Source of the DNA: Bradyrhizobium genosp. L
Lineage (GTDB): Bacteria > Pseudomonadota > Alphaproteobacteria > Rhizobiales > Xanthobacteraceae
Assembly (NCBI RefSeq): GCF_015624485.1
Contig: NZ_CP061378.1
Location: 5,270,001 to 5,334,000 of the forward strand
Length of the DNA stretch: 64,000 bases
Direction of reading: 5' to 3'
Shown here one piece after another: positions 1 through 64,000 of the stretch. Positions within the stretch are counted from its first letter, which is position 1. Each line of letters begins with the position of its first letter. Under the pieces are notes generated by a model. The model did no database searches, was not told the DNA's origin, and saw only the letters and a list, made by a program, of their open reading frames with translations. Made by a program: the position numbers and the translations under genes.

Positions 1-528
1 CACGATCTGCATCATCGCGCGGCCTTCGTCCGTTCCGCCCGACGATCGGTCTTCCAGCACCTGGATATTCGCGGCGGACGGCAACGCGCCGCTGGCCTCG
101 TCGGCGGCCGCGCCGCCGAGATCGTTGAAGCTGTCCGAGATCACGCCGACTTTGATCCCGGAGCCGGTGCCGCTCAGGCCGCTTTCGCCAAGGGCCTGTT
201 GCACCTGCCCGGCAGTGGCACCCTTGGCGCTGGCGGCGGCACTTGTGCTTCCGCTCGATCCCGACACTGGATTGGCCAGGCTGGCGAGGCTGTTGATCGC
301 CTCAAAGGCCCCAACGCTCGGCTGGACCAATGCGGCCAGGCCGGCGTCGAGCTGTGGGAACTCACTGCCGGATACAAGCGGCGCCTGCACAGGCAACACC
401 ACGAACACCGGCGTGGCACTCGTTCCCGCGTCCCATGTGTCAATCAAATTACCGGTTTGATCGAGACCGTCCCAGCTCGAAATAAAATCGTCGCCGAATG
501 CATCAAAAACGTCGTGAGGGCGCTTCAT
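1..528 (-). CDS. Subtilase-like surface/secreted protein, N-terminal part (runs off left edge)
   Basis: An open frame starts at ATG 526-528 and reads without a stop through 176 codons to the window edge, so the C-terminus is missing. There is no classical signal peptide. Residues 1-120 are acidic and then rich in small residues (Ser/Ala/Gly linker about 90-105). From residue 124 the protein reads GIKVGVISDSFN, followed by a segment rich in Gly, Ala, Asp and Glu. This resembles the start of a subtilisin (S8-like) domain, with Asp132 at the catalytic aspartate position. From memory, proteins of this kind occur in Bradyrhizobium as large secreted proteins. No strong Shine-Dalgarno is seen, so the start is moderately certain. 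The His and Ser of a protease lie outside the window, so activity cannot be judged. Confidence 0.6.
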   Translation of the reverse strand, partial: MKRPHDVFDAFGDDFISSWDGLDQTGNLIDTWDAGTSATPVFVVLPVQAPLVSGSEFPQLDAGLAALVQPSVGAFEAINSLASLANPVSGSSGSTSAAASAKGATAGQVQQALGESGLSGTGSGIKVGVISDSFNDLGGAAADEASGALPSAANIQVLEDRSSGGTDEGRAMMQIV

Positions 529-914
529 CGGTCAGTCATTTTCTTATTCAGGCAGAATTACTCGGTGGTCCCACGGCGAACGCTTGGATGAATCAGCCCG
601 TCCCCCTGAGTCTTATCACGCGAAATATTTGCTGGCGCAATCTGCGAATGCGCTAAAGCCGGGACCATCTGTGCGAAGCGACGAAGTCGGCCTTGCGTGT
701 ATGAAGATCAGTATACCAGACCGGTCGCAGTCGGGGTCGACGGCTCCGTGGATTTACGGAATCCTAGTGAGCCGTCCGACCCCGCAGTGAAACGCCGCGT
801 TGGGCAGGTCAGTTGTTTCCAGCTATTTCTGACGGGAGGACCGGTTGGAAACGCCGGTCAAATTGGCTAAGCCAGACGGGCCCCTTCGGGCCCGCCAATC
901 AAGAGGTGTTCTCA
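529..914. other. Intergenic region with a leader hairpin before the CoA-transferase
   Basis: This stretch of about 390 bases lies between divergently oriented genes and must hold both promoters. Short open frames here have no recognisable product. The only clear structure is a hairpin at 864-898: arms TTGGC/GCCAA enclose a 7-bp GC-only stem (877-883 with 888-894) with a CTTC loop. It ends five bases before the purine-rich ribosome site (GAGGTG, 903-908) of the downstream gene. There is no U-tract immediately after it, so a leader or attenuator role is as likely as termination. Confidence 0.45.
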
Positions 915-2108
915 ATGCCCTTCCCCCGCGCGTCGCAAGCCCTGTCCCGTTTCACCGTGCTGGATCTGACCCGCGTCCGTTCGGGGCCGACCTGCGTGCG
1001 GCAGCTTGCGGACTGGGGCGCCAATGTCATCAAGATCGACGCGCTATTGGAGGATGCCGGCGGCGAGCAGCTCGGCGGGGCACGGCAGGGCTCCGACTTC
1101 CAGAACCTGCATCGCAACAAGCGCGCGATGACGCTGAACCTGAAGGACCCCAAGGGACTCGAGGTGTTCAAGCGGCTGGCGGAACAGGCCGACGTCGTCG
1201 TCGAGAACTTCCGGCCGGACGTCAAGGCCAAGCTCGGCATCGATTATGAGAGCGTGCGCAAGATCAACCCGAAGATCGTCTACGGCAGCATCTCCGGGTT
1301 CGGGCAGGACGGCCCCTATCACAAGCGGCCCGGCTTCGATCAGATCGCGCAGGGCATGGGCGGGCTGATGTCGATCACCGGCGCGCCCGGCGAAGGACCG
1401 ATGCGGGTCGGCATCCCGGTCGCCGACCTCACCGCCGGACTGTTCTGCGCCATGGGCATTCTGACCGCTCTGCTGGAACGCGACGTTTCCGGCCAGGGCC
1501 AGTGGGTGCAGACCTCGCTGCTGCAGGCGCAGATCTTCATGCTGGATTTCCAGGCCGCGCGCTGGCTGATGGAAAAGGACGTCGCAAAACAGGCCGGCAA
1601 CAATCATCCGACCTCGATTCCAACAGGCGTATTCAAGACGTCCGATGGCTACATCAATATCGCCACGACGGGCGGCCGGATCTGGGAACGCTGCGCGCAG
1701 GCCCTCGGCGCGCCCGAATTGTTCAGCCATCCGGATTACGTCACCGCGCCCTTGCGCTCGAAGAACCGCGACGCGCTGAACGCGACCATCAACAAGCTCA
1801 CCGCGACGAAACCCACCGAGACCTGGGTCAAGGAATTGAATGAGGCCGGTGTGCCCTGCGGACCGATCTATTCGATCGACCAGATGTTTGAGGACGCCCA
1901 GGTCAAGCATCTCGGCATGGCCCAGCACGTTCCCAATGACGAGAACCGGCACATCCAGCTGGTGAGCCAGCCGGTGACGCTGTCGCGGACGCCGAGCAAG
2001 ATGGCGGTGCGGCCGCCGGAATTCGGTGAGCAGACCGACGAGGTGCTGGCCGAGTTCGGCTTCGGCAAGGACGAGATCGCCGAACTCAGGCAGCGCAAGG
2101 TGGTCTGA
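915..2108 (+). CDS. CaiB/BaiF family III CoA-transferase
   Basis: Predicted to move coenzyme A between carboxylic acids, as in formyl-CoA, succinyl-CoA:(R)-benzylsuccinate or carnitine CoA-transferases; the actual acid pair is unknown. The 397 residues match the usual length of about 400. Family signatures are visible: DLTRVRSGP near residue 17, ENFRPDVKAKLGIDYE at 97-112, SGFGQDGPY at 127-135, and PVADLTAG at 168-175. Asp171 is the expected acyl-carrying aspartate, matching Asp169 of formyl-CoA transferase. I chose ATG 915 rather than an upstream in-frame start at 813 because it has a GAGGTG ribosome site and gives the family N-terminus. Its 3' end is only one base from the convergent tctA stop. 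Cytoplasmic. Confidence 0.9.
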   Translation: MPFPRASQALSRFTVLDLTRVRSGPTCVRQLADWGANVIKIDALLEDAGGEQLGGARQGSDFQNLHRNKRAMTLNLKDPKGLEVFKRLAEQADVVVENFRPDVKAKLGIDYESVRKINPKIVYGSISGFGQDGPYHKRPGFDQIAQGMGGLMSITGAPGEGPMRVGIPVADLTAGLFCAMGILTALLERDVSGQGQWVQTSLLQAQIFMLDFQAARWLMEKDVAKQAGNNHPTSIPTGVFKTSDGYINIATTGGRIWERCAQALGAPELFSHPDYVTAPLRSKNRDALNATINKLTATKPTETWVKELNEAGVPCGPIYSIDQMFEDAQVKHLGMAQHVPNDENRHIQLVSQPVTLSRTPSKMAVRPPEFGEQTDEVLAEFGFGKDEIAELRQRKVV

Positions 2109-2109
2109 G

Positions 2110-3627
2110 CTATTGCGCCCCTGCCGGCCGCACCTTGCGTGCGATGCCCGCAATGGCCCGGTCGATCAGCGGCCAGAACAGCAGCAGGATCGCCAGCGTC
2201 GTGATGGTGCCGACGAGGCCGTTGGACCAGAACACCTTCATGTCGCCGCCCGATCCGATCATCGACAGGCGGAAGGCGTCCTCGGCGCGGCTGCCGAGCA
2301 CCAAAGCGAGCGTGAACGGTGCGAGCGGGATGCTGATCTTCTTGAAGACGTAGCCGACGACGCCGAAGCCCAGCATCAGCCAGATGTCGAACATCGCATT
2401 CTGGATCGCGTAAGCGCCGATCGCGCAGGACACCACGATCATCGGCGCGACGGCGGCGAACGGCACGCGCAGGATCGAGGCAAAAATCGGTACGGTCGTG
2501 AGCACCAGCACGAGGCCGACGACATTGCCGAGATACATCGAGGCGATCAGGCCCCAGACGAAATCCTTGTGCTCGACGAACAGCAGCGGACCCGGATTGA
2601 GGCCCCACACCATCAGGCCGCCGAGCAGGATCGCCGCGGTGCCGGAGCCGGGAATGCCGAGCGCGAGCATCGGCAGCAACGCCGAAGTGCCCGACGCATG
2701 CGCGGCGGTCTCCGGCGCGAACACGCCCTCGATGCGGCCCTTGCCGAAACTCTCCGGATCCTTGGAAAAGCGTTTTGCCAGATTGTAGCCCATGAAGGAG
2801 GCGGCGATCGCACCGCCCGGCGTGATACCGAGCCAGCAGCCGATCACGGAGGAGCGCAGCAGCGTCATCCAGTATTTCGGCAGATCCTTCCACACCGACA
2901 AAACGACGCGCAGGCTGATGCCGGCAGCGTGGCCGCGCAGCGCCAGACGCTCCTCCATCGTGAGCAGGATCTCGCTGATGCCGAACAGGCCGATGACGGC
3001 GACCAGGAAGTTGATGCCGCGCAGCAGCTCGGCCGAACCGAACGTCATGCGCAACTGCCCGGACACCGTGTCCATGCCGACGCCGGCGAGCAAGAGCCCG
3101 AGCGACATCGAGATCACGGTCTTGTGCTTGGCTTCACGACCGAGGCCGACAAAGGAGCAGAACGTCAGGAGATAGACGGCGAAGAATTCCGGCGGCCCGA
3201 ACTTCAGCGCAAATGTCGAGATCATCGGCGCCAGGAAGGTGATGAGCAGCACGGCGACCAGCGAACCGATGAACGACGACGTGAAGGCCGCGGTCAGCGC
3301 TTCGGCCGCGCGGCCCTGCTGCGCCATCGGATAGCCGTCGAAGGTGGTCGCGACCGACCACGCTTCGCCTGGGATATTGAACAGGATCGAGGTGATGGCG
3401 CCGCCGAACAGCGCGCCCCAATAGATGCAGGACAGCATCACGATGGCCGAGGTCGGGTCCATCGTGAAGGTCAGCGGCAGCAGGATCGCAACCCCGTTCG
3501 GGCCGCCGAGTCCGGGCAGCACGCCGACGAAGATGCCGAGCACGAGGCCAACCATCATCAACAGCAGCGTCTTGCCGGTCAGCAGGACGGCAAAGCCGTG
3601 CAGCAGGAGTCCGAAGGCTTCCATCAC
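2110..3627 (-). CDS. tctA: Tripartite tricarboxylate transporter large membrane subunit TctA
   Basis: This is the large integral membrane subunit of a TTT-family secondary importer, which works with TctB and a periplasmic binding protein. The 505 residues match the family and contain about 12 hydrophobic segments. Typical glycine/proline-rich signatures are present near the N-terminus (GVLPGLGGPNGVAILLP) and in the middle (GITPGGAIAASFMGYNLAKR, then ALGIPGSGTAAILLGGL). It is preceded by tctB, with a palindromic repeat in the 144-base gap. The substrate cannot be read from the sequence; the neighbouring mtnP and mtnA make a methylthio-nucleoside or a related salvage product worth considering besides carboxylates. 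Confidence 0.92.
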   Translation of the reverse strand: MMEAFGLLLHGFAVLLTGKTLLLMMVGLVLGIFVGVLPGLGGPNGVAILLPLTFTMDPTSAIVMLSCIYWGALFGGAITSILFNIPGEAWSVATTFDGYPMAQQGRAAEALTAAFTSSFIGSLVAVLLITFLAPMISTFALKFGPPEFFAVYLLTFCSFVGLGREAKHKTVISMSLGLLLAGVGMDTVSGQLRMTFGSAELLRGINFLVAVIGLFGISEILLTMEERLALRGHAAGISLRVVLSVWKDLPKYWMTLLRSSVIGCWLGITPGGAIAASFMGYNLAKRFSKDPESFGKGRIEGVFAPETAAHASGTSALLPMLALGIPGSGTAAILLGGLMVWGLNPGPLLFVEHKDFVWGLIASMYLGNVVGLVLVLTTVPIFASILRVPFAAVAPMIVVSCAIGAYAIQNAMFDIWLMLGFGVVGYVFKKISIPLAPFTLALVLGSRAEDAFRLSMIGSGGDMKVFWSNGLVGTITTLAILLLFWPLIDRAIAGIARKVRPAGAQ

Positions 3628-3643
3628 GCGTTCCCAAACATTT

Positions 3644-3753
3644 CGTCATTGCCTGCGACAAACGCGAAGCGTTTGTGCAAGAGAGCGAAGCGACGAAGCA
3701 ATCCACTCTTGCTTTGCTGCTGCATGGATTGCTTCGCTTCGCTCGCAATGACG
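3644..3753. repeat. Dispersed palindromic (REP-like) element between tctB and tctA
   Basis: The element is bounded by perfect inverted arms CGTCATTGC (3644-3652) and GCAATGACG (3745-3753). Internal complementary blocks GAAGCAATCCA and TGGATTGCTTC form a long imperfect stem. Repeats starting GTCATTGCGAGCGAAGCGAAGCAATCCA-like (split here into shorter matches) are, from memory, widespread between genes of Bradyrhizobium and Rhodopseudomonas. It occupies nearly the whole tctB-tctA gap, so the transcript would fold strongly between the two coding regions. Confidence 0.8.
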
Positions 3754-3771
3754 GGACGGGTCATGCCGCCG

Positions 3772-4314
3772 CTAGTAGCCGAACGCCGCTTCGAGCGGGC
3801 CCTTCGGCATGATGACGTCGAACGCGATGTCGAAGGTTACGAACATCGCGGCGGTGAAGATGAAGGCGGTCAGCAGCGACTTCCACAGCGCGATCTTGCC
3901 GACCAGGCGCATGAAGCCGGCGATCAGGAGGAAGCTCGCGACATACAGCCCCAGGAATTGCGTGGCGAGGCAGAACAGGAAGGTCGGCACGAACACCGCC
4001 ATCACCCGCCAAAGCTGCGCGCGCGAGACGAAGGTCTCGCGGGCCTCGCGATGCGAGAGCAGCGCCGTGCCGAAACCGTAGAGGCTGGCGCCGCCGAGGA
4101 TGATCGAGAGATAGAACGGGAAATAGCCCGGTTGCGGCCCGGTCGAATCCCACGATGCGCCGGTGCGCCAATTGTCCCAGCCGAGTATCACGGCGAGCGC
4201 AAGCAGCAGCAGGGAGACGACGGCATCGACGATACCAGTGCTGACGACCGCAGGTGAATTGTCTTCGGGCGCAGTCGGATCGTCGACGACGATCTCAAGT
4301 TCGGTGTTGGCCAT
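3772..4314 (-). CDS. tctB: Tripartite tricarboxylate transporter small membrane subunit TctB
   Basis: This is the small membrane subunit of the TTT importer and partner of the adjacent TctA. It has 180 residues, with four expected hydrophobic helices (about residues 28-48, 65-82, 103-130 and 145-170) after an acidic cytosolic N-terminus (ELEIVVDDPTAPEDNSP). The FYLSIILGGASLYG segment is typical of the TctB/DUF1468 family. It lies downstream of mtnA on the same strand (75-base gap) and upstream of tctA. The identification rests mainly on topology plus position next to an unmistakable TctA. Confidence 0.85.
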   Translation of the reverse strand: MANTELEIVVDDPTAPEDNSPAVVSTGIVDAVVSLLLLALAVILGWDNWRTGASWDSTGPQPGYFPFYLSIILGGASLYGFGTALLSHREARETFVSRAQLWRVMAVFVPTFLFCLATQFLGLYVASFLLIAGFMRLVGKIALWKSLLTAFIFTAAMFVTFDIAFDVIMPKGPLEAAFGY

Positions 4315-4389
4315 GGATGAGGGTGCTGGAGTGCGAGGACGCCGATTGGATTAGCGTGCGAGCGCAATCGGCGTCAATGCAGCGTTCAG

Positions 4390-5487
4390 CTAACCGGACC
4401 GTTCGGGAAACGCGCTCGCAAGTGCAGCACGGTCTGGCCTGAGCACGCCGCGCTCGGTGATCAGGCCCGTCACCAGCCGCGCCGGCGTCACATCGAAGCC
4501 GAAATTGGCGGTCGGTGAACCTTCCGGCACCACGCGCACGGTCTCGATGCGTCCGTCGGCGGTGCGCCCGGTCAGATGCGTGACTTCGCTGGCCGCGCGC
4601 TGCTCGATCGGAATCTGCCTGACGCCGTCATCGATACTAAAGTCGATGGTCGGCGAAGGCAGCGCAACATAGAACGGCACGCCATTGTCATGCGCGGCGA
4701 GCGCCTTCAGATAGGTGCCGATCTTGTTGCAGACATCGCCATTGGCGGCAACGCGGTCGGTGCCGACGATCGCGAGATCGACCATCCGATGCTGCATCAA
4801 ATGGCCGCCGGTGTTGTCGGGGATCACCGTGTGCGGCACGCCGTGATGACCGAGCTCCCAGGCGGTGAGCGAAGCCCCCTGATTGCGCGGCCGCGTCTCA
4901 TCGACCCACACGTGCACCTGGATGCCGCGATCATGCGCCTGGTAGATCGGCGAGGTCGCCGTGCCCCAATCCACGGTTGCAAGCCAGCCGGCATTGCAAT
5001 GCGTGAGCACATTGACCGGCTCGCCCGGCTTCTTGGTCGCCGCGATGGTTTCGATCAGGCGCAGGCCGTGTTGACCGATGTCGCGGTTGATCTCGACATC
5101 CTCGTCGGCGATCTCGCGGGCGCGGGCATAAGCGGCCTCCGTGCGCGCCGGGGGCGGCAGCGGTGCGAGCACGCGATGCAGCTCGTCGAGCGCCCATTTC
5201 AAATTGATCGCGGTCGGCCGCGTCTCGATCAGCATCTTGCCGGCGCGATCGAGCGCGGTGTCGGAGGCGTCCGCACGCATCGCCAGTGCCATGCCGTAGG
5301 CCGCGGTGGCGCCGATCAGCGGCGCGCCGCGCACCAGCATCGAACGGATCGCCTCGCCGGCTTCCTGCGCCGTCCGGATTTTTGCCACGATGAATTCATG
5401 CGGCAGCCGCCGCTGATCGATCGCACCGACCGACCAGCCGTCGGGCTCGAGCCAGATGCTGCGGAAATGCTTTCCATCGACCTTCAT
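4390..5487 (-). CDS. mtnA: S-methyl-5-thioribose-1-phosphate isomerase
   Basis: Converts 5-methylthioribose-1-phosphate to 5-methylthioribulose-1-phosphate in methionine salvage, in the cytosol. The 365 residues match the family (about 350-370). The conserved RGAP is at residues 53-56. NVLTHCNAG (159-167) carries the catalytic Cys164, and [17 protein letters not shown] (242-258) carries the catalytic Asp244. It lies 41 bases downstream of mtnP, which makes its precursor, so the two steps are encoded together. No mtnB, mtnC, mtnD or mtnK is present in the window, so the rest of the route must lie elsewhere or be absent. The related eIF2B-alpha family is excluded by the intact active-site residues. 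Confidence 0.95.
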
Positions 5488-5528
5488 GCCCTACGCCCTT
5501 TGCACCGTGCGCTCCCTGGAGCACTTGT

Positions 5529-6404
5529 TCACGACCGTAACACCCGTCCGGCAACCGCATCGAGCTTGGCCAGCAGCGCGGGATCGCGCGCCGCGGGCGC
5601 CGTGATCAGCGCGGTGTCGAGCGCGCGGTCCGAGCCGATCGGGCACGGCTCGTGCTCACGCGGGAAATCCCGCGCCAGACGGCCAACCAGCGCCTTGGCC
5701 TTCTCGGCGTTCGAGTTCAGCACGCGGATGATGTCCTGCACCGTCACGGCATCGTGCGCCGGATGCCAGCAGTCGAAATCGGTGACCATCGCGACGCTGG
5801 CGTAGCAGATCTCGGCTTCGCGGGCGAGCTTGGCTTCCGGCATGTTGGTCATGCCGATCACCGAATAGCCCTGCGCCTTGTAGGTCAGGCTCTCCGCGAG
5901 CGAGGAGAATTGCGGTCCTTCCATGCACAGATAAGTGCCGCCGCGCGCAAAGGCGATGCCTTCGGCTTCGGCGGCCGCTGCCAGATGTCCCGCGAGCAGC
6001 GGCGCGACCGGATGCGCCATCGAGACATGCGCGACACAGCCCTTGCCGAAAAACGAGCTCTCGCGCTTGTGAGTGCGATCGACGAACTGATCGACCAGCA
6101 CGAAGCTGCCCGGCGGCAGTTCTTCCTTGAAGGAGCCGCAGGCCGACAGCGCGACGAGGTCGGTGACCCCGGCCCGCTTCAGCACGTCGATGTTGGCACG
6201 ATAGTTGATGTCGGACGGCGACAGCGCGTGGCCCGGGCCATGCCGCGGCAGGAACACGATCGGCAGGCCCGCGATCTCGCCACGGCGCAGCGCCGCTGAC
6301 GGCTCGCCCCAGGGGCTCGCGATCGCCTCCTCGCTGATATTTTCGAGGCCCGGCAGGTCGTAGATGCCGGATCCGCCGATGATCCCGAGAACGGCCTTGG
6401 TCAT
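5529..6404 (-). CDS. mtnP: S-methyl-5'-thioadenosine phosphorylase
   Basis: Phosphorolyses methylthioadenosine to adenine and 5-methylthioribose-1-phosphate, the substrate of MtnA encoded next. The 291 residues match the family. Visible family features are the N-terminal phosphate loop GGSGIYDLPGL (10-20), FLPRHGPGHALSPSDINYRAN split across residues 51-71, CMEGPQFSSLAES (160-172) around the ribose-binding Met/Glu, and TDFDCWHPAHD (208-218) with the base-binding aspartates. The TDFDCW segment and NMPEAKLAREAE favour methylthioadenosine over inosine/guanosine phosphorylase. It is preceded by a TTT binding protein gene on the same strand (159-base gap). I saw no SAM-type riboswitch upstream. Confidence 0.93.
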   Translation of the reverse strand: MTKAVLGIIGGSGIYDLPGLENISEEAIASPWGEPSAALRRGEIAGLPIVFLPRHGPGHALSPSDINYRANIDVLKRAGVTDLVALSACGSFKEELPPGSFVLVDQFVDRTHKRESSFFGKGCVAHVSMAHPVAPLLAGHLAAAAEAEGIAFARGGTYLCMEGPQFSSLAESLTYKAQGYSVIGMTNMPEAKLAREAEICYASVAMVTDFDCWHPAHDAVTVQDIIRVLNSNAEKAKALVGRLARDFPREHEPCPIGSDRALDTALITAPAARDPALLAKLDAVAGRVLRS

Positions 6405-6563
6405 GTTCGCTCCTCACGGTCTCGCATTCGACCATACTGCGGCGCAATAATCATCGCGCGACGGCCAGTTGCAAGCGCATTTGGAGCGGAGGGTAAAGCG
6501 ATGGGATACGGCGACACATGGCCGATCGGGGCCATGTGTCGGGTGAGCTACGAGGGGAGCCGG

Positions 6564-7550
6564 CTATTTGGCGACGAAGCCCGCCTCGTTCATCAGCGTG
6601 GTGTTGAGCCTGTCGTCGTCCTGGAGGAACTCGATCATGTCCTTGCCGGTGAGGAAGATCGGCTTCAACGCCTGCTTCTCCATGTAATCCCTGTATTCGG
6701 GGGTCTGCGTCACCTTCTGGAACAGGTCGACATAGAACGCCTGCTGCTCCTGCGTGACCTTGCCGGGCAGGAACATGGCGCGCAGCATCAGATACTGCAC
6801 GTCGAGCCCCTCCTCCTTGCAGGTCGGGATGTCGTTCCAGGACTGCGTCTCGGTGACCTTGCTCTTGTAGGAGATGCGCTCCTTGTCGAACACGCAGAGC
6901 GCGCGCACCTGCCCGGCCCGCCACACTTCGAGGTTTTCGCTCGGGTTGTTGACGTTGGACTCGGTGTGGCCGCCGACCAGCTGGGTCGCAGCCTCGCCGC
7001 CGGACTTGTACGGCAGGTAGGAGAATTTCGCGCCGGTCTTCTGCTCCATGAACACGGTCAGCACATGGTCCTCGCGCTTGGAGCCGGTGCCGCCCATCTT
7101 GAATGGGCTGCTCGAGGCCTTCGCCGCCGCGATGAAATCCTTCACCGTCTTCGGACCGGACGCGTTGTCCCACAGCACGAACTGGTCGAGCGCGATCACC
7201 GACACCGGCGTGAGGTCGTGCCAGTTGAAGGGAATCTTCGCCGACAGCGGCAGCATGTAGATCAGCGAATAGGCGATCAGCACCTTGTTCGGATCGCCCT
7301 CGCTGGACTTCATGTACATCAGCGCTTCTGCGCCCGACGCGCCGCCCTTCAGCGACACCACCATCGGCTGCTTCATCAGATTGTTCTTCTGGATCGCCGC
7401 CTGCATCATGCGCGCCATCTGGTCGGAGGCGCCGCCGGCGCCCGCCGCAACCACGATCTCGACCGGCTTGCTCGGCTCCCAGCCGGCAAACGCCGGCGCG
7501 CTGAGCAGCATGGCCGCGACGGCAGCCGTGGCTTTCACAATCTGTCCCAC
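6564..7550 (-). CDS. TTT-family (Bug/TctC) periplasmic solute-binding protein
   Basis: Periplasmic receptor for a tripartite tricarboxylate transporter. I start it at GTG 7550, preceded by a strong GGGAAGAG ribosome site. This gives an N-terminal signal peptide (IVKATAAVAAMLLSAPAFAG) and 328 residues, the usual length; upstream in-frame Mets would add about 49 residues in front of the signal. The family opening is seen in KPVEIVVAAGAGGASDQMAR, a divergent form of the Bug phosphate-like loop. The body has the LPYKSGGEAATQLVGGHTES segment expected around the ligand. It is first in a row running to mtnP, mtnA, tctB and tctA, and is the natural partner of the TctBA subunits. Confidence 0.88.
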   Translation of the reverse strand: MGQIVKATAAVAAMLLSAPAFAGWEPSKPVEIVVAAGAGGASDQMARMMQAAIQKNNLMKQPMVVSLKGGASGAEALMYMKSSEGDPNKVLIAYSLIYMLPLSAKIPFNWHDLTPVSVIALDQFVLWDNASGPKTVKDFIAAAKASSSPFKMGGTGSKREDHVLTVFMEQKTGAKFSYLPYKSGGEAATQLVGGHTESNVNNPSENLEVWRAGQVRALCVFDKERISYKSKVTETQSWNDIPTCKEEGLDVQYLMLRAMFLPGKVTQEQQAFYVDLFQKVTQTPEYRDYMEKQALKPIFLTGKDMIEFLQDDDRLNTTLMNEAGFVAK

Positions 7551-7694
7551 GTGTCTCTTCCCTATCTCTTTGTTCGGCTTGGCAAAATGCTTGATATGGC
7601 TGGTCGGTGCATTGTGCGGATTATGGCCGGCGAGTTCAAGGCGCGAACCGGCGGATGACCTATGACTTTGGAATGAGTGGCGCGGACCGCGCTC

Positions 7695-7739
7695 CAAAAA
7701 AGAAAGCGGCGCGAACCCACGAGGAGCCCGCGCCGCTTT
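7695..7739 (-). terminator. Rho-independent terminator of the adhesin gene
   Basis: A perfect 11-bp inverted repeat (7703-7713 with 7729-7739, arms AAAGCGGCGCG and CGCGCCGCTTT) has a 15-base loop. Read on the minus strand it is followed by TTTCTTTTTTGG, a classic U-tract. It lies 22 bases beyond the adhesin stop codon. Confidence 0.9.
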
Positions 7740-7760
7740 CGGCCTGGTCTTGCGCGACCG

Positions 7761-10700
7761 CTACACCACCAGGATGTCGTGCGGATTGAGCACGACGCCG
7801 GCCTGTACGCTGGTCACCGCGATGGCCGACGCCTGGGTTCCGTCGGCGCTGAAATACAGCGTCTGGTTGGCGGTATCGAAGTGGAACTCGGCCCCGGAGC
7901 CCGAGAACTGGTCGTCGCCCGCGGTCTCGAAGATCGACGACACGTCCATGCCGGCGGCGAGCCCGCCGCCGAAACCGCTGGCGGAGACCGCGATGTGATC
8001 GTGCTCGGTGGTGTTGTTGAAGTCGGTGATGATGCCGGGCCCGTCCGTCGACTGCAGGAACGCGAAGACGTCGTTGCCGCTGCCGCCGGTCATGCTGTGG
8101 CTGCCGGAATTGCCGATCAGCACGTCGTTACCGGCGCCGCCGTTCAGCGCTTCTGTGCCGTTGGTGGCGATCAGGATGTCGTCACCGCCGGTGCCGGTGA
8201 GCGCCGTCGACGACGTGGCATTGTTGAGGACGGTCGCCGTCGCCTGATTGCTGGTCGCAATCCCGTCGGACGAGGTGTAGTTGAACGACCCGCCAGGAGT
8301 TGCGTCGTCGCTGAACAGCACGTCGGAGCCGCCGAAGCTCGCGCTCCCGCCAGTGCTCGAGCTGACGCCGTTGACAAAGACATGATCCGTCTGATCCGGA
8401 TCGGTGTCGTTTGCCGCCAGCGCCCAGGTCGGGATGTCGACCGTGCCATTGGCACCGACGTCGGTGACGACGTTTTCGCCGACCGCGGTCGGCGCGTCGT
8501 TGGTGCCGACGAGGGTGACGGCGACGTCCTGCACGACCGAGCCGCCGTGATTGTCCGACACCGTGACCAGATAGTCCTGCGTCAGCGTCTGGCCCTGGCC
8601 CAGGAACTGGATGTCGGCATTGTCGACGGTGTAGTGCCAGCCGACCGATCCCGTGCCGGAAGCGTCCGTCACCGGATCGAGCGTGAACGTCCCGACATAG
8701 TTGCTGTCGAGCGGCGCGAAACTCGCCGTGTGGGTATCCCCGGTCTCGGCGTCGGCGAACGAGATCGCGCCCGACGTCGATTCGGTCGGCGGGCTGGTCG
8801 CCGGCGTGACGCTCACGGAGTCGAGGATCATGCCGTCGGCGTCGTCGGCATAGGCGAATTGCAGCGACGTGCTCGATGCCGCGCCGTCGCCCGCGACCTC
8901 GAAGGCGTAGTGGTTGACACCCGCCGGAACGTCGGCGACCGACAGCAGGGTCATGCCGTCCCACGTCACCGAGAACGGCGTGTGGGTGCCTTCGGGATCG
9001 CCGATCAGGTCGAAGCTGATGAAGTAGTTCTGGCCCGGCGTGGTCGCAACGTCCTGCGACAACGTCTCGGTGCTGCCGGTCGGCGACAGCTGGGCCGAGT
9101 AATGGCCGAAGGCGCCGCCGAGCTCCAACTGCTCGACATGGATGTGCGAGCCGGTGGTGGTCCAGCCGGCCAGCGTGCCGGTTTCGAAATCGCCGTTGAC
9201 GATCACCGGCGGGCCGGCGTCCTCCGTCACCGCACCGCTGATGTTGCCGCCCGTGATGGTCGGATTGTCGTCGGCACCGGCAATGTTGAAGGTCAGCGTC
9301 GTCGTCGCCTGATGACCCTGGCCGTCGTCGACCGTGAAGTTGAACTGGTCGGTGACGTTGTCGCCGACCTGCAGCGCGTCGACCGCCGAATTCGCCACAT
9401 AGGTGTAGGTGCCGTCGGCATTGAGCACCAGCGAGCCATAGCTGCCGGCGACCGCCACACCGACATTTCCGGCGCTTCCGTCGACCTCCGTGATCGTCCG
9501 CGGCGTGCTGACATCGACGGCATGCTGGAGATCGGCGACGCTGCCGGCAGCGAGCAGATTGCCGGCGTCGGTCCCGGCGCCATCGGAGACATCGACCGAG
9601 GCCGGCGTCACCACCAGCGGATCGGAGGCGCCGTCGATGGTGATCGTGACGGTTTGCGTCGAACTGGTCGCACCATCGGCGACGATGACGTCATAGGTCA
9701 CCGTCAGGGTCTCGCCCGGACTGAGGAAGTCGAGATCGCGATCCGGAATGCTGAAGGTCCAGTCGATACCGCCATGCCCCGTACCCGTGGAGTCATGCAG
9801 CGTGGTCGCAAGCGCGGTCTGCAGGTCGGCGAAGGTATCCGCCGGCAGGAAGTTCGGATCGACCGACCAGATCGCCGAATCCAGCGCGACGCTGACGCTG
9901 TGCGCATCCGACAGGTCGACATCGGTGAAGGCCAGCGTTCCGGTCGGCGACGGGCTCGTGGTGTCGATCGTGCTCGAATCGGTGACGCCGGGCTGTTCGG
10001 CCAGCGAGGCGGATCCGGGCCCGCTGGTGATCGTGACGGGATCATTGGCGCCGGTGATGACGACGGAGACGGTCTGGGTCGAGCTGGTCGAGCCGTCGCT
10101 GACCTTGACGTCGTAGTTGACGGTCAGCGTCTCGCCGGCGGCCAGGTAGTCGAGGTCGTGATCGGCGATCGCAAAATTCCAGTCGATGCTGCCGCTGCCG
10201 CTCCCGGTGGAATCGTGCAGCGTGGTGGTCAACGCCGTCGCGAGGTCGGCCTGGGTCGCAGCCGGGACAGTGCCGCCCGAGGTCGAATCGAGCATCACCG
10301 CGACCGTGTGGGTGTCGCTGGTGTCGGCGTCAGTGAAGGCGAGCGTACCGGCCGGCGTCGTCGGCGTGGTGTCGACCGCAGCCGAACCGGTGGTGTCCGC
10401 GAGCTCCGAGACGGTAGAGGATTCCGGACCGCTGGTGATCACGACGGGATGGTTGACGCCGAGGATCGTGACGGTGACGTCCCGCGTGTCGGTTGCGCCG
10501 AACGGATCCTGGACGGTGACGTGATAGACCAGCGTCAGGATTTCGCCGCCACTGAGGAAATTGGTCTCGGCATTCGACAGCGTGAAGTTCCACGAGACGT
10601 CGCCGAGCAGATGGCCCGTCGAATCCGGGCTGAGCGAGGTCGCGAACGCCGACAGCAGCGCTGCGTTGTCGAGCGGGATCGAGCCGCCCCCCGAGCGGGT

Positions 10701-11681
10701 CGCGGACACCGAAGTCGAGACGGTGTGGGTGTCGGAGAGGTCGACATCGCCGAACAGGAGGTCGCCATGGGCGGTCAGGTTGCCGGCCGGGCTGACATTT
10801 TGGTCCTCGACGAGATGCGCAAACTCCGGCGGCGACAGGAAGACCGGCTTGTCGTTGGTGCCGACGACGGTGATCGTGACGTTCTGCGTCGAAACGCCGC
10901 CGGCGTGGTCATCGAGCTGGACGGTGTAGGTGATGTCGAGATGCTGGCCGGCCGCGAGATAGTCGAAGGCGAGGTCCGGTGCGGAGAACGTGGTGTTGAT
11001 CGTGCCGGCGCTCGAGCCTGACGTCTTGACCACGTTGTCGACGTCGAAGAACGACATCAACTCGCCGGTGCCGAGCGAGCCCGGCAGCAGGCCGTCGGTG
11101 TCGCCGGAGGCGCTCGCCGCGATGACGGTCGCGGTATGCCCGGTGTTGGTCAGATCGTCGTCGGTGAAATTCAGCGCGACGTGAACCGTGTCGGGCGAGA
11201 GCGACAGCGTCTGGCCCGCCTGCTCGGTGACGGTCGCAACCGTCGTCATGTTGATCACCGGCTTGTCGTCGGTGCCGGTGACGGTGATCTTGACGGTCTG
11301 GATCGCGGTGCCGCCGTGGTTGTCCGCGACCGTGATGTCATAGGTCAGAACCAGCGTCTGATTCTTCGACAGGAAATCGAAATCGTCATCCGCGTCGCTG
11401 AATGTCCATTTCAGCGAACCCGATCCACTGTGATCGGTGGTGATCTGCGACGTCATCGCGGCCTGGAAGTGCGCCAGCGATGCAGCCGGGATGATCGAGC
11501 CGCTCGATAACGTGGCGGAATGCAGGGTGGCCGACGTCGTGTGGGTATCGCCCTGGTCCGAGTCCTTGAAGTTCATCGTGCCGGACAGTTGATGCAGCGC
11601 CGTCGAGTCGGTGGTGTTGGCGAATTCGGTGAAACTGCCCGATGCGGACGAAGACGTGAAAACCGGAGTATGATTGGTCAT
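7761..11681 (-). CDS. Large cadherin/VCBS-type repeat adhesin with RTX C-terminus
   Basis: A 1306-residue protein, probably exported by a type I system through its C-terminus and displayed or released. It lacks an N-terminal signal peptide. At least seven Ig-like repeats are delimited by boundary strings such as TVTGTDDKP, TVVGTNDKP, VITGANDPV and TLVGTNDAP. Within them, GGTAIQTVKITV-type strands recur with Asp/Thr-rich loops. Residues of about 825-965 form a distinct jelly-roll-like insert (VNGDFETGTLAGW to DDADGMILDSVSV) resembling a carbohydrate-binding module. Near 1163-1205 are RTX calcium nonapeptides (GGAGNDVLIGNSG, GGSGNDVF), followed by a C-terminal block typical of type I substrates. 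ATG 11681 is preferred over ATG 11708 for its AGGGG ribosome site. No type I transporter genes are nearby. A strong terminator follows. Confidence 0.9.
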   Translation of the reverse strand: MTNHTPVFTSSSASGSFTEFANTTDSTALHQLSGTMNFKDSDQGDTHTTSATLHSATLSSGSIIPAASLAHFQAAMTSQITTDHSGSGSLKWTFSDADDDFDFLSKNQTLVLTYDITVADNHGGTAIQTVKITVTGTDDKPVINMTTVATVTEQAGQTLSLSPDTVHVALNFTDDDLTNTGHTATVIAASASGDTDGLLPGSLGTGELMSFFDVDNVVKTSGSSAGTINTTFSAPDLAFDYLAAGQHLDITYTVQLDDHAGGVSTQNVTITVVGTNDKPVFLSPPEFAHLVEDQNVSPAGNLTAHGDLLFGDVDLSDTHTVSTSVSATRSGGGSIPLDNAALLSAFATSLSPDSTGHLLGDVSWNFTLSNAETNFLSGGEILTLVYHVTVQDPFGATDTRDVTVTILGVNHPVVITSGPESSTVSELADTTGSAAVDTTPTTPAGTLAFTDADTSDTHTVAVMLDSTSGGTVPAATQADLATALTTTLHDSTGSGSGSIDWNFAIADHDLDYLAAGETLTVNYDVKVSDGSTSSTQTVSVVITGANDPVTITSGPGSASLAEQPGVTDSSTIDTTSPSPTGTLAFTDVDLSDAHSVSVALDSAIWSVDPNFLPADTFADLQTALATTLHDSTGTGHGGIDWTFSIPDRDLDFLSPGETLTVTYDVIVADGATSSTQTVTITIDGASDPLVVTPASVDVSDGAGTDAGNLLAAGSVADLQHAVDVSTPRTITEVDGSAGNVGVAVAGSYGSLVLNADGTYTYVANSAVDALQVGDNVTDQFNFTVDDGQGHQATTTLTFNIAGADDNPTITGGNISGAVTEDAGPPVIVNGDFETGTLAGWTTTGSHIHVEQLELGGAFGHYSAQLSPTGSTETLSQDVATTPGQNYFISFDLIGDPEGTHTPFSVTWDGMTLLSVADVPAGVNHYAFEVAGDGAASSTSLQFAYADDADGMILDSVSVTPATSPPTESTSGAISFADAETGDTHTASFAPLDSNYVGTFTLDPVTDASGTGSVGWHYTVDNADIQFLGQGQTLTQDYLVTVSDNHGGSVVQDVAVTLVGTNDAPTAVGENVVTDVGANGTVDIPTWALAANDTDPDQTDHVFVNGVSSSTGGSASFGGSDVLFSDDATPGGSFNYTSSDGIATSNQATATVLNNATSSTALTGTGGDDILIATNGTEALNGGAGNDVLIGNSGSHSMTGGSGNDVFAFLQSTDGPGIITDFNNTTEHDHIAVSASGFGGGLAAGMDVSSIFETAGDDQFSGSGAEFHFDTANQTLYFSADGTQASAIAVTSVQAGVVLNPHDILVV

Positions 11682-12204
11682 GGAAAGCCCCTGCATGCGT
11701 TGTGACATGCGCCGCAGCGCAACGCTGCGACGAGGTGACGATCAGCCCTGGAATGCTCGCAAGCCGCGTTCGGCGTCAGAAAATGAAAATTGGCAATGGG
11801 TGCCGGCGCGATTGCGTCGTTGAAATTAGCGGTAACGCTTCTCAGTTTGATGACGCGTGGTTGCAGCCGCAGTCACAACGAAATTGAAAGGCGTCGAAGA
11901 ATTGTAAGGGGAAGATCAAAGACCACGATCAACAACCACAACGATCATAAGTCTCACACTACAAGATCGTCAACATCAACGTGTCTCACGTTGAACCTTC
12001 GCGGCGCAGCCTGCACTAAGACTAGAGTCATCAGGCGAACGGCGGCGCGATGCGCGGGAACCTCTCGCGTCCGCGAGTGTGATGCGCGCATCACGATCGA
12101 TGGAACCGCACCGGACTGATGCGGCCCATGAAATGCGGCCCATGAAATCGCGGCCTGTGAAATCCGGCCTGTGAAATCATGGGTGCGCGATCGACGGCTC
12201 GCGG
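11682..12204. other. AT-richer intergenic region upstream of the adhesin
   Basis: About 520 bases without a convincing gene. The part from 11780 to 12000 is poorer in GC than the surroundings and contains many A/C-rich runs. It presumably holds the adhesin promoter (minus strand) and the 3' end of the next operon, which also reads on the minus strand. The only ordered structure is the tandem repeat at 12121-12178, listed separately. Confidence 0.5.
12121..12178. repeat. Four-copy 14-15 bp tandem repeat
   Basis: Four consecutive units read GCGGCCCATGAAAT, GCGGCCCATGAAATC, GCGGCCTGTGAAATC and CGGCCTGTGAAATC. The first two share CCCATG and the last two share CCTGTG, as expected from stepwise duplication. 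The array begins just after a TGA-containing stretch and ends about 26 bases beyond the 3' end of the enoyl-CoA hydratase-like gene. Confidence 0.85.
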
Positions 12205-13002
12205 CTATTTGCCCTTGAAGTTGGGCGCGCGCTTGTTGAGGAACGCGTCCATGCCTTCGCGGAAATCCTCGCTCATGTAGGCGCGCAGGATCAGGTCTTC
12301 GCCCTCCTCACGCGACAGCGTGCGGCGGATGCGGCGGACGGCCTCCTTGGTCACCTCGAGCGTGATCGGGGCATGGCCGGCGACGAGCTTTGCGGTCTCG
12401 TCGGCGCGGCGCTGCAGCGTCGCCACGTCGGGCACGACCTCGTTCAACAGCCCGAGCGCCAGCGCTTCCGGCGCTTCGACCAGGCGTGCCTTGAAGATCA
12501 GGTCCTTGGTCCGCGCCGGGCCGATCAGCGACACCAGCCGCGAGATATTTGACATCGAGAGGCAATTGCCGAGGGTGCGTGCGATCGGGAAGCCGATCCG
12601 CGTCGCCTCGGTGCCGATGCGGATGTCGCAGCAGGCGGCAATCCCGGCGCCGCCGCCGGTGCAGGCACCGGCGATCGCCGCGATGACGGGCACGCGGCAC
12701 TGCTCGAGCGTACCGAGCACGCGATCGATCCGCGCCTCATAGTCGAGCGCATCCTGCGCGGTCTTGAAGGCCCGGAACTGGGAGATGTCGGTGCCCGACG
12801 CGAACGCCTTGTCGCCGGCGCCGGTCATGATCAGCGCCTTGATCGAATGGTCCTGATTGATGCTCTCGCAGATCGCGGCCATCTGCTCGTACATCGCAAA
12901 GGTCAGCGCATTGCGCGCCTGCGGGCGGTTGAAGGTGATGCGCGCTACTCCGTCCTCGACGGAATAGAGCAGGTCTTCGGTCGACGTCACGGGCGCATTC
13001 AT
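12205..13002 (-). CDS. Enoyl-CoA hydratase/isomerase family protein
   Basis: A crotonase-fold protein of 265 residues acting on a CoA thioester. The two oxyanion-hole segments are clear: GDKAFASGTDI (63-73) and GACTGGGAGIAACCDI (112-127). The glutamates that serve hydration in true enoyl-CoA hydratases (positions following GG-G and in the PG-GG loop) are replaced here; residues 117-155 contain GGGAG and GNCLSMSN instead. A different crotonase reaction (isomerase, hydrolase, lyase) is therefore possible. The start at ATG 13002 gives the normal N-terminus. It lies 29 bases downstream of the aminotransferase gene on the same strand, so the two are probably co-transcribed. Confidence 0.85.
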   Translation of the reverse strand: MNAPVTSTEDLLYSVEDGVARITFNRPQARNALTFAMYEQMAAICESINQDHSIKALIMTGAGDKAFASGTDISQFRAFKTAQDALDYEARIDRVLGTLEQCRVPVIAAIAGACTGGGAGIAACCDIRIGTEATRIGFPIARTLGNCLSMSNISRLVSLIGPARTKDLIFKARLVEAPEALALGLLNEVVPDVATLQRRADETAKLVAGHAPITLEVTKEAVRRIRRTLSREEGEDLILRAYMSEDFREGMDAFLNKRAPNFKGK

Positions 13003-13031
13003 GTCTCGCTCTTTCTGTTGTTGGATGACGT

Positions 13032-14228
13032 TCAGGCGACTGCCTTTGACATATGCACGGCCGTGCCCTGCTTCAGGACCTCCATCGCCGCCAGCACGCC
13101 GCCGCCGCGATGCGGCACCTTGGCCAGGTCGAGGCCCATCTCGACGCCGGAGAGCGTGCCCATCAGCATCAGGTCGTTGAAGTGGCCGATATGGCCGATC
13201 CGGAACACCTTGCCCTTCACCTTGTTCAGGCCGGTGCCGAGCGACATGTCGAAATTCTCCAGCACGATCTTGCGGAAGTGATCGGCGTCGTGGCCGTCGG
13301 GCACCCGCACCGCGGTCAGCGCCGGCGAATGCGCGCCCTGCTCCTGGCACTGGGTCTCCAGCCCCCAGACCTTGATCGCGGCCCGCGTCGCCTCGCTGTG
13401 GCGCTTGTGGCGCGCGAAAACGTTGTCGAGCCCCTCTTCCTCGAGCATCTTGACGGCCTCTCGCAGACCGAACAGCAGGTTGGTCGCGGGCGTGTAGGGC
13501 CAGGTCCCGGCCTTGTTGATGTTGATGACGTCCTGCCAATCCCAGTAGGAGCGCATCCCCGGATTGGCCGCGGCCGCGGCCAGCGCCTTTTCCGACACGG
13601 CGTTGAAGCCGAGGCCGGGCGGCAGCATCAATCCCTTCTGCGAGCCGGCGATCGAGACGTCGATGCCCCAGGCATCGTGCTCATATTCGAGCGAGCCGAG
13701 GCCGGAGATGGTGTCGACCATCAACAGCGCGGGGTGCTTGAGCGCATCGAGGATCTTGCGCACGTTGAGCGGATAGCTGACGCAGGCGGTCGAGGTCTCG
13801 TTGTGGACCATGCAGACGGCCTTGATCTTGTGCGCCTTGTCGGCCGACAGCCGCGCCTCGATCTGCTCGAGATCGGCACCATGCCGCCAGTCGCCCGGAA
13901 TGAAATCGACGTCGAGCTTGAACTTGTCGGCAATGCCGTGCCAGAGCACCGCGAACTGCCCGGTCTCGCACATCAGCACCTTGTCGCCCGGCTGCAGCGT
14001 ATTGACGATCGCGGCCTCCCAGGCGCCGGTCCCGGACGAAGGATAGATGATCACCGGCTGCTTGGTCCGGAACACGCGCTGCATTGCGGAAAGCACGGCA
14101 AAGCCGATCTCGGCGAACTCCTGACCGCGGTGGTCCATGGTCGGCATGTCCATCGCCCGCAGCACCCGGTCCGGCACGTTGGTCGGTCCCGGAATCTGCA
14201 GAAAATGCCTTCCAGTATGCACGGTCAT
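13032..14228 (-). CDS. Class V aminotransferase, serine/alanine-glyoxylate type (copy 1)
   Basis: A PLP enzyme expected to transfer an amino group from serine, alanine or a similar donor to glyoxylate. With 398 residues it matches serine-glyoxylate aminotransferase. The N-terminal QIPGPTNVPDRVLRAMDMP and SSGTGAWEAAIVNTL (64-78) fit the family. VDTISGLGS (171-179) carries the cofactor-binding Asp172, and SQKGLMLPPG (196-205) carries the Schiff-base Lys198. ATG 14228 gives the family N-terminus; upstream extension would be spurious. It is the first gene before the enoyl-CoA hydratase-like protein. It closely resembles the second copy at 15760-16962, an MFS transporter lying between them. The true amino donor is not determined. 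Confidence 0.9.
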   Translation of the reverse strand: MTVHTGRHFLQIPGPTNVPDRVLRAMDMPTMDHRGQEFAEIGFAVLSAMQRVFRTKQPVIIYPSSGTGAWEAAIVNTLQPGDKVLMCETGQFAVLWHGIADKFKLDVDFIPGDWRHGADLEQIEARLSADKAHKIKAVCMVHNETSTACVSYPLNVRKILDALKHPALLMVDTISGLGSLEYEHDAWGIDVSIAGSQKGLMLPPGLGFNAVSEKALAAAAANPGMRSYWDWQDVININKAGTWPYTPATNLLFGLREAVKMLEEEGLDNVFARHKRHSEATRAAIKVWGLETQCQEQGAHSPALTAVRVPDGHDADHFRKIVLENFDMSLGTGLNKVKGKVFRIGHIGHFNDLMLMGTLSGVEMGLDLAKVPHRGGGVLAAMEVLKQGTAVHMSKAVA

Positions 14229-14415
14229 CGGCGTCCTTCCCCGGTCTTGCTTCGGCTCTTGTCTTGACGCGTTTTCTTCACGCGAACCGGAATCCACTTC
14301 GCTCGAAAACGCTCTGGTGAGCCGCTCGCATATCACTATTTGACCGGCTTGTCCCCCGCCCGGCGGAGGTCCGTCATGCATATCCGACGGCGCTCCCGTT
14401 GGGTTGTGCAGGCGC

Positions 14416-15699
14416 TCATTCCGCGGCTACCACCTTGCCCGGCGCAACCAGTCCCTCCGCATCCTCGAACGGCCGCTCGGGATGCATCAGGAACGCCGAG
14501 ACACCGCCGAGCAGCAAGAACCCCATCGACATCAGGAACGGCAGGTACCAGTTTCCGGTGGCGTCGATCACGAAGCCTGCGACCAGCGGCGAGACGATCG
14601 CGGCCAGCGCCGAGCCGGTGTTCATGATCCCCGCCGCAGTGCCGGAATATTTCGCCGCGATGTCCATCGGGATCGACCACATCGGGCCGATCACGAGCTC
14701 GGCGCAGAAGAAGCCGGCCGACAGGCAGAGCGCGACCACCGTGATGTCGCGAACGAACAGGATCGGCAGCAGCGACAGCAGCGCGCCGGCGAAGCCCACG
14801 ATCGTGACGCTGAGCCGGGCCAGGCGGACATTGCCTGATCGTTCGAGAATACGATCGGAGATGACGCCGCCGATGCTGTCTCCGACGACGCCGGCAAAGA
14901 ACACGCCGGATGCGAACAGCGCCGAGTTCTTGATGTCGAGATGGTAGTTGTTCTTGAAGAACAGCGGCAGCCAGTTGAGGTAGAGCCAGAGGCACCAGCC
15001 GTAGCAGAAATAGGTCAGCGTCACCGGCCACATCCGCTGCAGCAGCGGCCCCCACGGCACCTTCGGCCGCGCGCCTTGCGGACGCTGCGGCAGGCTCGCA
15101 AGCTCCGCCGCGGTGATGGCGCCGTGATCCTTCGGCTCGTTGCGGAAGTACCAGACCCACACGATGCCCCACACCAGGCTGGCGATGCCGAGCACGACGA
15201 AGGCGCCGCGCCATGTCAGCCACAGGATCAGCAGCGCGACCACCGGCGGCGTCGCCGCGTTGCCGAGCCGCGCGAAGGAATGCGTCAGGCCTTGCGCGAA
15301 TCCGCGCCGGTTCGCCGGCGTCCAGTATTGCATGGCGCGGGTCGCGGTCGGAAAGGTCGCACCCTCGCCGAACCCAAGCGCGAAGCGCGCGACGAACAGC
15401 GCGGTGAGGCTGCCGACGAACCCGGTCATGATGGTCGCCGCGGCCCAGATCATGCCGCACCAGAACAAGGTCTTGCGCGGGCCGAAATGATCGCCGACCC
15501 AGCCGCCGATCACCTGGAACAGCAGATACGGATAGGCGAACGCCGAGAACACCAGGCCGAGCTCGGTGTTGGACAGGCTGAGCTCCTTCTGGATCTCGCT
15601 GGCCGCGGTGCCGATGTTGACCCGATCGACATAGGTGATGAAATACATCACGCAGAGCATGGCCAGCACGACATGCGTGGCCTTGAACCGAAACCTCAT
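14416..15699 (-). CDS. MFS transporter, anion:cation symporter-like
   Basis: An inner-membrane importer of 427 residues with 12 hydrophobic helices in two halves. MFS signatures are visible: YVDRVNIGTAASEI after helix 1, GGWVGDHFGPRKTLF between helices 2 and 3, and ARFALGFGEGATFPTATRAMQYW in helix 4-5 (split by the family's GEG motif). This pattern fits the ACS subfamily, which carries organic anions such as glucarate, tartrate or phthalate. ATG 15699 is used because GGAGG lies seven bases upstream; a GTG six bases further upstream would overlap that site. It lies between two paralogous aminotransferases on the same strand, implying import of an amino or keto acid they process. Confidence 0.9.
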   Translation of the reverse strand: MRFRFKATHVVLAMLCVMYFITYVDRVNIGTAASEIQKELSLSNTELGLVFSAFAYPYLLFQVIGGWVGDHFGPRKTLFWCGMIWAAATIMTGFVGSLTALFVARFALGFGEGATFPTATRAMQYWTPANRRGFAQGLTHSFARLGNAATPPVVALLILWLTWRGAFVVLGIASLVWGIVWVWYFRNEPKDHGAITAAELASLPQRPQGARPKVPWGPLLQRMWPVTLTYFCYGWCLWLYLNWLPLFFKNNYHLDIKNSALFASGVFFAGVVGDSIGGVISDRILERSGNVRLARLSVTIVGFAGALLSLLPILFVRDITVVALCLSAGFFCAELVIGPMWSIPMDIAAKYSGTAAGIMNTGSALAAIVSPLVAGFVIDATGNWYLPFLMSMGFLLLGGVSAFLMHPERPFEDAEGLVAPGKVVAAE

Positions 15700-15759
15700 C
15701 CCCACCCCTCCCGGGTCCGCGATTTTTCTCGACGTTGGCGTTCGCGACGGCGTTGACAG

Positions 15760-16962
15760 CTAGGTCGTGCTGACGACTTTCAGATGGGACGCGTTGCTTT
15801 GGCTACGCTGCTCCAGGACCTTCATCGCGGCATCGACGCCGCCGGCGCGGTGCGGGACGCCGGCAACCGACATGCCCATCTCGACCCCGGTCAGCGCGCC
15901 GAGCAATGTCAGCTCGTTGCATTCGCCGAGATGACCGATCCGGAACACCTTGCCGGCGACCTTGGACAAGCCGGCGCCGAGCGACATGTTGAAATTGTCG
16001 AGCACGATTTTGCGGAACTGGTCGGCATCATGGCCGGGCGGCATCAACACCGCGGTCAAGACCGGCGAGAACTCGGACGGCTCCCGGCACAGCACCTCGA
16101 GCCCCCAATGATTGACGGCGGCACGGGTGGCGGCGGCGAGCCGCTGATGGCGGGCGAACACGTTGTCGAGCCCCTCTTCCAGCAGCATCGCGATCGCCTC
16201 GCGCAATCCGTAGAGCAGGTTGGTCGCCGGCGTGTATGGGAAGAAGCCCTTCGCGTTCGGCTTCAGCATCTCCTCCCAGTCGAAATAGGAGCGCGGCATT
16301 TTATTTGTGCGCGACGCGGCGCGCGCCTTGTCCGAGATGGCATTGAAGCCGAGGCCGGGCGGCAGCATGAAGCCCTTCTGGGAGCAGCTGACGCTGACAT
16401 CGACCTTCCACTCGTCGTGGCGGTAATCGACCGAACCGAGCGAGGAGATGGTGTCGACCATCAGCAGCGCCGGATGCGCGGTACGGTCGATGGCGGCGCG
16501 GATCTCGGCGATCCGGCTGGTCGCGCCGGTCGAGGTCTCGTTGTGCACGACCATCACCGCCTTGATGGCGTGTTCAGTGTCGCCCTTGAGCCGCGCCTCG
16601 ATCTCGGCCGGGTCGGCGCCGCGGCGCCAATCACCGGAGACGAAGTCGACCTCGATGCCGAAACGGCCGGCCATCTGCCGCCACAGGGTGGCGAAGTGAC
16701 CGGTCTCGACCATCAGCACTCTGTCGCCAGGCGACAGCGTATTGACAATCGCGGCTTCCCAGGCGCCCGTTCCGGACGACGGGAAGATCACCACCGGGCC
16801 CGCGGTCTGGAAGACCCTTTGGCTGCCCTCGAGCACGGCGCGGCCGAGCGCACCGAACTCGGCGCTGCGGTGGTCGATGACCGGCATATCCATGGCGCGA
16901 AGAACGCGATCCGGCACCGGGCTCGGCCCTGGAATCTGGAGAAAATGGCGTCCTTGATGCAT
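15760..16962 (-). CDS. Class V aminotransferase, serine/alanine-glyoxylate type (copy 2)
   Basis: A PLP-dependent aminotransferase of 400 residues and a close paralogue of the enzyme at 13032-14228: long blocks are identical (GRHFLQIPGP, VPDRVLRAMDMP, PSSGTGAWEAAIVNTL, HPALLMVDTIS, MLPPGLGFNA). The Schiff-base lysine is Lys196 in SQKGFMLPPG, and the cofactor aspartate is Asp170 in VDTISSLGS. It is divergent from the GntR regulator at 17095, which probably controls it. It is followed by the MFS transporter (60-base gap). The copies differ in the segment after NETST and near DWEEM/DWQDV, where substrate choice could differ. Confidence 0.9.
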   Translation of the reverse strand: MHQGRHFLQIPGPSPVPDRVLRAMDMPVIDHRSAEFGALGRAVLEGSQRVFQTAGPVVIFPSSGTGAWEAAIVNTLSPGDRVLMVETGHFATLWRQMAGRFGIEVDFVSGDWRRGADPAEIEARLKGDTEHAIKAVMVVHNETSTGATSRIAEIRAAIDRTAHPALLMVDTISSLGSVDYRHDEWKVDVSVSCSQKGFMLPPGLGFNAISDKARAASRTNKMPRSYFDWEEMLKPNAKGFFPYTPATNLLYGLREAIAMLLEEGLDNVFARHQRLAAATRAAVNHWGLEVLCREPSEFSPVLTAVLMPPGHDADQFRKIVLDNFNMSLGAGLSKVAGKVFRIGHLGECNELTLLGALTGVEMGMSVAGVPHRAGGVDAAMKVLEQRSQSNASHLKVVSTT

Positions 16963-17030
16963 GAGAACCTCCTGATCGCCGGATCCCGGCCTCTTGACGG
17001 ATCATTTTGCATTCATTTTTTGTCTTTTCA

Positions 17031-17045
17031 ATCCAAATTTGGTAT
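17031..17045. promoter_or_regulatory. Candidate GntR operator in divergent promoter
   Basis: A perfect 10-bp palindrome CCAAATTTGG (17033-17042), with an outer AT/AT symmetry, lies in the AT-rich 132-base gap between the aminotransferase (minus) and the GntR gene (plus). Its position would allow control of both promoters. Binding is inferred from position and symmetry only. Confidence 0.4.
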
Positions 17046-17094
17046 TCGATTGCAGGCATCGACGCGACAGCATTGGCAACTTACTGTTCCAGAT

Positions 17095-17895
17095 ATGAAA
17101 TCCGCGATTCCCGAAATCGGCGTTCCGATCACGCAGCCGACCGCCGGCGGCGGCGACCGTCAGGAAGCCTCGCTGCACGGCGAAATCCTGCTGCGGCTGC
17201 GCGACCACGTGGTGGAAGGCAACATTGCCGAGGGCGCCCGCGTTCCCGAGCGCCAGCTTTGCGAAATGCTGGGCATCTCCCGAACGCCGCTGCGCGAGGC
17301 GCTCAAGGTGCTGGCCGCCGAGGGACTGATCGAATTGCTGCCCAATCGCGGTGCGCGGGTCCGCCGGCTCAGCGAACGCGACATCGAGGAGCTGTTCGAC
17401 GTCATGGCAGGGCTCGAGAGCCTCGCCGGGCGACTGGCGTGCGAAGCCATCACGGACGAGGAAATCACCGCGATCGAGCGACTGCACTACGAGATGTACG
17501 GCCACTATCTGCATCGTGACATGCACGGCTATTTCGAGATCAATCAGCGCATCCACGAGAGCATCGTCGCAGCCGCGCGCAACGAGACCCTGCGTGCCGC
17601 CTACGCCAACTTCGCCGGCCGGATCCGACGCATCAGGTACTCCGCCAATTTCGCCCGCAAGCGGCAGCGCTGGGCCGAGGCAATGCGCGAGCACGAGGCG
17701 ATCCTCGACGCCCTGCGCCGCCGCGCCGGCAGCGAGCTCAGCGACATCCTGTTCGCGCATCTGCGCAACAAGCGGACCGCAGCCATCGAGCATCTGGCCG
17801 AGGCGCAGGACGCAGCGTCTGAGACGATGCCCCGGGATGACGGGGATGCAGGGATTCTGTCCGCTCGTCGTCCCGGCGAAAGCCGGGACCCATAA
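17095..17895 (+). CDS. GntR/FadR-type transcriptional regulator
   Basis: A 266-residue DNA-binding repressor or activator. The N-terminal winged helix (about 27-95) contains LCEMLGISRTPLREALKVL and EGLIELLPNRGARV. The C-terminal all-helical FCD ligand domain (about 97-240) includes FEINQRIHESI and REHEAILDAL, with His residues that often bind a metal. It is divergent from the aminotransferase/MFS genes, and the fused dehydrogenase follows on its own strand, so it may control both. The last 10 codons or so (after Ala-Gly-Ile-Leu-Ser) are read from a dispersed palindromic repeat that also supplies the stop codon. ATG 17095 is chosen; long upstream in-frame reading is antisense to the aminotransferase. 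Confidence 0.9.
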   Translation: MKSAIPEIGVPITQPTAGGGDRQEASLHGEILLRLRDHVVEGNIAEGARVPERQLCEMLGISRTPLREALKVLAAEGLIELLPNRGARVRRLSERDIEELFDVMAGLESLAGRLACEAITDEEITAIERLHYEMYGHYLHRDMHGYFEINQRIHESIVAAARNETLRAAYANFAGRIRRIRYSANFARKRQRWAEAMREHEAILDALRRRAGSELSDILFAHLRNKRTAAIEHLAEAQDAASETMPRDDGDAGILSARRPGESRDP

Positions 17896-17988
17896 CCACA
17901 GGGTTGAGTTGTTGAAGAAGGCTGCGGCCCCAGCGTCGCGCAACAACGACCTTCGGTGGTTATGTGTCCCGGCTTTCGCCGGGACGAC
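17867..17988. repeat. Dispersed palindromic (REP-like) element overlapping the GntR 3' end
   Basis: Outer arms GTCGTCCCGGCGAAAGCC (from 17867) and GGCTTTCGCCGGGACGAC (to 17988) are complementary. A second complementary pair lies inside (CATAACCAC with GTGGTTATG, and GTTGTT with AACAAC). From memory this palindrome type is very common in Bradyrhizobium genomes. It begins inside the GntR coding sequence and extends into the gap before the dehydrogenase. Confidence 0.85.
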
Positions 17989-18136
17989 ATTGAGTGTGTA
18001 GCGTCATCGAGGGTCATACATTCACATCCTCTCGGGATGACCAACTTGCTCGTTTTGAATTCATAATGTAACCAACAAGCAAGTATAATGCATAACCCCA
18101 CGACGGCGGAGCCTCGTGGATCACATCGGATCTGGG

Positions 18137-21115
18137 ATGAAGAACGCCTCATCGCTCGAACAGCGTCTGCGATCGAACCTCACCGGCGATGTGTTGTTCG
18201 ACGCCTTCAACCGCGGCCGCTACGCGACCGACGCCTCGTTCTACCAGATCATGCCGGCGGGCGTGGTTGTCCCCCGCACCATCGACGAGGCGCTGCGTGC
18301 GCTTGCGATCGCGCGCGACGATGGCCGCATCGTCACCCCGCGCGGCGGCGGCACCTCGCAATGCGGACAGACCGTCAATGACGGCATCGTGGTCGATCTG
18401 TCCAAGCACCTGAACAAGATCGTTTCGCTCGACGTCGAGAGCCGGACCTGCGTGGTCGAGCCGGGCATCGTGCTCGACGATCTCAACCGACAACTGAAGA
18501 AGCACGGCCTGTGGTTTCCGGTCGACGTCTCGACGGCGTCACGCGCCACCATCGGCGGCATGGCCGGCAACAATTCCTGCGGCGGCCGCTCGCTGCGCTA
18601 CGGCACCATGCGCGACAACACGCTGTCGATGGATGCGGCGCTTGCCGACGGCACGCTGCTGCATTTCGGCGAGGTGCCGCGCGATCTCACGGGGGTCAAT
18701 TCCCCCGACGGCGGACTAAAACTGTTTCGCGACATGCTCGATCTCGGCGAGCGCGAGGCCGTCGAGATCGCGGACAAATTCCCGAAAGTGCAGCGCCGGG
18801 TCGGCGGCTACAATCTCGACGCGCTGGTGCCGCGCAATGCGCCGAACAACCTGGCGCATCTGCTGGTCGGCTCCGAGGGTACGCTCGCCTTCACGACACA
18901 GGTCGAGCTCAAGCTATGGCCGGTGATCCGCAACAAGGCGCTCGGCGTCTGCCATTTCGGCAGCTTCTACGAGGCGATGGACGCAACCCAGCATCTGGTC
19001 AAGCTGCAACCCATTGCGGTGGAATTGGTCGATCGCACCATGATCGCGCTCGGGCGCGAGATCGCGATGTTCCAGCCGATCATTTCGGCGGCGGTGCGCG
19101 GCGATCCGGATGCGATCCTGGTGGTCGAGTTCGCGGAAGAAGACCAGGCCGACAACCTCGCCCGCCTGAAGCAGCTCGGCGAACTGATGGCCGATCTCGG
19201 CTTCGGCTGGGACAAGCCGCAACGCAAATGGGGCGGCGTGGTCGAGATCGTCGAGCCGGCGCTGCAGGCCGGCATCGCCGATTTCCGCGCCGCCGGCCTC
19301 AACGTCATGATGTCGATGAAGCAGGAGGGCAAGCCGGTCTCGTTCGTCGAGGATTGCGCGGTGCCGCTGCCGCATCTCGCCGACTACACCGAGCGGCTCA
19401 ACGCAATCTTCGCCAAGCACGGCACCCGCGGCACCATGTACGCCCACGCCTCGGAAGGCTGCCTGCATGTCCGCCCAGTGCTCAACCTCAAGCTCGACAA
19501 GGACGTCAAGGCAATGCGCGCCATTGCCGAGGAAGCCTTCGCGATGGTGCGCGAATACAAGGGCTCGCACTCCGGCGAGCACGGCGACGGCCTGGTGCGC
19601 TCGGAATTCCATGAGACGATGTTCGGCGCGCGCATCGTCGCCGATTTCCGCGAGGTCAAGGCGCGCTTCGACCCCGGCAACACGCTCAACCCCGGCAAGA
19701 TCGTCGATCCGCCCAAGATGGACGATCGCACGCTGTTTCGCTATTCGCCGGATTATCGCATTGGTGAATTGAAGACAGTGCTCGATTGGTCGGCCTATCC
19801 TGGCGCCGGCGGCGGTTTCCAGGGCGCGGTCGAAATGTGCAACAACAACGGCGCCTGCCGCAAGCTCGAGGGCGGCGTGATGTGCCCATCCTATCGCGCC
19901 ACCCGCAACGAGAAGGACGTCACCCGCGGCCGCGCCAACACGCTGCGGCTCGCGATCTCCGGCCAGCTCGGCCCGGACGCGCTGGCCTCCGACGAGATGA
20001 TGGAGACGTTGAAGCTCTGCGTGTCCTGCAAGGCCTGCCGCCATGAATGCCCTGTTGGCGTCGACATGGCCAAGATGAAGATCGAGGTTTCGGCTGCGCG
20101 CGCCAAGACGCACGGACTGTCGCTGCGCGATCGGCTGGTCGGCTATCTCCCTCGCTACGTCGATCTCGCATCGCGGTTGGCTCCGCTTGCGAACTGGCGC
20201 AACCGCAGCCCGCTGTTGCGCGCGCTGCTTGAAAAATTCGCCGGCATCAGCGCCAAGCGCACGCTGCCGGCGTTCCGCAGCGACACGTTCCGGCCTGACG
20301 CCGAGGCATTCGGCCCGCATGACGGCCGCGAGGTCGTGCTGTTCGCCGACACCTTCAACCGCGGCTATGAGCGCGAGAATCTCGACGCCGCGCTCGAGGT
20401 GCTGGTTGCCGGCGGATATCGCGTGCACTTGCCAAAACCGTCGGACGGCACGCGGCCGCTGTGCTGCGGGCGGACCTTCTTCTCGGCCGGCCTGGTCGAC
20501 CAGGCCCGCGCAGAACTCGACCGGCTGGTTGCGACCTACGCGCCATTCGCGGCCCGCGGCGTGCCTATTGTCGGGCTCGAGCCGAGCTGTCTTCTGACGC
20601 TGCGGGACGAGCTGCTTTCGCTGCGATCGGATGCCCGCGCAAAGACGATCAGCGCGCATGCCCTGCTGTTCGAGGAATTTTTGGTGCGCGAAGCGGAGGC
20701 TGGGCGCCTCGCTTTGCCGCTTGGCGCCGTCGCCGACAAGGCCGTTGTGCACGGTCATTGCCATCAAAAGTCCTTCGGTGCGTTCAAGCCGGTGGAGAAG
20801 GTGTTGCGCCTGGTGCCGGGCCTCGACGTCAAGACCATCGAGTCGAGCTGCTGCGGCATGGCCGGCGCGTTCGGCTATGGCGCGGATACCTACCAGGCCT
20901 CGATCGAAATGGCCGAGCTGTCGCTGCTGCCGGCCGTGCGCGCGGCGGACCAGGACACATTGATCGTGGCGGACGGAACCTCGTGCCGGCACCAGATCAG
21001 CGACGGCAGCGGGCGCACGCCGCTTCACGTCGCCCGCGTCTTGGCGATGAGCATCAAGTGTGCGACATCCGGTTCCGACAAATCATCCCCGACAAAGGAA
21101 GAGGCCCATGGCTGA
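18137..21115 (+). CDS. FAD-binding/Fe-S fused D-2-hydroxyacid dehydrogenase (YdiJ/GlcD-GlcF-like)
   Basis: Predicted to oxidise a D-2-hydroxy acid (D-2-hydroxyglutarate, glycolate or D-lactate class) and pass electrons to the quinone pool. The 992-residue protein fuses the GlcD and GlcF functions, as in E. coli YdiJ. The FAD domain comes first, with PRGGGTSQCGQ and GMAGNNSCGGRSLRYGT. The C-terminal FAD-oxidase segment contains EHGDGLVR. Two ferredoxin motifs follow (CNNNGACRK with a later CP, then CVSCKACRHECP), and last come two CCG domains (HGHCHQKS, ESSCCGMAGAFGYG). ATG 18137 is preferred; a GTG at 18116 with CGGAG upstream is an alternative. It overlaps the next gene by eight bases. With the nearby glyoxylate aminotransferases, a glycolate-to-glyoxylate role is tempting but unproven. 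Confidence 0.88.
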   Translation: MKNASSLEQRLRSNLTGDVLFDAFNRGRYATDASFYQIMPAGVVVPRTIDEALRALAIARDDGRIVTPRGGGTSQCGQTVNDGIVVDLSKHLNKIVSLDVESRTCVVEPGIVLDDLNRQLKKHGLWFPVDVSTASRATIGGMAGNNSCGGRSLRYGTMRDNTLSMDAALADGTLLHFGEVPRDLTGVNSPDGGLKLFRDMLDLGEREAVEIADKFPKVQRRVGGYNLDALVPRNAPNNLAHLLVGSEGTLAFTTQVELKLWPVIRNKALGVCHFGSFYEAMDATQHLVKLQPIAVELVDRTMIALGREIAMFQPIISAAVRGDPDAILVVEFAEEDQADNLARLKQLGELMADLGFGWDKPQRKWGGVVEIVEPALQAGIADFRAAGLNVMMSMKQEGKPVSFVEDCAVPLPHLADYTERLNAIFAKHGTRGTMYAHASEGCLHVRPVLNLKLDKDVKAMRAIAEEAFAMVREYKGSHSGEHGDGLVRSEFHETMFGARIVADFREVKARFDPGNTLNPGKIVDPPKMDDRTLFRYSPDYRIGELKTVLDWSAYPGAGGGFQGAVEMCNNNGACRKLEGGVMCPSYRATRNEKDVTRGRANTLRLAISGQLGPDALASDEMMETLKLCVSCKACRHECPVGVDMAKMKIEVSAARAKTHGLSLRDRLVGYLPRYVDLASRLAPLANWRNRSPLLRALLEKFAGISAKRTLPAFRSDTFRPDAEAFGPHDGREVVLFADTFNRGYERENLDAALEVLVAGGYRVHLPKPSDGTRPLCCGRTFFSAGLVDQARAELDRLVATYAPFAARGVPIVGLEPSCLLTLRDELLSLRSDARAKTISAHALLFEEFLVREAEAGRLALPLGAVADKAVVHGHCHQKSFGAFKPVEKVLRLVPGLDVKTIESSCCGMAGAFGYGADTYQASIEMAELSLLPAVRAADQDTLIVADGTSCRHQISDGSGRTPLHVARVLAMSIKCATSGSDKSSPTKEEAHG

Positions 21116-21536
21116 GCTCACCCTCGATATCGCCCGCAAGATTCTGGACGCCGCATTGGCCAAGGGCATCGAGAAGAAATTCAAGCCGCTGGTCATCACC
21201 ATCCTCGACATCAGGGGCGCCGTGAAGGCGACGGCGGCGCAGGACGGCACCAGCCTGATGCGGGCCGAGATCGCCCACGGCAAGGCCTACGGCGCGCTGG
21301 CGCTGGGCATGGGATCGCGGGCGATCTTTCAGCGCGCCCAGGAGCAAGCCTATTTCATCGACGCCGTGAACACGCTGGCGCAGGGCCGCATGGTGCCAGT
21401 TCCGGGCGGCGTCCTGATCCTCGACGGCAGCACCCTGCTCGGCGCCGTCGGGGTCAGCGGCGACACCTCTGATAATGACGAGATCTGCGCGCTCGCGGGC
21501 ATCGAGGCTGCCGGGCTGAAGGCGAATCCCGGATAA
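21108..21536 (+). CDS. GlcG/HbpS family protein
   Basis: A small 142-residue protein of the GlcG/HbpS (heme-degrading/PduO C-terminal-like) fold. Typical features are TLDIARKILDAALAKG at the N-terminus, HGKAYGALALGMGSRA in the middle and PGGVLILDG with GAVGVSGDTSDNDEICA near the C-terminus. GlcG-like genes commonly accompany glycolate or D-hydroxyacid dehydrogenases, and this one overlaps the dehydrogenase stop by eight bases, indicating translational coupling. Its biochemical role is not established. ATG 21108 is preceded by GGAAGAGG. Confidence 0.85.
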   Translation: MAELTLDIARKILDAALAKGIEKKFKPLVITILDIRGAVKATAAQDGTSLMRAEIAHGKAYGALALGMGSRAIFQRAQEQAYFIDAVNTLAQGRMVPVPGGVLILDGSTLLGAVGVSGDTSDNDEICALAGIEAAGLKANPG

Positions 21537-21566
21537 TCGTAACGGCCTGGTCGACGCTGCTCCCGC

Positions 21567-21591
21567 AACTGGCCCGAAACACTGGCCAGTT
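21567..21591. terminator. Convergent-gene hairpin
   Basis: Perfect 8-bp arms AACTGGCC and GGCCAGTT flank a 9-base loop in the gap between the GlcG-like gene (plus) and the DUF4424 gene (minus), which converge. No U-tract is present, so it is a weak or Rho-assisted terminator candidate for both. Confidence 0.5.
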
Positions 21592-21632
21592 CGTAGCGTG
21601 CCGTGTCCGCGTAGCCGCCCGCCCGCTCCTCC

Positions 21633-22658
21633 TCATCGGTTCAGCCTCGTTCTCAGAAAGAGGATGTCGATGTCGCGTTGCGGCACGTAGTTCTTCACCA
21701 CCATCTCGAAGGTGGTCGGGCCGATCTTCTTCACGCCATCGCCGCAGAACGACACCAGCGTCGTCGGCTCGCCCTTGTCGACGACCAGCCTGAAATCACC
21801 GATCGGCCCGGCCCAATGGCCTCCCGACGTGATGACATAGGACAAATACTGTTCGAATGCCTGAAAGGTCTTGGCGTTATCGGCGAGCGCTTTGTCGTAG
21901 AGCGATCGCGCGGCTTTCGTGAACGCCTCGTCCGTGCAGAATTTCTTTCGATATTCTGTCTTCTGAGCCGGATCCTGATCCGGCGAACCGAACGAAAGGC
22001 TGGAGAGACTGCCGAGGCTCGGGCTGTAGCTCTGACGAACCACGACATCCTTGCCGGCGGGAAAGACCTGCTTGCGCCAGAACTTCGACTTCAGCGTCCA
22101 GAGCGGGACCTGAACGGTGCGCTTGCCCTTTTCGTCATTGAAGTCCTGGGATTCGACAATTTCCGCATCAGCCAAGCTGCGACGCTGATCGTCGCGAAGC
22201 GCCGCCATGGCTTTCTCGGTGGCGTCAACCGTTGGGAGCAGCGGAATATGCAATGCCCTTAGCCGGGAGGTGATCTCGATTTCGCCCTTGCCATTCGGCG
22301 CGAGGAAGGCGCGCTGCTCGACCTGGGACTCGACTGGGCGCCCGTCGACTTGCGTCGTGAACTTCAGGAAATTATCGCTGGCGGGGTCGGGAATGTCCGT
22401 GTTGAGGTTTGGATTCCCTGAAATGTCCGGCATCGGAAACGCGATGATCGTCTCGAAATCCGCATTCGTCAGATTGCGAAAGCGATACGAGATGTGCACG
22501 GCCTTCGCCGAGAGGAACAGATCCTCGGAAACAAGCGCGATCTTGTCGGTCGTCGCCAGCACCAGCCCGCCTGCGCGGAGCGCGGCGGTGCTGTCGTCAG
22601 CTCGGGCAGCAAGTGGCACGGCGGCAAGCAAAACGAGGATGGAGGGCAGTAAGCGCAT
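21633..22658 (-). CDS. DUF4424 family periplasmic protein
   Basis: A 341-residue exported protein of unknown function. ATG 22658 gives a clean signal peptide (MRLLPSILVLLAAVPLAARA). The mature part matches DUF4424 as I know it: an opening TTDKIALVSEDLFLSA, then RFRNLTNADFETIIAFPMPDI, a central PLWTLKSKFWRKQVFPAGK and a C-terminal block with YVITSGGHWAGPIGDFRLVVDK (split: YVITSGGHWAGPIG, then DFRLVVDK), and FEMVVKNYVPQRDIDILFL at the end. The 125-base gap to the upstream orphan gene suggests a loose operon. No catalytic motif is evident. Confidence 0.75.
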   Translation of the reverse strand: MRLLPSILVLLAAVPLAARADDSTAALRAGGLVLATTDKIALVSEDLFLSAKAVHISYRFRNLTNADFETIIAFPMPDISGNPNLNTDIPDPASDNFLKFTTQVDGRPVESQVEQRAFLAPNGKGEIEITSRLRALHIPLLPTVDATEKAMAALRDDQRRSLADAEIVESQDFNDEKGKRTVQVPLWTLKSKFWRKQVFPAGKDVVVRQSYSPSLGSLSSLSFGSPDQDPAQKTEYRKKFCTDEAFTKAARSLYDKALADNAKTFQAFEQYLSYVITSGGHWAGPIGDFRLVVDKGEPTTLVSFCGDGVKKIGPTTFEMVVKNYVPQRDIDILFLRTRLNR

Positions 22659-22783
22659 GAGAATCCCGCTTAAGGGTTGAGAGATGTTGGTGGAGAGCCA
22701 CCTTGCGAAGGCGAAGGAGCCGGTTCGGCCGGCACCGCTCAGCCAAAGATGCCCCGAGCTCGGACGCATCAAGTTCAAGGCAG

Positions 22784-24055
22784 CTATGAATGACTCTTGC
22801 GATAGGCCTGTCCATCGTAAGAGTAGTCGTCAGCGGTTTCAGTCGACGCGGTCGCGGTGCCGACGGCAAGATCGTGAAAGCCGTTGCGGACGGCATCCAC
22901 GATCTTGACGGAATATCCGCCCGTACTGAGCACGGTGTGCGCCTGTCCGGTATTCGTGACGGCGACGATCCAGATCGGACCGACGGCAGAACCCCATCCA
23001 CACGCGTCCGCAGTGGTGACAAAATAGGTCCGCAGTGCTGCTCCGATCGAAGGCAGGATCGGCCTGCCGATCAGTTTGCACGAATCCGCATAGGCAGGAT
23101 CATGCTTCACGGCCTTCGACACGTCTGACGGCACGGGCGCAAGTTCGCGGTCCTCGATCGTCAGGATGGGGCCAGACTGGCCGCCATCGGCAGCGGCAGG
23201 TGGTGAACTGCCATCGACTGTCGGCGAAGACGAGACCTTGAAATCCGCAGCGATCTCCTCGGGGAGTCTTCCAGATTCCAGCGCAAATTTTCCGTTGCGA
23301 GTTCGCCAGATCGTTTCCTGCGTCTGGCTCGTGCCAGCGGCCTTGCGGGTGTAGATGACATGAACCCGATCAGTCTCCAGCTGCTCACTCGCGATCGTTG
23401 CCTTGATTGTAACCACCTTGCCGTCGTCTTCTTCGGCACCGCCATTGTCCCATTCGGTCGGGATCGTACCCAGCGGGACGATGCCGCCCGATCTGAAGGC
23501 GTAGAGGGAGGCCGCGCCGTCGGTATAGCCTTGCGCGGTTTCGCTACCGGACACGATCATTCCGTCATCGTCGGCAAAACGCGCCTGAACGATGCGGCCC
23601 GCATTTCCCCACGCTGCATTTGCCTCGGCGAAGTCACGCCGGACGGTGACAAGCCTGAGCACGCCGCCGGATTTCCGCAAGACATAGGACGATAATCGGG
23701 CGCCCTCGCCATGCGCCGCCTTACCTGCGCTATCGCGGGCAGTGACAAGCACGTCAGCGCGGCTGAAGTGAAGGAGCGCGGCCAGCCTCTCGCATGCGGG
23801 CGCGTGACCCTGTCCCGCGGCATCAGCGGACCGGAAATGGACATCGTCGCCGAAAGCGGCAACCATCGCGCCGCGCAAGGCATCATCCTTCGCCACCGCA
23901 TCCTTGACGTCGGCACAGAGTTCGACCCGGGGTCGGGAGGGCACCGCAATGGCGGGGCTTGCCAAAGCAAGCAGCAAGGCCACCGGCGGGACGACCTTGC
24001 TCATGACCGATCTTGCGGCCGCGATGCCGGCAGCGAAATACGGCCTGGCCTTCAT
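22784..24055 (-). CDS. Exported protein of unknown function
   Basis: A 423-residue protein I do not recognise. ATG 24055 has a GAGAGGA ribosome site and gives a long basic leader with a hydrophobic stretch (PPVALLLALASPAIA) ending about residue 37, so a periplasmic or secreted location is likely. An internal Met at residue 18 is an alternative start giving a compact signal peptide. The mature protein is rich in beta-type segments. It has pairs of cysteines (ELCADVKDA and APACERLAA near the N-terminus; DSCKLIG and DACGWGSAVGP near the C-terminus) that could form disulfides. The C-terminus ends with DDYSYDGQAYRK. Neighbours are DUF4424 and DUF4344 proteins on the same strand, also exported. Confidence 0.65.
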   Translation of the reverse strand: MKARPYFAAGIAAARSVMSKVVPPVALLLALASPAIAVPSRPRVELCADVKDAVAKDDALRGAMVAAFGDDVHFRSADAAGQGHAPACERLAALLHFSRADVLVTARDSAGKAAHGEGARLSSYVLRKSGGVLRLVTVRRDFAEANAAWGNAGRIVQARFADDDGMIVSGSETAQGYTDGAASLYAFRSGGIVPLGTIPTEWDNGGAEEDDGKVVTIKATIASEQLETDRVHVIYTRKAAGTSQTQETIWRTRNGKFALESGRLPEEIAADFKVSSSPTVDGSSPPAAADGGQSGPILTIEDRELAPVPSDVSKAVKHDPAYADSCKLIGRPILPSIGAALRTYFVTTADACGWGSAVGPIWIVAVTNTGQAHTVLSTGGYSVKIVDAVRNGFHDLAVGTATASTETADDYSYDGQAYRKSHS

Positions 24056-24152
24056 GTTTCCGGTCCTCTCGGTTGTTGGATCTCGATATTCGAAGCCGCC
24101 GCCACATCGGCCTAGCCATGAGGCTTCGGTGCCGCACGGTTCACGGCGCCCC

Positions 24153-25991
24153 TCAATTCTTGAATGGATTCGACTTTCCGTCCCATTCCAGTGGGTTGCC
24201 GGTTTGCGCGGGGGGCGGTGCGCTCTTGCGGTTGTCATCAGGGGCCGCATCATCCCGAGGCCGGAAGCGGGGAGAGAAATGCGGCAGCAACAGGCGTGCC
24301 CAGGACCGCGTGATCTTGGCCGATTCATCGGGACACCGGTTGGCGCGCTCCTTCGGGAGCATGCCGCCATCGACGATGCCGCGGAAATGGTCGGGATCGC
24401 GACCGTAGACAATGCAGAGGAGGTTGAAATAGCGCTGCGCGTCGAGCGAATGCTCGTCGGCGAAAACCGCCACATTGTCGTTCTTAGCGCCGGCGCTGTT
24501 CACCTTGAACCAGGTCGCCGCGAGTTGCAGCACGCGGGCGATGTCGTTGGTGCTTTCGTCGTTGTTGACGTGCGCCAAGAGCAGAACCGCTGCCAACTGG
24601 TCGACCGAATCCTCTTCGCGCCCAACCGCGGGGAGATCGAGCATGTCGATCATCGCATGACCGGACTCGTGCAACAGGATAAAGCGAATATTGTCCCTGA
24701 CGAACTCGACCGTAAGCGCGTTGGGATCGGAAGCACCCTTGGCCAGGGCGGCTCCGAGTTTCGTCAAGCTATCGATCATCTCGTAGCACAGCACGACGGA
24801 CGAGATCTTCTTGGCGTAGAAGGCATTGATCGTGCCGCATTGCGCCGTGACGTAACGCAACGGCCGCGGGATCATCAGCATGCCGTCGAGGCCGTCGACT
24901 TCGGGAATGTTGCTGAACAGGTGCGTGTTGACGGCCCATTGATAGGCGTAGCGCAGCGCAGAATCGTCGGGTGGCCGATACTCATACGTAAAGCGCAGAC
25001 CCTTACCATCGCTGGTCACCAGCGTGCCGTCGGTCGGTGCCGGCAAAGCGCCATCCTTGCGTTCCACGACCGCTTCGTCTTGATTTGGACTGCTATTCGC
25101 GGACTGCGCGCCCTGCGCCTGCTTGTTGGAATTGCCCTTGTCCTGCTGCGAGGTGTCCTGGTCGACCAGATCGGCAAGCTTCTGCAGCACCGGATATGTC
25201 GGCTGTCCGTCCGCAGCGTTCCTACCGAAGGGGTCGAATCCGTTGGAGATCAATACGGAGATTCTCTGCATCAGCACGTCATCCTCGGCCTTCCAGATCA
25301 AATCATAGCCACGGATATCGTCGCCCTTCTGTTCGACGCGGGTATAGAATTTGCCTCCCTGGCGCGTCCCCGACAGGATGAACGCGTTCTGTCGACGGAA
25401 CTTGTAGGTGACCTGGTTCTGCCCGTTCATCTGCTTATCGAACAGCGCGTCGATCCCGTTGGAATCTGCCCCAGGGATATGGAAGGTCATCAACGAGATA
25501 TGGTCATCCCCTGAATTCAGCGTCTCGCCGCCGGATTGATTGCCCGCCCGACGGGTCAGGATTGCCGCGGGATAGAACATGCGAATGCCGGTCGTCGAAT
25601 CGAGCGGACGCCAGTCGACCTTCTTGCGTACGCCAAAAGCTGCACCGGCCAGACGCAGCGCATCCGCGGCCGTGACTTGTCCGGTAGCGGCGCGGCCTTG
25701 CTTGGTCTGGAATGCGGAGAGCGCATCCCGTGTGCCCTGCCCGAACGATCCGTCGGCAAAGCCGTTGTAGTAGCCGAGGATGATCAGCCCTTCCTGCATC
25801 AACCGCTTTTCCCAGATGTTCAGCACACTCTCGACCACGGGTGTCGAGGTCGCGTTCGCGGGAGCATTGGACGGCTGGGATTGTGCCAGGACCGGCGTGG
25901 CAAGGCAGATCAGACCGAGAAGGGCAGCGCTCGGGACGCTGATGCTGCATATGCTCGTCCAGAGCTGTTTCACGACGTGACGCCTTCCCAT
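24153..25991 (-). CDS. DUF4344 putative metallopeptidase with peptidoglycan-binding domain
   Basis: A 612-residue exported protein. After a signal peptide (about 1-36, hydrophobic SAALLGLICLATPVLA), residues 57-118 form a peptidoglycan_binding_1-like domain (LMQEGLIILGYYNGFADG, then TRDALSAFQ). A middle region of unknown type follows, then a Gln/Ser-rich linker (279-305). The C-terminal DUF4344 domain carries a zincin motif HESGH at 441-445, with Glu460 or Asp461 (REEDSVDQ) as a plausible third ligand. It may cleave or sense envelope components, but no substrate is known. ATG 25991 is chosen for its GGAAG ribosome site; an ATG five codons upstream is possible. Confidence 0.75.
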   Translation of the reverse strand: MGRRHVVKQLWTSICSISVPSAALLGLICLATPVLAQSQPSNAPANATSTPVVESVLNIWEKRLMQEGLIILGYYNGFADGSFGQGTRDALSAFQTKQGRAATGQVTAADALRLAGAAFGVRKKVDWRPLDSTTGIRMFYPAAILTRRAGNQSGGETLNSGDDHISLMTFHIPGADSNGIDALFDKQMNGQNQVTYKFRRQNAFILSGTRQGGKFYTRVEQKGDDIRGYDLIWKAEDDVLMQRISVLISNGFDPFGRNAADGQPTYPVLQKLADLVDQDTSQQDKGNSNKQAQGAQSANSSPNQDEAVVERKDGALPAPTDGTLVTSDGKGLRFTYEYRPPDDSALRYAYQWAVNTHLFSNIPEVDGLDGMLMIPRPLRYVTAQCGTINAFYAKKISSVVLCYEMIDSLTKLGAALAKGASDPNALTVEFVRDNIRFILLHESGHAMIDMLDLPAVGREEDSVDQLAAVLLLAHVNNDESTNDIARVLQLAATWFKVNSAGAKNDNVAVFADEHSLDAQRYFNLLCIVYGRDPDHFRGIVDGGMLPKERANRCPDESAKITRSWARLLLPHFSPRFRPRDDAAPDDNRKSAPPPAQTGNPLEWDGKSNPFKN

Positions 25992-26129
25992 TGCAAGTGC
26001 TTCCATTGTTCGCCGATCAGGTGTTGGCACGCCGGACCTTCCAGCCGACGCGCCCCAGGTTTGTTCGTGAGTGCTTTCATCTCGCCGTGGTGAAGACGGG
26101 CGAAGGGGTGGCTGCTGCATCGACCATCA

Positions 26130-26720
26130 TCAGCGGCTCCGTGCGGCCCGCCTGCGAACGGGCGCGGTCTCTGTCCCGATGATCGCCTCAGCGGCATCCC
26201 ACGCCCTGCTCGCAACCGTCGGATCGTGAAAGGCCCGAGCATCGATCGTCGCACCGTCCAGCAGGATCATGAGGATCGAAGAAATCCGCGCCGCGGCCTG
26301 CTCGGGCAAGATATCCGCGAGAATGTCCTTCATCCACGCCGTCATCGTTTTCTTGTATTGGATCGCGACGGCTGAGATGTTCGGATAGTCCGTACCGAAT
26401 TCGGCCAACGCGCGTTCGAAAAGACAGCCGGAAAATTCCGGGGTGCCGAACCAGGTCTGATGCCAGAGGAAAATGGCTTTCAGCTTGCCTCTTGGCGAAG
26501 CCACCGATTCCACGGAGTCACGAAGGCTGGACATGATGTCGTCATAGCGGCGTTCGAGGACGGCGCTGATCAGGTCGTCCTTCCCCGGGAAATGGTTATA
26601 GAGCGTCATTCGGGCGACATCGGATTCGACGATGACCCTGTCCACGCCGACGGGATGGAATCCGTGGCGGGAGAAAAGGTCGGTCGCAACCTTGATGATC
26701 TGCTCCTTTTTCAAGCTCAT
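26130..26720 (-). CDS. TetR/AcrR family transcriptional regulator
   Basis: A 196-residue repressor. The N-terminal helix-turn-helix is typical: IIKVATDLFSRHGFHPVGVD (8-27), DVARMTLYNHFPGKDDLISAVL (split: DVARMTLYNHF, PGKDDLISAVL). The ligand-binding C-terminus contains LFERALAEFGTDYPNI and a Leu/Ile-rich end. It lies upstream of the DUF4344 gene on the same strand (138-base gap) and divergent from the LprI-like gene. It could control either; a candidate operator is in the divergent gap. Confidence 0.88.
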   Translation of the reverse strand: MSLKKEQIIKVATDLFSRHGFHPVGVDRVIVESDVARMTLYNHFPGKDDLISAVLERRYDDIMSSLRDSVESVASPRGKLKAIFLWHQTWFGTPEFSGCLFERALAEFGTDYPNISAVAIQYKKTMTAWMKDILADILPEQAAARISSILMILLDGATIDARAFHDPTVASRAWDAAEAIIGTETAPVRRRAARSR

Positions 26721-26787
26721 CGATGCTTCGGTGCCGAGTTTGCCGCGGTGGCCTCATCCACCCGAGATGCCGGAGTAGACATATTAT

Positions 26788-26801
26788 ACAGACCGTTCTA
26801 T
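26788..26801. promoter_or_regulatory. Candidate TetR operator/promoter
   Basis: The AT-rich segment ACATATTATACAGACC followed by GTTCTATCTCTCC contains an imperfect dyad (AGA-CCG-TTCT; minus strand AGAACGGTCT) about 70 bases upstream of the TetR start. It is also upstream of the LprI-like gene. Similar dyads are bound by many TetR regulators that repress their own promoter. Support is positional only. Confidence 0.35.
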
Positions 26802-26859
26802 CTCTCCTGTCAACAGAACCGCGTGACGATGCCGCTGCCGGCGCGGCACCGACGCGCCA

Positions 26860-27825
26860 ATGGCCCGGTTCCATCGGATGGAGACGAGTTTGGATAGTCG
26901 CGGAAATGCGTATGGAAGACCGAATGCTCGTGCCAACGATCGTTTCCATGCCAACAGGGCAGCTCCAAACGGTGCCGTCGCAAAAGCAGGCCCTCTCGTG
27001 GGGGCGACCCTCGCAATCATCGCCTTCGTATCGCCAGCCCGAGCGATCGACTGCCATAAGGCCTCGAGCACCATCGAGCATATGATCTGTGCCGACAAAC
27101 GGCTTCAGAAGGCAGACGCCGACATGGGAGGCGTGTATGCGAGCCTCCTGAACGCCACGGGAGACACGGAAATCCGCGATGCTCTCGTCGCCAGCCAGAG
27201 GCGATGGCTGTCACGCCGCGACGAACGGCTCGGTCAAATGACCGGCCGCGAGGACGCTCCGGATGAAGACAGCCGACGCGGAATTGTGCTGCAAGCCATC
27301 CAGGATCGAACCAGGTATCTGGCCCGCCGTTCCGACGCCGATCCGAAGCTGCCGCGACTGGTCGAGATTGCGTTGGAGCAACGCAGATTCACCACACAGT
27401 TTAGCGGCGGGCCCTTCGCGGGCTTTGAGACCTCCTGCGATTTTCTGCCGGCAAACAGCAGCTACAGCTACGGATGCTTTTCCAGTCAACGCTATCAGAA
27501 CGGCAACCGGGTCTGCATACTGGACCAGGATTGGGCGAGCGGCAGCGTCTCTGAGAAGCATGCCGTCGCCGAGGTCGTCGATGGCCGGCTCAAGACGATC
27601 GCGACCTGCTCGATCGGAGGTGGCGACGAAAATCCCTGCCCCGACGCTGAGGACCCGTCCGCCTCGCGCGGCGGCTGGAACAGCCATCCCTCACCTGTCG
27701 CGGATGCGCCACCCGCTCGTCCCCTTCCCCGGCTGGACGCCGACGTGAGCATCGACACCGACGCGCCATGGCTGCGCGCCTGCCTGACGAGCAGCCGATA
27801 TCCGCCGTCCGGCATGTTGCGCTGA
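26860..27825 (+). CDS. Exported protein with LprI/DUF1311-like N-terminal domain
   Basis: A protein of up to 321 residues. After a basic leader and hydrophobic segment (VGATLAIIAFVSPARA, ending about residue 62) comes an LprI-type domain: IDCHKASSTIEHMICAD, then LQKADADMGGVYASLL and SQRRWLSRRDE. LprI is known as a lysozyme-inhibitor lipoprotein family, but here no lipobox is seen. The C-terminal half (about 165-321) is unrecognised, contains six further cysteines, and ends in a Pro-rich tail. The leader before the hydrophobic core is long; ATG 26878 (residue 7) is another start. It is divergent from the TetR gene. Confidence 0.65.
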   Translation: MARFHRMETSLDSRGNAYGRPNARANDRFHANRAAPNGAVAKAGPLVGATLAIIAFVSPARAIDCHKASSTIEHMICADKRLQKADADMGGVYASLLNATGDTEIRDALVASQRRWLSRRDERLGQMTGREDAPDEDSRRGIVLQAIQDRTRYLARRSDADPKLPRLVEIALEQRRFTTQFSGGPFAGFETSCDFLPANSSYSYGCFSSQRYQNGNRVCILDQDWASGSVSEKHAVAEVVDGRLKTIATCSIGGGDENPCPDAEDPSASRGGWNSHPSPVADAPPARPLPRLDADVSIDTDAPWLRACLTSSRYPPSGMLR

Positions 27826-27899
27826 CCCCGAAGCAACGGCCGCCTCGCCTGAGGGACGCCTGCGCGACTTCGGAATAATGGAATAATGCCACCGATTTG

Positions 27900-27994
27900 C
27901 CCGACATGTCAAGTTGTCGGGTCGAACGCCCCCGGCACCTTTGCATGGGGTTGTTTTCGACATTTTGGCGGTGCGCCCCTCCCCGCACGCGGGG
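27900..27994. repeat. Hairpin-rich intergenic element of a dispersed type
   Basis: The gap between converging genes contains a 7-bp hairpin CCCGACA/TGTCGGG (27900-27921). It is followed by GCATGGGGTTGTTTTCGACA (27943-27962) and a 6-bp GC hairpin CCCCGC/GCGGGG (27981-27994). I recall the string around TGCATGGGGTTGTTTTCGA as part of an intergenic repeat frequent in Bradyrhizobium; this should be confirmed by counting copies. It may also act as a bidirectional terminator. Confidence 0.5.
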
Positions 27995-28017
27995 CGAGGC
28001 GGCGCACAGTCCGCCGT

Positions 28018-28797
28018 TCATCGCCCCGTCCATGACGGCTTGCGCTTCTCGCCAAAGGCCTTGAGGCCCTCCTTGGCGTCCTCGGTCATCGCGAGCAGCG
28101 CGATCTGGCTTTCGGTGTAGGCGATGCTCTCGTCGAACGACATCGAGGCGATCGCCCGCATGGCATATTTGCCGCGACGGATCGCCGTCGGCGACTTGTC
28201 GACGATGCGGCCGATCAGCCAATCGATCTTGGCATCGAGTTCGGCGGCGGGAACGACGTAGTTCAGGAGACCGGCGGCCTTGGCCGCGCTCGCATCGAAC
28301 GGCTCGCCGGTCAGCGCCCATTCGTTGACCAGGCGCGGCGGGGCGATCGATTGCAGCAGGCTCATCACCTGCATCGGGAATACGCCGACCTTGACCTCGG
28401 GCAGGCCGAAGATCACATGATCGGCGGCGACCGCCACGTCGGTCATGCACAGCAATCCCATGCCGCCGGCCATGCAGACCCCGCCGACCCGCGCGATCGC
28501 GGGCTTGGTCGCATTCTGCGACAGCCGCAACAGGTCGGCGTAATCGACATTGGGACGCGAATGATCCGTCGCGAACGCCGCGCCGCTGTTCTGCAAATCG
28601 GCGCCGGCACAGAACGCCTTGTCGCCCGCGCCCGTCAGCACGATGACGCGCACGTCGCCGTCGTCATGGGCGTCGCGGTAGCCCTTGGAAATGCCCGCGA
28701 TCACGCTGGCATTGAGCGCGTTGCGCTTGTCCGGCCGGTTGATGGTGATCCAGAACGTCTGACCGCGCTTTTCGAGAATGACGCTGCTGTCGCTCAT
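28018..28797 (-). CDS. Enoyl-CoA hydratase/isomerase family protein
   Basis: A crotonase-fold protein of 259 residues. ATG 28797 follows AGGCGG and gives the usual N-terminus; a start 60 bases upstream would add residues of no family character. Oxyanion-hole segments are GDKAFCAGADLQNSG (58-72) and GGVCMAGGMGLLCMTD (105-120), followed by FGLPEVKVGVFP (130-141). The hydratase glutamate pair is not evident at the expected positions, so isomerase, hydrolase or another crotonase activity is possible. It lies 67 bases downstream of the molybdopterin oxidoreductase, same strand, and is probably in its operon. It is not a close copy of the crotonase at 12205-13002. Confidence 0.85.
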   Translation of the reverse strand: MSDSSVILEKRGQTFWITINRPDKRNALNASVIAGISKGYRDAHDDGDVRVIVLTGAGDKAFCAGADLQNSGAAFATDHSRPNVDYADLLRLSQNATKPAIARVGGVCMAGGMGLLCMTDVAVAADHVIFGLPEVKVGVFPMQVMSLLQSIAPPRLVNEWALTGEPFDASAAKAAGLLNYVVPAAELDAKIDWLIGRIVDKSPTAIRRGKYAMRAIASMSFDESIAYTESQIALLAMTEDAKEGLKAFGEKRKPSWTGR

Positions 28798-28864
28798 GTT
28801 TGCCGCCTGTGCGCTGTTGCCGGCCGACATTTGCGGCAGGATCGGCGCCGACTGCAAGCGGGAA

Positions 28865-30955
28865 TTAGAGCGCCTTCCTGATCCAGACCTTGTTGTCGTG
28901 GAACGCGGCGCCGCCGACGGGAGCGACGGCTTCGGCGCCGGTCAGCATGTTGATGCCGCGGCCGCCGATGTGCGACTTGTTCGGGTGGATCGACTCGGCG
29001 ATCAGCACGCCGCGCCGCACGCCGTCGAACAGTTTTGCAGTCAGCGTGGTCTCGCCGCGGGTGTTGCCGAGCGTCACTGCATCGCCGTCCGCGATCGACA
29101 GCGGCGCGGCATCCGCGGGGTGGATCATCACCGTCGGCGCGCCCTCGCGGGCCTGCGACGACGGCGTCTCGTTGAAACTGGTGTTGAGGAAGCTGCGCGA
29201 CGGCGACGTCGCGAGCCGGAACGGGTGCTGCGCGTCCGCTTCCTCGATGATGGTCCAATGATCGGGCAGCGAGGGCATCTTGTCCCATGCGCCCATCAGG
29301 CCACCGGCACCAACCGGAACCTTGCCCCAATCGACTTTGAAGTGGAATTTCTTGTCCGCATGGGCGAAGCCGTCGAGATAGTGCGAGGTGCGGAAATCAG
29401 GCTGCAGGTCGCGCCAAATATCGGCCTCCAGCGCCGCGATATCGCCATGCCCGCTCTTCTTCAGCGTCGCGTCGATCAGCTCGCGCGCGGTCATGTCGAA
29501 GCCGGGATGGGTGGCGTTCAGCCTGCGGCCGAGCCCCTGCATCACCTCGTGATTGGAGCGGCATTCGCCGGGCGGGTCGATCAGCTTCGGGCCGACCGAG
29601 ATGTGCTGATGGCCGCCGCCATAATAGAGATCGTCGTGCTCCATGAACATCGTCGCCGGCAGCACGATGTCGGCCATCTGCGCGGTCTCGGTCATGAACT
29701 GCTCATGCACCGCGACGAACAGATCCTCGCGCGCGAAGCCTTGCCGCACCAGCGCCTGTTCCGGCGCGACCGTCATCGGATTGGTATTCTGGATCAGCAT
29801 CGCCTTGACCGGGCCGCCGCCCTTCAGCGCTTCCGCATCGCCGGTCAGGATGCGGCCGATCTTCGACTGATCGAGCACCCGCGTGGCGGGATCGATCGCG
29901 TCGTGGCCTTCGATGATGGATTCGTCGAAGCGCCAGATGCCGGCATTGTTGAAGAAGGCGCCGCCGCCCTCGTACTGCCAGGCACCGGTGACGGCGGGAA
30001 TGCACAGTGCGGCGTGCATCTGCGCCGCGCCGTTGCGGCTGCGCGTAAACCCGTAGCCGAGGCGGAAGAACGTGCGCTCGGTCTGCCCGACCAGGCGCGC
30101 GAACGCCTCGATCTCTTCCACCGGCACGCCTGATATCGCCGAGGCCCATTCCGGGGTGCGGGTCTTGAGATGCGCTTCCAGCTCGTCGGGGCAATCGGTG
30201 TAGCGCGCGAGATAGTTACGGTCGGCAAGGCCCTCACGGAACAGCACGTGCATCACCGCGCAGGCGAAGGCGCCGTCGGTGCCGGGCCGCAGCAGGATCT
30301 TGATGTCGGCCTGCTTCATCGTCTCGTTGTTATAGACGTCGACCGCCGCGATCCTGGCACCGCGTTCCTTGCGGGCGCGCGAGGCGTGCGTCATCACGTT
30401 GACCTGGGTATTCACCGGATTGGTGCCCCAGATCACGACGAGGTCGGAGACGCCCATCTCGCGGGGATCGACGCCCATGATCTTGCCGGTCCCGGCCGTA
30501 AAGCCGATGCGGGCAATGGTCGAGCAGATCGTGCCATAGAAGCGCGAGTACTTCTTGACGTGCGAGAGACGGTTGAGGCCGTCGCGCATCACGAGTCCCA
30601 TGGTGCCGGCATAGTAGTACGGCCAGACCGACTCGGCGCCGAACGCGCGCTCGGCATCATCGAAGCGCCCGGCGATTTCGTCGAGTGCCTCGTCCCAGGA
30701 GATCCGTGCGAACTGACCTGAGCCTTTCGGGCCGGTCCGGCGCAGCGGATGCATCAGCCGCTCGGCATGATGAATCCGCTCGGCGTAGCGCGCGACCTTG
30801 GCGCAGACCACGCCGGCCGTGTAGGTCTGCTGCTTGGAGCCCCTCACACGGCCGATCGAGCGCCCATCGACAACCTCGACGTCGAGCGCGCATGCCGAAG
30901 GGCAGTCGTGCGGACAGGTGGAATGGCGGATGTCGACCTTGGCGTGCTGGTTCAT
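28865..30955 (-). CDS. Molybdopterin-dependent oxidoreductase (DMSO reductase family)
   Basis: A 696-residue bis-MGD enzyme. The N-terminus carries a [4Fe-4S] motif, STCPHDCPSACALDV (12-26) plus GVVCAKVARY (48-57), giving Cx3Cx3C and a distal Cys. The molybdenum domain follows (FARISWDEALDEIA; VWPYYYAGTMGLVMRDG; VVIWGTNPVNTQ), and the C-terminal MoCo-dinucleotide domain ends with GGRGINMLTG. No twin-arginine signal is seen, so it is likely cytoplasmic, like formate-dehydrogenase- or BisC-related enzymes of catabolic clusters. It has no partner subunit beside it; the downstream gene is a crotonase. The substrate is unknown. Confidence 0.88.
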   Translation of the reverse strand: MNQHAKVDIRHSTCPHDCPSACALDVEVVDGRSIGRVRGSKQQTYTAGVVCAKVARYAERIHHAERLMHPLRRTGPKGSGQFARISWDEALDEIAGRFDDAERAFGAESVWPYYYAGTMGLVMRDGLNRLSHVKKYSRFYGTICSTIARIGFTAGTGKIMGVDPREMGVSDLVVIWGTNPVNTQVNVMTHASRARKERGARIAAVDVYNNETMKQADIKILLRPGTDGAFACAVMHVLFREGLADRNYLARYTDCPDELEAHLKTRTPEWASAISGVPVEEIEAFARLVGQTERTFFRLGYGFTRSRNGAAQMHAALCIPAVTGAWQYEGGGAFFNNAGIWRFDESIIEGHDAIDPATRVLDQSKIGRILTGDAEALKGGGPVKAMLIQNTNPMTVAPEQALVRQGFAREDLFVAVHEQFMTETAQMADIVLPATMFMEHDDLYYGGGHQHISVGPKLIDPPGECRSNHEVMQGLGRRLNATHPGFDMTARELIDATLKKSGHGDIAALEADIWRDLQPDFRTSHYLDGFAHADKKFHFKVDWGKVPVGAGGLMGAWDKMPSLPDHWTIIEEADAQHPFRLATSPSRSFLNTSFNETPSSQAREGAPTVMIHPADAAPLSIADGDAVTLGNTRGETTLTAKLFDGVRRGVLIAESIHPNKSHIGGRGINMLTGAEAVAPVGGAAFHDNKVWIRKAL

Positions 30956-31080
30956 GCCAAAGTGGTAACATCAAACGGTCCGCGAGCCGAGAGGCATTAT
31001 CCGCGCAGTTTGTGCGAAAACCGGGCATAAGCCATGCGTCAGGCGCCCAATCAGGTCGCTATCGGCGTGGGATCACCCGA

Positions 31081-32151
31081 TCAAACGTGGAAAATCTTCG
31101 TGTAGCGCGACTTGATCGATTCTCCTTCCCGTTCCACCGCCGCCGCGTCGTCTTTCATCGTCTTGATGTCCTTCAGCGGCCTGCGTCCGGCTTTCTCCTG
31201 GGTCTGCGCGTGCACGGAACGCAGGCCGCCGAAATCGATGTTGAGTTGCTGCCCCTCGCGCCCGAGCGCAAACGATTGAAACAACCGCGCGGCATTCGGA
31301 TGCGGGCAGTCCTTGAAGATGCCATTCGGGCCGACGATGATCGGTGATCCCTCGGTGGCGTAGACCGGCTCGACCGGGCGGCCGGATTCCTTCATCTGGA
31401 AGATGTTGTATTCGTTGCCGTCAGCCATCACCGCGCGTTCGCCGAGATCGAGCTTCTTGGGCGGATCGGTCGAGGACTGGACCTGCATGATGTTCTGCTT
31501 GGCGAGCTTCTCGAAATAACCCCAGCCGAGATCGCGCTGCATCTGATAGGTCGCGGTCATGATGGTGCCGCTGTAGCCAGGATGCGCCTTGACGATCTTG
31601 CCTTTCCATTTGGGATCGAGCAGATCGGCAAAACTCTTCGGCGCGTCCTCGGCCTTCACCAGATTGGTGTTGTAGGCGATGATCGAAAGCCAGACGCGGA
31701 AACTTGCGAACTGGCCGTCCGCATCGCGGTGCTCGTCCGGATAGAATTTGGCGACGTCCTCGGGAACGTAAGGCGCCAGAATGCCGTCCCGCTTCCAGAC
31801 GATGAAATGCGCCGCATCGGAGGAATTGACGACATCGACGGCGTGAATGTTGCTGGAGTATTCCTGGCCGACCCGCTGGAACACGCGCTCGGCGCCGGTG
31901 CGCTCGACGCGGACGGCAATGCCGGGATATTTGGCCTCGAACGCCCTCGCCAGCTTCTCGGCGACCGGCAAATCGGTCGAGGTGTAGTAGATGACCTGCC
32001 CTTCTTTCTTCGCCGCCTCGATCAAAGTCGGCGTGACCGGTTCGGCGGCAGGCGCGGCGGCCACCACGCGCGTTGAGAACGCGGCGCCGGCCAGCACCAT
32101 GCCCGAACCCTTCAGCACGTCGCGGCGCGACAGCCCGGAATGTTTCCTCAT
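31081..32151 (-). CDS. ABC transporter solute-binding protein (Fe/polyamine-type), Tat-exported
   Basis: A 356-residue periplasmic receptor of the family 1/13 extracellular solute-binding type, common for iron(III), thiamine, phosphonate or spermidine importers. ATG 32151 has GGGGAA upstream and gives a twin-arginine leader (LSRRDVLKGSGMVLAGAAFS). The mature start VIYYTSTDLPVAEKLARAFEAKYPG and the middle DPKWKGKIVKAHPGYSGTI are typical. No permease or ATPase gene is adjacent, so it is an orphan receptor or uses a distant transporter. It is divergent from the TTT binding protein at 32301. Confidence 0.85.
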   Translation of the reverse strand: MRKHSGLSRRDVLKGSGMVLAGAAFSTRVVAAAPAAEPVTPTLIEAAKKEGQVIYYTSTDLPVAEKLARAFEAKYPGIAVRVERTGAERVFQRVGQEYSSNIHAVDVVNSSDAAHFIVWKRDGILAPYVPEDVAKFYPDEHRDADGQFASFRVWLSIIAYNTNLVKAEDAPKSFADLLDPKWKGKIVKAHPGYSGTIMTATYQMQRDLGWGYFEKLAKQNIMQVQSSTDPPKKLDLGERAVMADGNEYNIFQMKESGRPVEPVYATEGSPIIVGPNGIFKDCPHPNAARLFQSFALGREGQQLNIDFGGLRSVHAQTQEKAGRRPLKDIKTMKDDAAAVEREGESIKSRYTKIFHV

Positions 32152-32300
32152 CAGATTCCCCGCACGTGATGGCGAAGTTGGGTACACCGATCTCCCGCAC
32201 TTATTCCAGCGCGAGCGACGGAGTCTGTCGTCGACAGCGGCTTCAGGTTGCCGCTAGACTTCCGATCAAGAAACAAGACTTAAGTTGGGGGAGCCGATCA

Positions 32301-33272
32301 ATGGCGGAATTACGGTACGCAGTGATGCTCGCGGCTCTGCTGACCGTGGCAATCCCGGCTTCGCACGCCCGCGCTGAAGACTACCCTGCCCGCCCGGTCA
32401 GGATCATCGTTCCCTTTGGCCCCGGCGGGCCCGCCGACGTCGTGGCGCGGCAGATCGGCAGCATCCTGCAGGAAAATCTCGGCCAGCCCTTCGTGGTCGA
32501 GAACCGTACCGGCGCCGGCGGCGTGATCGGTACGCTCGAGGTCGCGAAGGCGCCGGCCGACGGCTACACGCTGCTGATGATGTCGAACACCCAGACCGCG
32601 AATGAATCGCTGGTGCCGCAGCGCAAATACGAACTGATGCGCGACCTCGCGCCGATCGCGCCGCTGAATTCGTCCGATCTCGTGATCGTGGTCCACCCTG
32701 ACGTGCCGGCGAAGACCTTGCCGGAGTTCATCGCGCTGGCAAAATCCCAGCCCGGCAAGCTCAACTATGCCTCGTCGGGTCAGGGTACGCCGTATCACAT
32801 GGCGGGCGAGCTATTCAAATCCATGGCCGGAATCGATGTCGTGCATGTGCCCTACCGCAACAGCGGCGAGGCCCGCAGCGGCGTCATCGGTGGCCAAGTC
32901 CAGATGATGATCGACGCGGTTCCGGCGATGGCGCCGAACATTGCCGAAAATCAGGTCCGCGCCCTTGCCACCACGGGCAAAACGCGTTCGGCCGTGCTGC
33001 CTGCCGTTCCGACCGTCGTCGAGGCCGGCGTTCCCGGTTACGAGGCGACGATCTGGCTCGGCCTGATGGCGCCGGCAGGGACCCCGCAGCCGATCATCGA
33101 CAAGCTGAACAAGGCTGTGAACATCGCGATCAAGCGGCCGGACGTCGCCCAGCTCTGGGCCACGCAGGGCGCGGTACCGATGGCGATGACGCCGGAAGAG
33201 TTCGGTAAATTCTTGCGCAGCGACATCGTGAAATGGGCCGACGTCGTCAAACGGTTCGACAAGACCCAGTAG
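32301..33272 (+). CDS. TTT-family (Bug) solute-binding protein
   Basis: A 323-residue periplasmic binding protein of the tripartite tricarboxylate transporter class. The signal peptide is clear (LRYAVMLAALLTVAIPASHA). Family marks are YPARPVRIIVPFGPGGPADV, VVENRTGAGGVIGT, ADGYTLLMMSNT, LNYASSGQGTPYHMAGELF and VHVPYRNSGEARSGVIGGQV (quoted up to the family Gly). ATG 32301 follows GGGGGAG. No TctAB is adjacent; the only membrane subunits in the window are at 2110-4314. It is followed after 30 bases by the ModA-like gene. Confidence 0.9.
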   Translation: MAELRYAVMLAALLTVAIPASHARAEDYPARPVRIIVPFGPGGPADVVARQIGSILQENLGQPFVVENRTGAGGVIGTLEVAKAPADGYTLLMMSNTQTANESLVPQRKYELMRDLAPIAPLNSSDLVIVVHPDVPAKTLPEFIALAKSQPGKLNYASSGQGTPYHMAGELFKSMAGIDVVHVPYRNSGEARSGVIGGQVQMMIDAVPAMAPNIAENQVRALATTGKTRSAVLPAVPTVVEAGVPGYEATIWLGLMAPAGTPQPIIDKLNKAVNIAIKRPDVAQLWATQGAVPMAMTPEEFGKFLRSDIVKWADVVKRFDKTQ

Positions 33273-33302
33273 GCTCGCTGCGTCAACCTTGGAACGGATC
33301 AG

Positions 33303-34013
33303 ATGACGACTTTGAATATCCTGAGCGGCGGCGCGGCGCAGGGCCTGGTGGGCAGCCTCGGAGCTGCGTTCAAGGCCGCGACCGGTCGCACCATTGCCGG
33401 CGAGTTCGGCGCGGTCGGCGTCATGGCGGACAGACTGCGGTCCGGCCTGCCGATCGATATGGTGATCCTGACCGCCGCCCTGATCGCGAAGCTTGCCGAT
33501 GAGGCGCTGGTGCTGCGAAATTCGATCACCGACATCGGCCGCGTTGAAACTGCGCTCGCGGTCCGCGCAGGGGATCCGCTAGCGGAGGCTCGGGATGCAG
33601 ACGGGCTGCGTGCCGTGCTGCGGGCAGCGGATGCGATTTTCGTGCCCGACACCCAGGCGTCCACCGCCGGCATTCACGTCGCCAAGGTTCTCGCGCAGCT
33701 CGGCATTGCGAGCGATGTCGCCGACCGGCTGAAGATCTTTCCAAACGGCGCGACGGCCATGCGACAGCTTGCTGAATCCGATGCCCGGCGCCCGATCGGC
33801 TGCACGCAATCGACCGAGATTATCAGCACCGAGGGCGTCACGCTGTCCGGCGTGCTGCCGCCGGGGTATGGGCTCGCGACCATGTACACTGCCGCCATCG
33901 CGACGCACGCAGCGGCCGCAGAGCAGGCGCAATGCCTGATCGCACTGCTGACCTCGCCGGAAGCGGCGGAGCTCCGCGGCCGTGCAGGTTTTGTTTCCAA
34001 ACCGATGCAGTGA
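33303..34013 (+). CDS. ModA-like substrate-binding domain protein without signal peptide
   Basis: A 236-residue protein with the periplasmic-binding fold of molybdate-binding proteins (MTTLNILSGGAAQGLVGSL at the N-terminus, GVMADRLRSGLPIDMVILTA, ending TSPEAAELRGRAGF). ModA proteins normally carry a secretion signal; here the domain begins within four residues of the start ATG. Either it is cytoplasmic, acting as a sensor or scavenger, or the true start is elsewhere, but no upstream in-frame extension with a signal fits in the 30-base gap to the previous gene. No modB or modC is nearby. The ligand is unknown and molybdate is only one possibility. Confidence 0.8.
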   Translation: MTTLNILSGGAAQGLVGSLGAAFKAATGRTIAGEFGAVGVMADRLRSGLPIDMVILTAALIAKLADEALVLRNSITDIGRVETALAVRAGDPLAEARDADGLRAVLRAADAIFVPDTQASTAGIHVAKVLAQLGIASDVADRLKIFPNGATAMRQLAESDARRPIGCTQSTEIISTEGVTLSGVLPPGYGLATMYTAAIATHAAAAEQAQCLIALLTSPEAAELRGRAGFVSKPMQ

Positions 34014-34022
34014 TGGCTGCGA

Positions 34023-34829
34023 TTAGCGTGACAGCTGGGTCAGCCCCGTCGGAGGTCCATCGACCGCGGTCCAGCCGCCATCGACAAACAGCGTGCTGCC
34101 GCTGACATAACTTGCGGCATCCGATGCAAGGTAGGCGACGGCGGTGGCGACCTCGTCGGCGCTGCTCCAGCGATTGAACACGGTGTGCCCGGCATAGAGG
34201 TTGTAGATGTCCGGCCGCTGCTTGAATGGACCGGTCAGCGCGGTCTCGGCAATGCTCGGCGCGATCGCGTTGACCCGGACGCCGGAACGCCCGACCTCGG
34301 AGGCAAAGCCCTTCACCAGAAGCCCGATCGCCGCCTTGGTCGATCCATAAACCGCAAGCCCCGGCTCGATGGTCACCGCGCGCACCGACGAGCAGGCGAT
34401 GAGGCTGCCGCCCTGCTGCTCGACCATGATGCGGCCGAAAGCCTGGAAGAACCAGACCGTGCCCTTGATGTTGAGGTTGATGACGCGATCGAGATCCTCG
34501 TCGGTGTAGTCGAGAATGGTCTTGCGGATATTCAACCCGGGCGTCGTGACGGCGATGTCGATGCGCTGAAATTCCGCGCGCGCTTTTGCGGCCAGCACTT
34601 CGACGTCGGCGTGGTCAGCAGCATCGCAACTGAGCGCGGTTGCCGATCCGCCCTGCTGCCGGATCGCTTGGGCGGTTGCGTCGGCGCCCTCCGGCGTGCG
34701 GTCGGCGCACAGCACGCGAGCGCCGAGCGATGCCAGTGCCTCGGCCGAGGATTTGCCGATGCCGGACGCAGCGCCCAGCACGACGGCGGTCTTGCCGGTG
34801 AGATCGAACAGCTTGCGATAGTCGGTCAC
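34023..34829 (-). CDS. SDR-family NAD(P)-dependent oxidoreductase
   Basis: A 268-residue short-chain dehydrogenase oxidising an alcohol or reducing a ketone. GTG 34829 is chosen because GGAGGAG lies six bases upstream; an in-frame start at 34874 would bypass it. The nucleotide loop is GAASGIGKS (19-27), Asp43 of CADRTP is near the cofactor ribose, and the active site is Ser147/148, Tyr161 and Lys165 (YGSTKAA). The C-terminus has the usual YVSGSTLFVDGGW. The active-site region SSVRAVTIEPGLAVYG suits a medium-sized substrate. It is divergent from the GntR gene at 34920, which probably controls it. The TRAP transporter cluster lies beyond that regulator. Confidence 0.9.
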   Translation of the reverse strand: MTDYRKLFDLTGKTAVVLGAASGIGKSSAEALASLGARVLCADRTPEGADATAQAIRQQGGSATALSCDAADHADVEVLAAKARAEFQRIDIAVTTPGLNIRKTILDYTDEDLDRVINLNIKGTVWFFQAFGRIMVEQQGGSLIACSSVRAVTIEPGLAVYGSTKAAIGLLVKGFASEVGRSGVRVNAIAPSIAETALTGPFKQRPDIYNLYAGHTVFNRWSSADEVATAVAYLASDAASYVSGSTLFVDGGWTAVDGPPTGLTQLSR

Positions 34830-34888
34830 CTGAAACTCCTCCGCGGATGCCGGAATGCGACTCTTGGTTTGCATCGATTGCTTGGTTC

Positions 34889-34902
34889 ATATACTAATAT
34901 AT
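34889..34902. promoter_or_regulatory. Candidate GntR operator in the SDR/GntR divergent promoter
   Basis: A dyad ATATA-CTAA-TATAT (34889-34902) lies in the 90-base gap between SDR (minus) and GntR (plus), 18 bases before the GntR start. Its AT-rich sequence could also be the -10 region. Control by the adjacent regulator is inferred from symmetry and position. Confidence 0.4.
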
Positions 34903-34919
34903 CACTATTGGGAGCAAGA

Positions 34920-35666
34920 ATGCCCGCGCGCTCGCAGAAGACGTCCGATCTGCGTACCCCGTCCGGCGACCGCCGTGCCGGCCGGCCGCGCGCCGCGACC
35001 GCGGCCGCCCGCATCTACGCCGAGCTGCGTGCCGAGCTGGCCTCGCTGCAACGCCGGCCGGGCGAAGCGATCCTGGAATCCGAGATCGCGCGCTCCTACG
35101 GCGTCAGCCGCACGCCGGTGCGCGAGGCCATCCTGAAGCTTTCGGATGAGGGCCTGGTGGAGATCTTCCCGCAATCGGGCATCTTCGTGTCGCGCATCCC
35201 GCTGGCTGCACTGCCCGAGGCGATCATCATCCGCAGGTCGCTCGAGGAGACCACCACGCGCATGGCGACCGAGCGGGCCAGTTCCAGCCAGATCCTCGGC
35301 CTGCATTCCATCCTGGAGCGGCAGCGCGAGGCCGATGCGGCCGGAGATCGCGAAGCTTTCCATCAGGCCGATGAAGCCTTTCACGCCGCGATCGCTGATA
35401 TCGCCGGGCACCCCGGCATCTGGCGGCTGATCCTCCAGGTCAAGCTTCATGTCGATCGCTTCCGGCGCCTCACTTTGCCGCAACGCGGGCGGATGGCGGA
35501 AGTGATCGCCGAGCACGAGGCCATCATGGCAGGCATCGAGGCGCGCGAACCGGCCGCCGCCAGTGCCGCCATGGTCAGACATCTCGAACGCCTGCTGGCC
35601 GATATCTCGGCGCCCCAGCACTACAATCCAGAGTTCTTCGACCAGCAAACCCAGCCAAGAAATTGA
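34920..35666 (+). CDS. GntR/FadR-type transcriptional regulator
   Basis: A 248-residue regulator. The winged helix (about 29-95) includes EIARSYGVSRTPVREAILKL and EGLVEIFPQSGIFVSRI. The helical FCD domain follows with FHQADEAFHAAIADIAGHPG and EHEAIMAGIEARE, containing the histidines and acidic residues expected of a metal or carboxylate ligand site. ATG 34920 is preceded by GGGAG. It starts the plus-strand row with the TRAP transporter (52-base gap to dctP) and is divergent from the SDR gene, so it is the likely local regulator. The inducer is probably the TRAP-imported acid or a product of it. Confidence 0.9.
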   Translation: MPARSQKTSDLRTPSGDRRAGRPRAATAAARIYAELRAELASLQRRPGEAILESEIARSYGVSRTPVREAILKLSDEGLVEIFPQSGIFVSRIPLAALPEAIIIRRSLEETTTRMATERASSSQILGLHSILERQREADAAGDREAFHQADEAFHAAIADIAGHPGIWRLILQVKLHVDRFRRLTLPQRGRMAEVIAEHEAIMAGIEAREPAAASAAMVRHLERLLADISAPQHYNPEFFDQQTQPRN

Positions 35667-35718
35667 ACCAGGACGACCGCGGCCGGACCACGAGCCGGGC
35701 ATCAGGGAAGGAAACGAC

Positions 35719-36747
35719 ATGGACCAGGGACATCGATCGCAGCATCGCATTGCACGGCTCAACCGTCGCGACCTCTTCAGAATGGGCGCCGGCCTCGGCG
35801 CAGCGGCTGCGTTCGCAGCGCCCGCCCTTGCGCAATCGAAGGCGGTCTTCAAGGCATCCGACGTGCAGCCTCCCGGCTACCCGACCGTGGTCGCCACCGA
35901 AAGCCTCGGCAAGAAGCTGGCGGATGCAACCAACGGCCGTCTCTCAGTGCAGATGTTCCCGTCGATGCAGCTCGGCGGCGAGAAGGAAACCATCGAGCAG
36001 ACCCAGATCGGCGCGATCCAGATGCTGCGCGTCAGTGCCGGCTCGATCGGTCCGATCGTCGATGAGATCAACGTCATCAACATGCCGTTCCTGTTCAAGA
36101 ACACGGCGCATGCCGAAAAGATGATGGACGGCCCGATCGGCCAGGAACTGCTGGACAAGATCACCGCCAACGCCAACGCGAACCTGGTCGCGCTGTGCTG
36201 GATGAATTCCGGTGCGCGCAGCCTCTACAACACCAAGCACTCGATCAAGACGATCGCCGACGTCAAGGGCCTCAAGTTCCGCGTGATCGGCAATCCCATC
36301 TTCATCGACATGATGAACGCGCTCGGCGGCAACGGCGTCGCGATGGGCTACGATCAGGTGTTCAGCGCGCTGCAGACCGGCGTGATCGACGGCGCCGAGA
36401 ACAATCCGCCGAGCTACGTCTTCAGCAATCACTACACGGTGGCGAAGCACTTCACGCTCACCGAGCATCTGATCGTTCCGGAGCTGTTGGTGTTCTCGAA
36501 ACGCGCATGGTTTGCGCTTTCGGCCGACGACCAGGCGCTGATCAAGAAGCTTGCCCGCGAAGCGCAGATGGAGGAGCGCGTGCTCTGGAACAAGTACGAG
36601 CAGGAGGCGATGGAGAAAGCCAAGGTTGCCGGGTGCGAGATCGTCGAGATCGCCGACAAGACGCCGTTCCAGCAAGCGGTCAAGCCGGTCTGGGACAAAT
36701 ACGGTCCGAAATACCAGGACATGATCGCGCGCATCCAGTCAGCCTGA
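35719..36747 (+). CDS. dctP: TRAP transporter solute-binding protein DctP
   Basis: A 342-residue periplasmic receptor of a TRAP importer, which uses a sodium or proton gradient. The leader carries a twin-arginine motif (LNRRDLFRMGAGLGAAAAFA) with cleavage near Ala38. Family features are VVATESLGKKLADATNGRLSVQ (split at the family Gly), QMLRVSAGSIG and FRVIGNPIFIDMMNALG, containing the carboxylate-binding arginine. DGAENNPPSYVF is the later ligand segment. ATG 35719 follows GGAAGG. The membrane subunits dctQ and dctM follow directly. The substrate is unknown, presumably an organic acid. Confidence 0.9.
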   Translation: MDQGHRSQHRIARLNRRDLFRMGAGLGAAAAFAAPALAQSKAVFKASDVQPPGYPTVVATESLGKKLADATNGRLSVQMFPSMQLGGEKETIEQTQIGAIQMLRVSAGSIGPIVDEINVINMPFLFKNTAHAEKMMDGPIGQELLDKITANANANLVALCWMNSGARSLYNTKHSIKTIADVKGLKFRVIGNPIFIDMMNALGGNGVAMGYDQVFSALQTGVIDGAENNPPSYVFSNHYTVAKHFTLTEHLIVPELLVFSKRAWFALSADDQALIKKLAREAQMEERVLWNKYEQEAMEKAKVAGCEIVEIADKTPFQQAVKPVWDKYGPKYQDMIARIQSA

Positions 36748-36765
36748 CACAACGCGGAGCTCGAC

Positions 36766-37278
36766 ATGGTTGGATCGTATCGCCGCGCAATGGATTATCT
36801 CTACCTCGCCTGCGTCGTTACGGGCTGCACGGCACTGGTGCTGATCTCGGCCGTCATCCCCTGGGCGGTGTTCACACGCTACGTCCTGAACAGCGCCGCC
36901 TCCTGGCCCGAACCGCTGGCGGTCCTGCTCACCATCGTCGTGACCTTCATTGGTGCAGCGGCGGGCTATCGGCTCAACCTGCACATGAACGTCGGGTACT
37001 TCGCGGGCAAACTGCCTGACCGGTTGCGCTCCCTCGTCGATCTCCTCGTCCAGCTGCTGATGGGGATGATCGCACTGTTCATGATCGTCTGGGGCTGGCG
37101 ACTGGTCGAAGTCACCTGGCACAATACCATCGCCGACTTCCCGTTCCTCTCGGTCGGCATCACCTATCTTCCGATCCCGATCGGCGGCTTGTGCCTGCTC
37201 GCATTCATCATCGAGCGGATTTTCCTCGGCGTGCCGCCCGACCCGATCGGGCCACACCACGAAATCTCCATCGACTGA
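36766..37278 (+). CDS. dctQ: TRAP transporter small permease DctQ
   Basis: A 170-residue inner-membrane subunit with four predicted helices (about 13-35, 47-66, 88-112 and 128-152). The R-I/L-N-E/H-type region AGYRLNLHMNVGYFAGKLPDR between helices 2 and 3 is typical of DctQ (quoted here up to 20 residues: AGYRLNLHMNVGYFAGKLP). It starts 18 bases after dctP and is followed 15 bases later by dctM, so the three genes form one operon. Confidence 0.88.
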   Translation: MVGSYRRAMDYLYLACVVTGCTALVLISAVIPWAVFTRYVLNSAASWPEPLAVLLTIVVTFIGAAAGYRLNLHMNVGYFAGKLPDRLRSLVDLLVQLLMGMIALFMIVWGWRLVEVTWHNTIADFPFLSVGITYLPIPIGGLCLLAFIIERIFLGVPPDPIGPHHEISID

Positions 37279-37293
37279 TCGCGAGGGGCCACG

Positions 37294-38589
37294 ATGGATA
37301 TCTTCATTCTGCTCGCGACCATGCTGGTCTGTTTCCTGATCGGCATGCCGATCGCCTACTCGCTGGCGATGGCGGCCATCGTCGGCGCGCTTTCGATCGG
37401 CATCCCGCTCGAAGCCGTCATGCTGAAGATCTCCGATGGCGTCAGCAAGGTCGCGATGCTGACCATCCCGTTCTTCGTGCTGGCCGGCGCGATCATGGCG
37501 GAAGGCGGCATGGCGCGACGCCTGGTGGCCTTTGCCGACGTGCTGGTCGGGCTCACGCGGCTGCGCGGCGGGCTTTCGATCGTCAACGTGCTTGCAACGA
37601 CATTTCTGAGTGGCATTTCAGGATCAGCCGTCGCCGATACCTCGGCGATCGGTTCGGTGATGATCCCGCAGATGGAACGGAACGGATATCCGCGGGTCTT
37701 CGCCACCAATTTGACCATCACCTCCTCGGTCCAGGCGCTGCTGGTGCCGCCGAGCCACAATGCGGTGCTCTATTCGCTCGCCACCGGCGGCACCATTTCG
37801 ATCAGCGCCTTGTTCATGGCGGGCGTCTTCCCCGGCCTGCTGCTCGGCTTTTCGCTGGTCATCCTGTGCGTCGCGGTCGCCTACCGCGAAGGGCACCCAC
37901 GCGGCCAGACGGTGCCGGCAAAGGATGCGATCCGGATCACGATCGATGCCGCCTGGGGCCTGATCACGCTGGTCATCATCCTCGGCGGCATTCTGGGCGG
38001 CATCTTCACCGCGATCGAGGCTGGCGCCGTTGCCTGCATCTGGGCCTTCTTCGTCACCATGTTCATCTACCGCGATTATCGCTGGCGCGACCTGCCCGTG
38101 CTGCTGCACCGCACGCTGCGCACCGTGGCAATGGTGATGACATTGATCGCCTGCGCGTCCAGCGTCGGCTACATCATGGCGCTGACGCAGATGCCGGCCA
38201 AGATGACGGCGTTCTTCCTGTCGATCTCCGACAACAAATACGTCATCCTGCTCCTGATCAACGTCCTGCTGCTGGTGCTCGGCACGCTCGTCGACATGGC
38301 GCCATCGATCCTGATCGCAACGCCGATCCTGCTGCCGGTGATGAAGAATTTCGGCGTCGACCCGGTCCATTTCGGCATGATCATGCTGCTCAACCTCGGC
38401 ATCGGCCTGTGCCATCCGCCGGTCGGGGCAATCCTGTTCGTCGGTTGCGCGGTCGGCAAGGTCACGATCGAGCAGGTCATGCGCAAGATCTGGCCGTTTT
38501 ACGCCGTGATGTTCGCTGTCCTGATGTGCGTGACTTACCTGCCGGAGATCTCGCTGTGGTTGCCGCGGCAGCTTCAGGTGCTGCATTAG
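37294..38589 (+). CDS. dctM: TRAP transporter large permease DctM
   Basis: A 431-residue channel subunit with about 12 helices. Family marks are IPFFVLAGAIMAEGGMARR near the N-terminus, GGLSIVNVLATTFLSGISG and PPSHNAVLYSLATGG in the first half, and LGTLVDMAPSILIATPILLP with GLCHPPVGAILFVG in the second. It completes the DctPQM importer. A 92-base gap separates it from the cyclase gene on the same strand, so co-transcription is plausible. Confidence 0.92.
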   Translation: MDIFILLATMLVCFLIGMPIAYSLAMAAIVGALSIGIPLEAVMLKISDGVSKVAMLTIPFFVLAGAIMAEGGMARRLVAFADVLVGLTRLRGGLSIVNVLATTFLSGISGSAVADTSAIGSVMIPQMERNGYPRVFATNLTITSSVQALLVPPSHNAVLYSLATGGTISISALFMAGVFPGLLLGFSLVILCVAVAYREGHPRGQTVPAKDAIRITIDAAWGLITLVIILGGILGGIFTAIEAGAVACIWAFFVTMFIYRDYRWRDLPVLLHRTLRTVAMVMTLIACASSVGYIMALTQMPAKMTAFFLSISDNKYVILLLINVLLLVLGTLVDMAPSILIATPILLPVMKNFGVDPVHFGMIMLLNLGIGLCHPPVGAILFVGCAVGKVTIEQVMRKIWPFYAVMFAVLMCVTYLPEISLWLPRQLQVLH

Positions 38590-38681
38590 ACAGAAGACGC
38601 GTCTTGCAAGGCTGCGGCAAACGCGGCAGCATCCAGGGTAGAAGCGCGCCTGCGCCAGCTCCGTCAAGAAAGGGCACCCGC

Positions 38682-39368
38682 ATGAGGATCGTCGACCTGA
38701 GCCGGGAACTCTATCACCGCACCCCGAGCTATCCCGGTCATCCGCCGATCATGCACGGGATGTGGAAGGACCACGACGAGGCCTTTGCGGAATCCGGGAA
38801 TGTCTACGGGCTGGCATCGATGTTCATCTCGATGCCCGACCATGGCGGCACGCACATCGATGCGCCCCGGCATTTCGGGCCGAGCGGCATCTCGATCGAT
38901 CAGTATCCGCTGGAAAAATGCATCGTGCCCGGCATCTGCCTCGATCTGCGCCACATTGCGCCGCGCACCGAGATTACGCCTGCCGATCTCGAAACGGCCG
39001 TGACGGCAGCCGGGGTACCGGTGCCGAAGGGCGGCACTGTCCTGCTTTGCACCGGCCATCACGCACGGACATTTCCGGGCAAACAATATTCCACCGACAA
39101 CCCCGGCGTGAACGTCGCGGCCACCGAATGGCTGGCCGGGCACGGTATCGTCCATTTCGGCATCGACTCGATGCGCCCAGGTCCCGACAGTGACGAGAAC
39201 CTGCTCGTTCACAAGGCCTGTCTCGAGCTCGACATCACCCACATCGAAAGCCTGTGCAATCTCGAAGCATTGCTCGGCCAGGGACAGTTCACCTTTATCG
39301 GCCTGCCGATGAAATGGCGCGACGGAACAGCCTCGCCGATCCGCGCGGTGGCGGTGTTCGACCTGTAG
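38682..39368 (+). CDS. Cyclase family protein (kynurenine formamidase-like hydrolase)
   Basis: A 228-residue metal-dependent hydrolase of the cyclase/KynB fold (isatin hydrolase, kynurenine formamidase, polyketide-cyclase relatives). The metal site is HGGTHIDAPRHF (54-65), with His54, His58, Asp60 and His64 as ligands. GHHARTFPGKQYSTDNPGV and GIDSMRPGPDSDENLLVHK follow (family positions). It opens a lactone, lactam or amide, or cleaves an N-acyl group; the position after a TRAP importer suggests action on the imported compound. ATG 38682 is preceded by AAAGGG. Confidence 0.85.
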   Translation: MRIVDLSRELYHRTPSYPGHPPIMHGMWKDHDEAFAESGNVYGLASMFISMPDHGGTHIDAPRHFGPSGISIDQYPLEKCIVPGICLDLRHIAPRTEITPADLETAVTAAGVPVPKGGTVLLCTGHHARTFPGKQYSTDNPGVNVAATEWLAGHGIVHFGIDSMRPGPDSDENLLVHKACLELDITHIESLCNLEALLGQGQFTFIGLPMKWRDGTASPIRAVAVFDL

Positions 39369-39393
39369 CGTTGCGGAGAGACTGGGAAACCCG

Positions 39394-40389
39394 ATGATGG
39401 ACCGCAAAGCGTTCTTCCCGTCTCGCCGCTCAGTTCTGAAGGCTGGCACCGCACTCGCAGCCACTGGTTTTGCAAGGCGGACCAAAGCCGCCGGCTATCC
39501 CGAACGTCCGATCAAGATCATCGTGCCCTTCGCGCCGGGCGGCCCCACCGACATCATGGCCCGCATTCTCGGCACGCATCTTGGAGAGGCAGTGGGCGGC
39601 ACGATCGTGGTCGAGAACCGTCCCGGCGGCGGCGGCAATATCGGGATCGGCATTGCCGCGCATGGCGAGCCGGACGGCTATACGCTCCTGATCACGTCCA
39701 GCGCTTTTGTCGTCAATCCCGGCCTCTACGCCAAGATCCCATACGATCCCGACAAGGACTTTGCCGCCATCGCCGAGCTCGGCACCTCGCCGAATGTGAT
39801 CCTGGCCAATCCGAAACTCGGGATCAATTCGGTCGCCGAGCTGATCGCGCGTGCGAAGGCCAACCCGGATGAGCTGAACTATGCGAGCCCGGGCCTCGGC
39901 ACGACGCCGCATCTGGCAGGCGAGTTGTTCAAGATCGTCGGCCGCATCCAGATGACCCATGTTCCGTTCTCCGGAGCCGGGCCTGCGATCCAGGCGATCC
40001 TCGGCGGAACGACGCAGATTGCGTTTGCCGCGCTGCCGCCTGCGCATCCCCATATCGAATCCGGTGCGCTGAAGGCACTCGCTGTGACCGGAGCGCACCG
40101 GTGGTTCGACCTGCCTGACGTGCCGACCATGGTCGAGCTCGGCTACACGGACTTCATCTCGGACACGTTTCAGGGATTTCTCGCTCCGGCAAGGACACCT
40201 GCGTCCATCGTCGAGCTGCTGACGGCAAAATCGATCGCGATCCTGAAAACGCCTGCCATCGCCGACCAATTGCGCAATGACGGCTTCGAGGTGCTTGCGA
40301 ACGGTCCCGACGGCATGCGCAGGCGCATCACCGATGAAGTGCCGAAGTGGCGCGATATCATCGCGAAAGCCGGGATCAAGCCGGTCTGA
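39394..40389 (+). CDS. TTT-family (Bug) solute-binding protein, Tat-exported
   Basis: A 331-residue periplasmic binding protein of the tripartite tricarboxylate class. The leader includes a twin-arginine motif (PSRRSVLKAGTALAATGFA). YPERPIKIIVPFAPGGPTDI, VVENRPGGGGNIGIGIAA, LNYASPGLGTTPHLAGELF and THVPFSGAGPAIQAILGG are family marks. Two consecutive ATGs give alternative starts one codon apart. It lies 25 bases after the cyclase gene, in the row with the TRAP importer. No tctA or tctB partner is adjacent, so it may use the distant TctBA or have another role. Confidence 0.88.
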   Translation: MMDRKAFFPSRRSVLKAGTALAATGFARRTKAAGYPERPIKIIVPFAPGGPTDIMARILGTHLGEAVGGTIVVENRPGGGGNIGIGIAAHGEPDGYTLLITSSAFVVNPGLYAKIPYDPDKDFAAIAELGTSPNVILANPKLGINSVAELIARAKANPDELNYASPGLGTTPHLAGELFKIVGRIQMTHVPFSGAGPAIQAILGGTTQIAFAALPPAHPHIESGALKALAVTGAHRWFDLPDVPTMVELGYTDFISDTFQGFLAPARTPASIVELLTAKSIAILKTPAIADQLRNDGFEVLANGPDGMRRRITDEVPKWRDIIAKAGIKPV

Positions 40390-40492
40390 CCGGATCAAGA
40401 TTGCGCGACACGCGCAGCGTGTGCCTTGCGACCGTTTCCCTGCCTCCCTACGGTGCGTCCCACCAAAAACAAGGATCAGGGAGGCGATTGTT

Positions 40493-41587
40493 ATGACGAC
40501 AAGGCGGGATTTCCTGAAGGTCGGCGCGACGGCGGCCGCCGGCATCGTGTTCTGCAGCTGCGGGCTCGTGCACAACGCACATGCACAGCAGCCGCGGCAG
40601 ACGCTGCCTGTCTCGGTCAACGGCAAGCGCGTCAAGACCATCGACGTTCACTCGCACTGCCATTTCCGCGAAGCCGGTGCCCTGCTCGGTGCCGATGCGG
40701 CAAAATTCCAGTTGCCGCCGGTCAATGGCGCGGCCGAAGCCTTTATCGAAATCGACAAGCGCCTCGCTGCAATGGACGCGCAAGCCGTCGACATGGAGGT
40801 GCTCTCGATCAATCCATTCTGGTACGACCGGGATCGCGATCTTGCCGGGAAGATCGTCAAGATTCAGAACGAGAAACTCGCCGAACTGTGCGGCTCGAAG
40901 CCCGACCGGTTTGCGGCCTTCGCGTCGCTGACGCTGCAGGCGCCGGACCTTGCCGTCCAGGAGCTGGAGACGGCCGTGAAGAAGCAAGGGCTGAAGGGCG
41001 CTGCGATCGGCGGCGTCGTCGACGGGGTCGAATTCTCCGATCCGAAATTTCATCCGGTATGGGCGAAAGCGGAGGAACTCGGCGTCCCCCTGTTCATCCA
41101 CCCACAGGGCGTGCCCGAGTTGAACAAGCGCCTTTCGGGCAATGGCTGGCTTGGCAACACGATCGGCAATCCGCTGGAGACGACGATCGCCCTCTCCCAC
41201 CTGATCTTCGAGGGTACGCTCGACCGCTTCCCGGGACTGAAGGTGATTGCCGCGCATGGTGGCGGCTATCTCGGCTCCTATGCCGATCGCTCGGATCACC
41301 CTTGCCTGGTCGGGCCGAAGGGATGCAACCCCGAGATCAAGCTCAAGAAGGCGCCGACCGAGTACCTCAAGCAGATCTATTTCGACTCGCTGATCTTCAC
41401 GCCTGAAGCGATCCGACACCTCGCCGCTCAGGTCGGCGCGAGCCAGATCGTGCTGGGCAGCGACTATCCCTATCCCTGGGAATTGGCACCGGTCGACCGC
41501 ATCTTTGCCAGCTCATCGCTGAGCGACGACGACAAGGCCGACATTCTCGGCCGTACCGCGGCAAGACTGCTGGGCATTTCCGCCTGA
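40493..41587 (+). CDS. Tat-exported amidohydrolase (ACMSD/PF04909-like)
   Basis: A 364-residue metal-dependent hydrolase or decarboxylase of the amidohydrolase-2 family. The leader is a twin-arginine signal (TTRRDFLKVGATAAAGIVF), so the folded, metal-loaded enzyme is probably exported. The mature domain has TIDVHSHCHF (49-58) with the His53/His55 metal pair, LFIHPQG with a third His, AAHGGGYLGSYADR and the late metal aspartate in LGSDYPYPWE. Family members include aminocarboxymuconate semialdehyde decarboxylase and aromatic acid decarboxylases. ATG 40493 has GGGAGG upstream. The gene ends the TRAP-cyclase-binding-protein row. Confidence 0.85.
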   Translation: MTTRRDFLKVGATAAAGIVFCSCGLVHNAHAQQPRQTLPVSVNGKRVKTIDVHSHCHFREAGALLGADAAKFQLPPVNGAAEAFIEIDKRLAAMDAQAVDMEVLSINPFWYDRDRDLAGKIVKIQNEKLAELCGSKPDRFAAFASLTLQAPDLAVQELETAVKKQGLKGAAIGGVVDGVEFSDPKFHPVWAKAEELGVPLFIHPQGVPELNKRLSGNGWLGNTIGNPLETTIALSHLIFEGTLDRFPGLKVIAAHGGGYLGSYADRSDHPCLVGPKGCNPEIKLKKAPTEYLKQIYFDSLIFTPEAIRHLAAQVGASQIVLGSDYPYPWELAPVDRIFASSSLSDDDKADILGRTAARLLGISA

Positions 41588-41623
41588 GGGGCTCGGCCCG
41601 TCACCCATTGGCGACCCGAATGA

Positions 41624-41653
41624 CAGTCGTCGTGCAATGAGGCGCGACGACTG
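41624..41653. terminator. Convergent-gene hairpin
   Basis: Perfect 9-bp arms CAGTCGTCG and CGACGACTG flank a 12-base loop between the amidohydrolase (plus) and the small membrane protein gene (minus). No U-tract follows, so it is a candidate terminator or transcript-stabilising stem for both. Confidence 0.55.
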
Positions 41654-41662
41654 CATGGGCCG

Positions 41663-41935
41663 TCAGTTGGCTTTCACCGCCTGGATTGCGTTGCTCGGCT
41701 GGGCCATTTGTGCCGGGCGCACGATGTTGGGCACCAGATCGGAGCCGACGCCTTCCGATCCGACGAACTCGGCCTGCGCCGCGTCCGAGATCCATTTGAC
41801 CGCCGCCGGGTGACTGACCGCCATACCGATCAATGCGACGAGAACGAGCAGGGGCAGAGCGACGAGCTTGATGCTGAAACTCTGATAGTTGGTCTGCTCG
41901 TCCTGATGCTGCCGCTTGTCGAAAGAGCCGTGCAT
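41663..41935 (-). CDS. Small single-span membrane protein, unknown function
   Basis: A 90-residue protein. ATG 41935 follows a perfect GGAGGA ribosome site, which fixes the start. It has a basic/polar N-terminus (HGSFDKRQHQDEQTNYQSFS) and one hydrophobic helix (LVALPLLVLVALIGMAV, about 24-40). The remainder is periplasmic and alanine-rich, with conserved-looking SDAAQAEFVGSEGVG. No function is recognised. It is downstream of the Crp/Fnr gene on the same strand (118-base gap). Confidence 0.65.
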   Translation of the reverse strand: MHGSFDKRQHQDEQTNYQSFSIKLVALPLLVLVALIGMAVSHPAAVKWISDAAQAEFVGSEGVGSDLVPNIVRPAQMAQPSNAIQAVKAN

Positions 41936-42053
41936 GGATTCCTCCACATTGCGGATGAGCTCCCCCCACGTCACTTATCGCAGTGCATGCAAAGCCGCTG
42001 TGAACGGCTTCACAGGCTTGCCCAATTCACCCCTTCGTGAGGCCTTGGACCGG

Positions 42054-42797
42054 CTATTCGCCGTCGTTCGATCCAGCGTCGACCAGTTCCTGAAGCGACT
42101 CCGGCTTCAGCACGACAATCGCACCGTGTTCGAGCCTGACCCAGCCGCGCGCCGCCCATGCCCGGAGTTGCTTGTTGATGCTCTCGCGGGTCATGCCAAC
42201 CATCTCGCTGATCTCCTGCTGGGTGATCGAGATGGTGCGGCCCTGGGGTTCGCGCTTGTGCTTGTCACTCAGGCGCAGCAGCGCGTTGGCGAGCCGGCCC
42301 GGCAGGTCCAGCAGGATGACCTGCTCGACCTGGTCGCTGGTCCAGCGCAGGCGCGCGCAGAGCAGCTCGATGAACTTCATCGCAAGCGTCGGCTGGCTGC
42401 GCACGAACGGAATGAATTCGCGCCGGTCGATGACGAACAGCTCGCAATTGGAGTTGGCTGTGGCGTCGGCCGTCCGCGACCGGCCGTCGAGCAGCGCAAT
42501 CTCGCCAAAAATCTCTCCGGCCTCGATCAGGTTCAAAATCGCATTGCGACCATCCGGCGACGAGATGCTGATCTTGACGGTGCCAGATATCACCGCGATC
42601 AGGGTGTTACCCGGATCGCCCTTGGAGAAGATCGCCGTCCCCCGCTTCAATGTGATGTGCTTGGCGTAGCGGCAGAGCTGGTCGAAGGCCTCGGGCTCGA
42701 GATCGGCGAAATAGGGGTGCTTGCGCAGCACCGACAGCTTGCTGTTTGAAAACGGCGGCGCGCCGACAGGTCTTTCTATGGGCAGCGCACCGGTCAT
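42054..42797 (-). CDS. Crp/Fnr family transcriptional regulator
   Basis: A 247-residue regulator. The cyclic-nucleotide-binding-like beta barrel spans about 22-140 (ITLKRGTAIFSKGDPGNTLI; AGEIFGEIALLDGRSRTADA, near the cAMP-binding RTA-type segment). A long helix and a winged helix-turn-helix follow (about 170-235; ISITQQEISEMVGMTRESIN, recognition helix). It lacks the N-terminal cysteine cluster of FNR, so it is not an iron-sulfur oxygen sensor. The phosphate-binding-cassette-like FGEIALLDGRSRTA suggests cAMP or another small ligand. A 514-base gene-free region lies upstream. Confidence 0.9.
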   Translation of the reverse strand: MTGALPIERPVGAPPFSNSKLSVLRKHPYFADLEPEAFDQLCRYAKHITLKRGTAIFSKGDPGNTLIAVISGTVKISISSPDGRNAILNLIEAGEIFGEIALLDGRSRTADATANSNCELFVIDRREFIPFVRSQPTLAMKFIELLCARLRWTSDQVEQVILLDLPGRLANALLRLSDKHKREPQGRTISITQQEISEMVGMTRESINKQLRAWAARGWVRLEHGAIVVLKPESLQELVDAGSNDGE

Positions 42798-43311
42798 CGT
42801 GATCCAGACAGATTGTGTTGAGTAAATTCGGCCCGCCGCGTGGACAGGACACCGACCTAGTCATCAATCAATGAAAGCGGAGGGACTATAGCCCTGCCGA
42901 AGGCTCACAGCAACAAACGTCGGCACCGCCGGCCCGGCGGCGCGAGGAAATGGCCCGAATACAACTTTTAGTAAAATACTAGATTCTAGATAACTCTTGA
43001 TTGCGAACAGGCCGTCCGGCGTCGAGTGCCCGCCACATGCGCCGGTCACAATCTCGCCTGACGAAACCGGCATCGATCCAAACGCTACGGATGCGACCTC
43101 GGGACCCGGAGGGTCGATCGCCCTCAACCGATCTGCGCTGCGGCCCCGTCAATCGTCGGCTGACCGAAAAAGGGACGCCTCATTTTTCAGCTCGGCAATC
43201 AACTTAACCAAGTACAAACCTTGTGCATGATCCGCGTGGGCGATCAGGCTCAGGCAACCCACTCTTCATCAACTTCGGCCAGTTTCCCCTCAAAACAGGG
43301 AGTACAAAACA
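42798..43311. other. Long gene-free region upstream of the Crp/Fnr gene
   Basis: About 510 bases without a convincing gene; short frames on both strands have no recognisable character. The part around 42960-43000 is AT-rich and contains the perfect 11-bp palindrome CTAGATTCTAG (42979-42989). It must hold the Crp/Fnr promoter and that of the small plus-strand gene at 43312. Confidence 0.45.
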
Positions 43312-43611
43312 GTGCCGCAGATCTGGATGACCTATCGCGAAATCGCTGACATGCTGGGTTGCGACGAGGAGATCGCGCGCGCCGCAACCATGCAGCGCAC
43401 GCTCGACCGAAAGAGGAGCCGCGATGGACTGACCCGCGTCAAGCTCGATTCCGAGCTGACCGCGAGGTTCATTGCCGCGATCCGCGACGCTGACGAAAGC
43501 CTGGATCAAGCCGTCCGCGCTCTTCGCAACATGCACCAGACGATGTCGCGCATCGATCGGACGACCATCGGACACGCTCACGACCATCCCGGAATGACCG
43601 CCTTGGGATAG
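43312..43611 (+). CDS. Small conserved hypothetical protein
   Basis: A 99-residue protein starting at GTG 43312 with AGGGAG ten bases upstream. The N-terminus IWMTYREIADMLGCDEEIAR looks like a helix-turn-helix (a 'type of domain that reads DNA'), followed by DRKRSRDGLTRVKL and a helical tail. I recall similar short proteins in Bradyrhizobium (MPQIWMTYDEIA-type), also without known role. It is convergent with the phosphoesterase gene. Confidence 0.7.
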   Translation: MPQIWMTYREIADMLGCDEEIARAATMQRTLDRKRSRDGLTRVKLDSELTARFIAAIRDADESLDQAVRALRNMHQTMSRIDRTTIGHAHDHPGMTALG

Positions 43612-43624
43612 GCGGCCGACCACC

Positions 43625-44476
43625 TCACAGCAACTTGCCGTCAGGTCCAAAGAACGGGTGCGGCCCATCGAACCGGCCGATCGGAATCTGGTGTGTAACC
43701 AGTTGCCCGAAGCCCTCGCCCGGAAACCAGGCGTGAAGGTGGAATGCAGCCGGCTCCACCTTGAACGACGGCTCACGGAGCTGGCCGAGGTCCAGGTCGA
43801 CGGCGTGGTTGGGCGCGGGACAAATGGTCACGGCAATCCCGCCGATGGTGGTCAACATGGCACGATGAACGTGTCCGCATGCGATCAACCGCGCACGCGG
43901 GTGACGCCCGACAACAGCCAGCAACTCGTCCGCATTGAACAGGTCCTGTCGATCCATGTGCCAGATGCCGCCCTTGAATGGCGGGTGATGCAGGAAAATC
44001 AGCGCCGGCCGATCGGCCGCCGTCGCCAGCATGGCGTCGAGCCATTGCAGCGTGGAGGTTTCGAGCATGCCGTGCGGCTTGCCCGGCACGCTGGAGTCGA
44101 GCAGCAGGAGATCGAGGCTGGGTAGCTCGATTTTCTGGTCGAGCGGACCGGTGGCATGAGCAAAGGACGCGGCCGGAAAGGCGGCGCGCATCAGCTCGCG
44201 CGAGTCGTGATTGCCGGGAATGCCAGCAAAGGGAAGCCCGAGCGGCGCAAGCAGTCGTTTGAGATAGTCGTATTCCTCGCTGGTCGGCGTATCAACGAGA
44301 TCGCCCGAGATGACCACGAAATCCGGCGCAGGCTCGAAGGCGTTCAGCGCTGCGACGCATCGTTCGAGCGCCTTCGCGGTGTCGACCCGGCCATAGGCGA
44401 GCGCGCCGGGCGGCTTGATGTGAAGATCGGAGATCTGGGCGATGAGAACCGGCTTCGACGACATCGGGATACTCAC
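43625..44476 (-). CDS. Calcineurin-like metallophosphoesterase (CpdA/GpdQ-like)
   Basis: A 283-residue two-metal phosphodiesterase. The metal motifs are complete: QISDLHI near residue 14, VISGDLVD, GIPGNHD, FLHHPPF and ACGHVHRA. The class includes cyclic AMP phosphodiesterase CpdA and the glycerophosphodiesterase GpdQ. It starts at GTG 44476 inside the stop codon of the ABC ATPase (GTGA, 4-base overlap), so it is translationally coupled to a full importer. This favours hydrolysis of an imported phosphodiester over cAMP housekeeping. ATG 44464 is an alternative start. Confidence 0.85.
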   Translation of the reverse strand: MSIPMSSKPVLIAQISDLHIKPPGALAYGRVDTAKALERCVAALNAFEPAPDFVVISGDLVDTPTSEEYDYLKRLLAPLGLPFAGIPGNHDSRELMRAAFPAASFAHATGPLDQKIELPSLDLLLLDSSVPGKPHGMLETSTLQWLDAMLATAADRPALIFLHHPPFKGGIWHMDRQDLFNADELLAVVGRHPRARLIACGHVHRAMLTTIGGIAVTICPAPNHAVDLDLGQLREPSFKVEPAAFHLHAWFPGEGFGQLVTHQIPIGRFDGPHPFFGPDGKLL

Positions 44477-45531
44477 TGGTCGGACGGCAGCACGCGAACG
44501 GCTTCGGGGGCAATCGAAAGCCCGATTCGATCGCCGGCCTTGGCTTGAATCGTATTGGGGGCATCGACATTGAGCGGCCTGGGTGATGCACCACTGACGA
44601 CGATCCGTTGTCGATCTCCGACGAAGCTGACGGCGTCGATGACACCGGCCAGCAATCCCGCTCCAGGCCCGACCACCTGAATGGTCTCCGGACGGATCAT
44701 GACCGCCGCCTCCGCGATCGTGATGTCGCCTCCGATCGGCAGCCGCCCACCCGGCAGGACCAGCTCACCCTTTTCGATGGGGGCTTCAATGATGTTGGCC
44801 GCTCCGATGAATTCCGCCACGAAACGATCCCTTGGCGCGAAGTAGACCTCGCGCGGCGTCCCGATCTGGGCGATCGCGCCCTTCCGCATCACGACGATGC
44901 GATCACCCAGTTCCATGGCTTCGGCCTGGTCGTGCGTGACATAGATCGTGGTGATCCCGAGCGCACGCAGCAGCCGATTGAGCTCGCCGCGCAGTCGCTC
45001 GCGCAAGGCGGCGTCAAGCGCCGTCAAAGGCTCGTCGAGCAGCAGGATGCGGGGCCGGATTGCGACAGCGCGCGCCAAGGCGACGCGCTGGCGCTGACCG
45101 CCGGACAGCTGGTCGATCCGGCGGCTTTCCAATCCCGTGATGTTCGTCAGCGCCACCAGCTCCGCGACGCGTGCGGCGCGTTCGTCCCTGGCGACACCGC
45201 GAAGCTTCAGCCCATAGGCGATATTGTCCGCGACCGTCATGTTGGGAAACAGGGCGTAGGACTGAAACACCATCCCGACATTGCGCCGCTCGATCGGGAC
45301 TGACGTCATATCCTTGCCGTCGAACAACACCTTGCCGCCGGGATCGGGCAGCTCGAGGCCCGCGATGATGCGCAGCATGGTGGTCTTGCCGCAGCCGGAC
45401 GGCCCGAGCAGCACCAGCGTTTCGCCGCGCGCAATGTCGAGGGTTGCGGGATCGAGGGCGCGGGTGCCGTCGACAAATGTCTTGCCGCAGGCTTCGATCC
45501 GCACCGCTGCACCGTGCCCGACCGTACTCAT
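44473..45531 (-). CDS. ABC transporter ATP-binding protein (Fe/polyamine/phosphonate type)
   Basis: A 352-residue ATPase. Walker A is GPSGCGKTT (near residue 43), the signature is LSGGQRQRVALARA, Walker B is ILLLDEPLTALD and the switch His is in YVTHDQAEAMELG. A C-terminal TOBE domain (about 250-345) is present, as in PotA, FbpC and PhnT types. It starts at ATG 45531 overlapping the upstream permease stop (ATGA) and ends overlapping the phosphoesterase start, so all are coupled. Confidence 0.93.
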   Translation of the reverse strand: MSTVGHGAAVRIEACGKTFVDGTRALDPATLDIARGETLVLLGPSGCGKTTMLRIIAGLELPDPGGKVLFDGKDMTSVPIERRNVGMVFQSYALFPNMTVADNIAYGLKLRGVARDERAARVAELVALTNITGLESRRIDQLSGGQRQRVALARAVAIRPRILLLDEPLTALDAALRERLRGELNRLLRALGITTIYVTHDQAEAMELGDRIVVMRKGAIAQIGTPREVYFAPRDRFVAEFIGAANIIEAPIEKGELVLPGGRLPIGGDITIAEAAVMIRPETIQVVGPGAGLLAGVIDAVSFVGDRQRIVVSGASPRPLNVDAPNTIQAKAGDRIGLSIAPEAVRVLPSDQ

Positions 45532-46313
45532 CGCTTGCGATCCCTGTCGGCGAGCAGCTGCATCGCAACCAGCAGCGGGATGATCATCACGAAGAAGATC
45601 AGGGTGTAGGCGGAGGCCACTTCGAGCCGCATCGAGGCGTAGCTGTCGGCAAGCCCGACCGGCAACGTCTTGGTCAGCGGCGTGTGCAGCATCCAGGTCA
45701 GGTTGAATTCGCCAAGCGACAACGTAACGACCATCAGCGCGCCGGCGAGAATCCCCGGCACGGCATTCGGCACGATCACGTCGTAGAAGCGTCGCCATGG
45801 CGAGGCGCCCAGCGAAGCCGCGCCTTCATCCAGCGGCGTGATGTCGACGGTTGCGAACACCGCCATCACCGACCGCACCATGAACGGCATGGTGAAGATG
45901 ACGTGGCCGACCAGGATGAAGAGCCAGGAGCGGCGAAAGTCGCCAAATCCGCCGTAGGCAAGCAGCAGCGCCAGCGCAATTGCAAGTCCGGGGATCGCGA
46001 GCGGCAGCGTGATGATCTCCTCGACGATCCGCGCGAGTCTGCCGCCGCGCACCTGCAACGCATAGGCCGCGGGAACGCCGACAAGCAGCGTCACCACCAA
46101 CGTCGCGAACGCAATCACGAAGGACAACAGGATCGTTCCGGCATAGAGCTCCCAGACCTGCACGACCCACCGCAAGGTCACGCCGGACTGGATGCCCCGG
46201 AAATAGTTGACGGTGACGCCGGCGGAAATCGAAAGCACCGCGGGCACCACCAGGAACGCCGCAACGAGCAAGGTGAAGACGAACTGGCTCGCGAAAATCA
46301 GGCGGTCACGCAT
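45528..46313 (-). CDS. ABC transporter permease, second subunit
   Basis: A 261-residue inner-membrane protein with six helices. The cytoplasmic loop that docks on the ATPase reads EGAASLGASPWRRFYDVIVP (EAA motif). It lies between the first permease (3-base gap) and the ATPase (4-base overlap) and forms the PotC/ThiP-half type permease of this importer. Confidence 0.9.
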   Translation of the reverse strand: MRDRLIFASQFVFTLLVAAFLVVPAVLSISAGVTVNYFRGIQSGVTLRWVVQVWELYAGTILLSFVIAFATLVVTLLVGVPAAYALQVRGGRLARIVEEIITLPLAIPGLAIALALLLAYGGFGDFRRSWLFILVGHVIFTMPFMVRSVMAVFATVDITPLDEGAASLGASPWRRFYDVIVPNAVPGILAGALMVVTLSLGEFNLTWMLHTPLTKTLPVGLADSYASMRLEVASAYTLIFFVMIIPLLVAMQLLADRDRKR

Positions 46314-46316
46314 GCT

Positions 46317-47132
46317 TCACCCGGCCGCGGCGACTGCGCCACCGCTGAACGAGCGGGTAAGCGCCAGGATCAGCCAGGTGATCAAGCCAAGTCCCACCGA
46401 GAGCGACGCCGACGTTGCGAAGTTCGCGGCCAGCGTGAACTCCGTGTAGATCAGCATCGGCAGCACGTCGATGTTGGTTGCCAACGTGAAGGCGGTACCG
46501 AATGCGCCCATCGCCGTCGCGAACGCGATCGCGCCGGAGGCGACGAAGGCCGGCATCAACGCCGGCAGCACGACGTCGCGCTGTACCGCCCACGGGCTCG
46601 CGCCAAGCGAGCGCGCGGCCTCTTCCAGGCCGACATCGAGCTTCTGCACCGCGGCCATGATGGTGAGGATCACACGTGGGATGGAGAAGTAGAGATAGCC
46701 GAGGAAAAGGCCGGACATCGAATAGGCAAACACGATCTTCTCGCCGAACAGGCGGTTCGACACGTCGCCGATCAGCCCTTGCCGTCCGGCCAGCAGAATG
46801 ATCATGAAGCCGACCACGACGCCGGGAAACGCCAACGGGAAAGTCAGCATCGCGATCAAGACCGCGCGCCCTGGAAAACGGTGCCGCTGCAGAAACGTGC
46901 CCGCAATCGTGGCGACGATCAGCGTGACAATGGTGGTTGCCGCCGCCAGCAGCACCGTGTTGAGCAGCGTCGCCCGATAGCGCGGTTCGGCGAGAATCGC
47001 GAGATATCCAGCGAGCCCCCGCGGGCCTTCGGCGCCGACCACCACCAGCCGGGCCATCGGCAGCAGGAAAAATGCTGACGTCACGACCGCGAGCGGCAGC
47101 AGGCAGAGCCAGACGAAGGAGTTTCGCGACAT
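46317..47132 (-). CDS. ABC transporter permease, first subunit
   Basis: A 271-residue inner-membrane protein with six helices and the EAA loop EEAARSLGASPWAVQRDVVL. ATG 47132 gives a membrane-anchoring start (NSFVWLCLLPLAVVTSAFFL); upstream in-frame sequence is antisense to the binding protein's end and is not used. It lies 40 bases after the solute-binding protein gene in the same operon. Confidence 0.88.
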   Translation of the reverse strand: MSRNSFVWLCLLPLAVVTSAFFLLPMARLVVVGAEGPRGLAGYLAILAEPRYRATLLNTVLLAAATTIVTLIVATIAGTFLQRHRFPGRAVLIAMLTFPLAFPGVVVGFMIILLAGRQGLIGDVSNRLFGEKIVFAYSMSGLFLGYLYFSIPRVILTIMAAVQKLDVGLEEAARSLGASPWAVQRDVVLPALMPAFVASGAIAFATAMGAFGTAFTLATNIDVLPMLIYTEFTLAANFATSASLSVGLGLITWLILALTRSFSGGAVAAAG

Positions 47133-47172
47133 GGTGAGAAATGGTGCCCCGGGGGAGGAGCACCATATTGCC

Positions 47173-48180
47173 TCAGCGGACCTCGGCGAGATAGCGGTCG
47201 ACGAAGGCTTTTTGCACGTTTTCCATCTCGCCCCAGTCCACGCTCTTGGCGCGGGCGTAGTCGCTGTCGGGGAGGAATTTGCCCTTGACGGAGGCCGGCA
47301 GATCGATCGGCCGGGCCGGACGCAGATAGGCATTGGTCCAGATCGCCTGCCCCTTGTCGGAGAGAAGATAGTCCATCACCTTCTTGGCCTTCTCCTTGTC
47401 GGGCGCGTTCTTCACGAGGCCAACGACATAAGGAAACACCACCGAGCCTTCACAGGGAATGACGAACTCGAAGTTGCCCTTTTCCGAGTATTTCGCGCGG
47501 TAGGCGTTGAAATCGTAGTCGAACAGGATCGGCATCTCACCGGAGACGACACGGGCATAGGACGTCTGTTTGGGCACGATCGGATCGTTCTTGCGCAGTT
47601 CCTTGAAGAAATTGATCGCCGGATCGAAATTGCTCGGTGACCCGCCCAGCGCCAGATTGACGGCGACGGCGCCGACATAACCGACGGCTGCCGATGACGG
47701 GTCGAGATAGCCGACCATGCCCTTGTAATCGGGTTTCAGCAGATCCTTCCAGCACGCGGGCACCGGCTTGCCGCCGAGGGCATCCTTGTTGACGAACAGA
47801 CCAAGCGTGCCGGAATGGATCGTGGTCCAGTAGCCATCGGGATCCTTGAGCCCGGCCGGGACTTGATCCCAATGCGCCGGCTTGTAGGGCTCGAGCGCAT
47901 CCTGGGCCTTGGCCTTCATGCCGAAGGTGACGCCGAAATAGCCGATGTCGCCGACCGGATTGCTCTTCTCAGCGAGGATCTGGGCGAGCGCCTGGCCGGA
48001 ATTCTTGTTGTCATGCGGGATATCGTAGTCGAGATCGGCCTTGATCGCCTTCAGCATCGAAGCCCAGTCCGCCCATTCCGGCGGGCAATTGTAGCAGATC
48101 ACGTCGGCCGCCCTCGCGGATTGCCACGGCGCGATCAGCGTCAGCGCCAGCAAGGCAAGGACAAGGCGGACGGTCTTCAT
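47173..48180 (-). CDS. ABC transporter solute-binding protein (family 1)
   Basis: A 335-residue periplasmic receptor. The signal peptide is MKTVRLVLALLALTLIAPW and following residues to Ala24. Mature features include the YNCPPEWADWASMLKAIKAD opening, DPDGYWTTIHSGTLGLFVN, LKPDYKGMVGYLDPSSAAVG and the late SEKGNFEFVIPCEGSVVFP. It heads the operon with two permeases, the ATPase and the phosphoesterase. The class binds polyamines, iron, thiamine or phosphonates; the downstream phosphodiesterase hints at a phosphorus-containing ligand. Divergent from the zinc dehydrogenase. Confidence 0.88.
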   Translation of the reverse strand: MKTVRLVLALLALTLIAPWQSARAADVICYNCPPEWADWASMLKAIKADLDYDIPHDNKNSGQALAQILAEKSNPVGDIGYFGVTFGMKAKAQDALEPYKPAHWDQVPAGLKDPDGYWTTIHSGTLGLFVNKDALGGKPVPACWKDLLKPDYKGMVGYLDPSSAAVGYVGAVAVNLALGGSPSNFDPAINFFKELRKNDPIVPKQTSYARVVSGEMPILFDYDFNAYRAKYSEKGNFEFVIPCEGSVVFPYVVGLVKNAPDKEKAKKVMDYLLSDKGQAIWTNAYLRPARPIDLPASVKGKFLPDSDYARAKSVDWGEMENVQKAFVDRYLAEVR

Positions 48181-48272
48181 GGGAGGCTCCGGATTGGCGG
48201 GGAAGGCAATGAGGATTTCAACATCAACCGGGCGATCAAGTATAGGCCGCGCATGAAGGTTTTGCGACGCGC

Positions 48273-48289
48273 TTGCTGCTGTGCAGCAA
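48273..48289. promoter_or_regulatory. Inverted repeat in the ABC/dehydrogenase divergent promoter
   Basis: Perfect 7-bp arms TTGCTGC and GCAGCAA separated by TGT lie midway in the 188-base gap between the binding protein (minus) and zinc dehydrogenase (plus). Further GGCTGCC/GGCAGCC copies follow up to about 48340. A regulator site is likely, but no regulator gene is adjacent. Confidence 0.45.
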
Positions 48290-48368
48290 AAGGCTGCCCC
48301 GATGCCGGTGAGGTGCTGCGGCAGGCAGCCGTTTTACGCTAGGCTGCCGACCAAAAGAGGAAGCGCCC

Positions 48369-49520
48369 ATGTACCAGCCGCCCGGCGTCAAGACATCGCC
48401 CGACCTTGCCATTTCCGATCAGATGAAAGCCTGGGTCCTCGGTGACCCCGACCAGTTGCTCCTGCGCGACAAGCCGACGCCGGTCCCCTCGCGCGCCGAG
48501 GTGCTGGTCCGCATCGACGCCGTCGCGATCTGCGCCACCGATCTCGAGATCATCCATGCAGGCTCGCCGGCGAGCATTCAGGGCGGCCTCCCCTTCAACA
48601 AGAATTTTACGCCGGGCCACGAGTATATGGGCACGGTTGCCGCACTCGGACCCGCAGTCGACGAGTTCAGGATCGGCGAACGGGTCAGCGTGGAAATTCA
48701 TGCCGGCTGCGGCCAGTGCAAGCGCTGCCGCCAGGGCATGTATACGTCCTGCCTGAACTATGGAAAGCCCGAGAAGGGACACCGCGCCAACGGCTTTACG
48801 ACCGACGGCGGCTTCGCCGAATACGCGATCAATCACATCAACACGCTGGCGCGCGTGCCCGATACCATGAGCGACGCGGAAGCAACGCTCGTGGTGACCG
48901 CCGGGACGTCGATGTATGGCTTGACGGAATTGGGGGGATTGGTTGCCGGCGAGAGCGTCGCCGTGATCGGCCCCGGGCCGATCGGACTGCTCGCGGTGGC
49001 CGTCGCCAAGGCGCTCGGCGCCAGTCCGGTGATCCTCACCGGAACGCGCAACAAGCGGCTTGCGATTGGCGAAGGGCTGGGTGCCGATCGCGTCATCAAC
49101 ATCAATGATGAAGATGCAGTGGCGGTCGTGAAGCAGCTGACTGGCGGGAGCGGCGCCGACTATGTCGTCGAATGCGCCGGGACCGAAGCGACGCTCAACC
49201 AGGCCATCCACATGACCAACCGCGGCGGCAAGATCTGCCTGGCCGCCTTCCCGCACGAAGCCGCAACGCTGGACATCGCGCATCTGGTGCGGAACAACAT
49301 CTATGCTTACGGCATCCGTGGCGAGGGTCGCAGCGCCACCCATCGCGCGATGGAATTGATGGCCGAGAAGCGGTTCGACGCCACCAAGATACACACGCAT
49401 ACATTCCCGCTGGCCGACCTGCCGACCGCGCTGCGCTATGCGCGCGATCGCGTGGACGATGCAATCAAGGTGGTCGTCACCAATCGTAAAGACGCTGCGA
49501 TCGCAAGCGCCGCGGAGTAG
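48369..49520 (+). CDS. Zinc-dependent alcohol dehydrogenase (MDR family)
   Basis: A 383-residue medium-chain dehydrogenase. Catalytic zinc ligands are Cys55 (VAICATDLE), His84/Glu85 (GHEYMG) and a later partner. The structural zinc lobe is CGQCKRCRQGMYTSC, with Cys114, 117, 120 and 128. The nucleotide fold has GPGPIGLLAV (201-210). It oxidises an alcohol or polyol, or reduces an aldehyde, with NAD(P). It is divergent from the ABC importer operon, from which its role may be tied (for instance handling the alcohol released by the phosphodiesterase), but this is only an idea from location. AAAGAGGAAG precedes ATG 48369. Confidence 0.9.
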   Translation: MYQPPGVKTSPDLAISDQMKAWVLGDPDQLLLRDKPTPVPSRAEVLVRIDAVAICATDLEIIHAGSPASIQGGLPFNKNFTPGHEYMGTVAALGPAVDEFRIGERVSVEIHAGCGQCKRCRQGMYTSCLNYGKPEKGHRANGFTTDGGFAEYAINHINTLARVPDTMSDAEATLVVTAGTSMYGLTELGGLVAGESVAVIGPGPIGLLAVAVAKALGASPVILTGTRNKRLAIGEGLGADRVININDEDAVAVVKQLTGGSGADYVVECAGTEATLNQAIHMTNRGGKICLAAFPHEAATLDIAHLVRNNIYAYGIRGEGRSATHRAMELMAEKRFDATKIHTHTFPLADLPTALRYARDRVDDAIKVVVTNRKDAAIASAAE

Positions 49521-49554
49521 TTCTCTTCCAAGGCACCGCAGTGATGGAGCTCCC

Positions 49555-50259
49555 TCACACCGAGCAGTAGCGCTCCTTGATCTCGTCGTCGGCGAGCAAA
49601 GCCTGCGCCGATGCTTGATGTACCACCGAGCCTTGATCGAGCACATAGGCGCGGTCGGCGATGTCGAGCGCAAGCTCGACATTTTGCTCGACCAGGAGGA
49701 CGGTCGTCCCCTGCGCCTTCATGCTGCGGAACAACGCAAACATCTCGTCCACGAGAACCGGCATGATGCCTTCGGACGGCTCATCCAGCATGATCAGGTC
49801 GGGCTTCGCGATCATCGCGCGGGCAATCGCCAGCATCTGCTGCTCGCCGCCGGACATGGTGACGGCCTCCTGATCCATGCGTTCCGCCAACCTTGGGAAA
49901 ATCCCCGCGATATCGCCGATCAGTTCGGCCTCGCGCTTCTTCTGCGGTGACGCGACGAGGCCGAGCCGTAGATTCTCACGCACCGACAGGCCCTGCACAA
50001 TCCGCCGCTCCTCCGGCACATAGGCGAGCCCCAGTGCAAAGCGCGTATGCGCCGGCCGCTGCAGTAGCTCCTGGCCCTTGAAGATGACCGAGCCTCTCGT
50101 TCGATCCATCAGGCCCATGATGGATTTCAGCGTGGTGGTCTTGCCCGCGCCGTTGCGACCGATCAGGCAGACGATTTCTCCCCTGGCAACTTCCAGGCTG
50201 ATGTCCTGCAACGCATGGCTTGCGCCATACCAGGCATTGAGCTTGCTGATCTGCAGCAT
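49555..50259 (-). CDS. livF: Branched-chain-type ABC transporter ATPase LivF
   Basis: A 234-residue ATPase with GRNGAGKTT (Walker A), SGGEQQMLAIARA (signature), LIMLDEPSEG (Walker B) and an H-loop (LLVEQN in place of the usual H, typical of LivF). It is the last gene of the liv set, three bases after livG. The set is downstream of the molybdenum hydroxylase genes, so the importer likely supplies the hydroxylase's substrate rather than branched-chain amino acids. Confidence 0.92.
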   Translation of the reverse strand: MLQISKLNAWYGASHALQDISLEVARGEIVCLIGRNGAGKTTTLKSIMGLMDRTRGSVIFKGQELLQRPAHTRFALGLAYVPEERRIVQGLSVRENLRLGLVASPQKKREAELIGDIAGIFPRLAERMDQEAVTMSGGEQQMLAIARAMIAKPDLIMLDEPSEGIMPVLVDEMFALFRSMKAQGTTVLLVEQNVELALDIADRAYVLDQGSVVHQASAQALLADDEIKERYCSV

Positions 50260-50262
50260 CCG

Positions 50263-51033
50263 TCAATGCTCCCGCTGTCCTAGGTAGACGCGCTTCACCG
50301 CTTCGTTCTGCCGGACCTCCTGCGGCGTTCCCTCGGCAAGCAGCTCGCCGTGATGCAGCACGAGGATACGGTCGCTGATCCCGAGCACCAACTTCATCTT
50401 GTGCTCGACCAGGATCACGGTGCGTTCCTTGGCAAGCTTTACGATCAGATCCATCATCGTCCGGGTTTCTTCCGGGCTCATCCCTGCGGTCGGCTCGTCC
50501 AGCAACAGCAAGCGCGGCTGACTGGCCAAGGCCATGCCGATCTCCAGCGCTCGCTGCTCGCCATGCGCCAGCGTCTTGGCCGCGCGTTCGCGGGCCTCCC
50601 ATAACCCAACCAGAGCAAGCAGCTCATCCGCACGCGCGACCAGCTCGCTCAGGCGAGCGCGCGGTCGCCAGATGTCGTATCGCGACACCAGCGCCTGCAG
50701 GCCGACCCGGATGTTCTCGCGCGTCGTGAGCTGGGGAAAGACGCTGGTGATCTGAAAAGATTTCGCGATCCCCATATGCGCGAAGCGATGCTGCGGCAGC
50801 CCGGTGACATCCCTGCCCTCGAACTCGACGTGGCCGCTCGAGGGCGGGAAGGCGCCACAGAGCAGGTTGAAGTAGGTGCTCTTCCCGGCCCCATTCGGAC
50901 CGATGATGGAGGTGATCTTCCCCTTGGAGAACTCCGCCGAGATATTGTTCAGCGCGACAAACTTCCCGAACGTCTTGCCGATGCCCCTGGTGCGCAGGAT
51001 GACTTCGCCTGACTGTGCTGCAATGACGGTCAT
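50263..51033 (-). CDS. livG: Branched-chain-type ABC transporter ATPase LivG
   Basis: A 256-residue ATPase. Walker A GPNGAGKST, the short LivG insert after it (FPPSSGHVEFEGRDVTGLP), the signature AHGEQRALEIGMAL and Walker B LLLLDEPTAGMS are present; the switch is ILVEHKM. ATG 51033 overlaps the livM stop by four bases. A longer in-frame reading upstream is antisense to LivM's frame and not used. Confidence 0.92.
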   Translation of the reverse strand: MTVIAAQSGEVILRTRGIGKTFGKFVALNNISAEFSKGKITSIIGPNGAGKSTYFNLLCGAFPPSSGHVEFEGRDVTGLPQHRFAHMGIAKSFQITSVFPQLTTRENIRVGLQALVSRYDIWRPRARLSELVARADELLALVGLWEARERAAKTLAHGEQRALEIGMALASQPRLLLLDEPTAGMSPEETRTMMDLIVKLAKERTVILVEHKMKLVLGISDRILVLHHGELLAEGTPQEVRQNEAVKRVYLGQREH

Positions 51034-52016
51034 CGTTTGCTCCGCGCGATCAACGTGCCCCAGATCCCGGCCGGGAAGAACAGCACACATGCGACGAAGA
51101 TCGCGCCGACGATCAATTGCCAGTGCACGGTCCACACCGAGACCACGTTCTCCAGGACGAGGAAAACTGCCGCACCGATCATCGGCCCGAAGAACGTCCC
51201 CATGCCGCCCAGCAGCGCAATCATCACCACGAGCCCCGACGTCTCGTAGTGCAGGATCTCGATCGGCACGATGGAGAGATGAAGCGCCTGCAACGCACCG
51301 GCGAGACCGCAGAAGCCGCCTGAGAGCACGAAGGTCAGCAACCGGGTCAGAGTGACGTCGTAGCCCGATGCGCGCGCCCGCATCTCGTTCTCGCGCACCG
51401 CCTCGATGACGGCACCGAACGGAGACGCCAGGATGCGAGACATCACGAAAAAAGCGGCGATCACGAACGCCGCGATGACATAGTAGCGCGCCATCGGATT
51501 GATGAAGTCGATCCTCAGGCCGAACAGGTCGATGGTGCGGATGTTGATGCCGCGAAGGCCGTTCTCGCCGCCGGTCCAGTCGACGGCCTGATAGAACAGG
51601 TAGTAGACGCATTGCGACAGCGCCATCGTCACCATCGCAAAGTAGATTCCGCGGGTGCGGATCGCCAGCACGCCGATCAGCAGCGCCATCAACAACCCGC
51701 CAAGAACGCCGGCCGCGATCGCCGCGTACCACGGCCAACCGAAATGGACGACCGCAATGCCGCAGAGATAGGCGCCGGTCCCGAACAGCGCCGCATGACC
51801 GAACGACAGCAGCCCCAGATATCCGAACACAAGGTTGAATCCGAGTGCATACAGCCCGTAGATCAGGATGTTCACCGCCAGAGCCGTGAACGGCATCAGC
51901 AGAGGGAAAATCAGGATCACCACGGCTGCGATGCTGGCGCGATGGCGCGTCGCGAATTCGTACCAACCGGCGGAGGTGGCACGAGGCTGCTTGATGGACT
52001 CGGTGGCTTCGGTCAT
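51030..52016 (-). CDS. livM: Branched-chain-type ABC transporter permease LivM
   Basis: A 328-residue membrane permease with 8-10 helices. The LivM signature is GYLGLLSFGHAALFGTGAY in the first third and RENEMRARASGYDVTLTRL (EAA-like docking loop). It starts seven bases after livH ends and overlaps livG by four bases, so all are coupled. Confidence 0.92.
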   Translation of the reverse strand: MTEATESIKQPRATSAGWYEFATRHRASIAAVVILIFPLLMPFTALAVNILIYGLYALGFNLVFGYLGLLSFGHAALFGTGAYLCGIAVVHFGWPWYAAIAAGVLGGLLMALLIGVLAIRTRGIYFAMVTMALSQCVYYLFYQAVDWTGGENGLRGINIRTIDLFGLRIDFINPMARYYVIAAFVIAAFFVMSRILASPFGAVIEAVRENEMRARASGYDVTLTRLLTFVLSGGFCGLAGALQALHLSIVPIEILHYETSGLVVMIALLGGMGTFFGPMIGAAVFLVLENVVSVWTVHWQLIVGAIFVACVLFFPAGIWGTLIARSKR

Positions 52017-52023
52017 GCCCGGT

Positions 52024-52908
52024 TCAACTCATCAGCCCGGCGCGGCCGAAGAACCCCTGAGGTCGAACGATCAGAACGATCGCCATCAGGGCAAAGATCG
52101 ACACCTTGGCCATTTCGGGTGCAAACAGCGAGGTCATGCTGACGACCACGCCGACCAGAAGACCCGCCAATACCGCACCGCCGATCGAGCCCATGCCGCC
52201 GACCACCGTCACCACGAAAGCTTCGGCGAGAATGGTGCCGCCCATCTCCGGAATGACGCCCTGCAGCGGGGCCGCCAACAGGCCGGCGAAGCCGGCGATC
52301 GCAGTTCCGATCCCGAAGACGATCAGCCAGACGCGTGACACATCGACGCCAAGGACACGGACAATTTGCGGATCGCGAGCACCAGCGCGAATGATCAGCC
52401 CGAAGCTCGTCTTTTCCAGGAACAGCCAGAGCGCCAGCAGGACGACGGCGGTGGCTCCAATCACAAAGAGACGGTAAAGCGGGAAATATCCGACGCCGAT
52501 GTCGACGGCCCCTTGCAGCACCTCTGGCGTATCGAAGGGGTAGCCGGTCTTGCCGAACGCGATGCGTACACATTCGACCATGACGTAACTCAGCCCGAAG
52601 GTAAGCAGCAGCGGATAGTCGATACCGCGGCCATAAAGCGGACGGATCAGCACCCGCTCGACCGCGAGCCCGAACACTCCGACCGCAAGCGGCACCGCCA
52701 CCAGGCAGAGCCAGAAATTGCCACCGATCGAGATCAGATAGAGCCCGACATAGGCACCAACCATGTAGAACGCGCCGTGGGCGAAGTTGACGACCGTCAG
52801 CATCCCGAAGATCAGCGAAAGGCCGATCGCAAACAGCACGTAGATCGCGCCGAGCGCCAAGCCTGCGAACAATTGCAGCGCGATCAGATCAAAGCTCAGG
52901 CCCGCCAT
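52024..52908 (-). CDS. livH: Branched-chain-type ABC transporter permease LivH
   Basis: A 294-residue membrane permease. Family marks are GLSLIFGMLTVVNFAHGAFY near the N-terminus, the docking loop RAGARDPQIVRVLGVDVSRV, and GGMGSIGGAVLAGLLVG near the C-terminus. ATG 52908 is the family start; an upstream in-frame stretch would overlap the livK coding region in another frame. It follows livK after a 53-base gap. Confidence 0.92.
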   Translation of the reverse strand: MAGLSFDLIALQLFAGLALGAIYVLFAIGLSLIFGMLTVVNFAHGAFYMVGAYVGLYLISIGGNFWLCLVAVPLAVGVFGLAVERVLIRPLYGRGIDYPLLLTFGLSYVMVECVRIAFGKTGYPFDTPEVLQGAVDIGVGYFPLYRLFVIGATAVVLLALWLFLEKTSFGLIIRAGARDPQIVRVLGVDVSRVWLIVFGIGTAIAGFAGLLAAPLQGVIPEMGGTILAEAFVVTVVGGMGSIGGAVLAGLLVGVVVSMTSLFAPEMAKVSIFALMAIVLIVRPQGFFGRAGLMS

Positions 52909-52961
52909 CCGTCCCCCCAAGCAGGCGCGCACCGTTCGACGGCGCGCGCCATTGCGCGAGC

Positions 52962-54215
52962 TCAGCTCTTGTGGCCGAGCGCTTCGCAGGTGCGCAGGTA
53001 CTTTTCGTTGGGCTCCTCGGTCGAAAGAACCTCGAACACGTCGGAGTCGTTCTTCATGTCCTTGGACTTCGACTTGATGACGAGAACCGATTGCACCGAT
53101 TGGTGATCGCATTTGCGGTAGTATTGCGGCCCCTTGTAGTAGTCGTACTTCAGGGCTTCCAACGCTGCGACCACCTTGTCGGTCTCGACGCTGCCCGCGT
53201 TCTTGACCGCCTCGAGCACAGTCCGCACGCCACCGTAGCCGAGCGCGCCGTAATCGGTCGGCAGCTTGTTGTCATACATCTTGCGAAACGCCTCGTTGAA
53301 CGCCTTGGTCGAGGCGAACTTGTCCTCGATACCCCAGTAGAACGAGCAGCCGCCGACAACGCCCTCGAACGCCTGCGCGCCCGCGGCGACGCGGCTGGCG
53401 TGCGAGAGCAACGGCGCGATGATCTGGATCGACTTCTTGATGCCGAAATCGGTTGCCTGCTTCAGCGCGATCTGCTGGTCGCGGCCGAAATTGCTGATGC
53501 AGAGGATATCGGGCTTCAGCGCCTGAAGCCGGGGCAGCAGGGTCGAGAAATCGGTCGTTCCCAGCGGATGACGGATGTCGCCGAGATTCTCGATATTGAA
53601 GTCCTTGCCGACCTCGAGGAAACCGCGAACCATCTCGTGGCCGTAGGCGTAGTCAGCGGTAAGGAATGCAACCTTCTTGCCGAACTTGGAGAAGGCGTAG
53701 CGGCCGACCGCGCCCGACGTCATGTGCGGATTCAGGGCTTCATGGAATGTGTACTTGCTGAAATCGGCCGCCTCGTTGATGGCGTCGGACTGGCTGATCG
53801 AGTTGAAGATGATGCCGCGTTCCTTGGTGACGTTGTTGATCGCTAGCTGAACCGCCGCCGACAGACTGCCGACGACGAAATTGACCTTCTCCTTCTCGAC
53901 CAGTTCTAGCGTCCGCGTCGCCGCCTCTCCGGGATTGAGCTTGTCGTCACGCACGACGAGTTCGGCCTTCCTGCCGTTGAGACCATCGCCATCATTGAAC
54001 TGGGCGATGGCGAGCTGCGCTGCGCGCACTTGGTCCTGCGCCTCGGCGCCATAGGGACCGGTCAGGGGAACGGGGAAGCCGATCTTGATGGATGCTTCCT
54101 GCGCCTGCAGCAGATTGATACGGAATGGCGAGGCGGCAAGAATGGCGCCGGCGCCGGCTGTCGTCAGGAGCCGGCGGCGCGAAACCGACCCGGCTTTGGT
54201 GTCCGTCTTCCTCAT
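52962..54215 (-). CDS. Branched-chain-type ABC transporter solute-binding protein LivK-like, Tat-exported
   Basis: A 417-residue periplasmic receptor (Peripla_BP_6 type). The leader contains SRRRLLTTAGAGAILAASPF, a twin-arginine form. The mature domain begins IKIGFPVPLTGPYGAEAQDQ; YAYGHEMVRGFLEVGKD and FGIKKSIQIIAPLLSH are later features. Such receptors in catabolic clusters bind aromatic or heterocyclic acids and amides, not only amino acids. It is 68 bases after the hydroxylase large subunit and starts the liv set. Confidence 0.9.
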   Translation of the reverse strand: MRKTDTKAGSVSRRRLLTTAGAGAILAASPFRINLLQAQEASIKIGFPVPLTGPYGAEAQDQVRAAQLAIAQFNDGDGLNGRKAELVVRDDKLNPGEAATRTLELVEKEKVNFVVGSLSAAVQLAINNVTKERGIIFNSISQSDAINEAADFSKYTFHEALNPHMTSGAVGRYAFSKFGKKVAFLTADYAYGHEMVRGFLEVGKDFNIENLGDIRHPLGTTDFSTLLPRLQALKPDILCISNFGRDQQIALKQATDFGIKKSIQIIAPLLSHASRVAAGAQAFEGVVGGCSFYWGIEDKFASTKAFNEAFRKMYDNKLPTDYGALGYGGVRTVLEAVKNAGSVETDKVVAALEALKYDYYKGPQYYRKCDHQSVQSVLVIKSKSKDMKNDSDVFEVLSTEEPNEKYLRTCEALGHKS

Positions 54216-54282
54216 CCCTGTTCCTCCCCAAATATTGCCAGTTTGGCTTGTTGTATTTGTGTTTGCCTGGAACGTCGCCGTC

Positions 54283-56676
54283 CTAGATTCGTCCCAATGC
54301 CGTCAGGATAACCTGAGGCGTGAGCGGAATCTCCGTAATTATAGTGCCAAAGGGCCGGAGCGCGTCGTTGACCGCATTGGCAACCGCAGCCGCCGCCCCG
54401 GCAGTGCCGGCCTCGCCCGCCCCCTTGGCACCCAGCTCCGTCTCCAGGGTCGGCGAGACCACGTGGCCGATCTCGATATCTGGCATCTCGCCGGACATCG
54501 GGACCAGATAGTCCGCCATGTTTGCGTTGGTCAGTTGACCACGCTCATCATAGACGCACTTCTCGAACAGCGCTGCGCCCAGTCCCTGCACCACCCCTCC
54601 CCGGATCTGCTCGTCGACCAGTTGCGGATTGATGATCGTACCGCAATCTTCGACCACCCAGTGATTCAGCAATTTGACGAATCCGGTCTCGGTATCGACC
54701 TCGAGCCAGGAGGCCTGAACGCCGTTGGTAAAGGCAAAGGGATACTGTCGGGGAACAAAATGCCGGGTCGCCATCAATTCGGGTTGGGTACCCGGTGGCA
54801 GCGTGTCCGGACGGAAGTAGACGATGCGCGCCAGCTCGTCCAACTCGATCCGCGATGCCCCGTCGCTGACGCCGACAATGCTGTTGCCGACGATGTCGAG
54901 CGTGGTTGGCTTGGATTGCAGGATGGCCGCAGCAACATCCAGAATGTTCTTGCGCAGGACCTTGGCCGCCTGCAATGCCGCCTCGCCGCCGATGCCGGCG
55001 CCACGCGACGCCCATGTCCCGCCGCCATAGGGCGTGTTGTCGGTATCCCCGAGAATAACGCGGACTCGCTCCATGGAGACGCCAAGCACGCTGCCGACGA
55101 TCTGGGCCGTCAGCGATTCCGAGCCTTGCCCCTGCTCCGTGATGCTGGTCTGGCAGATCACAGAGCCCTGCGCGTCGAGCCGCACCGCAACGCCGTCCTG
55201 TGACGAAATCTTCGCGCCGCCGACGCCATAGAAAGCGGCGCTCGGATTGGTCACTTCGATGAAGCTCGCAATGCCAATCCCGCGGTGGATGTTACTGGAC
55301 CGCAGCGCCGCCTGCTCGGCTCGCAGCCCGTCGTAGTTCATCATCTGGAGCAACTTGGCCAGCGAGGCATGGTGCGACAGCTGCTCGAACTTCATGCCCG
55401 ACGGCGACGCGCAGGGATAGGCATCGTCAGCGATCAGGTTGCGGCGGCGAATTTCCACCGGATCCATGCCGATCCGCGCGGCGGCCAGATCGACCAGACC
55501 TTCGGTCACCGAGCAGGCAATCGGGTGTCCGACCGCCCGATACTGGCACATGACATTCTTGTTCTGGAAAACGACCCGGGCGCGCGCCCGATAGTTCTGG
55601 GCGACATATGGGCCACCGACCAGGTTGACCACCTGGTTTGCCTCGATGGCGCTGGTCCGCGGATACATCGAATAGGGACCGATGCCGGTCAGATCATCGA
55701 TCTCGAAACCGACAATCATCCCATCCTGCTTGACGCCGATCCGGCCTTTGCAGCGATGATCGCGGGCGTGAATGTCGGTGTTGAAGCTTTCGACACGGTC
55801 AGCAACGAATTTGACGGGCCGGCGCAGCAGCTTGGACAGCGCGTAAGTCGCCATTTCGTCTGCGTAGATGTGGACCTTGATGCCAAAGGAGCCACCGACG
55901 TCTTTGCAGACGACACGAACCTGCGATTCCTTCAGTCCGAGATGCAAGGCCGCGATGTTCTGCACCATGTGCGGCGCCTGCGTGCCCTGATAGATAGTCA
56001 GCCGCGCCTCGGCCGCGTTCCAGTCGGCGACGACGGCGCGCGATTCGAGCGTCACGCCGGTATGCCGCCCGAAGACGAAGTCGGCCTCAACCACGGCGTC
56101 AGCTTCCGAAAATGCCCGGTCGACATCGCCGGCATGGAGGATCCGCTCAAAGGCAAGATTGTCTTTCAGCGACGCATGAATGACGGGTGTCGACGGATCG
56201 AGCGCGGTGCGCATATCCGTGACCGCCGCGAGCTCTTCGTAGTCGACGGAAATGTGCTCCATGGCGTCTTCGGCGGCCGCACGGTTGGTTGCCACAATCG
56301 CCGCGACCGCCTCTCCCTGCCAGCAAACGCGATCGATCGCGATGGCGCTTTGCGGCGCCGACTTCAATCCCTTCAGATGCGAGAGGACGCCGACCCAGGG
56401 CGTAATGACGGCCTCGAGTTCGCGACCGGTGACGACGGCGATCACCCCCGGCATACGCTTGGCAGCGCTGGCATCGATCGCCACGATACCGGCGTGAGCA
56501 TGCGGCGACCGCAAGAACACCACATGCACCATCCGCGGCAGTTCGAGGTCGCTGACATATTGCCCGCGGCCTTGAAGGAGCCGGTCCAGGTTAGGTCGCG
56601 GCACCGTCTTGCCGATGTATGAATTCGGGCGGTCAAGCACCGAGAGCGTATCTGGTGGCGGACGAGCAGCGCTCAT
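54283..56676 (-). CDS. Xanthine-dehydrogenase-type hydroxylase, molybdopterin (large) subunit
   Basis: A 797-residue Mo-binding catalytic subunit hydroxylating a ring or aldehyde carbon with water-derived oxygen. The sequence around the molybdenum ligand is CQYRAVGHP, distinct from the AYRCSFR active loop of true CO dehydrogenase (form I). Other marks are GRGQYVSDLELPRMVHVVFL, VGGSFGIK and AKGAGEAGTAGAA with the C-terminal catalytic glutamate (GAGE). ATG 56676 overlaps the 2Fe-2S subunit stop by four bases. With the FAD and 2Fe-2S genes it forms one complete enzyme. Confidence 0.92.
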   Translation of the reverse strand: MSAARPPPDTLSVLDRPNSYIGKTVPRPNLDRLLQGRGQYVSDLELPRMVHVVFLRSPHAHAGIVAIDASAAKRMPGVIAVVTGRELEAVITPWVGVLSHLKGLKSAPQSAIAIDRVCWQGEAVAAIVATNRAAAEDAMEHISVDYEELAAVTDMRTALDPSTPVIHASLKDNLAFERILHAGDVDRAFSEADAVVEADFVFGRHTGVTLESRAVVADWNAAEARLTIYQGTQAPHMVQNIAALHLGLKESQVRVVCKDVGGSFGIKVHIYADEMATYALSKLLRRPVKFVADRVESFNTDIHARDHRCKGRIGVKQDGMIVGFEIDDLTGIGPYSMYPRTSAIEANQVVNLVGGPYVAQNYRARARVVFQNKNVMCQYRAVGHPIACSVTEGLVDLAAARIGMDPVEIRRRNLIADDAYPCASPSGMKFEQLSHHASLAKLLQMMNYDGLRAEQAALRSSNIHRGIGIASFIEVTNPSAAFYGVGGAKISSQDGVAVRLDAQGSVICQTSITEQGQGSESLTAQIVGSVLGVSMERVRVILGDTDNTPYGGGTWASRGAGIGGEAALQAAKVLRKNILDVAAAILQSKPTTLDIVGNSIVGVSDGASRIELDELARIVYFRPDTLPPGTQPELMATRHFVPRQYPFAFTNGVQASWLEVDTETGFVKLLNHWVVEDCGTIINPQLVDEQIRGGVVQGLGAALFEKCVYDERGQLTNANMADYLVPMSGEMPDIEIGHVVSPTLETELGAKGAGEAGTAGAAAAVANAVNDALRPFGTIITEIPLTPQVILTALGRI

Positions 56677-57158
56677 ATCGATCGCTCCATCCGCGCCTTC
56701 GCCGTCGCCTCGACGGCGTCCACGATCGCCTGATAGCCGGTGCAGCGACAATAATTTCCGGAAAGATGCTCGCGGATCGCCTGACGATCCGGTGCAGGCA
56801 AATGCTTGAGCAAGTCCTGCGCCGTGATCAGCATCGCGGGCGTGCAATAGCCGCATTGCAGTGCATTGCGCTCGCGAAACGCCGCCTGGAGATCGGCAAT
56901 TTCGCCACTGTCGGACAGCCCCTCGATCGTCTCGACCGACGCCCCCTGCGCCTGCAGCGTCAGCATCAGACAGGAGCGAACGATCTCGCCATCGATGCGC
57001 ACGGTGCAGGCACCGCAGACCCCATGCTCGCAGCCGACATGAGTTCCCGTCAGCTTCAGATTGTCCCGGAGGAAGTCAGCAAGATTGAGCCGCGGCAAGA
57101 CAAAGGCATCGACGGGTTCGCCGTTGACCAAGAGCGAGACCGGTACCGGGGCGGTCAA
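56673..57158 (-). CDS. Xanthine-dehydrogenase-type hydroxylase, 2Fe-2S (small) subunit
   Basis: A 161-residue electron-transfer subunit with two [2Fe-2S] clusters. Cys43, 48, 51 and 63 (CEHGVCGACT and later C) bind the plant-type cluster; Cys102, 105, 137 and 139 (CGYC and CRC) bind the second. The most likely start is TTG 57158, overlapping the FAD-subunit stop by four bases (TTGA) and preceded by GGGAGCGG. No ATG is near the correct N-terminus, and longer starts give non-family residues. Confidence 0.88.
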   Translation of the reverse strand: MTAPVPVSLLVNGEPVDAFVLPRLNLADFLRDNLKLTGTHVGCEHGVCGACTVRIDGEIVRSCLMLTLQAQGASVETIEGLSDSGEIADLQAAFRERNALQCGYCTPAMLITAQDLLKHLPAPDRQAIREHLSGNYCRCTGYQAIVDAVEATAKARMERSI

Positions 57159-58036
57159 CCCGCCGCTCCCGTCTCGAGCTCCGGACGCGCGAGCAGCGTC
57201 GCCACACAATGTCGCAGCAAGACCTTTGCAAGATGCCGGCGCATGGCCGGAGTTGCCTGCTGATCTTGCTGCGGATCGAGTTCGTCGTCCAGCGCAGCCG
57301 ACGCTTCGTCGAGCGAGGCGGGGGTGACGGATACATTGATCAGCTTGCGCGCGGCCTCCACGAGGAGAGGCCGGTCCTCGACGGCAAAGAAGGCGAGCTG
57401 GAGAGCTGCGAACCGGCCGTCCTTGACGACAGCGTGAGCAGCAAGACCAATGATCGCGTAGTCGCCATGCCGCCGGGCGTACTCCTGGAAGAAGAATCTC
57501 GAGCCCTCGCCGGCGAGTGGTATCTCGATCGCGACCAGCAGCTCATTCGCCGACAGAGCCGTCTCGTAGATGCCCTTGAAAAATTCGCGTGCCGCGATCC
57601 GGCGTTCACCGTCCGGTCCGCGGACCACAACGGCCGCGTCGAGCGCTACTGTGCAGGCAGGCAGTTCCGACGCCGGATCCGCATGTGCGAGGCTTCCGCC
57701 GATCGTTCCGCGATTGCGAATTGCAGGATGAGCGACGTGGGTAACCGCCTCACGCAGCAATGGTGCATGTTCTGCCACCTCGGGGGATCTGAGCAATTCA
57801 ACGTGGCGGGTGAGTGCGCCGATGATCAATGCGTCGCGCCTTATCGTAATGCCACGCAACTCGGCAAGACCGCCGATATCGACCACGAGATCTGGAGACA
57901 TCAGGCGCAGGTTCATCGCCGGCATCAGGCTCTGGCCGCCCGACAGAACTTTGGCCCGGTCGCCGTGCGCAGCCAGCAGCTCCAGCGCATTCACGACGCT
58001 GGTCGGGCGGGCATAGGTGAAAGCCGCGGCTTTCAT
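57155..58036 (-). CDS. Xanthine-dehydrogenase-type hydroxylase, FAD (medium) subunit
   Basis: A 293-residue CoxM-type FAD subunit that passes electrons to an acceptor. FAD loops are AHGDRAKVLSGGQSLMP (split: AHGDRAKVLSGGQSLMPAM) and TIGGSLAHADPASELPA. It is first in the operon with the 2Fe-2S and Mo subunits and the liv importer, and divergent from the LLM monooxygenase; the promoter gap holds a shared motif. No maturation gene (XdhC/MobA-like) is adjacent. Confidence 0.92.
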   Translation of the reverse strand: MKAAAFTYARPTSVVNALELLAAHGDRAKVLSGGQSLMPAMNLRLMSPDLVVDIGGLAELRGITIRRDALIIGALTRHVELLRSPEVAEHAPLLREAVTHVAHPAIRNRGTIGGSLAHADPASELPACTVALDAAVVVRGPDGERRIAAREFFKGIYETALSANELLVAIEIPLAGEGSRFFFQEYARRHGDYAIIGLAAHAVVKDGRFAALQLAFFAVEDRPLLVEAARKLINVSVTPASLDEASAALDDELDPQQDQQATPAMRRHLAKVLLRHCVATLLARPELETGAAG

Positions 58037-58108
58037 TTGGGCGTGGCCTCCCCGGGCCGATTTTGGCTTTTTCGGATTAAAGGGTCGCCCCAGTTAAAGG
58101 TCAAGCTT

Positions 58109-58124
58109 GTTTATCGAGTGATTA
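58109..58124. promoter_or_regulatory. Candidate TetR operator, copy 1
   Basis: GTTTATCGAGTGATTA lies in the divergent gap between the hydroxylase/liv operon (minus) and the LLM monooxygenase (plus). It matches 14 of 16 bases with the sequence at 62719-62734. Internally it is an imperfect dyad (TTATC-GAGT-GATTA). A TetR regulator gene sits within the same block. Confidence 0.6.
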
Positions 58125-58201
58125 TTTAGTTGATGGGGCTTGTCATCGAGGCACGAAGGACGCAGGTTCCTGACCAACCAAAGCCGGCCGCGGAGCAGAT
58201 C

Positions 58202-59299
58202 ATGAAGCTCGGGTTCTTTACGATGCCGATCCATCCCGTCGACAAGGACTGGCGGCAATCGCTCCGGGAGGATCGTGAAGCATTCTTGCTCGCCGACGAG
58301 CTCGGGTTCACGGAGGCCTATGTCGGCGAGCATGTCACCGACAGAGCCGAGAACATCACCTCCAGCATCGCCTTCATCGCCTGGATCGCGGCTGCCACCA
58401 GGCAGATCAGACTGGGAACTGGCACGATCAATATGCCCAACGCCCATCCGGCGGCGATCGCGGCTTCAGTCGCCATGCTCGATCACATGCTGGACGGCCG
58501 CTTCATTCTCGGGATCAGCCCCGGCGGCCTGCTGTCCGACGCGGAGGTGTTCGGCAATCTCGACGCCGATCGCAATGCGATGTTCCTGGAAGCGATCAAT
58601 CAGGTTCTTGATATCTGGACAGGCAAGCCGCCTTATGACTTGCAGGGCAAGTACTGGAATATCTCGGTTGGAAAGACACTGATCGCCGACATCGGCCAAG
58701 GATTCATCCCCCGGCCGCTACAGACCCCCCACCCACCGATTGTCGTGACCGCGGTCGCGCCGTTCTCGAAGGGCGTCACGGAAGCCGCCGCTCGCGGCTG
58801 GGATCCGATCTCGGCAAACTTCCTGATGCCGGCCTGGGTGAAGAGCCATTGGCCCAAATATGTCGAGGGCTGCGAGCGCGTGAACCGGACCGTCGATGCC
58901 GCCAACTGGCGCGTTGCCAAGAGCGTGTTCGTCGCAAACGATGCGGCGACGGCAAAGGCTTATGCCACAGATCCCGACGGACCTTACGTGTACTACTATC
59001 ATCAGCTTTTCACGAAGCTGAAGCGAGGCGGCCGGCTTGAACTGTTCAAGACGCGTCGGGATCAACCGGACTCGGAGGTCACGCTGGAGTCGATCTGCGA
59101 CAAGCTGATCATCTACGGCACGCCCGACAGCGTGGCCGATCAGCTGCTGGCGTTCCAGGAGGAAGTCGGCCCGTTCGGAACCCTGCTTTATGCCGGCAAG
59201 GACTGGAAGGACCGCGAACTCGGCCGTCAATCAATGATCCTGATGGCCGAGAAAGTCTTGCCGCGGATCGACGTCGGCGCCGCTGGATCGTCGACCTGA
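58202..59299 (+). CDS. LLM-class flavin-dependent monooxygenase
   Basis: A 365-residue luciferase-like (bacterial luciferase-fold) flavin monooxygenase using FMNH2 and O2. Typical residues are the MKLGFFTMPIHP start, DELGFTEAYVGEHV, GTGTINMPNAHPAAIA and RFILGISPGG. The class includes RutA and other enzymes that oxygenate or open rings with amide or thio groups. Reduced flavin is likely supplied by the flavin reductase at 60877-61428. ATG 58202 has GGAG six bases upstream; a 24-residue longer start is possible. It is divergent from the hydroxylase operon, whose promoter gap holds the shared motif. Confidence 0.9.
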   Translation: MKLGFFTMPIHPVDKDWRQSLREDREAFLLADELGFTEAYVGEHVTDRAENITSSIAFIAWIAAATRQIRLGTGTINMPNAHPAAIAASVAMLDHMLDGRFILGISPGGLLSDAEVFGNLDADRNAMFLEAINQVLDIWTGKPPYDLQGKYWNISVGKTLIADIGQGFIPRPLQTPHPPIVVTAVAPFSKGVTEAAARGWDPISANFLMPAWVKSHWPKYVEGCERVNRTVDAANWRVAKSVFVANDAATAKAYATDPDGPYVYYYHQLFTKLKRGGRLELFKTRRDQPDSEVTLESICDKLIIYGTPDSVADQLLAFQEEVGPFGTLLYAGKDWKDRELGRQSMILMAEKVLPRIDVGAAGSST

Positions 59300-59314
59300 T
59301 CAAGGAGTCTCGCT

Positions 59315-60190
59315 GTGGCTTTCACTGATCGCATTCCCTATCAGGCTCAGATCGACCGGCCGAAGCTCACTTTGCCGGGCGGCAAGAAGCTTGCGGTCTG
59401 GGTCATCCTCAACGTGGAGGAATGGCGCATCGAAAATGCGATGCCGCGCACCGTGCTGAGCCCACCGATGGGACAACCTCTGCTGCCAGATGTACCGAAC
59501 TGGTCATGGCATGAATACGGCATGCGCGCCGGCTTCTGGCGGCAATTCAAGGCTCTCACCGACCGAAAGATACCTGTGACGCTGGCTCTGAACGCCAATG
59601 TCTGCAACAGCTATCCGCGCGTCGCATCCGCAGCGCTCGAAGCCGGCTTCGAGTTCATGGGCCATGGCTTCGTTCAGGGGCCGATGCACAAGCTCGAGAA
59701 CCAGCCCGATGCGATCAAGCGCGCGGTCGACACCATCGCGAAGTTCGCCGGCAAGCCGCCGAGGTCGTGGGAAAGTCCTGGTCTGACCGAGACCGACGAA
59801 ACGCTTGATCTCCTGCGTCTCAACGGTATCGAGTATGTGGCCGACTGGGTCATCGACGATCTTCCGCAGGATATCGCCACGCCGCACGGGACCGTGACGA
59901 CGATCCCCTATTCCGTCGAAACCAATGACATTGTCATTCACGCGCTGCAGCACCTTCCATCCGAGCAGTTCCTGAAGCGCTGCACCGACCAGTTCGATCG
60001 GCTCTACCTCGAAGGCGCGGAGAATGCACGGATCATGGCCATCTCGGTGCATCCCTACGTCACCGGGGTGCCGCATCGCATCAAATACCTGGAGGCTCTG
60101 CTCGACTACGTCATGGGCCACGACGGCGTAGCGATGATGACAGCAAGCGAGATCGGAGATTGGTACCGGAGCGAGACGGCCAAGGTGTAG
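59315..60190 (+). CDS. Polysaccharide-deacetylase-fold hydrolase (PuuE/cyclic-imidase-like)
   Basis: A 291-residue NodB-fold protein. The start is GTG 59315 with AAGGAG upstream, 15 bases after the LLM gene, so the two are co-transcribed. The first NodB metal motif (usual TFDD) is replaced by NVEEW (33-37), as in allantoinase PuuE and cyclic-imide hydrolase relatives. The His pair GHGFVQGPMHKLE (His117, His125) is in place. The family pattern HEYGMRAGFWR (66-76) also fits. I infer cleavage of an amide or imide ring rather than polysaccharide deacetylation. Confidence 0.85.
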   Translation: MAFTDRIPYQAQIDRPKLTLPGGKKLAVWVILNVEEWRIENAMPRTVLSPPMGQPLLPDVPNWSWHEYGMRAGFWRQFKALTDRKIPVTLALNANVCNSYPRVASAALEAGFEFMGHGFVQGPMHKLENQPDAIKRAVDTIAKFAGKPPRSWESPGLTETDETLDLLRLNGIEYVADWVIDDLPQDIATPHGTVTTIPYSVETNDIVIHALQHLPSEQFLKRCTDQFDRLYLEGAENARIMAISVHPYVTGVPHRIKYLEALLDYVMGHDGVAMMTASEIGDWYRSETAKV

Positions 60191-60193
60191 GCC

Positions 60194-60880
60194 TCAGCCG
60201 ACGGCCTTGATCGAAGCGCGCGGGCGATCGGTCGAGCTTTCGGCCAGCCGTCCAAATCCTGCGAGGAAAATGTCGAGTGCGTCGCTGATCATTTGCGCCT
60301 TATCCTCAAGGACCGGCGCATCATAAATGTACTTCCGCACACCATAATAGAAGATGCCGCCATGAAACACCCACGCCAGTTCCAATTCGGCGGCGCTCGG
60401 TTTGCTTTGCACCGCAAGCCCGGCATCGTGACGGCACTCCCTTATGATGCGGGCCAGGATCTTGTCCCTGACCATGCCGACGTACCAGCGATTGATATCG
60501 AGGCCCTTCAGGCCTGAATACAGATAGATCCGGAGCCATTTGCGGGTGAAGATCGCATCAGTGTAGTTTTGATAGAATTCCTGCAACCTTGCACGGAGGG
60601 GGCGCGACCGATCGGACAATAACCTGTCCCACCCCGGCTCGAGTGGACCAAGATAGACCTTCCGATAGACCTCCTTGATGAGGTCGTCCTTGCTCGGAAA
60701 GTACCGATAAAGCAGCGGCTGGGTTACCCCAAGCTTTCGCGCCAGTGCACGGGTGCCACCACCGAAGCCCTCTTCCGCGAATAGCTCGGTCGCCCTGGAT
60801 ACGAACTCGCTGCGGCGATCGTCGGCCGACAATCGTCTTTGCTTGACGCGCGTTCGCTTGGCCGGCGTCTTCCGATTCAT
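60194..60880 (-). CDS. TetR family transcriptional regulator
   Basis: A 228-residue repressor with a basic N-terminus (RKTPAKRTRVKQRRLSAD), HTH LARKLGVTQPLLYRYFPSKD, and a ligand domain with AWVFHGGIFYYGVRKYIYD near the C-terminus. It overlaps the flavin reductase stop by four bases and so is co-transcribed with the oxygenase pair: likely self-regulated. Candidate operators at 58109-58124 and 62719-62734 flank its block. The inducer is probably the compound degraded. Confidence 0.9.
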   Translation of the reverse strand: MNRKTPAKRTRVKQRRLSADDRRSEFVSRATELFAEEGFGGGTRALARKLGVTQPLLYRYFPSKDDLIKEVYRKVYLGPLEPGWDRLLSDRSRPLRARLQEFYQNYTDAIFTRKWLRIYLYSGLKGLDINRWYVGMVRDKILARIIRECRHDAGLAVQSKPSAAELELAWVFHGGIFYYGVRKYIYDAPVLEDKAQMISDALDIFLAGFGRLAESSTDRPRASIKAVG

Positions 60881-61428
60881 GAACCCCCGCCATCGTCAGC
60901 CAAAAACCGGCCAAAACCGCCCCGCGCAAACAACAGAGGTTCGTTCCCGTTGTAGGCGTATCCCTCCACCGCCCCGAGGAAAATGACATGGTCTCCACCG
61001 TAGTAGCGATTGGCGGCACGGCACTGAAAATTTGCGATCGCATCCGCGAGCACCGGCGCGTTTCCAAGGCCTGGCGCCCAGGTGACCCCTGCGAACTTGT
61101 CACCAGACGATTTGGCGAACTGCGAAGCGAGCGCATGGTGCGACGCGCCAAGAACATTGATGGCAAAATGACTGGCATTCTGAAAGATACTGAGCCCCTG
61201 CGAAAACATCCCCAAGCTCCAGAGCACCAGCGGTGGATTGAGCGACACCGACGCAAATGAATTGCACGTAATCCCGTAGGGTTTTCCGTCCGCTGACATC
61301 GCGGTGACAATCGTCACACCGGTCGCGAATGTGCCGAGCGCATTGCGGAAGTCGCGAGGATCAATCGCTGAATTGTCGCTGGCCAGCTCATTGGCCGGAT
61401 CAGCCGGATGTTTGGGTGGATCGGACAT
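60877..61428 (-). CDS. Flavin reductase family protein (HpaC-like)
   Basis: A 183-residue flavin reductase supplying FMNH2 or FADH2. The family pattern DFRNALGTFATGVTIVT, YGITCNSFASVSLNPPLVLW and FAINVLGASHHALASQFAKS is clear. It lies 10 bases downstream of the monooxygenase gene, the usual two-component pair, and can also serve the LLM enzyme. It ends overlapping the TetR start. Confidence 0.93.
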   Translation of the reverse strand: MSDPPKHPADPANELASDNSAIDPRDFRNALGTFATGVTIVTAMSADGKPYGITCNSFASVSLNPPLVLWSLGMFSQGLSIFQNASHFAINVLGASHHALASQFAKSSGDKFAGVTWAPGLGNAPVLADAIANFQCRAANRYYGGDHVIFLGAVEGYAYNGNEPLLFARGGFGRFLADDGGGS

Positions 61429-61438
61429 CCAGTCGGCC

Positions 61439-62665
61439 TCAAAGCGTCAGGTTTTCGGACGGTAGCCCGAGCGCGACCCGTCCGTAGTTGGTCCCGGCAG
61501 CATCAAAATTGAATGCCAGGTGGGAATTCACCGCATGTGCGTCGCGAAATTGGCGCTGCAGGGCTCCCGAGGTGAACAGGCTACGGGCTCCGCTCGCCGT
61601 AAACAGCAGCGACACAGCTTCGGTGCACAGATTGACCGAGAAGGCGCCGTCACGCCGGAGCTTCGTCTTCGCCGCAATCCCCGGCATCTGGCCGCGCCGG
61701 ACATCCGCAAGCACTTCAACGCAGTTGGTGCGCATGATCAGGCGCGCGGCATCTATCTTGGCCGATGCCTCGGCGATCTTGATCTGCGTCGTCTGCAGAT
61801 CACCGATCTTGGCTCTGTTATAGGTAGAGGCGCGATGCCGCGCGATTTCGACGTAATCATCGAGACACGCCTGGGCATTGCCCAGTCCGACCCCTGAGAG
61901 AACGTATGGGAATAGCGAGAACACGGGAAGCGCATAGAGCGCGTTGGGATTGACGACGCTACCCGGCGTTGGACCACCCGCGAGGTCTCTCACGGCAACC
62001 GTCATATGCCCGGGGACAAACGCATCCGCCACCCGGACGTCGTTGGATCCTGTTCCCTGCAGGCCGGTCGCATTCCACGTATCATTGATGCCGTAGTCCC
62101 GCCTGTTCAGGAGAAACAAGCGGTACTCTACGCCATCGGCTTCGTCGTCGGACGCAACGACGCCTGCGAGCATGTTCCACTCGCAAGCTTCCACGCCGGA
62201 CGAGAACGGCCAATGACCATTCAAGACATAGCCGCTATCTGTCTTCCGGGCGCGACCGGCCGGGAAAACGAAAGACGACGCGATCAGCGTGTTCGGGTCC
62301 GCGCCCCACACCGTGCTCTGCGCCTCCGGTGAGAACATGGCCAGCATCCAATGATGGCTCGCGAGATTGGCAAAATTCCAAGAGACCGATGCATCGCCCT
62401 GCCCCAAGGCATCGGCGCAGTCGACCAGGGCGACATAGTCGAGTTCGCTTCCACCGACACGCCGCGGCTGCAGGATCCGGAACAGCCCGCTGTCTTGGAG
62501 ATCCCGTTCTGTCTCCGGCGGCAGTCGGCGCAGTTCCTCAGTCCGCGGAGCCCGCTCGCGCAGCGCGGGAACGAGCGCCCTGGCTCGCGCGACCATGACC
62601 GAGTCTTCGTTTGGACGTGGCGCTGCCGGTACAGCAGCGTCAAGCCCGCGGCCAACCTCAACCAT
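61439..62665 (-). CDS. Acyl-CoA-dehydrogenase-fold flavin monooxygenase (HpaB/DszC-like)
   Basis: A 408-residue oxygenase of the two-component group D (acyl-CoA dehydrogenase fold) like HsaA, DszC and HpaB types. Features are LFRILQPRRVGGSELDYVAL, GDASVSWNFANLASHHWMLA, YVLNGHWPFSSGVEACEWNM (a recognised substrate-binding segment) and C-terminal SGARSLFTSGALQRQFRDAH. It works with the flavin reductase next to it. The start is uncertain: ATG 62665 or ATG about 22 codons later (residue 24). It is the first gene of the operon ending in the TetR gene, and the shared motif lies 54 bases upstream. Confidence 0.85.
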   Translation of the reverse strand: MVEVGRGLDAAVPAAPRPNEDSVMVARARALVPALRERAPRTEELRRLPPETERDLQDSGLFRILQPRRVGGSELDYVALVDCADALGQGDASVSWNFANLASHHWMLAMFSPEAQSTVWGADPNTLIASSFVFPAGRARKTDSGYVLNGHWPFSSGVEACEWNMLAGVVASDDEADGVEYRLFLLNRRDYGINDTWNATGLQGTGSNDVRVADAFVPGHMTVAVRDLAGGPTPGSVVNPNALYALPVFSLFPYVLSGVGLGNAQACLDDYVEIARHRASTYNRAKIGDLQTTQIKIAEASAKIDAARLIMRTNCVEVLADVRRGQMPGIAAKTKLRRDGAFSVNLCTEAVSLLFTASGARSLFTSGALQRQFRDAHAVNSHLAFNFDAAGTNYGRVALGLPSENLTL

Positions 62666-62718
62666 CGGCGTTTCCTGCGTTCGATCCAGCTTCAGATGCG
62701 CGGTCGATCTGACGTCTA

Positions 62719-62734
62719 GTTTATCGAGCGATCA
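62719..62734. promoter_or_regulatory. Candidate TetR operator, copy 2
   Basis: GTTTATCGAGCGATCA matches 14 of 16 bases with the motif at 58109-58124 and lies 54 bases upstream of the monooxygenase start. Two copies in two promoters of one block, absent from other gaps I inspected, support a shared regulator. Confidence 0.6.
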
Positions 62735-62759
62735 ACAGAGATCAAGGCGCATAAGCCAA

Positions 62760-64000
62760 TGTGTCAGTAGCGCGTGATCTGTCGCCTGTTTGTAGCTCGT
62801 GAAGTGTCGTGTTTTTGGTGCCCGGGAACCAAGGGGGCACGATGGGCACGGCATCCATTCACGAGGGAGTACGACGGATGCGGTTTTCAGATTTGCTGGA
62901 GCGTACGGAGGCCAAGGAGCTGACGCAGGAGGCGGCGTCGGAGGTTCTGGGGATCAGCGTAAGGACCTTTCAACGCTGGGCGGAGCGCTTTGAGGCGGAG
63001 GGCGATGCCGGGCTTGTCGACCGGCGGATGGGTCGGCGATCGCCGAGACGGGCGCCGGAGGAGGAACTGGAGCGGATGCTGGGGCTGCTCCGGGACAAGT
63101 ACGCGGACTTCACGGTGAAGCATTTCCACGAGCAGCTGCAAAAGCGGCATGACTACATGCTGGGCTATACGGTGACCAAGCTGGCCTTGCACGCAGCCGG
63201 GTTGGTGCGGAAGGCGCCGAAGCGTTCGGCGCACCGCAAGAAGCGCCCCCGCCGGCCGCTTCGGGGCATGCTGCTGCATCAGGACGGATCGCGCCACGTC
63301 TGGATCGAGGGTCTGCCCGCGAGCGACCTGATCGTCACGATGGACGATGCGACCAGCGAGGTCTACTCGATGGTCCTGGTCGAGGAAGAAGGAACGGCCT
63401 CGACCTTCCAGGCCCTGCGCGAAGTGATTGGCGAGCATGGCCTGTTCTGCGCGCTCTACACCGACCGCGGCAGCCATTATTTCCTGACCCCAAAAGCTGG
63501 CGAGAAGGTCTCGAAGACGCAACAAACCCAGGTGGGACGGGCCTTGTCGCATCTTGGGATCGAGCATATCGCAGCCTATTCGCCGCAGGCGCGCGGGCGC
63601 TCCGAGCGGCTGTTCGGCACGTTGCAGGACCGGCTGCCGAAGGAGCTGCGGCTTGCCGGGATCACGACGGTTGAGGCTGCCAATGCGTGGCTGAAGGCGC
63701 ATTACATCGCCGGGCACAACGCCGCCTTTGCGATCAAGCCCGAACAGGAAGGCAGTGCATTCGTGGCCGACCGGCATGAGGCCTGGCGCGAGGCGCTGTG
63801 CGTGATCGAGGAGCGAACCGTCGCCAACGATAACACCGTTGCATGGAACGGTCGGCGGTTGCAGTTGCCGCAGAGCCGGCTCAGGCCGCACTTCGTCAAG
63901 GCCGTGGTGCGCCTCCATGAGTATCCCGATGGCACCCTCAGCGTGTTCCTCGGGCCGCATCGGTTGGCGATGTTCAGCGCCGACGGACAGCAGATCAGCC
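62760..64000 (+). mobile_element. Insertion sequence of the ISNCY type, left part (runs off right edge)
   Basis: The transposase gene from 62842 leaves the window in frame. The left terminal repeat is probably in the segment around 62760-62815 (starting GTGTCAGTAGCGCGTGAT), but the right end is outside the window, so the exact boundary and target duplication cannot be set. It lies 30-40 bases beyond the operator motif of the monooxygenase operon and bounds the catabolic block. Confidence 0.7.
62842..64000 (+). CDS. ISNCY-like transposase, DDE type (C-terminus outside window)
   Basis: The frame is open for 386 codons from ATG 62842 to the edge. The N-terminus has a helix-turn-helix (LTQEAASEVLGISVRTFQRW) followed by basic GLVDRRMGRRSPRR. 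The catalytic core has LLHQDGSRH (Asp148), ALYTDRGSHY (Asp208) and ARGRSERLFG (Glu255), a DDE triad in which Asp148 is the most likely first residue. From memory this matches transposases annotated ISNCY in Bradyrhizobium. ATG 62878 is an alternative start. No frameshift is seen, so the element may be intact. Confidence 0.85.
   Translation, partial: MGTASIHEGVRRMRFSDLLERTEAKELTQEAASEVLGISVRTFQRWAERFEAEGDAGLVDRRMGRRSPRRAPEEELERMLGLLRDKYADFTVKHFHEQLQKRHDYMLGYTVTKLALHAAGLVRKAPKRSAHRKKRPRRPLRGMLLHQDGSRHVWIEGLPASDLIVTMDDATSEVYSMVLVEEEGTASTFQALREVIGEHGLFCALYTDRGSHYFLTPKAGEKVSKTQQTQVGRALSHLGIEHIAAYSPQARGRSERLFGTLQDRLPKELRLAGITTVEAANAWLKAHYIAGHNAAFAIKPEQEGSAFVADRHEAWREALCVIEERTVANDNTVAWNGRRLQLPQSRLRPHFVKAVVRLHEYPDGTLSVFLGPHRLAMFSADGQQIS

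Follow-up and report, generated by a model that had tools for sequence, protein, structure and literature searches.

What compound do the products of a block of 13 Bradyrhizobium genes take up and degrade, and do these genes work as one unit? The block lies in what we call the window, the whole stretch of 64,000 nucleotides of Bradyrhizobium genosp. L that was analysed (GCF_015624485.1, NZ_CP061378.1, 5,270,001-5,334,000; all coordinates below are window-based). It probably degrades a nitrogen-containing ring compound, with much of the gene set recurring in related bacteria. Every component named in the initial annotation is present with an intact open reading frame, and the genes are arranged as three operons. 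The first, on the minus strand, encodes an FAD subunit (57155..58036; FAD_binding_5, CO_deh_flav_C), a 2Fe-2S subunit (about 56673..57158; Fer2_2, Fer2; probable TTG start at 57158), a Mo-cofactor large subunit (54283..56676; MoCoBD_1, MoCoBD_2, Ald_Xan_dh_C), a periplasmic solute-binding protein (52962..54215; Peripla_BP_6), LivH- and LivM-type permeases (about 52024..52908 and 51030..52016; both BPD_transp_2), and LivG- and LivF-type ABC ATPases (about 50263..51033, ABC_tran and BCA_ABC_TP_C, with an ATG at 51033; and 49555..50259, Pfam ABC_tran and, under the cut-offs, NCBIfam UrtE/LivF-like). The 2Fe-2S and Mo genes overlap by a few bases, as do the FAD and 2Fe-2S genes provided that translation of the latter begins with the TTG at 57158. 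The divergent operon, on the plus strand, encodes an LLM-class flavin-dependent monooxygenase (58202..59299; Bac_luciferase; ATG start) and a NodB-fold, PuuE-like hydrolase (59315..60190; Polysacc_deac_1; GTG start). The third, on the minus strand, encodes the oxygenase component of a group D flavin monooxygenase, OxyD (61439..62665; Acyl-CoA_dh_2; HsaA/HPAH-C2-like), the flavin reductase of a two-component monooxygenase (60877..61428; Flavin_Reduct) and a TetR-family regulator (60194..60880; TetR_N). Values of dN/dS were 0.034-0.254 for ten of the 13 genes (all except those for LivG, LivM and LivH) against three to five relatives each, two comparisons (one for TetR, one for the flavin reductase) having no usable dS. 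Because dN/dS is low and the genes co-occur in related loci, they are real beyond chance.

Related loci were found via the NodB gene, and the counts given here concern the best 80 of 587 confirmed loci, a Bradyrhizobium-dominated sample in which several loci end at contig ends and presence was scored by identity thresholds. The LLM gene was in view at 75 of the 80 loci, the Mo genes at 63, OxyD at 53 and TetR at 43. LLM, Mo genes, OxyD and flavin reductase occurred together at 50 loci, and together with TetR at 34. At two loci (L089 and L095) the linkage is retained in a rearranged order, with an importer of the TRAP type; at another (L079) NodB is accompanied by a gene for a DHPH-like monooxygenase, with neither LLM nor Mo genes in view. 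A scattering of the genes in other genomes, for which the initial annotation had proposed to look, is thus not what these 80 loci present: the NodB-centred set stays together. Within one open-licence literature library we found no published account of this gene combination and no named pathway matching it.

A second sign of unity comes from the promoters. The divergent promoter region between the FAD and LLM genes (58037..58201) contains a TTGACC-17-TTTAAT-like element that is conserved in an alignment of 16 rows and that we read as pointing to the Mo operon; a simple promoter scan of 57900-62900 returned zero sites. An imperfect palindrome resembling TTATCGNNCGATAA is present in both promoter regions of the block, as putative operator copies TTATCGAGTGATTA (58111..58124, in the divergent region) and TTATCGAGCGATCA (62721..62734, ahead of the third operon). 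The pattern TTATCGANYGATYA, which like the consensus was derived post hoc from the sites themselves, matches the 7.4-Mb genome exactly at only two sites, one per promoter region of the block. With one mismatch it occurs at nine places, several within open reading frames, and in the window alone there are three places with at most two mismatches to the palindrome (1.15 expected), one of them outside the block at 14836. We examined 46 loci, drawn from the same best 80 of 587, in which the FAD and LLM genes are at most 400 bases apart. Allowing up to two mismatches, TTATCGNNCGATAA was found in the gap at all 26 of those with a TetR match, as compared with 9 of 2000 random sequences of similar composition. 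It was also kept at 6 of the 20 short-gap loci that had no TetR match, which counts against a strict association, and at the same stringency it was not found in L088, L098, L099, L100 or L175. Since the presence of TetR tracks with the palindrome across loci, the TetR protein of the block is the probable owner of the operator, and the three operons are apparently under one common DNA switch. In relatives from other families the palindrome stands ahead of Mo, TRAP, cyclase, DHPH-like and HIBDH genes. The claim of a self-contained uptake and degradation unit is therefore upheld by the common palindrome, by recurrent co-localisation and by an importer that varies while the enzymes persist.

What chemistry might such a unit carry out? 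Separate FAD, 2Fe-2S and Mo subunits, each with its own Pfam domains, identify a three-subunit Mo hydroxylase of the xanthine oxidase family. The nearest solved relatives of the Mo subunit are CoxL (8uem, 444 bits) and then quinoline 2-oxidoreductase (437.5 bits); that a CO dehydrogenase scores highest counts against an N-heteroarene as substrate. The Mo subunit and quinoline 2-oxidoreductase, a distant relation, have in common a YR[A/G]VG loop, and the CSFR of CO dehydrogenases is absent from the Mo subunit. Xanthine dehydrogenase was considered and rejected: its motif is GGFGGKE, with a glutamate, whereas the Mo subunit has GGSFGIKV, and the XdhA models scored 415 and 408 bits against cut-offs of 780 and 916.

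An acyl-CoA-dehydrogenase-type oxygenase and a flavin reductase encoded in one operon mark OxyD and its partner as a group D two-component flavin monooxygenase. The nearest solved protein to OxyD is the oxygenase of 3-HSA hydroxylase (2rfq, 235.8 bits), and the reductase resembles p-hydroxyphenylacetate hydroxylase reductase and HsaB, under the cut-offs. In some relatives OxyD is exchanged for a DHPH-like enzyme. Among the 80 best of 587 loci, 53 had OxyD, five the DHPH-like gene and none both, and among 14 genomes (our own and 13 that we chose among the 80 loci so as to vary the gene context, once the pattern at the loci was known) nine had only OxyD, five only the DHPH-like gene, none both and none neither. 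Counting against a strict exchange are eight of the 80 loci that have Mo genes with neither oxygenase in view, seven of which span 13.6-20.9 kb. The DHPH-like protein of L082 matched 2,6-dihydroxypyridine hydroxylase at 163.6 bits (next best, 81.1), and a protein search of our own genome at E 1e-70 gave no DHPH-like match. The mutual exclusion of the two suggests that they perform one reaction on a hydroxylated N-heteroarene.

The LLM enzyme had been described as RutA-like, a description for which we found no support: its best solved match is 3,6-diketocamphane 1,6-monooxygenase (93.8 bits; next, 58.6), and the name RutA is absent among the 21 distinct chains listed. The NodB protein had been assigned to a PuuE/imidase type. 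It is indeed PuuE-like, its nearest solved relatives being 1z7a (listed with no protein name) and PuuE (3cl6), and its Glu35, His117 and His246 are each aligned with a like residue of PuuE and do not vary across a set of 20 aligned sequences. Its score with the PuuE model TIGR03212, however, is far under the cut-off (125.5 against 424.6 bits), and a genuine PuuE, above the cut-off at 526 bits, is encoded elsewhere in the same genome; we therefore reject the identification of the NodB protein as PuuE allantoinase. Imidase activity is a conjecture.

On balance we favour, with somewhat more confidence than doubt, the view that the block is a single TetR-controlled catabolic regulon for an N-heteroaromatic compound, most likely of the pyridine type. 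That the genes form a unit, as the initial annotation had it, is borne out by palindrome and linkage; as to the N-heterocyclic substrate that it proposed, an N-heteroarene is our best guess. We infer the following order of steps. The compound would enter through the Liv-type importer, and the Mo hydroxylase would place a water-derived oxygen beside the ring nitrogen. OxyD, supplied by the flavin reductase, would add a second (beta) hydroxyl, the DHPH-like FAD enzyme substituting for it in some relatives. The LLM enzyme would be a flavin oxygenase, perhaps of Baeyer-Villiger (type II) chemistry, that attacks a ketone or a side chain. The NodB-fold enzyme would open the ring by hydrolysing a C-N bond in a tautomer of cyclic imide or lactam form; the dicarboxylic half-amide that the initial annotation gave as product is hypothetical. 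TetR would repress all three operons until bound by an intermediate.

Two known systems resemble this scheme. Plasmid searches supplied comparison regions from Methylobacterium, Alicycliphilus and Arthrobacter, the last being a nicotine pyridine-pathway cluster with annotated nicotine genes (L211), comprising kdhC and genes for an FAD monooxygenase (presumed DHPH), a cyclase, an SRPBCC protein and a C-N hydrolase. Its clustering of a Mo hydroxylase with a DHPH-kind monooxygenase and a cyclase is paralleled in some relatives of the block, which carry genes of these kinds beside the palindrome. In contrast to L211, the window has a group D two-component oxygenase, LLM and NodB, and at E 1e-70 its genome lacks a DHPH-like match. 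Identity between the presumed Arthrobacter DHPH and the DHPH-like proteins of the relatives is only 28-32%, which counts against a pyridine. The second system is the hxn nicotinate pathway of Aspergillus nidulans (HxnS, HxnX, HxnV, HxnT, HxnW, HxnM and HxnN), in which, according to passages of PMC9304392, Mo hydroxylation and flavin hydroxylation are followed by a step in which HxnM opens the ring of a cyclic imide; among solved proteins HxnM is nearest to HpPgdA, which is of the NodB type. Unlike hxn, the window has an additional LLM enzyme, and its NodB protein is nearer PuuE (3cl6, 88 bits) than HpPgdA (3qbu, 44 bits), which counts against an imidase; no OYE-type or amidase gene was found among the scanned proteins of the block. 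More tentatively, and as something possible rather than probable, we propose a bacterial N-heteroarene pathway across the Alphaproteobacteria, in which a PuuE-like NodB enzyme would open a cyclic-imide tautomer in the manner of HxnM, with no dioxygenase, LLM would add a further reaction, and two oxygenases of unrelated kinds would be interchangeable at the beta-hydroxylation under one conserved operator.

The strongest rival, itself unlikely, is C-8 oxidation of a methylxanthine such as caffeine: the Mo enzyme would produce a methylurate, the monooxygenase would hydroxylate it, the hydroxyisourate would decay, and NodB would be a methylallantoinase. Passages of PMC4408171 on Pseudomonas CBB1 (CdhABC, TmuM, TmuH, TmuD) describe a similar set of a three-subunit Mo enzyme, a flavin monooxygenase and an allantoinase-like hydrolase, with a putative trimethylallantoinase in the cluster and spontaneous decay of TM-HIU, and caffeine genes in methylobacteria are reported from genome annotation in PMC10499228. 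A Methylobacterium operon, FAD-FeS-Mo-SBP-LivHMGF, is orthologous to that of the window (Mo, 68%). It adjoins genes for NCS1, an Asp/Glu racemase, uraH (twice), uraD and a monooxygenase of the DHPH-like kind, and close by is a gene with a NodB domain that carries no annotation. One close homologue of the operon's Mo subunit is labelled caffeine dehydrogenase by its source. The solute-binding protein of the window matches that of L097 at 67%, and LivH matches an annotated branched-chain amino acid ABC permease of the same locus at 72%; these are also the values for the Methylobacterium operon. PuuE is, moreover, the nearest to NodB among named solved proteins, and UraH was found somewhere in 11 of 14 genomes tested. 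Against this reading, the complete genome of the window has no match to UraH or to OHCU decarboxylase (UraD), each family being detected in 4 of 14 control genomes, and the LLM enzyme is additional to the CBB1 set. Two further genomes of the same class (L169 and L170) have the Mo-Liv operon and a DHPH-like gene with no uraH or uraD match within about 20 kb. The monooxygenases of L082 and L097 score 163.6 and 165 bits with DHPH as against 63 and 76 bits with 3rp8, which we take to be the urate enzyme HpxO, and neighbouring enol-lactonase and Amidohydro_2 genes have no obvious fit with a methylxanthine route.

Less likely again is a substrate that is no N-heterocycle, that is, an O-heterocycle, a phenolic or a ketone, on which an aldehyde-type or ring-hydroxylating Mo enzyme, an LLM ketone monooxygenase and an HsaA/HPAH-like phenol hydroxylase would act. 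The best families for OxyD are phenol hydroxylases (HsaA, 331.5 bits, cut-off 450), the nearest solved relative of LLM is a ketone monooxygenase, and an enol-lactonase-like (PcaD-like) hydrolase comes next after LLM at nine of the 80 best of 587 loci (that of L096, the one case scanned, is above the enol-lactonase cut-off). Speaking against such a substrate are the replacement of OxyD in some relatives by an enzyme nearest dihydroxypyridine hydroxylase, an anchor gene for a PuuE-like C-N hydrolase, and the near-best standing of quinoline oxidoreductase among solved matches of the Mo subunit.

That three unrelated operons are adjacent by accident seems to us very improbable in view of the common palindrome, the recurrent linkage and its retention despite rearrangement, although of 385 genomes sampled from the class only seven had a Mo-subunit relative as well as an LLM relative, and in six of these the two lie on separate contigs, the window's own genome being the sole exception. 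A CODH-like enzyme oxidising CO or an aldehyde, to which the top score of CoxL might point, is scarcely credible: where aligned form I CO dehydrogenases have CSFR the Mo subunit has YRAVGHP, and it scores 468.9 bits with TIGR02416, whose cut-off is 991.15.

The recurrent module marks a nutrient, perhaps alkaloid-like and from plants or algae, for which we found no name in the literature searched and on which many Alphaproteobacteria of soil and sea may draw. The palindrome offers a handle on the entire regulon and the exchange of OxyD for the DHPH-like enzyme a direct route to testing the reaction. If the NodB protein proved to be a PuuE-like enzyme that opens rings with a new specificity, this would also aid the annotation of the many proteins that at present bear the name "polysaccharide deacetylase" or "allantoinase".

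Finally, we note some features around the block. A domain scan revealed an ABC importer on the minus strand (44473..48180; TOBE_2 ATPase, two BPD_transp_1 permeases, SBP_bac_6 binding protein), possibly a second importer of the block, with relatives in view at 14 of the 80 best of 587 loci, and a zinc alcohol dehydrogenase on the plus strand (48369..49520; ADH_zinc_N, ADH_N), possibly associated with it, with relatives of at least 70% identity at 26. An IS element starts at about 62770, immediately beyond the promoter of the third operon. Among the one-mismatch places of TTATCGANYGATYA, one lies 290 bases before an SDR-like open reading frame and another between two binding-protein-like ones.

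Profile scans for domains and families recovered all of the genes that the initial annotation assigned to the block at 49555..62665, each with the domains expected of it, in three operons. The first, FAD-FeS-Mo-SBP-LivHMGF (minus strand), encodes the subunits of a molybdenum hydroxylase and a Liv importer; the second, LLM-NodB (plus strand), a luciferase-type flavin monooxygenase and a NodB-fold, PuuE-like hydrolase; and the third, OxyD-FlvR-TetR (minus strand), the oxygenase component of a group D flavin monooxygenase, its flavin reductase and a regulator. The host genome is a single contig of 7.4 Mb (99.98% complete), and the Mo subunit branches inside Bradyrhizobium, so that the host is probably a member of this genus. 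In ten block genes dN/dS, where computable, was 0.034-0.254 (each gene against three to five relatives). The block is probably one unit with an N-heterocycle as its substrate. To that extent the initial annotation stands, but the likeness of LLM to RutA, the identity of NodB as an imidase and the proposed order of steps proved wrong or unproven. We did not meet a pathway with this combination in the literature searched.

Genome contigs scanned for the NodB protein yielded 587 confirmed loci, of which the best 80, the majority labelled Bradyrhizobium or Afipia, were retained; the counts per 80 loci here and below refer to this set. LLM was in view in 75/80, immediately ahead of NodB in 65, and Mo genes in 63, OxyD in 53, FlvR (at least 50%) in 53 and TetR in 43. 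The importer varied (the window's Liv type in 23/80, another Liv in 19, BPD_transp_1 in 14 and TRAP in 8, with TRAP domains demonstrated in loci L082 and L087). Two loci from MAGs labelled as of the Rhizobiaceae group (L089 and L095) carry LLM, NodB, Mo genes, TetR and OxyD in a different order, with TRAP-importer genes. LLM, Mo genes, OxyD and FlvR were in view together in 50 of the 80 loci, and with TetR in 34. As evidence against linkage, in a class sample of 385 genomes, with relatives of the Mo subunit in 21 (E 1e-200), of LLM in 21 (E 1e-80) and of both in seven, the two lay on separate contigs in six of the seven. Separate contigs in draft genomes are no proof of distance, but two genomes assembled into contigs of at least about 1 Mb (G677 and G748) do show it. 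Thus, the parts are modular, and tight linkage is a property of the NodB-bearing set. In a phylum sample of 398 genomes NodB was found (E 1e-60) in nine, including five members of the window's genus (89-100% identity), and at the same threshold was not found in five other listed genomes of that genus, the pattern of an accessory trait.

Some NodB relatives keep other company. In L068 (10887-13256) the neighbour of LLM-NodB is a PF00384-type (DMSO-reductase) molybdopterin oxidoreductase, as it is, judged by similarity, in L069 and L086; these three loci have a GntR-type gene ahead of LLM and no xanthine-oxidase-family Mo hydroxylase in view. Four loci from alphaproteobacterial MAGs, one labelled SAR116 (L084, L088, L090 and L091), have NodB relatives (75% identity) with no LLM or Mo genes in view; all four carry genes for a CMD-type protein, a flavin reductase relative, MocA, HIBDH and a fumarylacetoacetase-like protein, in an order common to them.

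The FAD-LLM gap is conserved over a stretch that includes an imperfect palindrome, TTATCGAGTGATTA (58111-58124), and a second copy, TTATCGAGCGATCA (62721-62734), lies ahead of OxyD, flanked by the hexamers TTGATC and TAAACT (read by eye), at which a simple promoter scan reported no site. The pattern TTATCGANYGATYA matched the genome exactly at these two copies only, partly by construction, as it was derived from these sites and their relatives; nine further sites had one mismatch, and the pattern read backwards gave one match. With up to two mismatches to TTATCGNNCGATAA, the palindrome was present in the FAD-LLM gap in 26/26 loci with a TetR match, in 6/20 without TetR in view and in 9/2000 random sequences of similar composition. 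The whole window had three such places against 1.15 expected, two being the promoter copies. Among relatives in other families it precedes Mo, TRAP, cyclase, OsmC, HIBDH, HisD, CocE and DHPH-like genes (DHPH, 2,6-dihydroxypyridine hydroxylase), with, for example, five places in L087 (0.8 expected) and four in L092 (0.15 expected); a scan at up to two mismatches did not find it in L088, L098, L099, L100 or L175. TetR is its probable binder. Directly beyond the promoter of the OxyD operon begins an IS element (62770-64000) with candidate short inverted repeats and a 461-aa transposase ORF (62809-64194, running on into the genome); it leaves the palindrome and hexamers ahead of OxyD intact.

Five loci, four labelled Rhodobacteraceae, Paracoccaceae or Histidinibacterium and one Microvirga, carry one kind of FAD monooxygenase, whose member in L082 best matched DHPH among solved structures (163.6 bits; next tropone monooxygenase, 81.1). 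OxyD and this DHPH-like enzyme occurred together in none of the 80 loci, and eight loci with Mo genes had neither in view. Genome-wide (E 1e-70), nine of 14 genomes had only OxyD, five only the DHPH-like enzyme, and none both or neither, a strong pattern that carries no exact probability, the genomes being hand-picked and partly related. The likeliest reason for this mutual exclusion between enzymes of different Pfam families would be that both catalyse one reaction, in which an electron-rich, already hydroxylated ring gains a hydroxyl group. A paper on 3-hydroxypyridine (PMC6525221) states in its discussion that the four known pyridine beta-hydroxylases require an alpha-hydroxyl group, usually added by Mo enzymes; an order in which the Mo enzyme would act first and the flavin enzyme second agrees with it. 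A presumed DHPH on an Arthrobacter plasmid is only 28-32% identical to the DHPH-like proteins of the block's relatives, but its gene adjoins kdhC and a cyclase, and in L087 the palindrome precedes the gene for a protein related to that cyclase (33%). A VOC/glyoxalase-fold protein, which could be a ring-cleaving dioxygenase, is encoded near OxyD in 11/80 loci, among them L056, L064, L071, L073, L075, L077 and L095, where the palindrome precedes its gene; on Paraburkholderia and Cupriavidus plasmids a distant VOC relative lies beside a DHPH-like gene.

The rival deserving most care is methylxanthine oxidation, which we consider possible but unlikely. An operon orthologous to the first one occurs on Methylobacterium plasmids (Mo 68%, SBP 67%, LivH 72%), next to NCS1, two uraH genes, uraD and the gene for a DHPH-like monooxygenase. 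Should this monooxygenase have a urate as its substrate, the exchange of oxygenases would suggest that the shared step is methylurate hydroxylation and that NodB is a methylallantoinase. However, UraH and UraD had no match in the window's own genome, and two further members of the class combine the Mo-Liv operon with a DHPH-like gene but showed no uraH or uraD matches nearby.

In the Mo subunit the loop YRAVGHP is of the YRxVG type of quinoline oxidoreductase (YRGVGFT) and lacks the CSFR of CO dehydrogenases; against solved structures a CO dehydrogenase scored highest (444 bits versus 437.5 for quinoline 2-oxidoreductase). The closest solved relative of LLM is 3,6-diketocamphane 1,6-monooxygenase. 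A PcaD-like hydrolase follows LLM in 9/80 loci; the one that was scanned scored 267.5 bits, over the enol-lactonase cut-off of 255.85. NodB aligned best with 1z7a (unnamed) and PuuE (3cl6), and its Glu35, His117 and His246 are kept in 20/20 aligned sequences; its score is far under the PuuE cut-off, and we rejected it as a true PuuE. In Aspergillus nidulans, HxnM, a hydrolase related to the NodB fold, opens a cyclic imide in a pyridine pathway (PMC9304392). It serves as precedent for the imide-opening step proposed for NodB, but does not prove that NodB belongs to that group. One stretch of Alicycliphilus denitrificans plasmid pDP3 (L100) encodes two Mo hydroxylases, a polysaccharide-deacetylase-family protein (32% to NodB), an amidase and TcuAB (tricarballylate), a set that would be compatible with a pathway turning a pyridine carboxylate, by way of an imide, into a tricarboxylate.

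Finally, we note a second catabolic-looking cluster in the window (35563-41587), with a DctP-type binding protein and an Amidohydro_2 protein and, between their genes, a cyclase-like ORF and a Tct-type binding-protein-like ORF (by eye). Parts of this cluster are kept upstream of the block in three related genomes (L206, L207 and L209).
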